Shown here: in pieces, positions 1-36,963 of the stretch
Layout: each line of letters begins with the position of its first letter
Numbering within the stretch: position 1 is the stretch's first letter
Assembly: GCA_001577635.1 (NCBI GenBank)
Contig: LSBP01000031.1
Coordinates: 1 to 36,963 of the forward strand
From: Halomonadaceae bacterium T82-2
Lineage (GTDB): Bacteria; Pseudomonadota; Gammaproteobacteria; Pseudomonadales; Halomonadaceae
Direction of reading: 5' to 3'
DNA: 36,963 nt
The notes under the pieces: generated by a model
Database searches by the model: none
What the model saw: the letters and a program-made list of their open reading frames with translations, nothing else
Told to the model about the DNA's origin: nothing
Translations under genes and position numbers: made by a program

Positions 1-712
1 CATGGGCCTGGCACTCCTGGTCGAAGGGGTGGCGGCCGCTGGGCTTGCGCTCACCTGCCCGCGTGAAGCGATCGGTGAAAGACTTGCCGTTGTCAGTGAG
101 CACCGTCTGGATCGTGAAGGGAGCCTTCTCCTCCACGCGCTTCATGAACGCCTTGGCATCCTTGGCAGTCTGGCTGCGCCTCACCTCCAGATAGACCCAG
201 CGTGTGGCACGATCGATGGCGACGTACAGGTAGTGCTTCTGCTCCTCATCAGGCATCTGAGGCAGGTGCTTGATGTCGATATGCACGTACCCTGGCTCGT
301 AGTCTTTGAAAGGCTTGTGCCGGGGCTTGCCATCATCACCAGCATCCTGCCGTGCCAGTTCTGCCAGTGTCGGCACCTCGCGGCGCTGGAGCATGCGGTG
401 CAGGCCTGAGCGAGACAGGCGAGGGTTCAGGAACTCATGTGCCACGACGAGCAGATCATCCAGGCCGAGGCGCAGGAACTCACGAGCGGCGATCAGCACC
501 TCTTCCTGCTCAGACGTGAGGGTGGCCAGTAGGTTGTGACGCGTGTGCGGTCGGTCATGGACATCGTCGCGGTACCGCCAGCGGCGGATGGTCGCGTGGG
601 AGACACCATACTGACGGGCTAGCTCGCTATCCGTGATGCTGGACGGTGCCGCCTGGATTTCAGCACGGATCTTCGGTGTCGTGGTGGCCTGCTTATGCAG
701 CTTGATGTCCAT
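1..712 (-). CDS. IS481-family transposase, 5' part (cut by window edge)
   Basis: Reading leftward from ATG at 712, the frame stays open to the window edge (237 codons), so the C-terminal third is outside. An N-terminal helix-turn-helix region (SELARQYGVSHATIRRW, about residues 28-44) is followed by the integrase catalytic core. The segment GYVHIDIKHLPQ holds the first catalytic Asp and VLTDNGKSFTD the second; the catalytic Glu would lie beyond the edge. The VHIDIK...LPQMPDE pattern is typical of IS481/IS3-type DDE transposases, usually about 320-350 residues. The enzyme would cut and join the ends of its own element. It faces away from the copper operon and may have helped bring that operon in. 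Whether the gene is intact cannot be judged here. Confidence 0.88.
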   Translation of the reverse strand, partial: MDIKLHKQATTTPKIRAEIQAAPSSITDSELARQYGVSHATIRRWRYRDDVHDRPHTRHNLLATLTSEQEEVLIAAREFLRLGLDDLLVVAHEFLNPRLSRSGLHRMLQRREVPTLAELARQDAGDDGKPRHKPFKDYEPGYVHIDIKHLPQMPDEEQKHYLYVAIDRATRWVYLEVRRSQTAKDAKAFMKRVEEKAPFTIQTVLTDNGKSFTDRFTRAGERKPSGRHPFDQECQAH

Positions 713-803
713 GAACCTGCTCCCGAATGAATTGCTGTAGAAGCTCTCTGGCTGCCAGCAGAGGATAACTCCTATAGCTCATTTGATCATCCGGGACCCT
801 ACA
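1..803 (-). mobile_element. Insertion sequence, IS481 family, partial, with putative terminal inverted repeat
   Basis: The transposase gene reads out of the window. About 90 bp upstream of its start, the plus strand carries GGGACCCTACA ending at 803, which reads from the outside as TGTAGGGTCCCGG. IS481-family ends usually begin with TGT, so 803 is the likely outer boundary. The other end is outside the window, so neither the inverted-repeat partner nor a target duplication can be checked. Confidence 0.5.
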
Positions 804-905
804 GCTATTCAAGAAGCAGGATAGATTATATCTAATGCGATTGCGCTGAAGTTTTAAAGAAAAGCCTGATGTTTTCGCAGAGCACTATAGTCGATAGCTT
901 GGGGG
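804..905. other. AT-rich gap between IS end and copS
   Basis: This short stretch is much more AT-rich than the rest of the window. I see no convincing gene, and no hairpin with a T-run that would end the cop transcript. Confidence 0.4.
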
Positions 906-2231
906 CTAACGTTCGCGGGGAAGTGTGATGCTTACGGAGAGTCCGCCATTACAAGAAGATGAGAATGCCACCTCGCCATTGTATTGTGTGACTATCTGTT
1001 TCAAAATAGCTAGTCCCAGTCCGTACCCAGGCTTGCTTTCATCAAGGCGCTTTCCTCGCTGACCAAGCTGCAGTAAAGCGGATTCTTCCACTCCCGGCCC
1101 ATCATCGATGATCTCGATCACGAGGCCTTTATCCATGCATATGTGGCATTCCACATTTTTTCGAGCCCACTTCCCGGCATTGTCGAGTACAATGCCAAGC
1201 ATCTCGTTCAGGTCGTGTCTTTCGATTGCAACGGTCGTCTCCTTGGGCAGGAGAACGTTAAGGTGAAAACACTTCTCGGGGTATAGCGTGCGCATCATGT
1301 CGACAAGTGTCTCGGCTTCTTCTGCAACAGTGGCGCGCTGAGCACTGCTTGGCCCGGCGAAGCGGGCGCGCTGCAATTCTGCTTTCAGTTGCGCCTGCAT
1401 GCCTTCCAGACGTTCGAGCATAAGCTCTCTTCGCTTATCGTCGATAGGCCGTCTGCCGCGCAAAACCTGAGTGACCGCCGCCAAGGGCGTTTGGAGAGTG
1501 TGGGACAAGTCAGCGACTGCCGCACGTGAGCGAAGGATCCGGCGCTGCATTTCTTCCATAAAACGGTTTAGCTGAGAAATCAAATCATCGAGCTCAGAGG
1601 GGGCCTCAATCTCCAGTCGATCACGCTGGCCCATTTGAAATTCATTTAGTTGGTGTTTTAGTCGGAACAGCGACCGAAAGCTTCGGTTGACGGCGAACAG
1701 ATTTAGAGTAATTAGCAGCAGGAGAAGGATTCCTGATATTCCACCTATCCACCACTGCAAGGCTCCTAATCCCTTCTCCACTTTAGAAAAGTCTTCACCG
1801 ATCAGGAGGGTGCTGGTTTTCCCGCCAAGTTCCAGCCGTGTTCGATAGAATAGAGAATGGCTACCTTGCCAATGTATATCAAAGAGCTCGCTGCTGGTCT
1901 CATTCAGGAATGGCTCAAGGGGTAGCAGCCAGCTTGGGTCGGAAGTATATTCTTGATCGCCTATGCGCAAGACATACAAGTGATGAAAAACTTCCGAAGC
2001 CAGAGCGCTTGGTTGAAGTGATGACCTCGGAGGACCATCAATCTTCTTGAGCCTTTCGACAGTATAATGGGCCTCCTGACGCAGACGGTCGCCCAGAAAA
2101 TCTCGTGCCAAGTCACGCATCAGCATGTCATGCAAAAACCAGGTGACACCGACGACAATGATTGCAACCATTCCGAGGCGAGCCAGTAGACTGACTCTTA
2201 AACTTCTTCGATCAATTCGAAGGAAGGACAT
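906..2231 (-). CDS. copS: Sensor histidine kinase of the copper two-component system (CopS-like)
   Basis: 441-residue membrane sensor kinase, last gene of the cop operon, overlapping copR by 20 bp, which indicates translational coupling. TM1 is at about residues 14-34 and TM2 at about 160-181, with a periplasmic sensor region of about 125 residues between them. A HAMP-like linker is followed by the dimerisation helix with the phospho-acceptor His244 in DLSHTLQTPL. The ATPase domain has the N box around Asn351, DDGPG at 376-380 and GYGLGL at 402-407. The H-box reads SHTLQTP rather than the usual SHELRTP, closer to PhoQ-type kinases. The role in copper sensing is inferred from its place behind copABCD and copR. 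It presumably phosphorylates the adjacent regulator at Asp51. Confidence 0.88.
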   Translation of the reverse strand: MSFLRIDRRSLRVSLLARLGMVAIIVVGVTWFLHDMLMRDLARDFLGDRLRQEAHYTVERLKKIDGPPRSSLQPSALASEVFHHLYVLRIGDQEYTSDPSWLLPLEPFLNETSSELFDIHWQGSHSLFYRTRLELGGKTSTLLIGEDFSKVEKGLGALQWWIGGISGILLLLLITLNLFAVNRSFRSLFRLKHQLNEFQMGQRDRLEIEAPSELDDLISQLNRFMEEMQRRILRSRAAVADLSHTLQTPLAAVTQVLRGRRPIDDKRRELMLERLEGMQAQLKAELQRARFAGPSSAQRATVAEEAETLVDMMRTLYPEKCFHLNVLLPKETTVAIERHDLNEMLGIVLDNAGKWARKNVECHICMDKGLVIEIIDDGPGVEESALLQLGQRGKRLDESKPGYGLGLAILKQIVTQYNGEVAFSSSCNGGLSVSITLPRER

Positions 2232-2877
2232 AACCTTGTCCGCGCCGAGTTTGAATGCGATCTTTCCCTATGATGCGTCGCAGGCGACCGATATAGACTT
2301 CGACCAGGTTGGGCGAGGCAACATCTTGATCAAGCGCATACAGCTGCTCCAACAAGCTGGCCTTGGAGTGTATTCTGCGTGGGTGGCGCATCATATAGCG
2401 CAGAAGGCAGAACTCAGTAGCTGTTAGTGTCTGCCATGCTTCCCCGTTTCGGCTAACCTGTCCGGTTTCCTCGTTCAGCCATATGTCATTCACTTTCATG
2501 ATCGTTTCCATGCTGCCCCTCCCCCGGCGGAGCAGGGCATGGAGTCTGGCCAGTAGCTCTTCCTCGTGATAGGGCTTGGTTAAATAATCATCTGCCCCTC
2601 GGCGTAATCCGGCGACCTTGTCAGACCAGCTATCCCGTGCAGTCAGGGCAAGCACGGGCAAGCATTTTCCTTCTCGTCGCCAGCGCTCGAGCAGGTCAAG
2701 CCCTGACGCATCGGGCAACCCCAGGTCGAGGATGGCGATGCTATAGGCTTCGCTCGCCATCAAGGCACTTGCTTTGCGAGCGTGACTGGCAATGTCGACG
2801 CGATATCCTTTGTCTTCAAGAGCTTCTGCGAGGCTTTCGGCCAAGAGGCTATCATCTTCCACGAGCAGCAATCGCAT
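2212..2877 (-). CDS. copR: Response regulator, OmpR/PhoB family (CopR-like)
   Basis: 221 residues, the normal size for the family. The receiver domain (about 1-115) has the acidic pocket Glu7-Asp8-Asp9, phospho-acceptor Asp51 (AILDLGLPD), Thr79 and Lys101 (YLTKPY). The C-terminal winged helix (about 125-221) includes TATEFCLLRYMMRHP and the recognition region VEVYIGRLRRIIG. It lies 53 bp after copD and overlaps the kinase gene, as in the copABCDRS arrangement of Pseudomonas. It is expected to activate copABCD when copper is high. A possible binding site is the ATTCAG direct repeat at 7042-7058. The copper role is inferred from context. Confidence 0.9.
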   Translation of the reverse strand: MRLLLVEDDSLLAESLAEALEDKGYRVDIASHARKASALMASEAYSIAILDLGLPDASGLDLLERWRREGKCLPVLALTARDSWSDKVAGLRRGADDYLTKPYHEEELLARLHALLRRGRGSMETIMKVNDIWLNEETGQVSRNGEAWQTLTATEFCLLRYMMRHPRRIHSKASLLEQLYALDQDVASPNLVEVYIGRLRRIIGKDRIQTRRGQGYVLPSN

Positions 2878-2930
2878 GGTTTAGCTCCCAGGCTTCACCG
2901 TATTAGGCAGCGCTTCAGCCCATATCGAGA

Positions 2931-3794
2931 TCATGACTCGAAAGGTGATGCAAAAGTAGTGAGCGCTGCTGTAATCGCGAGAATAGCACCAACGGCGACA
3001 ACTTCTAAGGCAATGGAGCGGCGCAATGCCACGCTGGCTCCCGGCACTTCCTCAGCGAATCTGGGTACGAGCCGGAAGCGATTAAGACCGGCGAGAGCCA
3101 ACAGGCTGATGAATACCAGAAGCTTGAAGACAAGCAGGTTGCCGTAGTGACTCTCCCAGAGAGTCGATAATTGGTCAAGCAGTAGCCAAGCGACAGAGCC
3201 CCCTGCCAGTATGAGTGCGCCGACGAGGACCATTGCCAATGTACCGAATCGTTCGAGTACCCTGGCGACGCGGGAAGTATCGGGCGCATAGCTCATCCAT
3301 ATCAATGGCCACAATGCGCCGATCCAGAAGCTTACTGCCAGAAGGTGTAGTGCAATCAGCCCCCCGCCTGCCAGCCGGGCTTCCAGATCCGCTGTATGGC
3401 CTATCAGTGCAAACGATGCCACGGTCAGTACCGCACCCAACGCCCCAATGCCATACCCAAGGGGACGGCGCAGCCAGACGAAACCAATCAACGCCAAGCC
3501 GAGCCAGCGAAGCTTTGTACTGGTGCCCACTACAGACTCGAACAGCATGTTCAGATAGAAGGGCTCGAACATTCCACTGAGTCCCATGCCACTCAGGAAG
3601 CCGGAGCGAAGCGGAATTGCCATGGCTGTCAGGAGGCTGCCAGCCAGTGCCAGGCCTAGCGTCATCGTTACGACCCTGTTGCGTTCACGCACATTCAAGG
3701 TCGGAAACAGGATCAGAAACAGCGCTCCACCGGCCGCGCTTAACACGACAGCATAGCTTGCTATTTTCAGTATGAAGCTAGCCAGCTCCCACAT
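2931..3794 (-). CDS. copD: Copper resistance inner-membrane protein CopD
   Basis: 287-residue polytopic membrane protein with about eight hydrophobic segments, for example residues 10-30, 40-60, 90-105, 112-132 and 142-165. Family features include the SFWIGALWPLIWM segment near residue 155 and the conserved arrangement of aromatic and histidine residues (LIALHLLAVSFW). CopD proteins are thought to carry copper across the inner membrane together with periplasmic CopC. The gene starts 27 bp after the end of copC and precedes copR, in the same transcript. The length matches the short bacterial CopD form without a fused CopC domain. Confidence 0.9.
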   Translation of the reverse strand: MWELASFILKIASYAVVLSAAGGALFLILFPTLNVRERNRVVTMTLGLALAGSLLTAMAIPLRSGFLSGMGLSGMFEPFYLNMLFESVVGTSTKLRWLGLALIGFVWLRRPLGYGIGALGAVLTVASFALIGHTADLEARLAGGGLIALHLLAVSFWIGALWPLIWMSYAPDTSRVARVLERFGTLAMVLVGALILAGGSVAWLLLDQLSTLWESHYGNLLVFKLLVFISLLALAGLNRFRLVPRFAEEVPGASVALRRSIALEVVAVGAILAITAALTTFASPFES

Positions 3795-3821
3795 GACTTT
3801 CTCCTTGGCTTTTTTCCATTA

Positions 3822-4184
3822 TTATTTATCAGTCAAGTTGAATGAGAAGGTGTCTCTCATGCCATGCCCGTCGTTTGACATCGAGCGCCATTCAACAGTG
3901 TAGTGGCCAGTATCGAGTTCTGGTAATGGCAATACATAGTCGGCTTTCAATTGGCGACCGGGTACCTTAAGTGTTATTGAATCCCCATCTTGTGGGGTCA
4001 AGGATACATAAGTTAGAAAAAGCGGTGATGTGAAATTCAGTTCGAGCTCGTCAGGCACATTGTTGACCGTGGAACCTTCCGCGGGTGAAGCACTTTCCAA
4101 TGCCGAATGAGCTTGAGCAAGGGTAGCGCTCACAAGAGTAATTCCAAATATAAAGGTGGCGGTCAGGGTCTTTTTAAAGTGCAT
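3822..4184 (-). CDS. copC: Periplasmic copper-binding protein CopC
   Basis: 120 residues with a clear Sec signal peptide (positively charged MHFKK, a hydrophobic stretch, then AQA just before His26). Cleavage there leaves the mature protein starting HSALESASPAEG, the classic CopC N terminus in which the amino group and His1 bind Cu(II). The C-terminal DGHGMRDTFSFNL segment supplies the conserved Asp and His that complete that site. The Met-rich Cu(I) loop of Pseudomonas CopC is largely absent, so this looks like a Cu(II)-only type. The fold is a small Greek-key beta-barrel. It is placed between copB and copD, and should deliver copper to CopD or CopA. Confidence 0.92.
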   Translation of the reverse strand: MHFKKTLTATFIFGITLVSATLAQAHSALESASPAEGSTVNNVPDELELNFTSPLFLTYVSLTPQDGDSITLKVPGRQLKADYVLPLPELDTGHYTVEWRSMSNDGHGMRDTFSFNLTDK

Positions 4185-4232
4185 CGATAGATCCTCGTTT
4201 TTCAGTTGAGTTGATGGTTGACTTCCTGCCTT

Positions 4233-5003
4233 TCAAAACCACATTCGAACACCGGCAACAACGCCAGATCCTTCGGTTTCACCCAGCGCTTCCCGGGTCA
4301 GTTCGGCGGTTTTTCCGTACTGCTTCTCCCAGTAGGTGCCGATATAAGGCGCAAGCTTTCGAGTGACCTCATAGCGCAATCGCATACCTGCGCGAGTATA
4401 ATTAAGTCCTCGGACTACACTGAACTCCTCGACATCGCTTGTTGCTGCTTCGGCTTCCACTCGTGGCTGCAAGATGACTCGCTGAGTCATCCTGATTTCG
4501 TACTCTGCTTCCAGGCTTGCCGATACATCGCCTTCGTCGCTGACCCTCAGTGCGGTATCCACCTCGAACTGATAGGGTATCGTGCCGAGCAGGCCGATGA
4601 CGGCGAAGGTTCGCTCGGGGTGATCGCTGGACGCAATGCCTCCCTGATAGCCGATACCGCCCTGCAATTCCCAGAAATCGGCAATCAGATGGCTATAGAG
4701 CAGGTCTAATGTCTCGAACTCGGCATCTTCCCCGTCGCCCTGCCGGTTTTTTCCTTCGCCCTTGATATAAAGACGCTGAAAATCTCCTCCGTACCATCCC
4801 TGGAAATCCCAGGCGATGGCATCTTTGTTTTCATCCGTCCAGACATATTCCAGACGATCGACGAGAAGGGTGCCGAAATTATGTTCTGTCATCGGCAGCC
4901 CCCAGCCGGGGGGCGCATCATGACTGCTGTTAGTCTGGGCTTGTGCTGTCGATACCAGGGCAAGAGTGCCCACACCGAACAAGATACGGGTCGTAAAACG
5001 CAT
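4233..5003 (-). CDS. copB: Copper resistance outer-membrane protein CopB
   Basis: 256 residues. A Sec signal peptide (about 1-22, ending AQAQT) is followed by alternating hydrophobic/polar beta-strand sequence ending in the aromatic residue of VRMWF, as in outer-membrane barrels. Segments such as VWTDENKDAIAWDFQGWYGGD, split here by short loops, and RLRYEVTRKLAPYIGTYWEKQYG are typical of CopB/PcoB. The Met/His-rich N-terminal repeat region found in many CopB proteins is missing, so this is the short form. The start lies 12 bp after the copA stop. CopB is thought to work with CopA in sequestering or moving copper at the outer membrane. Confidence 0.9.
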   Translation of the reverse strand: MRFTTRILFGVGTLALVSTAQAQTNSSHDAPPGWGLPMTEHNFGTLLVDRLEYVWTDENKDAIAWDFQGWYGGDFQRLYIKGEGKNRQGDGEDAEFETLDLLYSHLIADFWELQGGIGYQGGIASSDHPERTFAVIGLLGTIPYQFEVDTALRVSDEGDVSASLEAEYEIRMTQRVILQPRVEAEAATSDVEEFSVVRGLNYTRAGMRLRYEVTRKLAPYIGTYWEKQYGKTAELTREALGETEGSGVVAGVRMWF

Positions 5004-5015
5004 GGCGATGGCTCC

Positions 5016-6848
5016 TTAGGCAACCCTGACGACCCGGAACATGCCGGCATCCATGTGATAGAGAAGGTGGCAATGAAACGCCCAGAGGCCAGGCGCATCG
5101 GCACTGACCAGTGCGGAAACCCGCTCGCCGGGCTTGATATTCAACGTATGCTTGCGGGGAATCAGCTCACCGGCGCCGTTTTCCAGCTCCATCCACATGC
5201 CGTGTAGATGAATGGGATGCTCCATCATGGTCGTATTGGTAAAGATGAGCCGGAGGCGCTCGCCGTGTTCGAAGTGAATGGGCCCATTCACTTCGCTGAA
5301 CTTCATGCCATCGAATGACCACATGTAGCGTTTCATGTTGCCGGTCAGTTGCAGCTCCAGTTCACGCCCTGGCGGTCGACGGTCGGGCCAGGGCGCATAG
5401 GCCTTGAGATCGCGATAGACCAATACCCGGCGTGCGGCGGGATCGATACCGATTCCCGGCTGATCATAGTGCGAGCCGGGCTGTGCCGTGCCTGCCGGCA
5501 GTAGCCCACGGCTGCGACTCGCCGGTGCCGGGTTCTTGTCGCCAGGGAAGGCCATGCCCTGCATGGCGGCGTGATCCATGCCTTGCATGGCGGAATGATC
5601 CATGCCCTGCATGGCGGAGTGATCCGTGCCCGGGGTGCCGGCGTGATCCGTGCCCGGCATGGCGGCGTGATCCCTGTCCTGGACATCGGAGTGGTCCATG
5701 CTGCCGTGTGCACTCATGGCCTCCATGCCGCGATCGGGTATGCTTCGCCGCGGTGGAATGGGGGCCGCCATGCCCAGCCGTGGTGCCAGAGTGCCGCGTG
5801 CATAGCCGCTGCGGTCCATGGACTCGGCGAACAGGGTGTAGGCACGATCCGCTTCAGGCTCGACGAGAACATCGTAGGTTTCGGCCACGGCAATGCGGAA
5901 TTCATCCACCGGCACCGGTTGCACCGGCTGGCCATCGGCAGCGACCACGGTCATCGTCAGACCGGGGATGCGCACATCGAAATAGCTCATTGCCGAGCCG
6001 TTGATCACCCTCAGGCGTATCTTCTCACCGGGCTTGAAGAGAGCCGTCCAGTTGTCCTGAGGGGCGTGGCCATTCATCAGGAAGATATAGGTAGTACCGG
6101 TGACATCGGCGAGGTCACGGGAACTCATGCGCATCTGCGCCCACATCGAGCGTTGTGCCAGCGTATCGGCGACGCCGTTCTTGGCCACGTCGGCGAAGAA
6201 ATCGGCAATCGTGCGCTCCTGACGGTTGTAGTAGCCCTCCGACACTTTCAGGTGGCGGAAGACATCCTTCGGGTCCTCGAAGGTCCAGTCGGTCAGCAGC
6301 AGCACGTGTTCGCGATCATAGACGAACGGTTCGGGCTCGGCGGCATCGATGATTATCGGGCCCGCATGACCGAGCTGCTCCTGCAGCCCCGAATGGCTGT
6401 GGTACCAGTAGGTACCGTTCTGGCTGACCGGGAAGCGGGCGGTGAACGTCTCTCCCGGGGCGATACCGGCGAAGCTGACCCCAGGCACCCCATCCATTTC
6501 CGGAGGCAGGAGAAAACCATGCCAGTGTGCCGACGTCTGCTCCTCGAGCAGGTTGGTCACCCTCAGGACCGCTTCCTGTCCCTCTCGCAGACGTATCAAG
6601 GGCCCGGGACTGGTGCCATTGAGAGTGATGGGACGACCCGTCTTGCCGGCGATAGTCCGCGTTTCCCGCCGGATCGCCAGCGAAATTTCGGGCCCCTGTT
6701 CAACGCCCTGGGGATGCCCTCTACCGAGGCCGACAGGATTCGCCCAGGCGGGGCGCAAGCCCAGGGCTGCGGTTGAAAGGCCCAGCGCGGAAGCGACCTT
6801 GAGCAGTTGACGCCGAGACAGCATCGATACAGCCGGGGAAAGCGGCAT
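5016..6848 (-). CDS. copA: Copper resistance multicopper oxidase CopA
   Basis: 610 residues from ATG at 6848, chosen because AGGA lies seven bases upstream and the Tat motif SRRQLLK then sits at residues 11-17; an earlier ATG at 6899 lacks a ribosome site. After the signal (cleavage near PAWA-NP) come three cupredoxin domains. Copper ligands are visible: His108 and His110 (HWHG), His150 and His152 (YWYHSHSG), His544, His547 and His549 (HPIHLHG), and HCH at 592-594 with His598 and Met603. Between domains 2 and 3 lies a Met/His/Asp repeat region that can bind extra copper. The enzyme oxidises Cu(I) and stores copper in the periplasm. It is the first gene of copABCDRS. Confidence 0.95.
   Translation of the reverse strand: MPLSPAVSMLSRRQLLKVASALGLSTAALGLRPAWANPVGLGRGHPQGVEQGPEISLAIRRETRTIAGKTGRPITLNGTSPGPLIRLREGQEAVLRVTNLLEEQTSAHWHGFLLPPEMDGVPGVSFAGIAPGETFTARFPVSQNGTYWYHSHSGLQEQLGHAGPIIIDAAEPEPFVYDREHVLLLTDWTFEDPKDVFRHLKVSEGYYNRQERTIADFFADVAKNGVADTLAQRSMWAQMRMSSRDLADVTGTTYIFLMNGHAPQDNWTALFKPGEKIRLRVINGSAMSYFDVRIPGLTMTVVAADGQPVQPVPVDEFRIAVAETYDVLVEPEADRAYTLFAESMDRSGYARGTLAPRLGMAAPIPPRRSIPDRGMEAMSAHGSMDHSDVQDRDHAAMPGTDHAGTPGTDHSAMQGMDHSAMQGMDHAAMQGMAFPGDKNPAPASRSRGLLPAGTAQPGSHYDQPGIGIDPAARRVLVYRDLKAYAPWPDRRPPGRELELQLTGNMKRYMWSFDGMKFSEVNGPIHFEHGERLRLIFTNTTMMEHPIHLHGMWMELENGAGELIPRKHTLNIKPGERVSALVSADAPGLWAFHCHLLYHMDAGMFRVVRVA
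5553..5672 (-). repeat. Five 24-bp tandem repeats inside copA (DHxAMQGM units)
   Basis: Five consecutive 24-bp units begin at 5553, 5577, 5601, 5625 and 5649. Each encodes an eight-residue unit of the type DHSAMQGM, DHAAMPGT or DHAGTPGT. The first three are nearly identical; the last two have diverged, with Met residues replaced. Such units supply Met and His copper ligands in CopA, and their number varies between strains in this family. Confidence 0.9.
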
Positions 6849-7189
6849 GGCACGTTCCTGGTGAACTGAAGCGAAGTAGGCGCCAGTATCACATGCCAAG
6901 CTGAACCCAGACTGAGTCCATGACGGGTCTCCGGCCCGGCGCGAATCAGTTTTTCCAGCCGGCCAGGCTGCCGTGCGAAGGTGTGTTCAGCAGGACGGTA
7001 GCGGGAGTCGCCTTTTCGATGAAGCCCTTGCAAGGTGCTGGATTCAGCTAGAATTCAGGAAGTGCCACTATGGTGTCGCTTGAAAGAAACGACCTTTAGC
7101 CCTGTATTGAGGACGTTCACAGTCAGGAACGCGTAGCAAGGCCAGGAAGCGCCTTGTCCATCGATGTGCCAGCGAGGCGAGGGATTCGC
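6849..7189. promoter_or_regulatory. Divergent control region between copA and the nuo-like operon
   Basis: 341 bp without a gene; both flanking operons are transcribed away from it. It should hold promoters for copA (leftward) and the complex I-like operon (rightward). The most structured part is the ATTCAG direct repeat at 7042-7058. I found no convincing pair of -35 and -10 boxes and no CueR-type palindrome. Confidence 0.45.
7042..7058. promoter_or_regulatory. Direct repeat ATTCAG-N5-ATTCAG, possible response-regulator site
   Basis: Two exact ATTCAG hexamers start 11 bp apart (7042 and 7053), about one helical turn. OmpR-family regulators commonly bind such spaced direct repeats. It lies about 195 bp upstream of copA and 130 bp upstream of nuoA, so it could serve either. 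Linking it to CopR is inference. Confidence 0.3.
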
Positions 7190-7537
7190 ATGGAGCTGTT
7201 CACTCTTCTTCTCATCCTGTTGATCAGCCTGTCGGCAGCACTCGCCGTGCAGTGGTGGCCGTTGCGCCATCAAGCGATGCCGAGCTATTCGCAACGGGCC
7301 CCTTTCCTGGGGGGTGGTCGACCCGATACCCATGCCTGGAGTCGCTATCACATTCGCTATTACCCCATGACACTGCTCCTGATCGCCTTCGAGATGGAGA
7401 TGATGTTCATGTATCCGTGGGCGGTGGTGTATGTCGAGAAGGGCCTGGTGGCGATGATGGAGATGGGCATGTTCCTCGCCATCCTGTCGGTGGGCATCGT
7501 CTACGCCTGGCGAGAGGGGGTGTTCAAGTGGCAATGA
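7190..7537 (+). CDS. nuoA: NuoA-like subunit of a complex I-like membrane complex
   Basis: 115 residues from ATG at 7190, preceded by GAGGG at a good distance; an in-frame TTG at 7154 has no better site. Three membrane helices. The conserved NuoA segments are recognisable: FEMEMMFMYPW (usually FDVEALFLYPW) keeps the two acidic residues, and the last helix ends in the typical VYAWREGVFKW. The loop motif normally YECG or YESG is replaced by FLGGG. In complex I, NuoA is at the joint between the quinone site and the proton channels. It is the first gene of an eight-gene operon and overlaps the next gene. Confidence 0.85.
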   Translation: MELFTLLLILLISLSAALAVQWWPLRHQAMPSYSQRAPFLGGGRPDTHAWSRYHIRYYPMTLLLIAFEMEMMFMYPWAVVYVEKGLVAMMEMGMFLAILSVGIVYAWREGVFKWQ

Positions 7538-8874
7538 GCTGGCTGAGACGACTCGCCGGCGAGGCTCCGGTACCGGTCTTTCCGGTCCTGGGCGTTGGCG
7601 AACATGCGGCGCTGCATCGCCTGGCGCTGACGCCGGGCGTCGAGCTGGTCGACTCTCCCCGCCACGCCAGCGTGATGCTGGTGGCGGGGAGGGTGCCGGC
7701 CAGTCTGCACGATGAGCTGCGCCGGGTGCACGACCAGCATCCCTGGCCTTTCGCCACGCTGTGGTATCGCAGCCGGCCACTGCCCGGACTCGAGGGCGCC
7801 ATGCAAAGCGACGATCTCGAGGGCCTGGCCGTCGACCTCCGCCGCCTGCATCGGGAATTGATGGACGGCCGGCGCGACAGTTCGCCCCGGCTGTTGCCGG
7901 ATGTCCCGCCGAATCCCTGGGAAGGGCTGGGTGACGACGGCCATGGCGGCGAAGGCATGATGGGCGGGGTGCCCTACGGCCGGCCGATGGCAATGAACAT
8001 GCAAGATGACCTTCGCGACGGCTTGACCCTTGATTCCCTGACCTTTCGGCTGGGGCCTTTCTTTCCGGCCTTTCCCGCTGGCCTGGGGGCGGAAATCACC
8101 CTGCAGGGTGACGTGATTCAGACATGGACCACCCAGAATGCTCCCTACCCGGTCGCGCTCGATGCGGTCTTCCGGGAGGCCCGTGAGCGTCCGGTCCCCA
8201 TCGCGCGCCTGGAACTGGCACGAGCGCGCTACCACCTGCAGCGCCTCTACCATGGCTTGCGGCTTGCCGGGCTCGAGCGTACCGCCCTGCAGGCATTGCG
8301 CCTGGCGAGTGAGATGACGCCGGAGCGCATGCAGCAGGAGGCGCGAGCCAAGGCGGTGGAGCATGCATTGCAAGGGCTGCGCCGGCGGCTGGTGCGTTGC
8401 GGGTTCTTCACGCTGGCGGCCTTGGACGAAGGCTGCCTGAGCGCCGAGCAGGCATGCCAGATCGGCGGTCCGGCGGCGCGCGCGTCGGGCATCGAGGAGG
8501 ATCTGCGCAGTGAGGATACCGAGTACCGTCGTCTGGGTTTCGCGCCGATCTGCCACAGCGGCGGCGATAGCCGGGCGCGCTGGCAACAATACCTGGCCGA
8601 GATCGCCCAGTCGTTGCAACTGGCGTGCCAGGCCGTCAGTGACAACCGCTATACCCACGAAAGCGGTGCCGTCGAGACACCGCGCGGCGCATGGCGCGAC
8701 CGGCGGCCCGCCGATGTCAGTACGCTGCTCGACGACCTGTTGCCGGGGCTGGAGTGGGACACCGCCCTGGCCAGCCTGGCCAGCCTCGATCTCGCGGGCG
8801 TTGCCGAATGGCCGCCTGGCGCTGACGAGGCATCGGCCTCACGCCCCGATGCCGAGACGGAGCGCTCCCGATGA
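7528..8874 (+). CDS. Fused, metal-free NuoB-NuoD-like protein
   Basis: 448 residues from GTG at 7528, which has AGGGGG seven bases upstream; ATG at 7534, overlapping the nuoA stop, is the alternative. Residues 1-130 resemble NuoB: SPRHASVMLVAGRVPASLHD followed by LRRVHDQHP matches the NuoB SPRQADLMIVAG...YDQMP region, but this half has no Cys, so no N2 Fe-S cluster. After a Gly/Met-rich linker (about 135-160), residues 165-375 resemble NuoD/hydrogenase large subunits: LTFRLGPFFPAFPAGLGAEI replaces the GPQHPxTHG strand with both His lost. Later segments (GPAARASGIEEDLR and GGDSRARWQQYLAEI) match the conserved C-terminal part. No [NiFe] ligands. It probably caps the membrane arm. Its activity is unknown. 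Confidence 0.7.
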   Translation: MAMSWLRRLAGEAPVPVFPVLGVGEHAALHRLALTPGVELVDSPRHASVMLVAGRVPASLHDELRRVHDQHPWPFATLWYRSRPLPGLEGAMQSDDLEGLAVDLRRLHRELMDGRRDSSPRLLPDVPPNPWEGLGDDGHGGEGMMGGVPYGRPMAMNMQDDLRDGLTLDSLTFRLGPFFPAFPAGLGAEITLQGDVIQTWTTQNAPYPVALDAVFREARERPVPIARLELARARYHLQRLYHGLRLAGLERTALQALRLASEMTPERMQQEARAKAVEHALQGLRRRLVRCGFFTLAALDEGCLSAEQACQIGGPAARASGIEEDLRSEDTEYRRLGFAPICHSGGDSRARWQQYLAEIAQSLQLACQAVSDNRYTHESGAVETPRGAWRDRRPADVSTLLDDLLPGLEWDTALASLASLDLAGVAEWPPGADEASASRPDAETERSR

Positions 8875-9803
8875 TCATCGATGAGCTGGTACTGCCAGTG
8901 CTGATGGTATTGATGACGCTGGTGGCGGGCGTTTACCTGGTCGCCGTGATCGACCGCTGGCTGGCGGGTGCCTTCGGCCTGCCGCAGGGTGGAAGTGCCT
9001 GGCTGGGGCCCCTGCGCCGCGGGGCCTGGCTGCTCACCCAGCATGCCAATGCGACCGAGGCGCCGGACTGGCAGGCCTGGCGGCTGGCGCCGGCGCTTTA
9101 CCTGGCGCTGGCTGCCATGGGGCTGGCGGTGGTGCCGTGGTCGGCTACGCTGGTCGCGACCGACCTGACCACCAGCGTGGTGCTGTGGGGCAGCGTGGAG
9201 GCGCTGGCCACGGTGGTGATCTTCCTGCACGGCTGGTCGGCCAACGCCCTGTTCGCGCTGATCGGTGCCTATCGCTACGTGGCCCTGGGGCTCTCCTACA
9301 TCCTGATCAGCATGTTCGTGCTGATCGGCGTGGCCCTGCCTGCCGAATCGTTGCAGTTCACCCAGGTCGTCACCTCGCAGACGGAGATGTGGAACGTCGT
9401 GCGACAGCCACTGGGGCTGCCGCTGTTCCTGATCGTGGGGCTGGGCATGACCTTCTGGGGGCCGCTCAACCTGGCCGATGCCGACGACCTGGCAGGGGGC
9501 ACCGCCTCGGAAGTGTCGGGGCCGCCGCGGCTGGTATGGGACGTCGCCCGGGCGGCGATGCTGGTGGCCTTCAGTGGCGTGGCGGCGAGCGCCTTCCTGG
9601 GCGGCTGGTTGGGCCCCTGGCTGCCGGGGCCGCTGTGGATGCTGATCAAGATGCTCGCTGTGCTGGTTGTGCTGTTGCTGCTCGGGTGGCTGCTGCCGCG
9701 GGTGGCGCCGGAACGCTGCATGACCCTGATGTGGGTGGTGTTGCTGCCGCTGTCGTTCGTCGACCTGCTCTGGGCGGGCATCGCCGCGTTGCTGAACGGA
9801 TAA
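8871..9803 (+). CDS. nuoH: NuoH-like membrane subunit
   Basis: 310 residues with about eight membrane helices, overlapping the preceding gene by 4 bp. The NuoH signature GWSANALFALIGAYRYVA (about 121-138) is clear. The usual PFDLPEAE becomes PLNLADAD (198-205) and TEYSG becomes SEVSG. The Glu of the canonical SYE motif is Ile here (LSYILI), and the N-terminal GPNRVGP loop is not recognisable. NuoH links the quinone cavity to the proton channels in complex I; the altered acidic residues suggest that link works differently here. Neighbours and coupling show that it belongs to the same complex. Confidence 0.8.
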   Translation: MIIDELVLPVLMVLMTLVAGVYLVAVIDRWLAGAFGLPQGGSAWLGPLRRGAWLLTQHANATEAPDWQAWRLAPALYLALAAMGLAVVPWSATLVATDLTTSVVLWGSVEALATVVIFLHGWSANALFALIGAYRYVALGLSYILISMFVLIGVALPAESLQFTQVVTSQTEMWNVVRQPLGLPLFLIVGLGMTFWGPLNLADADDLAGGTASEVSGPPRLVWDVARAAMLVAFSGVAASAFLGGWLGPWLPGPLWMLIKMLAVLVVLLLLGWLLPRVAPERCMTLMWVVLLPLSFVDLLWAGIAALLNG

Positions 9804-9820
9804 ATGGAGAGGCTCGCGTG

Positions 9821-10435
9821 ATGGACTATCCCCTTGGTGTCGATATCGCGTTTCTGCTGCTCGCCGTCCTGGCGGTCGTCTCGGCCTGGCGGGTGTTCTG
9901 CACCGATTCGATGGTGCGCGCCTCGTTCTTCCTGCTGGTGTCGTTCATTGCCGTGGGTGTGATCATGATGCTGCTGGCGGCCGTGTACCTGGGTGTGGCG
10001 ATGTTCTTCATGATGGCCGTCGAGATGATGGTCATGGCGCTGTTCATGGTCATGTTCATGATGAACCCGGCCGGGCTCAATCCGATGATGATGGTCCACC
10101 AGCATCGTCTGTCCATCGGGGCCGGGGTGGCCGCGTTCGTGGTACTCGGCGGTGTGGCGCTGCTGGCCGACTTCCCGGTGCGGCCGTTGCCGGCCGGGCT
10201 CGAACCGGTGCGTTCACTGGGCGAGGAAATGCTCGGCGACTCGATGCTGATCTTCGAGTCGGCCGGCGTCGTGCTGCTCACGACGATGGTCGGCGTGGTG
10301 GTGCTGGCGAGTCATCGCGGACGCTACGGCGGCGCCGCGGAGGGTTCCATGCCACCCGGGCTGGAGCCGGGCGGGGAGCCGGCCGGGATGCCCGAAGCCG
10401 AGGAGGGCGGCGGCCACCACCACCATTGCCACTGA
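9821..10435 (+). CDS. nuoJ: NuoJ-like membrane subunit with His-rich tail
   Basis: 204 residues from ATG at 9821 (GTG at 9818 is also possible), with GGAGAGG just upstream. Five hydrophobic helices; the third region, LGVAMFFMMAVEMMVMALFMVMF split over two helices, corresponds to the NuoJ helix that carries the pi-bulge in complex I. It is very Met-rich. The soluble C-terminal tail (about 165-204) is Gly/Pro/Glu-rich and ends in HHHHCH, which is not usual for NuoJ and could bind a metal ion. It lies 17 bp after nuoH and 37 bp before nuoK. Confidence 0.78.
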   Translation: MDYPLGVDIAFLLLAVLAVVSAWRVFCTDSMVRASFFLLVSFIAVGVIMMLLAAVYLGVAMFFMMAVEMMVMALFMVMFMMNPAGLNPMMMVHQHRLSIGAGVAAFVVLGGVALLADFPVRPLPAGLEPVRSLGEEMLGDSMLIFESAGVVLLTTMVGVVVLASHRGRYGGAAEGSMPPGLEPGGEPAGMPEAEEGGGHHHHCH

Positions 10436-10472
10436 CGGTAATGTCCTCGATCACCTACGCAGGGAGGCGGAA

Positions 10473-10778
10473 ATGACACTCGTCACACTCTTGTTGCTGG
10501 CCGCGGCGCTGATCGGCATCGGGCTCTATGGCGCGCTCTCGCAGCAATCGTTCGTGATGCTGATGATGGGGCTCGAACTGATGCTCAACGGCGTCATGCT
10601 GGCGGCGGTGGCGTTCTGGGCCCTGAGCGGTGCCGGCGCGCCCGAGGGTCAGCTGCTGACCATCGTGGTCATGGCGGTGATGGCCATCGAGATGGCCATG
10701 GGCTTCGCCCTGGTGGTGGCGGTCTTCCGCACCAACCAGGCCGACATGACTGAAGCGCTGAGCGGGTTGAAGCACTGA
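10473..10778 (+). CDS. nuoK: NuoK-like membrane subunit
   Basis: 101 residues, three membrane helices, the normal NuoK size. Both membrane glutamates needed for proton transfer in complex I are present: Glu35 in MMGLELMLNG and Glu73 in AIEMAMGFALVVAVFR. GGGAGG-like sequence (AGGGAGG) precedes the ATG. The stop codon overlaps the nuoL start by one base (TGATG). NuoK is the small antiporter-like subunit of the MrpC type. Of all the subunits here it is among the best conserved, which argues that ion translocation is retained. Confidence 0.88.
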   Translation: MTLVTLLLLAAALIGIGLYGALSQQSFVMLMMGLELMLNGVMLAAVAFWALSGAGAPEGQLLTIVVMAVMAIEMAMGFALVVAVFRTNQADMTEALSGLKH

Positions 10779-12649
10779 TGCTGTGGGTACTGGTCCTCGG
10801 CCCGCTGCTGCTCGCGATACTGGTGTATCTGGCCGGCCGGCGCTGCGGGCGTGCCGCCCTGACGCTGGGGGCGTCGCTGGGCATGCTGGCCACGCTGCTC
10901 CTGGCTTTGGTGGCGGTGATGGGCGATTGGCAGGGCGCCTATCGCTGGAGCGAGACGCTCGTCCTGTCGCTCGAGCTGTCGTCAGCCGGTCGCCTCTTCG
11001 CAGTGATGGTGCCCCTGGTCGCCCTGCCGATCATCGCTTATGCCGGCGTGCACGATCTGCCACGTCGCGATGATCACCACCGCACGACGGCGGGTGGCGC
11101 CCGGTTGCTGGCGTTGCTGGTGGCCTTCGTCGGCGCCATGCAGCTGCTGGTGCTGGCAAACGACCTGCTGACGCTGCTGATTGCCTGGGAGCTGATCGGT
11201 GCCTGTTCCTGGGCGCTGATCTCCCAGCGCTGGGGCGAGGTCGCCGTGGCGCGCGACGCGGCTCATGCCTTCCTGACCACACGCTTCGGCGATCTGGGGC
11301 TGTATATCGCCGCGGCAGCGGTTTTCGCTGGCACCGGCAGTTTCGGTTACACCGACCTGGCCGCCCTCGACGGCGGGCTCAAGCACGTCGCGGTGGCCGG
11401 GATCGTGCTCGCGGCGGCGGCCAAGTCGGCCCAGCTCCCGTTTTCGGCGTGGCTGTTCGCGGCGATGTCGGGGCCGATCCCCGTGTCGGCGCTGCTGCAC
11501 GCCGCGACCCTGGTCGCGGCGGGACTCTACCTGCTTGCCCGGCTGCAGCCGGCGCTGGCGACGGTCGCCTGGTTCGCCCCGGTGGTCATCGCCACTGGCC
11601 TGGCCACCGCTCTGGCCGGCGGCGTGGTCGGCGCCTTGCAGGGGCACGCCAAGAAGCTGCTGGCGGCATCGACGTCGGCCCAGTATGGGCTGATGTGGCT
11701 GGCGGTGGGCGTGGGTTTCCCGGGGGTCGCCCTGGTGCACTTCGTGGCGCATTCTTTCCTCAAGGCCGGGTTGTTCCTGGCGACGGGGATAGCCGAGCGC
11801 CAGACCGGCAGCTACACCCTGGCCGACATGCGTCTCGGCCGGCGCTTGCCGGGGATCGCGATCGCCACGGCGGTGATGGCGCTGGCACTGGCCGGGCTGG
11901 CGCCGATGGGCTTCGCCTGGAGCAAGGAGCAGGTCGTCGCCGCGGCCGGCCAGCAGGGCGCGTGGCTGGCCCTGCTCGTTGCGCTGACCGGTGGGTTGAG
12001 CGCGCTGTATGCCACGCGCTTCCAGTGGCTGGCCTACGGGCGCGCGACCCGGCGTGAATCCAGCGGCCTGCCCGATGCGCCATCACCGTCGACTGTCGAG
12101 CGTGTCACGTTGATGGCCCTGGCCGCTGCCACCCTGCTGCTGTCGCTGTTGTGGTGGCCCGCGGCGCAGGCATGGCTGACCGGGGCGCTGGCCTTGTCGC
12201 TGCCCCAGAGCCACCCCTGGCAGCTGGTCGTCTCGTTGATACTGGTCGTGTTGGGCATTGCCGCGGGCGTGATGCTGGCACGCCGTCCCGAGCAGGCGGT
12301 ACGCGGCTGGCAGGCCCTCGCCGCGAACTGGTTCGGCCTGCCGGTGCTGGCGCAAGGCATCGCCACCCGCGTCAATGCCCTTGGCCACGCCCTGGCACGC
12401 ATCGACGATGCGGTCGTCGACGCCGGCCTGCGCGCGACGGCTCGCCTGGCCCGGTGGCTGGCACGTCACCACGCCCGCGAAGGGGAGTCCCTTGCCGAGG
12501 AGCTGCCGAGATCCCTGTCGCGGCTGGTCGACGAGGGCGGGCGCTGGGCCCGCCAGGCCCAGAGCGGCCAGACGCATCACTATTACACCGGCATCGCGGC
12601 CGGCCTTGTCATCATCCTGCTCATGCTCGTGATAGGAGTCGCCTTGTGA
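10778..12649 (+). CDS. nuoL: NuoL-like proton-pumping subunit
   Basis: 623 residues, similar to E. coli NuoL. The antiporter-type core has Glu138 in IAWELIG, the Lys of AAAKSAQLPFSAWL, HAATLVAAG, and the second-half Lys of HSFLKAGLFL. The C terminus keeps a long amphipathic stretch followed by a final membrane helix (YYTGIAAGLVIILLML), so the lateral helix that clamps NuoM and NuoN in complex I is probably present. It is translationally coupled to nuoK before it and nuoM after it. Charged residues of the proton path look intact. Confidence 0.9.
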   Translation: MLWVLVLGPLLLAILVYLAGRRCGRAALTLGASLGMLATLLLALVAVMGDWQGAYRWSETLVLSLELSSAGRLFAVMVPLVALPIIAYAGVHDLPRRDDHHRTTAGGARLLALLVAFVGAMQLLVLANDLLTLLIAWELIGACSWALISQRWGEVAVARDAAHAFLTTRFGDLGLYIAAAAVFAGTGSFGYTDLAALDGGLKHVAVAGIVLAAAAKSAQLPFSAWLFAAMSGPIPVSALLHAATLVAAGLYLLARLQPALATVAWFAPVVIATGLATALAGGVVGALQGHAKKLLAASTSAQYGLMWLAVGVGFPGVALVHFVAHSFLKAGLFLATGIAERQTGSYTLADMRLGRRLPGIAIATAVMALALAGLAPMGFAWSKEQVVAAAGQQGAWLALLVALTGGLSALYATRFQWLAYGRATRRESSGLPDAPSPSTVERVTLMALAAATLLLSLLWWPAAQAWLTGALALSLPQSHPWQLVVSLILVVLGIAAGVMLARRPEQAVRGWQALAANWFGLPVLAQGIATRVNALGHALARIDDAVVDAGLRATARLARWLARHHAREGESLAEELPRSLSRLVDEGGRWARQAQSGQTHHYYTGIAAGLVIILLMLVIGVAL

Positions 12650-14133
12650 TTCTCACCACTGCGCTGGCCGTGCCCTTGCTGGGCGCTGTCGCACTCGCCG
12701 GCTCAACGCGCTGGAGTGACGCTCGGGCACGTCAGGTCGCGGTCATCGCCGCGGTGCTGTCGCTGCTGGCGCTCGTCGTTGCCTGGGTTGGCTTCGAGCC
12801 GGCCGGGCCGCTGTTCCAGCATGTCGACGAACTGCGCTGGGTGCCGTCGCTGGGCGTCGCTTATCGGGTCGGGGTGGACGGCATCGCACTGTCGGTCGCG
12901 ACGATGAGTGCGCTGCTGTTCGTCGCCGCCATCGTGTATCCGATGGACACGCGCGGCGAGTCGCGTCAGTACTACGCTTGGCTGCTGTTCCTGCAGGCCG
13001 TGTCGCTGGGGGTGTTCCTGGCGCTCGATCTGCTGCTGTTCTACGTGTTCTTCGATCTGACCCTGGTCGGCATGTACTTCCTGATCGGCCGCTGGGGGCA
13101 TGGCGCGCCTCAAGCCTCGGCGCTCAAGTTTTTCCTGTATACCTTTGCCGGGTCGTTGCTGCTGCTGCTGGCGATCATCGGCCTGTATCTGTCGCTCGAC
13201 CCCCACACCTTCGATATGCGGGTGCTGATCGAGCAACAGCCGATGGCCGGGAAGGGGCTGTATGCCGGGCTGGTCTTCCTGGCGTTGATGCTGGGGCTCG
13301 CGATCAAGACGCCGCTGGTGCCGCTGCATACTTGGCTGCCCCAGGCCCACGTCGATGCGCCGGGGCCGGCCTCGGCGATTCTCGCCGGGGTGCTGCTCAA
13401 GATGGGGACCTACGGCATGATCCGCCTGCCGCTGGCGATGCTGCAGGAAACCTTTGCCCGTTACGCCCTGACGGTGGCCGTCATTGCCCTGGTCGCCATC
13501 CTCTACGGCGCGCTGGTCGCCCTGGGCCAGCGGAATCTCAAGCGACGCATCGCCTATACCTCGATCAACCATATGGGCTACACGGTGCTGGGCATCGCCG
13601 TGGCCGCTGCCGCGTTCACCGACGACAGCCTGGTACGCCAGCTGGCCCTGACCGGCGCCACGGTCGAGATGGTGGCGCATGGCCTGATCACCGGCGCCCT
13701 GTTCCTGATCTGCGGTTCCTTCTGGCAGCGTACCGGGGAATATGACCTGGACCACTATGGCGGGCTGGCCAGCCAAGCGCCGCTATTGACCGGCTTTACC
13801 GCACTGGCGGCATTCGCCAGCCTGGGCATGCCGGGGCTGGCCGGCTTCGTTGCCGAGTTCCAGGTCTTCGCCGGCACCTTCGCCATCTATCCCTGGCTGG
13901 CGGTGCTGGGCGTCGTCGGGATATTGATCACCGCGGCCGTGTTCCTGGACATGCTCAGGCGGTTGTTCTTCGGGCGCCTGCCGGTACACCTGGGGCAGTT
14001 TGTCGAGTTGACGCGGCGTGAATGGAGCGTGCTCGGCGTGCTGTCGCTGGGGATCGTCGTCATCGGTGTCGCGCCGCGCTTCCTGCTGACGCTGATCGAG
14101 GCGTCGGCGGGTCTGCTGGTGGGAGGCCACTGA
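12646..14133 (+). CDS. nuoM: NuoM-like proton-pumping subunit
   Basis: 495 residues from GTG at 12646, which overlaps the nuoL stop by four bases (GTGA) and has AGGAG seven bases upstream. About 14 membrane helices. The helix-7/8 Lys residues are present (LGLAIKTPLVPLHTWLPQAHVDAPGPAS split at TPL, and AGVLLKMGTYG). The conserved Glu of the WEMMLVPMYFLI segment is Asp137 here (FFDLTLVGMYFLIG). The substitution keeps the charge. The stop overlaps nuoN by one base. Confidence 0.9.
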   Translation: MILTTALAVPLLGAVALAGSTRWSDARARQVAVIAAVLSLLALVVAWVGFEPAGPLFQHVDELRWVPSLGVAYRVGVDGIALSVATMSALLFVAAIVYPMDTRGESRQYYAWLLFLQAVSLGVFLALDLLLFYVFFDLTLVGMYFLIGRWGHGAPQASALKFFLYTFAGSLLLLLAIIGLYLSLDPHTFDMRVLIEQQPMAGKGLYAGLVFLALMLGLAIKTPLVPLHTWLPQAHVDAPGPASAILAGVLLKMGTYGMIRLPLAMLQETFARYALTVAVIALVAILYGALVALGQRNLKRRIAYTSINHMGYTVLGIAVAAAAFTDDSLVRQLALTGATVEMVAHGLITGALFLICGSFWQRTGEYDLDHYGGLASQAPLLTGFTALAAFASLGMPGLAGFVAEFQVFAGTFAIYPWLAVLGVVGILITAAVFLDMLRRLFFGRLPVHLGQFVELTRREWSVLGVLSLGIVVIGVAPRFLLTLIEASAGLLVGGH

Positions 14134-15545
14134 TGCCCGTCGGCGACCTGCTCCCCGAAATCATTCTATTGCTGGGTGCGGTGATCATCGTGCTGTTCGC
14201 CGCCTTCGCCCCGCATGAGCGCCAGACCTGGGCCGCCGGCCTGGCGCTGGTGACGCTGGCGGCGGCCATGGCGTTCGCGGTGGCGCAGTGGGGTGCATCG
14301 CCGCGCCTGACGTTCTCCGGCGTATGGGCCCTGGATGGCCCGGCCATCGTCGCCAAGTGGCTGATTCTGCTGAGTGGCGCGATAGCCGTGCTGCTGTCGC
14401 CGGACTGGATGCGCAGCGACCCCCGGCATGGCGAGTATTACGCCCTGTGCCTGTTCGCTCTGCTCGGCATGCTGATGATGGCGTCGGCCACCGACAGCAT
14501 GGAGCTGGTGGTCGGGGTGCTGCTGTCGTCGACCGCGAGCTACCCGCTGGTCGCCTACCACCGGGGCTTCCCGCCGGCGCTGGAAGCGGGCATGAAATAC
14601 TTTCTGATCGGGGCGCTGACCAACGCCCTGCTGGTCATCGGGGTGGTCGTGCTGTTCGGCCTGGTCGGCGACACCGACTATCGGCGCCTTGCCGAGGCCC
14701 TCGGCGAGGCCGACCCCTGGGCCCTGAGTCTGGCTACCGCCTGTGTCGTGATCGGGTTGAGCTTCAAGCTCGCGGCATTTCCCGGGCATGCCTGGATGCC
14801 GGACACCGCCCAGGGCGCACCGGCGCCCATCGCCGCGTTGCTGAGCGTGGCGCCCAAGGTGGCCGCCGCGGTGGCACTGGCACGCTTCGTGACCGTGTTG
14901 CCGCCAGGCCAGGTCTGGCCCGCCGTCGTTGCCGGCATCGCGGTGGTGACCATGACACTGGGCAATCTGGCGGCGTTGCAGCAGAGCGACGTGCGTCGTC
15001 TGCTCGGCTGGTCGTCGGTTTCGCAATCGGGCTATGCCTTGATGGCGGTGGTTGTGGTCGGTAGCGATGCCCGCGCCCTGCCGGCCCTGCTGATCTTTCT
15101 GGGCAGCTACGTGCTCGCCAACCTGACGGCCTTCGCCGTGGTCACCCATCTACGCGGGCGCACCGAGCTGACCGACTATCACGGCCTGACGCGAAGCCAG
15201 CCGCTGGCTGTCGCGATATTGATCGTGGCACTGCTGTCACTGGTGGGCATTCCGCCGCTGATTGGCTTCTTCGGCAAGTTCCTGCTCTTCGAGGTGACCA
15301 TCGACGCCGGTTACACCTGGTTGGCGGTGATCGCCGCACTCAACACCCTAGTGTCGCTGTTCTACTACCTGCGGGTGATCGCGGCGACCATGTTCAAGCC
15401 TGCCCGGGGGGCAGTGCACGTGTTGGGCGGCTGGTCATGGGTGACGCTGCTGGCAAGCGTGGGGCTCTTGCTGGTGGTGAGCCTCGGGGTGGAAGGCGGG
15501 CTGGCGATGATGTCCGCGCTGTCGTTCGCCGGCCCGAGCGCTTGA
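14133..15545 (+). CDS. nuoN: NuoN-like proton-pumping subunit, lacking the helix-5 Glu
   Basis: 470 residues from ATG at 14133, with GGGAGG six bases upstream and a one-base overlap with nuoM. Lys residues of the proton path are present in GLSFKLAAFPGHAWMPD and LLSVAPKVAAAV. In an ungapped comparison made from memory with E. coli NuoN, the key Glu of FLGIELISL falls on Leu130 (VVGVLLSST); Glu124 is six residues away. Later segments (RLLGWSSVSQSGYALM, GIPPLIGFFGKFLLF) are well conserved. It is the last gene of the complex I-like operon. No clear terminator follows. Confidence 0.88.
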   Translation: MPVGDLLPEIILLLGAVIIVLFAAFAPHERQTWAAGLALVTLAAAMAFAVAQWGASPRLTFSGVWALDGPAIVAKWLILLSGAIAVLLSPDWMRSDPRHGEYYALCLFALLGMLMMASATDSMELVVGVLLSSTASYPLVAYHRGFPPALEAGMKYFLIGALTNALLVIGVVVLFGLVGDTDYRRLAEALGEADPWALSLATACVVIGLSFKLAAFPGHAWMPDTAQGAPAPIAALLSVAPKVAAAVALARFVTVLPPGQVWPAVVAGIAVVTMTLGNLAALQQSDVRRLLGWSSVSQSGYALMAVVVVGSDARALPALLIFLGSYVLANLTAFAVVTHLRGRTELTDYHGLTRSQPLAVAILIVALLSLVGIPPLIGFFGKFLLFEVTIDAGYTWLAVIAALNTLVSLFYYLRVIAATMFKPARGAVHVLGGWSWVTLLASVGLLLVVSLGVEGGLAMMSALSFAGPSA

Positions 15546-15570
15546 TCGTTCCCTCCACGTGCGGGAGACA

Positions 15571-15584
15571 TTGACGCGGATCAA
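15571..15584. promoter_or_regulatory. Possible FNR/Anr box TTGACGCGGATCAA
   Basis: TTGAC-N4-ATCAA differs by one base from the FNR consensus TTGAT-N4-ATCAA and is a common Anr variant. It lies 26 bp after nuoN and 122 bp before the SDR gene, so it could control that gene in response to oxygen. Base match only; no clear -10 box was identified. Confidence 0.4.
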
Positions 15585-15705
15585 GGCCTTGCGACAGCGA
15601 TCGGGCAGCATGGACGGGAGCGGGGCGCGGTCCGGCGGCGTGGTGACACGGGAACCCTGAATCGGAGAGCGATCCCGTCCTTCCATCATCAGCAGGAGAG
15701 ATCGC

Positions 15706-16458
15706 ATGCGCATGCAGGGGAAGAGCGTCATCGTCACCGGCGGGGCCAGCGGCATCGGGCTGGCGAGCGTGGAGCGCTGCCTCGAGGAGGGGGCCAGCGT
15801 GGTCATCGCCGATATCGCGGGCAGCGATGGCGAGGCCCGGGCGGCGGCGCTGGACGGCCAGCACGCCGGGCGCTGCCTGTTCAAGGCGTGTGACGTCACC
15901 GATTCCACCCAGGTGGACCGGCTGTTCGAGGACTCGGTGGCGGAGCTCGGTAGCGTGGATGCCGTGTTCAACAACGCCGGCATCGGCGGCATCTGCCCGA
16001 CCGACGAGCTGAGCGACGAGGATTACCTGCGGATCATCGACATCAACCTCAACGGCGTCTTCCGGGTCGCCCGGGCGGCACTGCGGGTGATGTATCGCCA
16101 GGGCAGCGGAAGCATCGTCAACTGCGCCTCCATCCTTGGCGTGTTCGGCCAGTCCCAGACCGCCGCCTACACCGCCGCCAAGGGGGGCGTGGTCAACCTC
16201 ACCCGTACCCTGGCGATCGAGGCGGCGCCGAAGGGCGTGCGGGTCAACGCCATCGGCCCGGGCTATATCGACACGCCGCTGCTCGCGGATCTGGATGACG
16301 AGCTGCTCCAGGGGCTGATCCGCCTGCACCCCCTCGGCCGCCTGGGGCGCCCGCAGGAGGTCGCCAACGCCTTCCTGTTCCTGGCCGGCGACGAGGCCAG
16401 CTTCACCACCGGCACCACCCTGATGGTCGATGGGGGCTTCACCGCCGGCAAGTCGTGA
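15706..16458 (+). CDS. SDR-family NAD(P)-dependent oxidoreductase
   Basis: 250-residue classical short-chain dehydrogenase. The dinucleotide site TGGASGIG is at residues 11-18, Asp at the end of beta-2 (VVIADIAG) suggests NAD preference, NNAG is at 89-92, and the catalytic Ser142, Tyr155 and Lys159 (NCASILG, AAYTAAKGG) are all present. The start is supported by AGGAGA six bases upstream; a second in-frame ATG follows two codons later. The substrate is unknown. It stands alone, between the nuo-like operon and a convergent LysR gene. SDRs of this type often act on alcohols, sugars or hydroxy acids. Confidence 0.88.
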   Translation: MRMQGKSVIVTGGASGIGLASVERCLEEGASVVIADIAGSDGEARAAALDGQHAGRCLFKACDVTDSTQVDRLFEDSVAELGSVDAVFNNAGIGGICPTDELSDEDYLRIIDINLNGVFRVARAALRVMYRQGSGSIVNCASILGVFGQSQTAAYTAAKGGVVNLTRTLAIEAAPKGVRVNAIGPGYIDTPLLADLDDELLQGLIRLHPLGRLGRPQEVANAFLFLAGDEASFTTGTTLMVDGGFTAGKS

Positions 16459-16479
16459 CGCCCCCGCGGATACGCCGGC

Positions 16480-16552
16480 GCCAGCCAGGGCAGGTCGGGC
16501 GCACTGGCTGGCTTGCCTGCCCCGGTCGCCGGGATCGGAAGTTTTCCGGCGA
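16480..16552. terminator. Hairpins between convergent SDR and lysR genes
   Basis: GCCAGCCA (16480-16487) pairs perfectly with TGGCTGGC (16505-16512), and TCGCCGG (16526-16532) pairs with CCGGCGA (16546-16552). A GGGCAGG/CCTGCCC pair overlaps the first stem and would compete with it. No T-run follows, so a bidirectional terminator is likely only by position. Confidence 0.35.
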
Positions 16553-16582
16553 CACCTGCCGGCATCCTGCCCATGAAGGCCC

Positions 16583-17488
16583 CTATTCGGAGAACATGCC
16601 GAAGATCAATCGTCTCAGCCAGCGGGTGCCGGGGTCCTTGTGGAAGCGGCGATGCCAGAACAGGTTGATGGGGACTTCCTGGGACAGCAGCGGGTGTTCC
16701 TGCATGGCCAGGCCGAGCCGGTCCCGGGTTGCCCTGGCCAGCTTGTCCGTCACCGTCACGACCAGGTCGGTCTCGCTGATGATGTAGGGCACGGCCGCGA
16801 AGTGGGGCAGCTTCAATCTCACGGGGCGCTCGATCCCGGCCCGGGCCAGCTGTTCCTCCACGAGACCGTGCCCGGTGTCCTTGGCGACGACCACCGCGTG
16901 CCTGGCGGCCATGAATTCATCGATTCCGAAATGGCCCCGGGCAAGCGGATGGCCACGGCGCAACAGGCAGACGTAGCGCTGCATGAAGAGCCTTTGCTGA
17001 TAGAAACCGGCCCCCAGCTGGGGGATCAAGCCGATGGCCAGGTCGACATTGCCGTCTTCCATCTCCCGCTTCAGGTCGTCGCTGTGACTGCGCACCGTGC
17101 TCAAGGAGACCCCGGGAGCCTCTTGGGAGAGGCGTTCGATCAGGCGGGGCAGGAAGATGATCTCGCCGATATCGGTCATGGCGATCGTGAACGTTCGCTG
17201 GCTCGCTTGCGGCGCGAAGTCGTCCGGACGGTTAAGGGTCTCCTGAAGGAGCGCCAGGGCCTCGGCAATGGAGGGGTGCAGGTCGGAGGCCAGCGTCGTC
17301 GGCATCAGGCCTCTCGAGGTACGCTCGAAAAGTTCATCCCCGAACAAGGCACGCAGTCGCTTGAGCGCGTGACTGATCGCGGGCTGGGTAATGCCGAGGC
17401 GCCGGGCGACGCGCTGGGTGTTTTGCTCCTGGTAGAGGAGATCGAACACGACCAGCAGGTTCATGTCGATGTCGGACAGCTTGATCAT
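16583..17488 (-). CDS. LysR-family transcriptional regulator
   Basis: 301 residues. The N-terminal winged helix (about 1-65) has the LysR pattern NTQRVARRLGITQPAISHAL followed by RLRALFGDELFER. The remainder is the two-lobed effector-binding domain. The opening IDMNLLVVFDLLYQEQNT places it near the NodD/NahR/LinR branch, whose members often respond to aromatic compounds. It is divergent from the salicylate-hydroxylase-like gene at 17693 with 204 bp between them, the usual arrangement of a LysR activator and its target. An 18-bp palindrome in that gap (17565-17582) is a likely site. The effector is not known. Confidence 0.88.
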   Translation of the reverse strand: MIKLSDIDMNLLVVFDLLYQEQNTQRVARRLGITQPAISHALKRLRALFGDELFERTSRGLMPTTLASDLHPSIAEALALLQETLNRPDDFAPQASQRTFTIAMTDIGEIIFLPRLIERLSQEAPGVSLSTVRSHSDDLKREMEDGNVDLAIGLIPQLGAGFYQQRLFMQRYVCLLRRGHPLARGHFGIDEFMAARHAVVVAKDTGHGLVEEQLARAGIERPVRLKLPHFAAVPYIISETDLVVTVTDKLARATRDRLGLAMQEHPLLSQEVPINLFWHRRFHKDPGTRWLRRLIFGMFSE

Positions 17489-17564
17489 GGTGTTCCCGTC
17501 TTCCAGAGGCGCCCGTGACCCCTGCTGGCATTGGACAAAGGTCGCGAACCGGGAGGCAGGAGTT

Positions 17565-17582
17565 GATTCAAGACTTTGAATC
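17565..17582. promoter_or_regulatory. Palindrome GATTCAA-N4-TTGAATC, likely LysR operator
   Basis: Seven-base arms match perfectly around GACT. It lies about 77 bp upstream of the LysR start and 110 bp upstream of the monooxygenase start. LysR regulators bind dyad elements in such divergent gaps. The assignment to this regulator rests on position. Confidence 0.5.
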
Positions 17583-17654
17583 TTTTGGTTATTAGCGCCG
17601 TTTATGCCGTGAATTCAGGCCGCTGTGTGGTTTTCGCCGAGTCCGGTTCATAAC

Positions 17655-17680
17655 GTCAGGGGCATCACGATACCCCTGAC
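17655..17680 (+). promoter_or_regulatory. Hairpin GTCAGGGG-N10-CCCCTGAC before the monooxygenase gene
   Basis: Eight-base arms match perfectly, with a 10-base loop, and end one base before AGGT, 12 bases from the ATG at 17693. In RNA it would sit against the ribosome site; in DNA it could be an operator. No T-run follows, so it is not a typical terminator. Confidence 0.4.
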
Positions 17681-17692
17681 AGGTAGCCAGCC

Positions 17693-18997
17693 ATGTTATA
17701 TGAACCCTCCCGAAAGCGTCTTTCCCTCGGCATCGTCGGCGGCGGCATCGGCGGTGTGGCCCTTGCCGTGGCGCTCTCGCGCGACCCCGGTCTCGAGGTC
17801 TCCCTCTTTGAAGCGGCCCCCCGGTTCTCCGAGATCGGTGCCGGGGTGTCCTTCGGGCCCAACGCGGTGCAGGCCATCCGGCTCCTCGCGCTCGAGGCGC
17901 CGTACCGGCGCATTGCCGACGCCTCTCCGGCGCCCTTCGAGGACGTCTGGTTCGAGTGGCGCCGCGGCAGCGACGATAGCTACCTGACCGCCAGCCTGGC
18001 GCCGGGGTGCGGCCAGTCCTCGGTTCACCGCGCCGATTTCCTGGACGCCATCGTGGCCCACCTGCCCGACGGGATCGCGCAGTTCGGCAAGCGCTGCATA
18101 GACGTGCAGCAGGAAGCGAGTGGGGCGAGGGCGTACTTCGACGACGGCACCGCCTTCACCGGGGATATCCTGATCGGCTTCGATGGCATCAAGTCGGCGG
18201 TGCGCGAGCATGTGCTGCCCCCGACGCAACATCGGGGGCTCGAGCCGTTCTGGAGCGGTACCTATGCCTATCGCGGCATGATTCCCGTCCGGCAGCTGGA
18301 AGCGGCCATGGAAACCCGCGGGGTCAACCAGCGACTCGCCGTGGTGCCGCAGATGTACCTGGGCCATGACCGCCACATCCTGACGTTCCCGGTCAAGCAC
18401 TCCGAGTTGATCAATGTGGTGGCCTTCCTGACCGATCGCTCCACGCCGACGCCCACGCTGGCTGAGGGGGAAGCCTGGGTAAATGCCGTGACCCAGGCGG
18501 AGCTGCGAGGCGTCTTCGACGGCTGGGGCGCCGCCTCTCAAGCCATCCTTTCCTGCATTCCCGAGCCGACGCGGTGGGCGCTGCATGAGTTGCCGGCCTT
18601 GCCGCGTTATCAGCGCGATCGCGTGCTGATCGTGGGCGATGCGGCCCACGCCATGCTGCCCCACCAGGGGGCGGGCGCGGGTCAGGCACTGGAAGACGCC
18701 TACGTGCTCGCCAGCCTGCTCACCGATGACGCCTGTACCCGGCATAACGCCCGGCAGGTGCTGGCGGCCTTCGAGGCGGTTCGCCATGCGCGCGCCTGCC
18801 GGGTACAGCGGACCTCTCATGAAGCCGGTGATCTTTACGAATACCGCGCGCCGGGCATTGGCGATGACGGGGTGCGTCTCGCCGCCGAGCTGGAAACCCG
18901 TTTCGACTGGCTGTGGAACCATGACCTGCGGGACGACGTGGCCGCGGCCAGGGCACGCCTGGGCTGGGAACCCGCCGCGCACCCTGCCTTGAGCTGA
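17693..18997 (+). CDS. FAD-dependent monooxygenase, salicylate hydroxylase-like
   Basis: 434-residue group A flavoprotein hydroxylase. The FAD-binding GGGIGG is at residues 16-21, Glu39 (SLFEAAP) would hold the ribose, the DG motif is in GFDGIKSAVR, and the GD motif is at 315-316 (VGDAAHAMLPHQGAGAGQALED). The overall pattern, including GVSFGPNAVQAIRLL, resembles NahG-type salicylate 1-monooxygenases and related 3-hydroxybenzoate 6-hydroxylases. These add oxygen to an aromatic ring using NAD(P)H and O2. The divergent LysR gene supports an aromatic inducer. No other aromatic catabolic genes are beside it, so the true substrate is uncertain. Confidence 0.85.
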   Translation: MLYEPSRKRLSLGIVGGGIGGVALAVALSRDPGLEVSLFEAAPRFSEIGAGVSFGPNAVQAIRLLALEAPYRRIADASPAPFEDVWFEWRRGSDDSYLTASLAPGCGQSSVHRADFLDAIVAHLPDGIAQFGKRCIDVQQEASGARAYFDDGTAFTGDILIGFDGIKSAVREHVLPPTQHRGLEPFWSGTYAYRGMIPVRQLEAAMETRGVNQRLAVVPQMYLGHDRHILTFPVKHSELINVVAFLTDRSTPTPTLAEGEAWVNAVTQAELRGVFDGWGAASQAILSCIPEPTRWALHELPALPRYQRDRVLIVGDAAHAMLPHQGAGAGQALEDAYVLASLLTDDACTRHNARQVLAAFEAVRHARACRVQRTSHEAGDLYEYRAPGIGDDGVRLAAELETRFDWLWNHDLRDDVAAARARLGWEPAAHPALS

Positions 18998-19037
18998 TGA
19001 CGACCGGGCGGCGAGGCCGGGGCCGCGTGGGGGAGGC

Positions 19038-19874
19038 TCAGCGGACCCCGGCCCGGTAGCTGTCGGGCTCGAGCCACAGGTGCCGATAGAGATCGCCTTG
19101 CAGGCAGAACATCGTCGGGCGCGCCCGAAAGTTGAACACGCGGTACAGGTGAAAGCGTGTGGCGTGGTCGCGTGAACAGGACAGCTCGTTCGGCGTGATG
19201 AAAAAGGGGCATTCCTTGGCAAAGGCCGTGGTCTTGACCTCGATCCAGCGCTCACGCCCGTCGGTATCGAATGAGAGTATGTCGAAGCCGGCGCCGTCGC
19301 CCCGGGTCTCGGCGACGTGCTCCACCGCCTCGGCGAGTTGGGGCGCGCCCTGTGACGTCAGGCGTTGGCGTTCATAGGCCAGGATGAAGCGTTCGCCGGC
19401 CTGGCCGAGTGCCTGATTGCGCGCTTCCCGGGCAAGATAGTCACGCTTGATGACCCTCGTGCCCGGAGCCTGCGCTTCTCGCTGTTCCATGGACGGTGCC
19501 TCGACGACGATATTGTCGAGCGTTTCCGTGTCGGCATCGATGACTGGGCGATCAGCCGCCGAGCGGGCCGCCTGATCGAAAATTTCGCTCTGCAATAAGC
19601 GGCGCTCGACACAGTCGACCAGCGTGGACTGGTAGTTGCTGAGTGGCCGGTACCCCATCACATACGGGCAATCGGCATCGCGCAGTACCGCGCTGATGTT
19701 GCGATGCTTGTACTCCAGGGAGGCACGCGATCGCCCTGACAACCGGTCTAGCAACTGGCGGTTGAGCGCCGCCTTGTTATAGCGCTGGTTGCTCAACTCG
19801 GCGATCAGCATTTGATGATAGGTGTCGACGATGGCCTCAATCTCGTCGACGGACCAGGAATCCTCTCGGGGCAT
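19038..19874 (-). CDS. DUF3883-domain protein with PD-(D/E)xK nuclease-like motif
   Basis: 278 residues. The C-terminal part (about 155-265) is the DUF3883 domain: Glu162 in QAGERF, Asp198 in GFDILSF and the Glu212-Val-Lys214 triad in WIEVKTT follow the E...D...ExK pattern of restriction-endonuclease-fold proteins. It continues with FFITPNELSCSRDHATRFHLYRV split at the central Cys. The N-terminal 100 residues (SVDEIEAIVDTYHQML, RSRASLEYKHRNISAVL) look like a DNA-targeting region seen with such nucleases. The gene begins three bases after the yicC stop, so it is co-transcribed with yicC. A role in DNA modification or defence is possible but not shown. Confidence 0.8.
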   Translation of the reverse strand: MPREDSWSVDEIEAIVDTYHQMLIAELSNQRYNKAALNRQLLDRLSGRSRASLEYKHRNISAVLRDADCPYVMGYRPLSNYQSTLVDCVERRLLQSEIFDQAARSAADRPVIDADTETLDNIVVEAPSMEQREAQAPGTRVIKRDYLAREARNQALGQAGERFILAYERQRLTSQGAPQLAEAVEHVAETRGDGAGFDILSFDTDGRERWIEVKTTAFAKECPFFITPNELSCSRDHATRFHLYRVFNFRARPTMFCLQGDLYRHLWLEPDSYRAGVR

Positions 19875-19877
19875 CGT

Positions 19878-20741
19878 TCACTCGATATTCTGGATCTGCT
19901 CGCGCATCTGCTCGATCAGCACCTTCAGCTCCACCGCACAGCGGGTGCTCTCGGCGACCACGGCCTTGGAGGAGAGGGTGTTGGCCTCGCGGTTGAGTTC
20001 CTGCATCAGGAAATCCAGGCGCCGGCCGATCGGGCCCTTCTGGCCGAGCTGGCGCTCGACCTCGGTGACGTGGGTCTCGAGGCGGTCGAGTTCCTCGTCG
20101 ACGTCGGCCTTCTGGGCGAGCAGGGCGACCTCGGCCTCGAGCCGCTGGGGGTCGAGCTCGGCCTCGAGGGCGTTCAGGCGTTCGGTGAGCTGGGTGCGCT
20201 GGCGCTCGAGGATCGAGGGCATCAGGCGGCGCACCTCGGCGACCTGCACGCGCACGGCGTCGAGCCGCTGCTGGATGAGCTCGGCCAGCCGCTCGCCCTC
20301 GCGGGCGCGGCCGTCGATCAGGTCGTCGAGGGCGGCGTCGAACAGCGCCCGGGCGGCCTGCTTGACGGTGTCCAGGTCGATGCCGCGGGCGTCCACCACG
20401 CCGGGGTGGTCGAGCAGGGCGAGGGCGTCGGGCATCGGGGCGTCGGGCAGTTCGGCGCGCACCTCGTGCAGGGCGCGGGCGAGCTCGGCCAGGCGTTCGC
20501 GGTTGACGCTCAGCGTCTCGCCGCCGGTGGCCGGGTCGAAGCGCAGGCTGCACTCCACCTTGCCGCGGGCCAGCCGCCGGCGCAGCGCCTCGCGGAAGGC
20601 CGGCTCCAGGTCGCGCAGGGTGTCCGGCAGGCGAAAGTGCGGTTCCAGGTAGCGCTGGTTCACCGAACGCAGTTCCAGTTGCAGGCTGCCCCAGTCGGCG
20701 TCCCGGGTCTGCCGGGAAAAGGCGGTCATGCTGTACGCCAT
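19878..20741 (-). CDS. yicC: YicC-family endoribonuclease
   Basis: 287 residues from ATG at 20741, the same length as E. coli YicC; AAGGAG lies six bases upstream. The N terminus MAYSMTAFSRQ and the LELRSVNQRYLEPHFRLP segment are the family signature, and the C-terminal domain ends QKGPIGRRLDFLMQELNREA followed by NTLSSK, also diagnostic. YicC proteins are RNA-cleaving enzymes linked to small RNA turnover. The gene is divergent from rph, an arrangement common in gammaproteobacteria and Pseudomonas. The long coiled middle region (about 150-240) is Arg/Glu/Leu-rich. Confidence 0.95.
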   Translation of the reverse strand: MAYSMTAFSRQTRDADWGSLQLELRSVNQRYLEPHFRLPDTLRDLEPAFREALRRRLARGKVECSLRFDPATGGETLSVNRERLAELARALHEVRAELPDAPMPDALALLDHPGVVDARGIDLDTVKQAARALFDAALDDLIDGRAREGERLAELIQQRLDAVRVQVAEVRRLMPSILERQRTQLTERLNALEAELDPQRLEAEVALLAQKADVDEELDRLETHVTEVERQLGQKGPIGRRLDFLMQELNREANTLSSKAVVAESTRCAVELKVLIEQMREQIQNIE

Positions 20742-20817
20742 GCAAGCTCCTTGGCTGTTCATCGCGAAAAGGCCTGCGGCCAGTGTAACGAATCCGCGCC
20801 GGGGTAGCGCGAACGTG

Positions 20818-20823
20818 TAGAAT
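20818..20823 (+). promoter_or_regulatory. Possible -10 box TAGAAT for rph
   Basis: TAGAAT matches five of six bases of the sigma-70 -10 consensus, about 62 bp before the rph start. No good -35 box lies 16-18 bp upstream, so this is a weak call. Confidence 0.3.
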
Positions 20824-20884
20824 GTCGCCCCATCCGGGGCCACCCGGCAAGACTTCGTTTCCAGCGATCCTGACGAGAGGTGAT

Positions 20885-21622
20885 ATGCACTCAGGTCCTA
20901 TCCGTCCCAGTGGGCGCCAGCCCGAGCAGACCCGCGAGATTCAGCTGATCCGTGACTATACCCGGCATGCCGAAGGGTCGGTGCTGGTGGCCTTCGGCGA
21001 CACCCAGGTGCTGTGCAACGCCAGCGTCGAGGCCGGCGTGCCGCGCTGGCTGCGTGGCAAGGGCCAGGGCTGGGTGACCGCCGAATACGGCATGCTGCCG
21101 CGGGCCACCCATACCCGTGGCGCCCGCGAGGCGGCGCGTGGCAAGCAGGGCGGACGCACCCTGGAGATCCAGCGGCTGATCGGTCGGGCGCTGCGTGCGG
21201 TGGTGGATCTCAAGAAGCTCGGCGAATTCACCATTACCGTCGACTGCGACGTCATCCAGGCCGACGGTGGCACCCGTACCGCCTCGATCACCGGCGGTTG
21301 CGTGGCACTGGTGGATGCCATTCGTCATCTGCAGCGCGAGAAGCTGATCAAGGGCGACCCGTTCAAGCAGCTGGTCAGCTCAGTGTCGGTAGGCGTCTAC
21401 AAGGGCACGCCGGTGGTCGATCTCGACTATCCGGAGGACAGCGCCGCGGACACCGACATGAACGTGGTGATGACCGAAGGCGGCGGACTGATCGAGGTGC
21501 AGGGCACCGCCGAGGCGGCGGCATTCTCGCGGGCCGAGCTCGATACCATGCTCGACCTGGCCGAGGGCGCCGGTGCCGAGCTGTTCGCCCGTCAGCGCGA
21601 GGCACTGGGCATCCGTGCCTGA
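20885..21622 (+). CDS. rph: Ribonuclease PH
   Basis: 245 residues from ATG at 20885, preceded by GAGAGGTGAT; longer upstream frames lack a ribosome site. Family segments include [33 protein letters not shown], the phosphate-binding TRTASITGG region, and Asp185/Asp191 in [12 protein letters not shown]. RNase PH trims tRNA 3' ends by phosphorolysis and works as a hexamer. Length and motifs are complete, with no sign of the frameshift known in some E. coli strains. It is divergent from yicC and convergent with crc, with a strong hairpin between. Confidence 0.96.
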
Positions 21623-21641
21623 TGCCGGGGCCTGAACCAGC

Positions 21642-21665
21642 GACGCCGGCCCGAGGGCCGGCGTC
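21642..21665. terminator. Hairpin between rph and crc
   Basis: GACGCCGGCC (21642-21651) pairs perfectly with GGCCGGCGTC (21656-21665) around a four-base loop. It lies between two convergent genes and could end both transcripts, though there is no T-run on either side. Confidence 0.55.
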
Positions 21666-21691
21666 AGTCAGGTGCGACGAAAGGCAGGGGG

Positions 21692-22459
21692 TTACAGCTT
21701 GAGGTCGTACTCCACGATCAGCGGGGCGTACTCGGAGAAGGTGGCATCACGGTCGATCCAGGCATCGACCACGTGGCGGCGAAACTCGGGGCCGACCACC
21801 TGATAGTCGATGCGCCAGCCTTCCTGCCGGGCGCGCGGCACGTCCTGGTCGAGCCGCGGCCACCAGGTGTACTCGCCGGCGTCGCGGTTGACCTCGCGGA
21901 AGGTGTCGATGAAGCCGGTGGGCCCGAACACCTGATCCATCCAGGCGCGCTCTTCGGGCTTGAAGCCGGGCGTGGTCTGGTTGTCCGCCCAGTTGGCGAG
22001 GTCCACGGTCTTGTGGGCGATGTGCCAGGTGCCGCAGATGATGTACTCGCGGCGCTTGCGGGCCATCTTGGACAGGTATTCCTGATACTGGGCCATGAAC
22101 GACTGCTTGGCGGCATAGTCGCTGCCGTCGGGCATCAGGAAGCTGGCGATGCTGAAGCGGTCGTAGTCGGCCTGCAGGAAGCGTGCCTCGTTGTCGCACT
22201 CCGGGAAGCCCAGGCCGTACATGATCGCCTTGGGGATCTTGCGGCAGTACAGCCCGACGCCCGAGAAGCCGTCCTGCTCGGCATCGAGGAAGTAGCCTTC
22301 GTACCCTTCCGGGTAGAGGATGCGGTCGTCGAGTTCGAAACTCTTGGTCTTCAGGTTCTGCACGCAGACGACGTCGGCATCCTGGTTCTCCAGCCAGTCG
22401 AGGAAGCCTCGCTCGACGGCGGCCTGAATTCCGTTGACGTTGATGCTGGCGATTTTCAT
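21692..22459 (-). CDS. crc: Catabolite repression control protein Crc (inactive ExoIII fold)
   Basis: 255 residues from ATG at 22459. The fold is that of exonuclease III, but the catalytic residues are gone: the metal-binding Glu is Asn35 (VCVQNLK), the Asp and Asn of GDFN are Thr144 and His146 (CGTWHIAH), and the final Asp-His pair is Glu243-Tyr244 (FSEYAPLIVEYD). Segments such as KRREYIICG, GFKPEERAWMDQVFG and WRIDYQVVGPEFRR match Pseudomonas Crc, and the position between rph and pyrE is the same as in Pseudomonas. Crc does not cut DNA; it binds with Hfq to A-rich mRNA leaders and blocks translation of catabolic genes when better carbon sources are present. Automated pipelines would tend to call it ExoIII. 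Confidence 0.88.
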   Translation of the reverse strand: MKIASINVNGIQAAVERGFLDWLENQDADVVCVQNLKTKSFELDDRILYPEGYEGYFLDAEQDGFSGVGLYCRKIPKAIMYGLGFPECDNEARFLQADYDRFSIASFLMPDGSDYAAKQSFMAQYQEYLSKMARKRREYIICGTWHIAHKTVDLANWADNQTTPGFKPEERAWMDQVFGPTGFIDTFREVNRDAGEYTWWPRLDQDVPRARQEGWRIDYQVVGPEFRRHVVDAWIDRDATFSEYAPLIVEYDLKL

Positions 22460-22557
22460 ACATGGTCCCTTTTTCGTCGCGCGTGTATGATACCTGAGCT
22501 TTCGACGTTTGGGTAAATGACTCGAGCCAATCATTCGGATAAGGGGAGCATCACGCC

Positions 22558-23226
22558 GTGGCCGCCCAGTTGCAGGATTATCAGCGAGACTTCATTGCCT
22601 TCGCCATCGAGCAGGGCGTGCTCAAGTTCGGTGAATTCACCCTCAAGTCCGGCCGTGTCAGCCCCTACTTCTTCAACGCCGGCCTGTTCAGAAGCGGTGC
22701 CGCGCTGGCGCGCCTGGGGCGCTGCTACGCCCAGGCCATCGCCGACAGCGGCATCACCGCCGACGTGCTCTTCGGCCCCGCCTACAAGGGCATCCCGCTG
22801 GGCGCCACCACCGCCGTGGCGCTGGCCGACCATCACGACCGCGACCTGCCCTTCGCCTTCAACCGCAAGGAGGCCAAGGACCACGGCGAGGGTGGCCTGA
22901 TCGTCGGCGCCGAGCTCGCCGGGCGCATCCTGATCATCGATGACGTGATCACCGCCGGTACCGCGATCGGCGAGGTGATGCAGCTGATCGATGCCGCCGG
23001 CGCCGAGCCCGCCGGCGTGGTGATCGCGCTGGACCGCCAGGAGCGGGGGCAAGGCGAGAAGAGCGCCATCCAGGAGGTCGAGGCCCGCTATGGCATGCCG
23101 GTGGTCAGCATCGTCACCCTCGACGACGTGCTGGCCTATCTCGAGAGCCACGCCGGCGATGCGCTCAAGCCCCATGCCGAGGCGATCCGCGCCTACCGGG
23201 AACGCTACGGGGTCGTCGCGGACTGA
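22558..23226 (+). CDS. pyrE: Orotate phosphoribosyltransferase
   Basis: 222 residues from GTG at 22558, with GGGGAG upstream. It converts orotate and PRPP to orotidine monophosphate in pyrimidine synthesis. The PRPP-binding motif [13 protein letters not shown] is at about 125-136, with the flexible loop [12 protein letters not shown] at 102-113 and the N-terminal [20 protein letters not shown]. It is divergent from crc; the 98-bp gap must hold both promoters. Confidence 0.97.
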
Positions 23227-23307
23227 GCCAACGGAAACGCCGTTTGATAATCGCTAATGTTATGCCATAGTGAAGGCGTTGTCAGGCCGTTACGCGAGGC
23301 TTTGCCC

Positions 23308-23859
23308 ATGAAACCGTTGTTCGTTGCCACCCTGGCCACCGTCGGCCTGGCCCTCAGCCAGTCGGCGCTGGCGCTCAGCATTTCCGCCAATGCCGGCCCC
23401 GACGCCGCCGGTGTCGAGGCCAGCCAGACGATCTTCCCCACCCTGCGGGCCGGCGTCGGCTATCTCAGGTCGGACGACAGCGGTGCCGATGCCGACATCT
23501 ACTCCGGCTCGCTGATGTTCACGCCCTTCGTGCCGGGGATCGACGTTTCCGTGGGCGCCCGCTACCAGTACCAGAACACGGCCTTCGGCGATGGCGGCGG
23601 CCTGGGGCTGGGCGGTTCGCTGTTCGTGCCCACGCCGATCCCGTTGACCTCGGTCGGCGGCTACGGCTTCTACACGCCGAACGGCCTCACTCACGGCGAC
23701 ATCGACCGCAGCTACGAGTACGGCGCCCAGGCGCGGGTCGAGCTCGTCTCGCACACCTATGCCTATGGCGGGTATCGCTACTACCGCACCGATTTCGACG
23801 ACGGCGGCGACCATACCCTGGACAGCGGGCCGGTGATCGGGGTGAGTGTGGGATTCTAG
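23308..23859 (+). CDS. YfaZ-like outer-membrane protein
   Basis: 183 residues from ATG at 23308 (GAGG eight bases upstream). A Sec signal peptide (about 1-22, ending ALA) is followed by beta-barrel sequence with alternating residues, Gly/Tyr-rich turns and a terminal Phe (VIGVSVGF). Segments such as GARYQYQNTAF and TYAYGGYRYYRTDFD resemble the YfaZ family, a small outer-membrane protein of unknown function. It stands alone after pyrE. Confidence 0.72.
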   Translation: MKPLFVATLATVGLALSQSALALSISANAGPDAAGVEASQTIFPTLRAGVGYLRSDDSGADADIYSGSLMFTPFVPGIDVSVGARYQYQNTAFGDGGGLGLGGSLFVPTPIPLTSVGGYGFYTPNGLTHGDIDRSYEYGAQARVELVSHTYAYGGYRYYRTDFDDGGDHTLDSGPVIGVSVGF

Positions 23860-23866
23860 GTATCCG

Positions 23867-23887
23867 GGGCTACGGGCTACGGGCTAC
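23867..23887 (+). repeat. Three tandem GGGCTAC repeats
   Basis: Exactly three 7-bp copies lie just after the YfaZ-like gene. No function is evident; the number could vary by slippage. Confidence 0.7.
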
Positions 23888-23920
23888 GGACCAGGCGCCG
23901 GCTTCGGGGCGCTATAGAGA

Positions 23921-23952
23921 GCAATCGGCGTCCCTTTCGGGGCGCCGATTGC
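23921..23952. terminator. Strong 14-bp hairpin before trmL
   Basis: GCAATCGGCG (23921-23930) pairs perfectly with CGCCGATTGC (23943-23952), and the inner TCCC/GGGG extends the stem to 14 bp (one G-U) around TTTC. It lies between the YfaZ-like gene and trmL. It lacks a T-run, so it may be a factor-assisted terminator or an mRNA-stabilising end. Confidence 0.5.
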
Positions 23953-23995
23953 GTATCATGGCGCGGTCGCCGTCACCCAGGTTTCTGTTCCGCGC

Positions 23996-24544
23996 ATGCT
24001 CGATATCGTCCTCTACGAACCCGAGATTCCGCCCAATACCGGCAATCTGATCCGGCTGTGCGCCAATACCGGCTTTCGTCTGCACCTGATCGAGCCGTTG
24101 GGCTTCACCCTCGACGACAAGCGCCTGCGCCGGGCCGGGCTGGACTATCACGAGTGGGCCCGGGTGCGGGTCCATGCCGACTGGCTGGCGTTTCTGCGCG
24201 ACGTGGCGCCCGAGCGGGTGTTCGCCGTTTCCACCCGCGGGCGTACCGGCTACCATGAGCCCGCCTATCGCGAGGGCGATGCCCTGGTGTTCGGCCCCGA
24301 GACCCGCGGCCTGCCGCAGGCGCTGCTCGATGCCCTGCCGCCGTCGCAGCGGCTGCGCATCCCCATGCTGCCCGACAGCCGCAGCCTCAACCTGTCCAAC
24401 GCCGCAGCGGTGCTGGTCTTTGAAGCCTGGCGCCAGCTCGGATTTGCGGGCGCCGGGCTGCCGGGGGCCGGCGAATCCGTGACGTCCGCCGAGGCTTCCC
24501 GTTCTCCCAACGCGCCCACGGCCGGCGATGCCGGCGACGAGTGA
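23996..24544 (+). CDS. trmL: tRNA (cytidine/uridine-34-2'-O)-methyltransferase TrmL
   Basis: 182 residues, SPOUT-class enzyme. The N terminus [20 protein letters not shown], with [15 protein letters not shown] after it, is the TrmL signature. The knotted SAM-binding region is at the C-terminal part: [10 protein letters not shown] and [19 protein letters not shown]. It methylates the wobble ribose of tRNA-Leu. The C-terminal tail after about residue 155 is a low-complexity Gly/Ala/Ser extension longer than E. coli TrmL (157 residues). It ends three bases before rep. Confidence 0.95.
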
Positions 24545-24547
24545 TTC

Positions 24548-26578
24548 ATGTCGATTCAACAGCGACTCGCCAAGCTCAATCCCCGCCAGCAGGAGGCGGT
24601 GCGCTACATCGACGGCCCCTGCCTGGTGCTGGCCGGCGCCGGCTCCGGCAAGACCAGCGTGATCACCACCAAGATCGCCTACCTGGTCCAGGAGTGCGGC
24701 ATGAGCGCACGCAAGATCGCCGCGGTGACCTTCACCAACAAGGCCGCCCGAGAGATGAAGGAGCGCGTCGGCCAGCTGCTCAAGGGCCGCGAGGGCCATG
24801 GCCTGACGGTGTCGACCTTTCACACCCTGGGGCTCAACATCATCCGCGGCGAGCTCAAGACGCTGGGCTACAAGCCGGGGTTCTCGCTGTTCGACCCCGA
24901 GGATGCCAAGGCGCTGCTGCGCGACCTGATGCAGAAGGATGCCCAGATCGATGCCGAGCAGATCAACCGCGTGCAGCACCAGATCTCGACCTGGAAGAAC
25001 GACCTGGTACTGCCCGGCCAGGCGATGTCGCATGCCGCCGATGACGACGAGCAGTACGCCGCCCGGCTCTACGAGGCCTACAACCGCCATCTCAAGGCCT
25101 ACAACGCGGTCGACTTCGACGATCTGATCCTGCTGCCGGTGGTGCTGCTCTCGAGTGACACCGAAGCCCTGGCCCGCTGGCGGCGCAAGATTCACTACAT
25201 GCTGGTCGACGAGTATCAGGACACCAACATCAGCCAGTACCAGCTCGTGCGGCTGCTGATGGCCGAGCGCGCCACCTTCACCGTGGTCGGCGACGACGAC
25301 CAGTCGATCTACGCCTGGCGCGGGGCGCGCCCCGAGAACCTGGTGACGCTCGGCGAGGACTTCCCGCGGCTGAAGGTGATCAAGCTCGAGCAGAACTACC
25401 GCTCCACCGGGATCATCCTGCGTGCCGCCAACACGCTGATCAGTAACAACCCGCACGTCTACGAGAAGGCCCTGTGGTCGGACAAGGGGATCGGCGCGCC
25501 GATCCGCATCGTCGTCAACCGCCACGAGGAGGCCGAGGCCGAGCGGGTGGCCAGCGAGATCCTCACCCGGCGCATCAAGGAATTGGCCGCCTGGCGCGAC
25601 TTCGCGGTGCTCTATCGCGGCAACTTCCAGGCCCGGCTGCTCGAGCTCAAGCTGCAGCACTACCAGGTGCCCTACAAGCTCTCCGGGGGCACCTCCTTCT
25701 TCTCGCGCAACGAGATCAAGGACGCCATGGCCTACCTGCGTCTGCTGATCAACCCGGGCGACGATAACGCCTTTCTGCGCATCGTCAACGTGCCGCGCCG
25801 CGAGATCGGCCCCGGCACCCTGGAGAAACTCGCCAACTATGCCACCGAGCGAGGCGAGTCGCTGTTCGCCGCCTGCCACGAGCTGGGCCTTTCCCAGGTG
25901 CTGCCCGAGCGGGCCGTGGAGCGCCTGGGCCGCTTCACCCGATTCATCGACGGCGTGCGCCGGCGCATGGATCAGGGCCATGCCCTGGGCGCGCTGCGCG
26001 AGATGTTCCGCGACATGGACTACGAGGCCTGGCTGCACCAGAACGCCAGCGCGCCGACCGTTGCCGAGCGGCGCATGGCCAACGTCTGGACGCTGCTCGA
26101 CCAGCTCGAGAAGTCCATGGAGCGCGAGGAGGGCGAGGAAACCGATGACGTCGAGTCGGCGATCTCGCGGCTGGTGCTGCGCGACATCCTCGAGCAGCAG
26201 GCCGAGGAGGACGACTCCGACCGTGTCCAGCTGCTCACCCTGCACGCCGCCAAGGGCCTGGAGTTTCCCCACGTCTACGTGATGGGCCTCGAGGAGGAGC
26301 TGCTGCCCCACCGCAACGCCATCGAGGCCGGCACCATCGAGGAGGAGCGCCGCCTGGCCTACGTCGGCATCACCCGCGCCCGCCAGACCCTGACCCTGAC
26401 GCTGGCCCGTCAGCGCAAGGCCTACGGCGAACTGATGGACTGCACACCGAGCCGCTTCCTCGACGAGTTGCCCGAGGCCGACCTCGACTGGGAAGGCCGC
26501 GCCGACAAGGAAGACCCCGAGAAGAAGCAGGCCCGGGGCAAGGATGCCATCGCCGGGCTGCGTTCGCTGCTGGGGTGA
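24548..26578 (+). CDS. rep: ATP-dependent DNA helicase Rep
   Basis: 676 residues, the size of E. coli Rep. UvrD/Rep superfamily 1A helicase with all motifs: Walker A GAGSGKT at 30-36, TFTNKAAREMKERV, Walker B VDEYQDTN near residue 220, GDDDQSIYAWRGA, the LEQNYRS motif, LLTLHAAKGLEFPHV and VGITRARQ near the C terminus. It unwinds DNA 3' to 5' and helps forks pass bound proteins. The gene follows trmL by three bases and is probably co-transcribed. Confidence 0.97.
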   Translation: MSIQQRLAKLNPRQQEAVRYIDGPCLVLAGAGSGKTSVITTKIAYLVQECGMSARKIAAVTFTNKAAREMKERVGQLLKGREGHGLTVSTFHTLGLNIIRGELKTLGYKPGFSLFDPEDAKALLRDLMQKDAQIDAEQINRVQHQISTWKNDLVLPGQAMSHAADDDEQYAARLYEAYNRHLKAYNAVDFDDLILLPVVLLSSDTEALARWRRKIHYMLVDEYQDTNISQYQLVRLLMAERATFTVVGDDDQSIYAWRGARPENLVTLGEDFPRLKVIKLEQNYRSTGIILRAANTLISNNPHVYEKALWSDKGIGAPIRIVVNRHEEAEAERVASEILTRRIKELAAWRDFAVLYRGNFQARLLELKLQHYQVPYKLSGGTSFFSRNEIKDAMAYLRLLINPGDDNAFLRIVNVPRREIGPGTLEKLANYATERGESLFAACHELGLSQVLPERAVERLGRFTRFIDGVRRRMDQGHALGALREMFRDMDYEAWLHQNASAPTVAERRMANVWTLLDQLEKSMEREEGEETDDVESAISRLVLRDILEQQAEEDDSDRVQLLTLHAAKGLEFPHVYVMGLEEELLPHRNAIEAGTIEEERRLAYVGITRARQTLTLTLARQRKAYGELMDCTPSRFLDELPEADLDWEGRADKEDPEKKQARGKDAIAGLRSLLG

Positions 26579-26604
26579 GCGTCAGGCCGGGGCGCGCGGG
26601 CTTG

Positions 26605-27009
26605 TCAGGCAGCCAGCTGCGCCTCGGCGAAGTCGACCAGATTCTGGTAATCGCGCCGGCGAATGATGGTCTCGACGATCTCGGCATCCAGGGTCAGATA
26701 GTCGTGGACCAGAGCATTGCGCAGGCCGATGACCTTGTTCCAGGGGATGCCGCTGTCGTCATGGCCCAGGCTCTTCAGCTTGGAGAAGGTCTGGCGGGCG
26801 TCGCTGGGTACCACGACGCCCAGCGACTTCAAGCGTTGCTTGGCAATGCCGATGCAGGCTTCGGTCAGCAGCTGCAGGTTGCGCTCCGCCGCGCGATAGA
26901 GCAGGGCGTTCAGGCCATCGGGAGCCGTGGCGGCCTGATGCAGCAGCGCCAGTTCCTCGGCCAGGGTCGCCAGGTGTTCCCGCATGGCATTGATGTATTC
27001 GGTTTCCAC
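26605..27009 (-). CDS. hepT: HepT-like HEPN toxin (RNase)
   Basis: 134 residues, all-helical HEPN protein of the DUF86/HepT type. The active-site motif R-x4-H-x-Y is at Arg97, His102 and Tyr104 (RNALVHDY). In the characterised Shewanella system, MntA adds AMP groups to the equivalent Tyr to silence the toxin. The gene follows mntA by 19 bp on the same strand, so antitoxin is translated first. The toxin would cut RNA. Its sequence is full length with no missing key residue. The pair is in an accessory position between rep and the allantoin cluster. Confidence 0.88.
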   Translation of the reverse strand: METEYINAMREHLATLAEELALLHQAATAPDGLNALLYRAAERNLQLLTEACIGIAKQRLKSLGVVVPSDARQTFSKLKSLGHDDSGIPWNKVIGLRNALVHDYLTLDAEIVETIIRRRDYQNLVDFAEAQLAA

Positions 27010-27028
27010 GTGATGGGGGCTCGTTGCT

Positions 27029-27430
27029 TCAGGCGTAGTGCTGCTGATGATACTGGTGATCGATTTCCCACATCGAGGTGATGCGTTGTTCTTCCCGAAT
27101 CAGCCTCAGCTTGTCTCTGGCGAGCAGTACCCGGCCGGTGCGGATGATCGCATGCGCCAGCGGAAGCGGTGCCAGGTTGATATCCACGATGGAGAGCTGG
27201 TCTTCCGCAAGGCCCAGTTCGTCCTGCCAGGTCTGGGCCAGCAGCTGGGGGCGGAGACGGCGCTCCAGGGCGTCCTTCTCGAAGTGGCGAAAGGCCACGG
27301 CGAGGTCGTAGTCGCTGTCGGCGCCGGCGGTCCCCTTGGCGCGTGAGCCATAGAGCCACAGTACGGCGATGTCGTCGTCCCGGGCAGCCAGTTCGGCGAG
27401 GCCCTTCAGGATATCTGTCGGATCGGCCAT
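27029..27430 (-). CDS. mntA: MntA-like nucleotidyltransferase antitoxin
   Basis: 133 residues with the minimal nucleotidyltransferase motif GS-x10-D-x-D: Gly28-Ser29 ... Asp40-Tyr41-Asp42 (LYGSRAKGTAGADSDYDLAV). It transfers AMP from ATP to the HepT Tyr and so neutralises the RNase (type VII toxin-antitoxin). A third acidic residue is probably Asp83 in SIVDINLAPL. It is the first gene of the pair. Confidence 0.87.
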   Translation of the reverse strand: MADPTDILKGLAELAARDDDIAVLWLYGSRAKGTAGADSDYDLAVAFRHFEKDALERRLRPQLLAQTWQDELGLAEDQLSIVDINLAPLPLAHAIIRTGRVLLARDKLRLIREEQRITSMWEIDHQYHQQHYA

Positions 27431-27570
27431 CGTTGCTCCTCTGGCGCCTCGGCGCCTGTCTCCGGCGACAGTCTAGCAAGCCAGTCCCTTCTCGATCCTC
27501 TTTTCGCTTTCTCCCTCCGGGCAGGTGGCGCCATCGTCTGTCGCGATCTGCCCGTTGCGCGAGGACTGCC

Positions 27571-28314
27571 TCACTCGTGACGGGTGTCGGAAAGGTCCGC
27601 GAAGCGCCCGGTGAAGGGTTTGGGCCGGGGGAAGGCCAGGTCGCCGTGCTTGCTGGTCTGAAGACCCAGGCCGACCAGCGCCTCGGCCAGCTTGACCGCG
27701 GCGGTGACGCCCTCGATCACCGGCAGGCCCACAGCGTCGCTGATGCGGGCGGTGAGGTCGGCCATGCCGCCACAGCCCAGCACGATGGCGCCGATGTTGT
27801 CGGCGTCGCGGGCGCGGCGGCACTCGGCGACGATCCGCTCGAAGGCGGCGTCGCCGTTCTTCTCCAGGTCGAGCACCGGGATCTCCGCGGCGCGCACTCG
27901 CCGGCAGTGCCCAGCGAAGCCGTAGCTGGCCAGCAGGTGCTCGGCGATGATGCCGGTGCGCCCCAGGGTAGTGACGATCGAGAAGCGCGTGCTGACCAGG
28001 GTCGCCATGTGAAAGGCGGCCTCGGCAATGCCGATCACCGGGGCCCGGGTCAGTTCGCGGGCGGCCAGCAGCCCCGGGTCGCCGAAGCAGGCGATGATGT
28101 AGGCATCGGCGCCCTCGGCCTCGCCGCGATGCACTTCGTCGATGACCCCCACGGCGCTGATGGCCTCGTCGAAGTGGCTCTCGATGGAGACCGGGCCACT
28201 GTCGGGATTGACCGCGGTAATGCGGGTGCCGGGGGCGGCGATGCGCTCGGCGGCCGCACCGATGGTGGCCGTCATGCCGGCGGTGGTGTTGGGGTTGATG
28301 ACACGCAGATCCAT
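27571..28314 (-). CDS. hpxA: Allantoin racemase (Asp/Glu/hydantoin racemase family)
   Basis: 247 residues from ATG at 28314, with GAGG seven bases upstream. The N terminus MDLRVINPNTTAGMT and the two catalytic cysteines Cys76 (IIACFGDPG) and Cys181 (VLGCGGMADL) are typical of HpxA/hydantoin racemases, which interconvert R and S isomers by a two-base mechanism. Its divergence from an allantoinase gene and the following allantoin genes make allantoin the likely substrate rather than a hydantoin. The 296-bp divergent gap carries two matching palindromes. Confidence 0.85.
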   Translation of the reverse strand: MDLRVINPNTTAGMTATIGAAAERIAAPGTRITAVNPDSGPVSIESHFDEAISAVGVIDEVHRGEAEGADAYIIACFGDPGLLAARELTRAPVIGIAEAAFHMATLVSTRFSIVTTLGRTGIIAEHLLASYGFAGHCRRVRAAEIPVLDLEKNGDAAFERIVAECRRARDADNIGAIVLGCGGMADLTARISDAVGLPVIEGVTAAVKLAEALVGLGLQTSKHGDLAFPRPKPFTGRFADLSDTRHE

Positions 28315-28393
28315 CGGTTCGCCTCGCAGTGGTGGCTGTCTTTCCGGGTCAAGATAAACAACTCGCCGGGGCACAGGAACAACATGTCTTGAT

Positions 28394-28409
28394 TTTTTGT
28401 ATACAAAAA
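28394..28409. promoter_or_regulatory. 16-bp perfect palindrome TTTTTGTATACAAAAA
   Basis: It is centred on GTATAC, 80 bp from the hpxA start, and shares its core with the site at 28525-28534. The core resembles operators of GntR/FadR-type regulators (xxGTATACxx). The regulator gene is not in the window. Confidence 0.55.
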
Positions 28410-28524
28410 GTGATGATCCAGTGTCATGTCGCTATTGTCGCCGTGCCGCGATGGTGCATGGCCAAGGCGGCGCCTGCGACATTCGAGGGGGTTGCGCGAC
28501 CCGTGCGCACAACCTAGCTTTTAA

Positions 28525-28534
28525 TTGTATACAT
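28525..28534. promoter_or_regulatory. Second palindrome TTGTATACAT near puuE
   Basis: The eight-base core TGTATACA is identical to the site 128 bp to the left. It lies 77 bp upstream of the puuE start and may overlap the promoter. Confidence 0.5.
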
Positions 28535-28589
28535 TGGTGTGCCATGTCAGGCTGACCAGACCATGCGCTCCGGCCTCGCGGCCATCGCG

Positions 28590-28597
28590 AACAACAA
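28590..28597 (+). promoter_or_regulatory. Hfq-Crc-type CA motif AACAACAA before puuE
   Basis: It matches the AAnAAnAA pattern bound by Hfq and Crc in Pseudomonas leaders and directly adjoins the AAGGA ribosome site of puuE. Crc is encoded in this window. Function here is inferred. Confidence 0.45.
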
Positions 28598-28610
28598 AAG
28601 GACCCCGGGA

Positions 28611-29549
28611 ATGATGACACCACGCGACTCCGACTATCCCCGTGACCTGATCGGCTACGGCCGCACGCCGCCGCAGGCCGACTGGCCCGGCCAGGCGCGC
28701 ATCGCCGTGCAGTTCGTGCTCAATTACGAGGAGGGCGGCGAGAACTGCGTGCTGCACGGGGACGAGGGCTCCGAGCAGTTTCTCTCCGAGATCATCGGCG
28801 CCGAGTCCTATCCGGATCGCCACCTGAGCATGGAGTCGATCTACGAGTACGGTTCCCGGGCCGGTGTCTGGCGCATCCTGCGCGAGTTCGAGCGCCGCGG
28901 CCTGCCGTTGACGGTGTTCGGCGTGGCAATGGCACTCGAGCGCAATCCCGAGGTGGCGCACGCCTTCAAGGAACTGGGCCACGAGATCGCCTGCCACGGC
29001 TACCGCTGGATCCACTACCAGAACGTGCCGGAACGCATCGAGCGCGAGCACATGAAGCGCGCCATCGAGATCTTCCAGTCACTCTACGGCGAGAAGCCGC
29101 TGGGCTGGTACACCGGCCGCGACAGCCCCAACACCCGGCGGCTGGTGCTCGACGAGGGCTCGTTCCTCTACGACAGCGACTACTACGGCGACGACCTGCC
29201 GTTCTGGACCCGTGAGGCCGACAGCCAGGGCAAGCTCCACGACCACCTGATCGTGCCCTATACCCTGGACAGCAACGACATGCGCTTCGCCGCGCCGCAG
29301 GGCTTCAACACCGCGGAGCACTTCTTCACCTACCTGCGCGACGCCTTCGACGTGCTATATGCCGAGGGCGAGGACACGCCGAAGATGCTCTCGGTGGGCA
29401 TGCACTGCCGGCTGCTGGGGCGCCCCGGCCGCTTCCGTGCCCTGCAGCGCTTCCTCGACCACATCGAGGCCCACGATCGGGTCTGGGTGACCCGCCGCGT
29501 GGATATCGCCCGCCACTGGGCCGAGCATCATCCGGCTCCGGCGCGCTAA
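28611..29549 (+). CDS. puuE: Allantoinase PuuE (polysaccharide deacetylase fold)
   Basis: 312 residues from ATG at 28611 (AAGGA eight bases upstream; ATG at 28614 also possible). NodB-like TIM-barrel enzyme that opens S-allantoin to allantoate without sequence similarity to the amidohydrolase allantoinases. PuuE markers: PRDLIGYGRTPPQADWPG, LNYEEGGE, GHEIACHGYRWIHYQ and GWYTGRDSPNTRRL. The upstream gap and AACAACAA motif suggest control by a repressor and by Crc. It is the first rightward gene of the cluster. Confidence 0.93.
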   Translation: MMTPRDSDYPRDLIGYGRTPPQADWPGQARIAVQFVLNYEEGGENCVLHGDEGSEQFLSEIIGAESYPDRHLSMESIYEYGSRAGVWRILREFERRGLPLTVFGVAMALERNPEVAHAFKELGHEIACHGYRWIHYQNVPERIEREHMKRAIEIFQSLYGEKPLGWYTGRDSPNTRRLVLDEGSFLYDSDYYGDDLPFWTREADSQGKLHDHLIVPYTLDSNDMRFAAPQGFNTAEHFFTYLRDAFDVLYAEGEDTPKMLSVGMHCRLLGRPGRFRALQRFLDHIEAHDRVWVTRRVDIARHWAEHHPAPAR

Positions 29550-29653
29550 GCCCGGGCTTATTGCAGGATGCCGTATCTAGCGAGGCTGATCCGTCGACAG
29601 CCTGTCTCCGGCGCCTCTCGCTTGAGAGGATCCCAACACTTTCAGGACACACC

Positions 29654-30487
29654 ATGCACCAACGTTCCTACTACTCGCCCAAGGGCGGGCTGCCGCCCCA
29701 GACCCAGCTGCTCTCGGACCGCGCGGTATTCACCGAAGCCTATGCGGTGATCCCCAAGGGCGTGCTGCGCGACATCGTTGCCAGCTACCTGCCGTTCTGG
29801 GACAACACCCGGCTTTGGGTGCTGTCGCGCCCGCTGTCCGGCTTCGCCGAGACCTTCTCCCAGTACATCATGGAGGTCGGCCCTGGCGGCGGCAGCGATC
29901 GGCCGGAGCTCGACCCGGGCGCCGAGGGCGTGCTGTTCGTGGTCGAGGGCGAGCTGACCCTTACCCTGGCCGGCGAACGCCACATCCTGACGCCGGGCGG
30001 CTACGCCTTCATCCCGCCGGGCTGCGACTGGCAGGTGCGCAATGCGGCCGACAGCGAGGTGCGCTTCCACTGGATCCGCAAGGCCTACGAGTTCGTCGAG
30101 GGGCTTGGCGTGCCGGAGCCCTTCGTGGTCAACGAGGTCGACGTCGAGCCGACGCCGATGCCTGACACCGACGGCAAGTGGACGACCACGCGCTTCGTCG
30201 ACCCGGCCGACCTGCGCCACGACATGCACGTCAACATCGTCAACTTCCAGCCCGGCGGGGTGATCCCCTTCGACGAGACCCACGTCATGGAACACGGCCT
30301 GTACGTGCTCGAGGGCAAGGCCGTCTACCACCTCAACCAGGACTGGGTCGAGGTCGAGGCCGGCGACTACATGTGGCTGCGCGCCTTCTGCCCGCAGTCC
30401 TGCTACGCCGGCGGCCCGGGGCCGTTCCGATATCTGTTGTACAAGGACGTCAATCGCCACCCGAAGCTGCGTCTGGACAGCCGCTGA
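29654..30487 (+). CDS. allE: (S)-ureidoglycine aminohydrolase AllE
   Basis: 277 residues from ATG at 29654 (AGGA six bases upstream). Two cupin domains (about 60-150 and 190-270). The manganese ligands are in the second: Glu208, His210 and His214 (FDETHVMEHG) and Gln248 (FCPQSCYAGG). The enzyme releases ammonia from S-ureidoglycine to give S-ureidoglycolate. It lies between puuE and allA, in pathway order. The preceding enzyme, allantoate amidohydrolase, must be encoded elsewhere. Confidence 0.93.
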   Translation: MHQRSYYSPKGGLPPQTQLLSDRAVFTEAYAVIPKGVLRDIVASYLPFWDNTRLWVLSRPLSGFAETFSQYIMEVGPGGGSDRPELDPGAEGVLFVVEGELTLTLAGERHILTPGGYAFIPPGCDWQVRNAADSEVRFHWIRKAYEFVEGLGVPEPFVVNEVDVEPTPMPDTDGKWTTTRFVDPADLRHDMHVNIVNFQPGGVIPFDETHVMEHGLYVLEGKAVYHLNQDWVEVEAGDYMWLRAFCPQSCYAGGPGPFRYLLYKDVNRHPKLRLDSR

Positions 30488-30509
30488 TAGAGCGCCAGCC
30501 TGAGGGGCG

Positions 30510-30619
30510 CCGGGGGCAGGCGGGGAAGGAGGTCCGATGCCACGGATGGCATCGGTAGCGCCCAAGGAAGGGTTCACAGCGCCTCCTTGATGGTCCGACA
30601 CTTCGGAGCCTGCTGCCGG
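30510..30619. repeat. Structured intergenic element, copy A
   Basis: Three nested stems can be drawn. P1: 30510-30521 with 30608-30619 (11 of 12, one mismatch). P2: AAGGAGG 30526-30532 with CCTCCTT 30582-30588. P3: CCGATGCCA 30534-30542 with TGGCATCGG 30547-30555. A 26-base segment at 30556-30581 is nearly identical in copy B (33303-33397), while the stems differ in sequence but stay paired. It ends 50 bp before allA. Confidence 0.75.
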
Positions 30620-30669
30620 GTCAGCCCCGGTGTGCAGGCCGGCTGGAGAATGAATCCGAGGAAGCCAAT

Positions 30670-31158
30670 ATGCTGGAACTCAAGGCCGAGCTGCTGACGC
30701 CGGAGGCGTTCGCCCCGTTCGGCGACGTCATCGACACCCGCGTCAGCGACTCCTTTCCGATCAACGCCGGGCGTACCCGGCGCTACCACGACCTGGCGCG
30801 GGTCGAGACCCTCGGCGAGGGGGCGCGGACGCTGGTCAGCATCTTCGTCAGCCAGCCGGTCGAGGTGCCGCTTACGATCGACTTTCTGGAGCGCCACCCG
30901 CTGGGCAGCCAGGCCTTCATGCCGCTGCACGAGGAACGCTTCCTGATCGTCGTCGCGCCGCCGGGCGAGACGATCGACCCCGGCGACGTGCGCGCCTTCG
31001 TCACCGATGGTCGCCAGGGCGTCAACTACCGGGCCGGCACCTGGCACGCCATCCAGTCGGTGCTCGACCGCGAGGGCGAGTTTCTGGTCGTCGACCGCGG
31101 CGGCCCGGGCCACAACTGCGACGAGCACCCGCTGGCGGCACGCATTCAGTTTGCCTGA
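30670..31158 (+). CDS. allA: Ureidoglycolate lyase AllA
   Basis: 162 residues. It cleaves S-ureidoglycolate to glyoxylate and urea, ending allantoin breakdown. Family features: LKAELLTPEAFAPFGDVID, LERHPLGSQAFMPL, and NYRAGTWHAIQSVL with the VVDRGGPGHNCDEH tail. The AGGAAG site precedes the ATG by about six bases. It is separated from allE by the structured repeat A and followed by an intrinsic terminator. Confidence 0.95.
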   Translation: MLELKAELLTPEAFAPFGDVIDTRVSDSFPINAGRTRRYHDLARVETLGEGARTLVSIFVSQPVEVPLTIDFLERHPLGSQAFMPLHEERFLIVVAPPGETIDPGDVRAFVTDGRQGVNYRAGTWHAIQSVLDREGEFLVVDRGGPGHNCDEHPLAARIQFA

Positions 31159-31166
31159 AAAAAATA

Positions 31167-31183
31167 ACGGAAATTAATTCCGT
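31167..31183. promoter_or_regulatory. Palindrome ACGGAAATTAATTCCGT after allA
   Basis: ACGGAA and TTCCGT arms surround ATTAA. The GGAA...TTCC arrangement resembles the operator before gcl. It lies eight bases after the allA stop, so it might instead act as a weak hairpin in the transcript. Confidence 0.4.
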
Positions 31184-31242
31184 AAAAATATCGGCGGCCC
31201 GGGTCGTCGATCCCCCCGCTTCCTGTCACACCTTTCCTGCAC

Positions 31243-31265
31243 GCCGGCCAATGCCGGCTTTTTTT
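31243..31265 (+). terminator. Intrinsic terminator after allA
   Basis: GCCGGC-CAAT-GCCGGC stem followed by seven T. It is the clearest rho-independent terminator in the window. Confidence 0.85.
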
Positions 31266-31347
31266 GTTGCAGTGCACCCGTGAGCCCTGAGTCGGGCACC
31301 GTGCCGGTGGCGCCGCGGGTGAGGTTTTAGATTCCAGTATTTTTTAA

Positions 31348-31362
31348 TGGAAAGTATTTCCA
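31348..31362. promoter_or_regulatory. IclR/AllR-like operator TGGAAAGTATTTCCA
   Basis: TGGAAA-N3-TTTCCA matches 14 of 15 positions of the E. coli IclR consensus TGGAAATNATTTCCA. It ends six bases before TTGACA (31369-31374), so a bound repressor would block the gcl promoter. AllR, the known gcl regulator in E. coli, is an IclR-family protein. No such regulator gene is in the window. Confidence 0.6.
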
Positions 31363-31368
31363 AAAATA

Positions 31369-31374
31369 TTGACA
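31369..31374 (+). promoter_or_regulatory. Consensus -35 box TTGACA of the gcl promoter
   Basis: Exact -35 hexamer, 67 bp before the gcl start and adjoining the IclR-like site. The -10 at the right distance is poor (around CTAAGT), which fits a promoter needing an activator. Confidence 0.45.
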
Positions 31375-31403
31375 GCCTGTGTCGGGAGGCCTAAGTTGGC
31401 AGC

Positions 31404-31411
31404 AACAACAA
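31404..31411 (+). promoter_or_regulatory. Hfq-Crc-type CA motif AACAACAA before gcl
   Basis: It matches AAnAAnAA and lies 15 bases before the AGGAGG ribosome site of gcl. It is the same octamer as before puuE. Confidence 0.45.
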
Positions 31412-31440
31412 CGATTCGAACCGCTCAGGAGGATCCGCCC

Positions 31441-33219
<1,779 letters not shown>

Positions 33220-33302
33220 TCGGCCCGCGAGGCGCGGAACGGCTTGGCCCGCTTCGCGGCTTGATTGGAAACCCATTCCCGGGCTCTCGGTAATGTCGGG
33301 CG

Positions 33303-33397
33303 CCGGGGGCAAGGCGAAGCGAGGGTCCTTTGCCATGGATGGCAAAGGTAGCGCCCAGGGAAGGGTTCACAGCGCCCTCGCGTAGGCTTGCCGCCGG
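33303..33397. repeat. Structured intergenic element, copy B
   Basis: P1: 33303-33313 with 33387-33397 (10 of 11; the single G-G mismatch is at the same position as in copy A). P2: GCGAGGG 33319-33325 with CCCTCGC 33375-33381. P3: CCTTTGCCA 33327-33335 with TGGCAAAGG 33340-33348. The segment 33349-33374 is nearly identical to copy A. It ends 62 bp before hyi. Confidence 0.75.
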
Positions 33398-33459
33398 GAA
33401 AGCCCATTTCTTGTCCGCCGGGATTTGAAAGGAGCTCTTACGAGCGAGAGGAGTAAGAA

Positions 33460-34236
33460 ATGCCCAGATTCGCCGCCAACCTCAGCATGCTGTTCACCGA
33501 GGAGGACTTCTTCGACCGCTTCAAGGCCGCCGCGGACGCCGGCTTCAAGGGCGTCGAGTACCTCTTCCCCTACGATTACCCGGCCGCCGACATCAAGCAG
33601 CGGCTCGACGACAATGACCTGACTCAGGTGCTGTTCAACCTGCCAGCCGGCGACTGGGCCGCCGGCGAGCGCGGCATCGCCTGCCACCCGGATCGCGTCG
33701 AGGAATTCCGCGCCGGCGTCGACAGCGCCATCGAGTACGCCCGGGTACTCGGCAATACCCAGGTCAACTGCCTGGCCGGCATCCAGCCCGAGGGCGTCAG
33801 CGACGCCGACGCCCGCCGCACCCTGGTGGAGAACCTGCGCTTCGCCGCCGGCAAGCTCGCCGACGCCGGTATCCTGCTGATCGCCGAACCGATCAACACC
33901 CGCGACATCCCGGGCTTCTTCCTCAACCGCACCGAGCAGGCGCTGGCGCTGTTCGACGAGGTGGGAAGCCGAAACCTCGAGCTGCAGTACGACATCTATC
34001 ATATGCAGATCATGGAGGGGGACCTGGCGCCGACCATCGAGAAACATCTCGATCGCATCGCCCACGTGCAGCTGGCCGACAACCCGGGCCGCCACGAGCC
34101 GGGCACCGGCGAGATCAACTATCCGTTCCTGTTCGCCCACCTCGACCGGCTGGGCTACGACGGCTGGATCGGTTGCGAGTACAAGCCCAAGGCAGGTACC
34201 CAGGAGGGGCTGGGCTGGCTGGACGCCGTACGCTGA
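33460..34236 (+). CDS. hyi: Hydroxypyruvate isomerase
   Basis: 258 residues, equal to E. coli Hyi. TIM-barrel sugar-isomerase-like enzyme interconverting hydroxypyruvate and tartronate semialdehyde. Family markers: MPRFAANLSMLFTEEDFFDRF start, GFKGVEYLFPYDY, FNLPAGDWAAGERGIA and LLIAEPINTRDIPGFFL, with metal-binding acidic and His residues in QYDIYHMQIMEGD. GGAG lies eight bases before the ATG. It follows gcl, separated by copy B of the structured element. Confidence 0.96.
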   Translation: MPRFAANLSMLFTEEDFFDRFKAAADAGFKGVEYLFPYDYPAADIKQRLDDNDLTQVLFNLPAGDWAAGERGIACHPDRVEEFRAGVDSAIEYARVLGNTQVNCLAGIQPEGVSDADARRTLVENLRFAAGKLADAGILLIAEPINTRDIPGFFLNRTEQALALFDEVGSRNLELQYDIYHMQIMEGDLAPTIEKHLDRIAHVQLADNPGRHEPGTGEINYPFLFAHLDRLGYDGWIGCEYKPKAGTQEGLGWLDAVR

Positions 34237-34249
34237 AACGCTACTGCGC

Positions 34250-34340
34250 TCGGCATCTCGATCGCCGGCGGTGCTCGGAGTCCTCATGTACTGGAGTACA
34301 TTCCGGCTCCTCCGCGCCGGCGGCGACCGACCTGCCATCG
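34250..34340. repeat. REP-like palindromic element between hyi and glxR
   Basis: A centre ATGTACT-GG-AGTACAT (34286-34301) is flanked by further inverted pairs: CGGAG/CTCC arms and CGCCGGCG at 34263-34270 with CGCCGGCG at 34315-34322. The whole block could form a long branched hairpin. It is unlike elements A and B. Nothing else is visible in this 177-bp gap. Confidence 0.55.
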
Positions 34341-34413
34341 CTCGTAACGCGTTTCATGCCAGGAAAGATCAAGAGACGTTGCGACTCATCATGCTAGTGA
34401 CAGGAGAACAATC

Positions 34414-35298
34414 ATGAGCAAGATCGGTTTTATCGGCCTGGGCATCATGGGCCGTCCCATGGCGGGCCACCTGCTCGACGCCGGCCACGACCTGGTCACC
34501 GTCAAGCGCAACAAGCCGCTGGCCAGCGAGCTGGCCGACAAGGGCATGCAGGAGCTGGCCGACCCGAAGGCGGTCGCCGAGGCCTCCGAGGTGATCATCA
34601 CCATCGTTCCTGACACCCCGGATGTCGAAGAGGTGCTGTTCGGCGAGGGCGGGGTGATCGAGGGGCTCAAGCCCGGCACCCTGGTCATCGACATGAGCTC
34701 GATCGCCCCGCTGGCGACCCAGGAGTTTGCCAAGCGCATCGAGGCAGCCGGCGGCGAGTACGTCGATGCCCCGGTCTCCGGTGGCGAGGGTGGCGCGATT
34801 AACGCTGCGCTGACGATCATGGTCGGCGCCACTCAGGAGGGCTTCGCCCGCGCCGAGCCGCTGCTCGAGATCATGGGCAAGACCATCACCCATATCGGCG
34901 GTCACGGCGCCGGCCAGACCTGCAAGGTGGCCAACCAGATCGTCGTCGCGCTGACCATCGAAGCGGTTTCCGAAGGCCTGCTGTTTGCCTCGAAGGCCGG
35001 CGCCGACGTCGCCAAGGTGCGCGAGTCGCTGCTCGGCGGCCTGGCCCAGTCGAAGATCCTCGACGTCCACGGCGAGCGCATGATCAAGCGCACCTTCGAC
35101 CCGGGCTTCAAGATCAAGCTGCACCAGAAGGATCTCAACCTGGCACTGGAAGGCGCACGCAGCCTCAACCTGGCGCTGCCCGGTACCGCCAACGCCCAGC
35201 AGCTGTTCCAGGCCTGCGTCGGCCACGACGGCGCCGACTGGGACCACGCCGGCATGGTCCGGGCCCTCGAGGCGCTGGCCAACCACGAGATCGAGTGA
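34414..35298 (+). CDS. glxR: 2-hydroxy-3-oxopropionate (tartronate semialdehyde) reductase
   Basis: 294 residues. Beta-hydroxyacid dehydrogenase reducing tartronate semialdehyde to D-glycerate with NAD(P)H. The cofactor site GFIGLGIMGRPMAGHL is at 5-20, the substrate-binding DAPVSGGEGGA at 119-128 and the catalytic Lys171 in GQTCKVANQ. The length matches GlxR/GarR. AGGAGAACA precedes the ATG. It follows hyi and is followed by an intrinsic terminator. Confidence 0.96.
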   Translation: MSKIGFIGLGIMGRPMAGHLLDAGHDLVTVKRNKPLASELADKGMQELADPKAVAEASEVIITIVPDTPDVEEVLFGEGGVIEGLKPGTLVIDMSSIAPLATQEFAKRIEAAGGEYVDAPVSGGEGGAINAALTIMVGATQEGFARAEPLLEIMGKTITHIGGHGAGQTCKVANQIVVALTIEAVSEGLLFASKAGADVAKVRESLLGGLAQSKILDVHGERMIKRTFDPGFKIKLHQKDLNLALEGARSLNLALPGTANAQQLFQACVGHDGADWDHAGMVRALEALANHEIE

Positions 35299-35338
35299 TC
35301 CGCGCGGGCTCGTTGCCCGCGTTCCCTTCCCCTGGGTA

Positions 35339-35386
35339 CCCCGCCGCCGGCCTCTCGACACACCGGCCGGCAGGCGGGGCTTTTTT
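35339..35386 (+). terminator. Intrinsic terminator after glxR
   Basis: CCCCGCC (35339-35345) pairs with GGCGGGG (35373-35379), reinforced by inner CCGG pairs, and is followed by six T (35381-35386). It should end or reduce transcription before the glycerate kinase gene. Confidence 0.8.
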
Positions 35387-35400
35387 CACCGAATGCGCAC

Positions 35401-35424
35401 CCGCCGGGCCCTGGTGCCCGGCGG
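35401..35424 (+). other. 9-bp hairpin in the glycerate kinase leader
   Basis: CCGCCGGGC and GCCCGGCGG pair perfectly around a six-base loop, 15 bases after the glxR terminator and 62 bases before the next start. It could be a second terminator or leader structure. Confidence 0.45.
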
Positions 35425-35485
35425 CCCCGGTCGCCGCCTTCCGCGCCGGCCGGCTGCGACGCAATGCCCCCCGAGGAGGTCCGGC

Positions 35486-36826
35486 ATGACGGCGTTCACC
35501 CCCTTCGCCGACGAGGCGGCGACCCGCACCTGGCTGACCCGGCTGGCCGAGACGGCGATCGCCGCCGTTCATCCCGCCAGCCTGTTGCCCGACCGGCTGC
35601 CCGATCCGCCCCGCGGGCGCACCGTGGTGGTCGGTGCCGGCAAGGCCGCGGCGGCGATGGCCCGGGCGCTCGAACGCGCCTGGCAGGCCCGTTCCCGGGA
35701 TGCCGGCCGCGATGATCCACTCGACGGGCTGGTGGTCACCCGCCACGGGCATGGCGAGGCGTGCCGGCGTATCGAGGTGCTTGAAGCCTCGCACCCCATG
35801 CCCGACGCCCTCGGCGAGCAGGCCGCCGAGCGCATGCTCGCCGCGGTGGAGGCGCTCGGCGAGGACGACCTGGTGATCGCGCTGATCTCCGGCGGCGGCT
35901 CGGCGCTGATGACCCGGCCGGCGCCCGGGCTGACTCTGCGCCAGAAGCAGGCGCTCAACCACGAGCTGCTGAGAAGCGGCGCGCCGATCCGCGAGATCAA
36001 CACCGTGCGGCGTCACCTGTCGGCGATCAAGGGCGGGCGGCTCGCCGCGGCGGCGCACCCGGCACGGGTGATCACCTACCTGATCTCCGACGTGCCCGGC
36101 GACGAACCCTCGCTGATCGCCTCCGGCCCCACGCTGGCCGACGACTCCATGCCTGCCGACGCCCTGGCGATCCTCGAGCGACGCGGGATCGCCGTGCCCG
36201 ACAGTGTGCGCCGGCATCTGGTCAGCGACCAGAGCGCCCCGCGCCGCGACGACCCCGCCTTCGCCCGCGACGAGGCCGTGGTGCTGGCGCGGGCCGCCGA
36301 CGCCCTGGCCGCCGCCCGCGAACGCGCCGCACGCAGCGGCCTGGACGTGCGCGTGCTGGGCGACGACCTCGAGGGCGAGGCCCGCGATCTGGGGCGGGCG
36401 CAGGCGATGCTGGCGCTCAAGGCCCAGGGCGAATGTTGCCGCCCGCTGCTGATCCTCTCCGGCGGCGAGACCAGCGTCACCGTGCGTGGCGAGGGGCGCG
36501 GCGGGCGCAACGTCGAGTATCTGCTGGGGGTGTTCGACACCCTAAAGGGCGCCGAGGGCATCCATGCCCTGGCCATCGACACCGACGGCATCGACGGTTC
36601 CGAGGACAACGCCGGGGCGGTGATCGGACCCGGCCACTGGCAGCGCGCCCGCGAGGCACGGCTGTCGGCCGCCGACTACCTGGCGCGCAACGACGCCTAC
36701 AGCTTCTTCGCTGCGCTCGACGCGCTGATCGTCACCGGGCCGACGCGCACCAACGTCAACGATTTCCGCGCTCTCCTGGTAATGCCGCGCCGTGACGGGG
36801 AGGGAGTCATGGAGGAGACATTATGA
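35486..36826 (+). CDS. ttuD: Glycerate 2-kinase / hydroxypyruvate reductase-type (MOFRL family)
   Basis: 446 residues from ATG at 35486, with GAGGAGGT five bases upstream. The N-terminal domain begins [21 protein letters not shown] and has [38 protein letters not shown] and [17 protein letters not shown] are the signature of the TtuD/GckA family. The C-terminal MOFRL domain has [12 protein letters not shown] and GRGGRNVEY. It phosphorylates glycerate to 2-phosphoglycerate; some members were first described as hydroxypyruvate reductases. It overlaps the pyruvate kinase gene by four bases. Confidence 0.92.
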
Positions 36827-36963
36827 TGCGTGTCAGCGAAGCCCGTCGCCACGCTCCCCTGCGCCGCACCAAGATCGTCGCCACCCTGGGCCCCGCCAGC
36901 GACCGCGAGGGCGTGCTCGACGCGATGATCACCGCCGGCGTCGACGTGGTACGCCTCAACTTC
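36823..36963 (+). CDS. pyk: Pyruvate kinase, N-terminal part (cut by window edge)
   Basis: 47 codons before the window ends. The ATG at 36823 overlaps the stop of the preceding gene (ATGA), with GGAGGA six bases upstream. [19 protein letters not shown] followed by [10 protein letters not shown] is the pyruvate kinase N terminus, including the first active-site region. It is coupled to the glycerate kinase, so 2-phosphoglycerate made from glyoxylate is taken, via enolase, to pyruvate. This resembles the ttuE gene of tartrate/glycerate clusters. Confidence 0.93.

Follow-up and report, generated by a model that had tools for sequence, protein, structure and literature searches.

A complex I-like operon beside a copper-resistance cluster: a possible proton-driven Cu(I)/Ag(I) translocator in Halomonadaceae bacterium T82-2

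Within the window, the 36,963-nucleotide stretch of Halomonadaceae bacterium T82-2 analysed here as a whole, positions 7190-15545 form an operon of eight genes (the octet) that reading frames and Pfam matches identify as nuoA, a nuoB-nuoD fusion, and nuoH, J, K, L, M and N. Because its electron-carrying parts have been lost while methionines and metal-binding stretches have been gained, the octet suggests that the design of a respiratory proton pump has become a copper or silver transporter. We consider the chances about even that it translocates Cu(I)/Ag(I) without redox chemistry, driven by protons, with the complex I coupling region acting as a methionine relay.

The nuoA homologue (7190..7537, + strand; PF00507, 6.7e-24) is followed by the 446-aa fusion (7534..8874, +) and by homologues of nuoH (8871..9803, +; PF00146, 2.1e-42), nuoJ (9821..10435, +; PF00499, 6e-17), nuoK (10473..10778, +; PF00420, 5.6e-16), nuoL (10778..12649, +; PF00361, 3.2e-41), nuoM (12646..14133, +; PF00361, 1.9e-64), whose product also exceeds the NDH_I_M cut-off for NDH-1 subunit M, and nuoN (14133..15545, +; PF00361, 1e-55). 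The membrane arm of NuoA, H, J, K, L, M and N is complete, and Pfam detected no NuoC, E, F, G or I gene in the operon, in agreement with an earlier note on this DNA that had described an eight-gene, complex I-like operon with a fusion and no NADH module. Canonical nuo genes sit elsewhere in the same genome, which led us to reject an ordinary complex I: they include NuoB with CCxxE, NuoCD with GPNHPSAHG, and NuoJ, K and A, and on contig C29 a full-length NuoD match (6.6e-105) adjoins an SLBB match, the other canonical frames there (nuoE left out) being identified by size and position only. The NADH module (NuoE, F, G) does not accompany the octet; where the genome matches SLBB and NuoD, the matches lie on C29.

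Antiporter-like subunits are common to the octet, Mrp antiporters, Ehr complexes and membrane-bound hydrogenases, from whose general features the octet differs in having NuoA and NuoH. Mrp antiporters possess the specific small subunits MrpE, F and G, and the Ehr gene set comprises Hyf-like subunits. No Mrp-specific small subunit was found in the octet, and an Mrp operon was rejected since all eight genes match Nuo-type Pfam families only.

Profile and structure comparisons supported both halves of the fusion. Pfam recognised only the NuoD half (PF00346, 2e-9; residues 290-371, 8401..8646, +), and the NuoB half gave an NCBIfam match (E 0.0013) that falls well short of the curated cut-off. The NuoB-like stretch (residues 37-82, 7642..7779, +) was delimited by hhalign, in which the NuoB half aligned with NuoB of the same genome at E 8.7e-5 and a probability of 60%, and by a 54-sequence fusion profile searched against PDB sequences, whose best match was a mitochondrial NuoB homologue (9.1e-9, positions 38-82); MbhJ matched this half at 2.3e-7. 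On the NuoD side, the best match of the same profile was a 49-kDa NuoD homologue (1.5e-7, positions 265-357), and Foldseek ranked NuoD chains first (E 3.4e-8, TM 0.42) for an AlphaFold2 model of the fusion with pLDDT 90.2.

What the fusion has lost is its redox chemistry. All five of its cysteines lie at residues 289-365 (the ATG at 7534 being residue 1), which leaves the NuoB half free of Cys. No Cys is conserved in the 54-row fusion alignment, which does contain invariant columns. The N2 iron-sulfur cysteines of NuoB are accordingly missing, as are the Ni-Fe ligand cysteines of the [NiFe] hydrogenase large subunit, which separates the fusion from membrane-bound hydrogenases. Sequence reading and alignment placed GPFFPAFPAGL (8053..8085, +) where NuoD carries GPQHPxxHG, and both quinone-site histidines are gone. 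The earlier note had proposed each of these losses, and its deduction that the complex cannot carry electrons like complex I stands.

The same protein has gained elements suited to soft metals. A Met-rich linker, GGEGMMGGVPYGRPMAM (fusion residues 138-154, 7945..7995, +; alignment and AlphaFold2), is mostly invariant or ≥90% conserved across the 54 rows, and its residues 139-150 have pLDDT under 50 in the model. The GMMGG motif occurs in 79 of 88 fusions and is missing from L100-L102 and L109. Four plasmid members carry 2-5 copies of HMBD in the fusion linker, in the same place as GGEGMMGGVPYGRPMAM, and the linker of a Mycobacterium member is rich in His and Met. At the end of NuoJ, sequence and family comparison revealed a His/Cys tail, HHHHCH (10415..10432, +); tails with at least four His were present in 74/83 family members versus 1/30 canonical NuoJ, being missing from all four HMBD members and five others (L100-L103, L130). 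The description "metal-free" in the earlier note is thus right for Fe-S and Ni-Fe ligands and misleading otherwise, given the gained Met motif, HMBD and His stretches and the copper-resistance locus next door. That note mentioned neither the copper gene cluster, nor the linker and tail, nor the methionines of NuoJ, NuoA and NuoK.

Ten NuoJ positions were Met in 83/83 family members versus 0/30 canonical NuoJ. By family comparison, a methionine ladder spans residues 64-93 (M64, 65, 69, 72, 76, 80, 81, 89, 91 and H93; 10010..10099, +), and an AlphaFold2 model of NuoJ alone, of modest confidence (pLDDT 69.8) and used solely for the helix range, predicts a helix at residues 55-81. Taken together, the Met of the third helix showed no significant clustering on a single face (p 0.14), which was confined to a subset picked post hoc, and M156 is not kept in every member. 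In NuoA, Met is typical of the family at 60, 69, 71, 72, 74 and 94, with M69 and M71 in 87/87 members versus 0/30 canonical sequences, and NuoK M29 and M70 were likewise family-specific (84/84 versus 0/30). Three further actinobacterial members also carry the ten NuoJ Met, NuoA M71 and NuoK M29/M70, with NuoA M69 being Val in two of the three. A search of viral contigs for the DNA pattern of the ladder gave 0 matches, and we came across no earlier report of such a methionine path.

Relative to complex I, with which it shares NuoA, H, J, K, L, M and N as well as vestiges of both NuoB and NuoD, the octet is without the N2 cysteines, the GPQHPxxHG histidines and the C/E/F/G/I genes, and adds a Met-lined NuoA/J/K region, a metal-binding linker and a tail. 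The earlier suggestion that proton-path residues are kept held for NuoL, where E144 and K229 (E. coli numbering in this paragraph) were present in 82/83 and K399 in 81/83, and for NuoK (E36, 83/83). Most antiporter Lys/Glu of NuoL/M/N are retained. An exception that the note did not see is NuoN E133, which was lost in 78/78 and is Leu here, a change to at least one of the proton paths. The NuoH equivalent of E157 was Met, Ile or Leu in 73/83.

The octet is also linked to copper genes. A divergently oriented cluster of the copABCD-RS type (906..6899, -) adjoins it and encodes CopD (2931-3794, -), CopC (3822-4184, -), CopB (4233-5003, -) and the multicopper oxidase CopA (5016-6899, -), all assigned by Pfam, together with a probable CopS (906-2231, -) and CopR (2212-2877, -), named from their domains and place. 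Across the family, copper genes lay within 10 kb of 39/80 octet loci compared with 2/40 control regions (p 4.8e-7), consistent with a copper-resistance trait; with the probes used, 41/80 loci had no copper gene within that distance, and in 22 of 41 genus-like groups every locus was copper-negative, the Paracoccus and Thioclava plasmids (L025, L026) among the loci lacking copper genes nearby. In a Pfam tally covering 138 of the 204 proteins listed as flanking copper-negative loci, no family occurred in more than 4 of the 138. A CusR-like box matched twice in the window against a shuffle mean of 0.99, with no excess near nuoA, and scans for promoters, terminators and repeats between the two divergent gene sets gave weak signals or nothing.

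A link between nuo-like genes and copper genes was described earlier for Marinobacter atlanticus, where a nuoADHJKL cassette within a copper operon rises together with the copper genes (PMC8233155). That cassette shares with the octet complex I-like genes in a copper setting and, compared by its published description only, has no nuoM or nuoN and a short NuoL. For a mechanism, the closest parallel may be CusA, a heavy-metal RND pump with a transmembrane methionine relay alongside a proton relay (PMC8092243); the octet may work alike, although CusA belongs to an unrelated protein family and is a single-protein trimer rather than an eight-subunit complex.

The translocator that we propose would carry a monovalent soft metal, with Cu(I) the likeliest candidate and Ag(I) a possible second. 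The fusion, through its Met/His/HMBD linker, and NuoJ, through its tail, would collect this metal in the cytosol and pass it into a path of methionines within NuoA, J and K that would take the place of the complex I coupling site. The path would consist of the third-helix ladder of NuoJ with the NuoA and NuoK methionines close by, and the metal would probably move outwards across the inner membrane, energised by the proton motive force through proton flow via NuoL/M/N, which retain most of their Lys/Glu paths.

The earlier note had offered an ion channel, an antiporter or a pump with an unknown partner, which was the right range of options with the choice left open. The retained proton-path residues would also serve a channel or antiporter for protons or Na+/K+ that is gated by metal, in which bound copper stays put and switches ion flow, so that membrane potential or pH is tuned during copper stress; the cytosolic metal-binding elements would fit a sensor, and potassium-channel-like genes lie near five loci (L021, L023, L131, L132, L137). 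A sensor, however, needs no ten invariant NuoJ methionines, seven of them within the predicted membrane helix, and we regard this reading as a good deal less probable than the proposed translocator. An ion pump powered by Cu(I) oxidation, as suggested for the Marinobacter cassette from co-location and co-expression (PMC8233155), would suit the multicopper oxidases found in many octet neighbourhoods, yet it is unlikely for a fusion without Fe-S ligands or quinone-site His in an operon with no evident electron acceptor.

Sequence fixes neither the direction nor the metal, and these oxidases, with cytochromes nearby, could instead point to a copper importer feeding cuproenzymes, or to an exporter or importer of another soft metal; this too is improbable, as the neighbours are mainly of the resistance type (CopA-D, P1B ATPase, CueR) and the metal-binding stretches appear to be cytosolic. 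A functionless, decaying remnant of complex I would account for the missing redox parts and for broken copies in Vreelandella sulfidaeris and Martelella, but is barely credible for genes conserved across Pseudomonadota and Actinomycetota. The octet was complete in 72/80 named loci, with identical gene order in all 72, which bears out the eight-gene set in the neighbourhood survey and argues that the operon has not decayed; the other 8 loci reach contig ends. With invariant columns in both the fusion and the membrane subunits, decay was rejected.

It has long been asked how the complex I quinone site can drive proton channels that lie far away from it. Here the membrane arm is kept and quinone chemistry has seemingly been swapped for metal passage at the same junction, which would provide a testable system of non-redox coupling. 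If the proposed translocator is correct, which we judge an evenly balanced matter, it would add a new functional class to the complex I superfamily, namely a heavy-metal pump driven by protons, with a Cu(I)/Ag(I) methionine relay as its coupling core; complex I-type machinery would then couple ion flow to a non-redox process via the quinone-coupling region, and bacterial copper and silver handling would gain a large, previously unrecognised machine.

The octet occurs on both plasmids and chromosomes. The broken copies of V. sulfidaeris (L022/L098) are in many fragments, and the Martelella octet (L021) is cut beside a transposase gene. In the annotated plasmid records examined, the octet genes are mostly labelled NADH-quinone oxidoreductase subunits or hypothetical proteins.

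Eight contiguous genes lie at 7190-15545 in the order nuoA, NuoB-NuoD fusion, nuoH, J, K, L, M and N, in agreement with an earlier note that had described a complex I-like operon of eight genes here (hereafter, the octet). Pfam recognized NuoA, part of NuoD, NuoH, NuoK, Proton_antipo_M in L, M and N, and NuoJ (6e-17). NuoM scored above the curated cut-off of the NDH-1 subunit M model, while A, H, K, L, N and the fusion matched Nuo models below cut-offs, that is, they appear by sequence to be divergent relatives of Nuo proteins. The host assembly has 55 contigs totalling 3.42 Mb and is 99.88% complete. Its contig C29 carries matches to full-length NuoD and to SLBB, a CCxxE-bearing NuoB, NuoCD, NuoA, J and K, with the remaining canonical frames recognized by size and place only, indicating that the octet is an extra complex.

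Profile and structure comparison of the 446-aa fusion (7534-8874), as the earlier note had proposed, returned NuoB- and NuoD-type matches. In hhalign, the NuoB of the same genome aligned with residues 37-81 (E 8.7e-5) and the NuoCD of that genome with residues 306-370 (E 8.6e-5), each at 60% probability. A profile of 54 fusion relatives matched 93 PDB sequences, and the 60 shown were NuoB- or NuoD-type subunits of complex I/NDH and the NuoB relative MbhJ, three of them with locus names only. NuoD chains also topped the Foldseek ranking for the AlphaFold2 model (pLDDT 90.2). All five cysteines of the fusion fall within residues 289-365, confirming that the NuoB half has none, and GPFFPAFPAGL stands for the quinone-site strand GPQHPxxHG of canonical NuoD, so that both histidines are indeed lost; no Cys occurs among the conserved columns of the 54-row alignment. 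Several alphaproteobacterial fusions among loci L105-L138 are short (about 300-400 aa) and lack most of the NuoD-like helical part, and some of these end in His-rich tails.

Proton-path residues (E. coli numbering) had been described as kept in NuoK and NuoL. This held for NuoL E144 (82/83), K229 (82/83) and K399 (81/83) and for NuoK E36 (83/83); at NuoK E72, 73 members have Glu and 10 have Asp. NuoM retains K234 (80/80), K265 (80/80) and E407 (78/80), and has Asp at the E144 position in 76/80; NuoN retains K217 (75/78), K247 and K395 (both 78/78) and has lost E133 in 78/78; and NuoA E57 is present in 85/85. At the NuoH E157 position, Met, Ile or Leu was found in 73/83 and Glu in 2.

Nearly all positions of the linker between the fusion halves, GGEGMMGGVPYGRPMAM, are invariant or show 90% conservation or more (54 rows), and residues 139-150 have pLDDT <50 in the model despite this conservation, as expected for a site that would order upon binding. 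GMMGG was present in 79 of 88 fusions read, a count in which the frame of L021 (Martelella) is unreliable; the L021 octet breaks off beside a transposase gene. At the linker position, copies of the heavy-metal-binding domain (HMBD) type motif CPMHP, with His-rich spacers, were found in Nitratireductor (2), Rubrobacter (2), Paracoccus (3) and Thioclava (5), with Pfam showing HMBD in three of these four; loci L034-L037 carry one to three copies, and a Mycobacterium member has a His- and Met-rich linker. After two partial sequences were left out, a His-rich NuoJ C-terminal tail (at least 4 His) was counted in 74/83 family members versus 1/30 canonical, being absent from the four HMBD members, L100-L103 and L130. 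This tail is probably cytosolic by the positive-inside rule, because loops 1 and 3 carry basic residues, as does the stretch that follows the final helix.

We then compared methionine positions between the family (87 NuoA, 84 NuoK and 83 NuoJ, two partial NuoJ having been set aside) and 30 canonical sequences per subunit. The canonical sets come from the loci that scored best in 120 Pseudomonadota genomes and are thus biased to close homologues. Ten NuoJ positions (31, 64, 65, 69, 72, 76, 80, 81, 89 and 91) were Met in 83/83 family and 0/30 canonical sequences, followed by M142 (83/83 versus 1/30) and M156 (83/83 versus 3/30). At position 65, canonical NuoJ has Tyr in 30/30 (E. coli Y59, which we take to be the pi-bulge). 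Likewise, NuoA M69 and M71 (87/87 versus 0/30), NuoA M74 (87/87 versus 4/30) and NuoK M29 and M70 (84/84 versus 0/30) distinguished the family, whereas NuoA M92 (15/30 canonical), NuoK M32 (26/30) and NuoJ M78 (30/30) did not. The Met ladder was absent from the four solved NuoJ sequences among the alignments listed. Three actinobacterial plasmid members outside the set kept the ten NuoJ Met, M142 and H93, although NuoJ itself is selected for here, since these members came from a NuoJ query; they also kept NuoA M71, M74 and M92 and NuoK M29, M32, M70 and M74, with NuoA M69 changed to Val in two and NuoJ M156 to Leu/Ile in all three. A NuoJ plus NuoK tree grouped the 83 family members against the 30 canonical (support 0.92), and the four HMBD members formed a clade (0.99). 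In the NuoJ helix predicted at 55-81 by a model of modest confidence, the seven family-specific Met did not share one face (p 0.14); five did, a subset picked post hoc.

The fusion was found at E <1e-100 in 33/151 Halomonadaceae genomes, with seven more giving weak matches only (1e-5 to 1e-3), and at E <1e-60 in 9/398 Pseudomonadota genomes (T82-2 counted in both). The other 33 of 42 matching Pseudomonadota genomes gave only NuoB- or NuoD-sized pieces (1e-12 to 1e-8), probably ordinary Nuo proteins. The 80 loci retained, out of 108 confirmed in a scan of named genomes, span Alpha-, Beta- and Gammaproteobacteria and Actinomycetota; a gene-neighbourhood survey, also proposed earlier, found all eight genes in 72/80, in a single order in 72/72, and the other eight were cut off at contig ends. 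Plasmid octets occur in Halomonas, Roseivivax, Acuticoccus, Nitratireductor, Rubrobacter, Paracoccus and Thioclava, and the NuoJ query added Arthrobacter, Pseudonocardia (middle protein annotated as a short 212-aa frame) and Mycobacterium, each adjoining genes of copper type, either for a multicopper oxidase or for a heavy-metal P-type ATPase. Salinicola peritrichatus has two octets (L065 and L068) on the same contig, separated by about 40 kb, and the Vreelandella sulfidaeris plasmid octet (L022, L098) is in many fragments, reflecting real decay or sequencing errors.

In the window, CopA-B-C-D-R-S-type genes identified by Pfam (906-6899) are divergent to the octet, and an Integrase-type transposase at the edge (2-712, minus strand) adjoins them, in line with a mobile island. 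As probes for the flanks we used 12 proteins encoded by copper genes of the window and of four plasmid loci. A match above 40 bits lay within 10 kb of the fusion at 39/80 named-genome loci, among which L098 duplicates the site of plasmid L022, and at 47/90 when probe sources and other plasmids were included. Only 2/40 control regions of 20 kb matched (Fisher p 4.8e-7 against 39/80), these being round-number places in six complete octet-carrying genomes of one family, Halomonadaceae. Positives comprised 33/54 loci of at least 20 kb and 19/41 genus-like groups. The probes had no match within 10 kb at 41/80 loci, were negative at the Paracoccus and Thioclava plasmid octets, and no Pfam family was common to the 138 proteins scanned in the flanks of loci lacking a match.

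A non-redox, soft-metal function of the octet is very probable in our judgement. With its mostly kept proton channels, lack of redox input, soft-metal-binding cytosolic cap and Met-rich core, and with copper genes often adjacent, the octet is best interpreted as translocating Cu(I)/Ag(I) at the expense of protons; to such proton-driven transport along the Met path we give about even chances. The metal would be met by the cytosolic metal-binding cap and routed through the Met-rich core of the membrane arm, movement being driven by the arm's mostly kept proton channels. In CusA, methionines form a relay across the membrane that is paired with one for protons (PMC8092243), which shows such a mechanism to be feasible.

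The main rivals to proton-driven translocation are that metal gates the complex without being transported, that the octet imports copper, and that copper redox drives it. The last was proposed for a cassette of Marinobacter atlanticus in the nearest earlier work, by authors who place nuoADHJKL inside a copper operon, report all seven cassette genes up on a 160 mV electrode together with copper genes, and suggest that redox reactions of copper supply energy (PMC8233155). The main text of PMC12361115, a genome survey of complex I, has no occurrence of "copper", and the literature searched, which covers few subscription papers and no bioRxiv preprints, yielded no report of the Met path, metal-binding linkers or eight-gene family.

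In Halomonadaceae, Pfam-supported EgtB-like genes flank 18 loci and EgtD-like genes 14 (flank clusters 1 and 3), and genes named EgtB/EgtD lie directly downstream at locus L018 (23102-25374). EgtB and EgtD act in ergothioneine synthesis, and ergothioneine is possibly a cytosolic copper-handling thiol made beside the complex. Flanks also contain potassium-channel-like genes (L021, L023, L131, L132 and L137) and APC-family permease genes (L018, L022, L023, L082, L084, L086 and L098).
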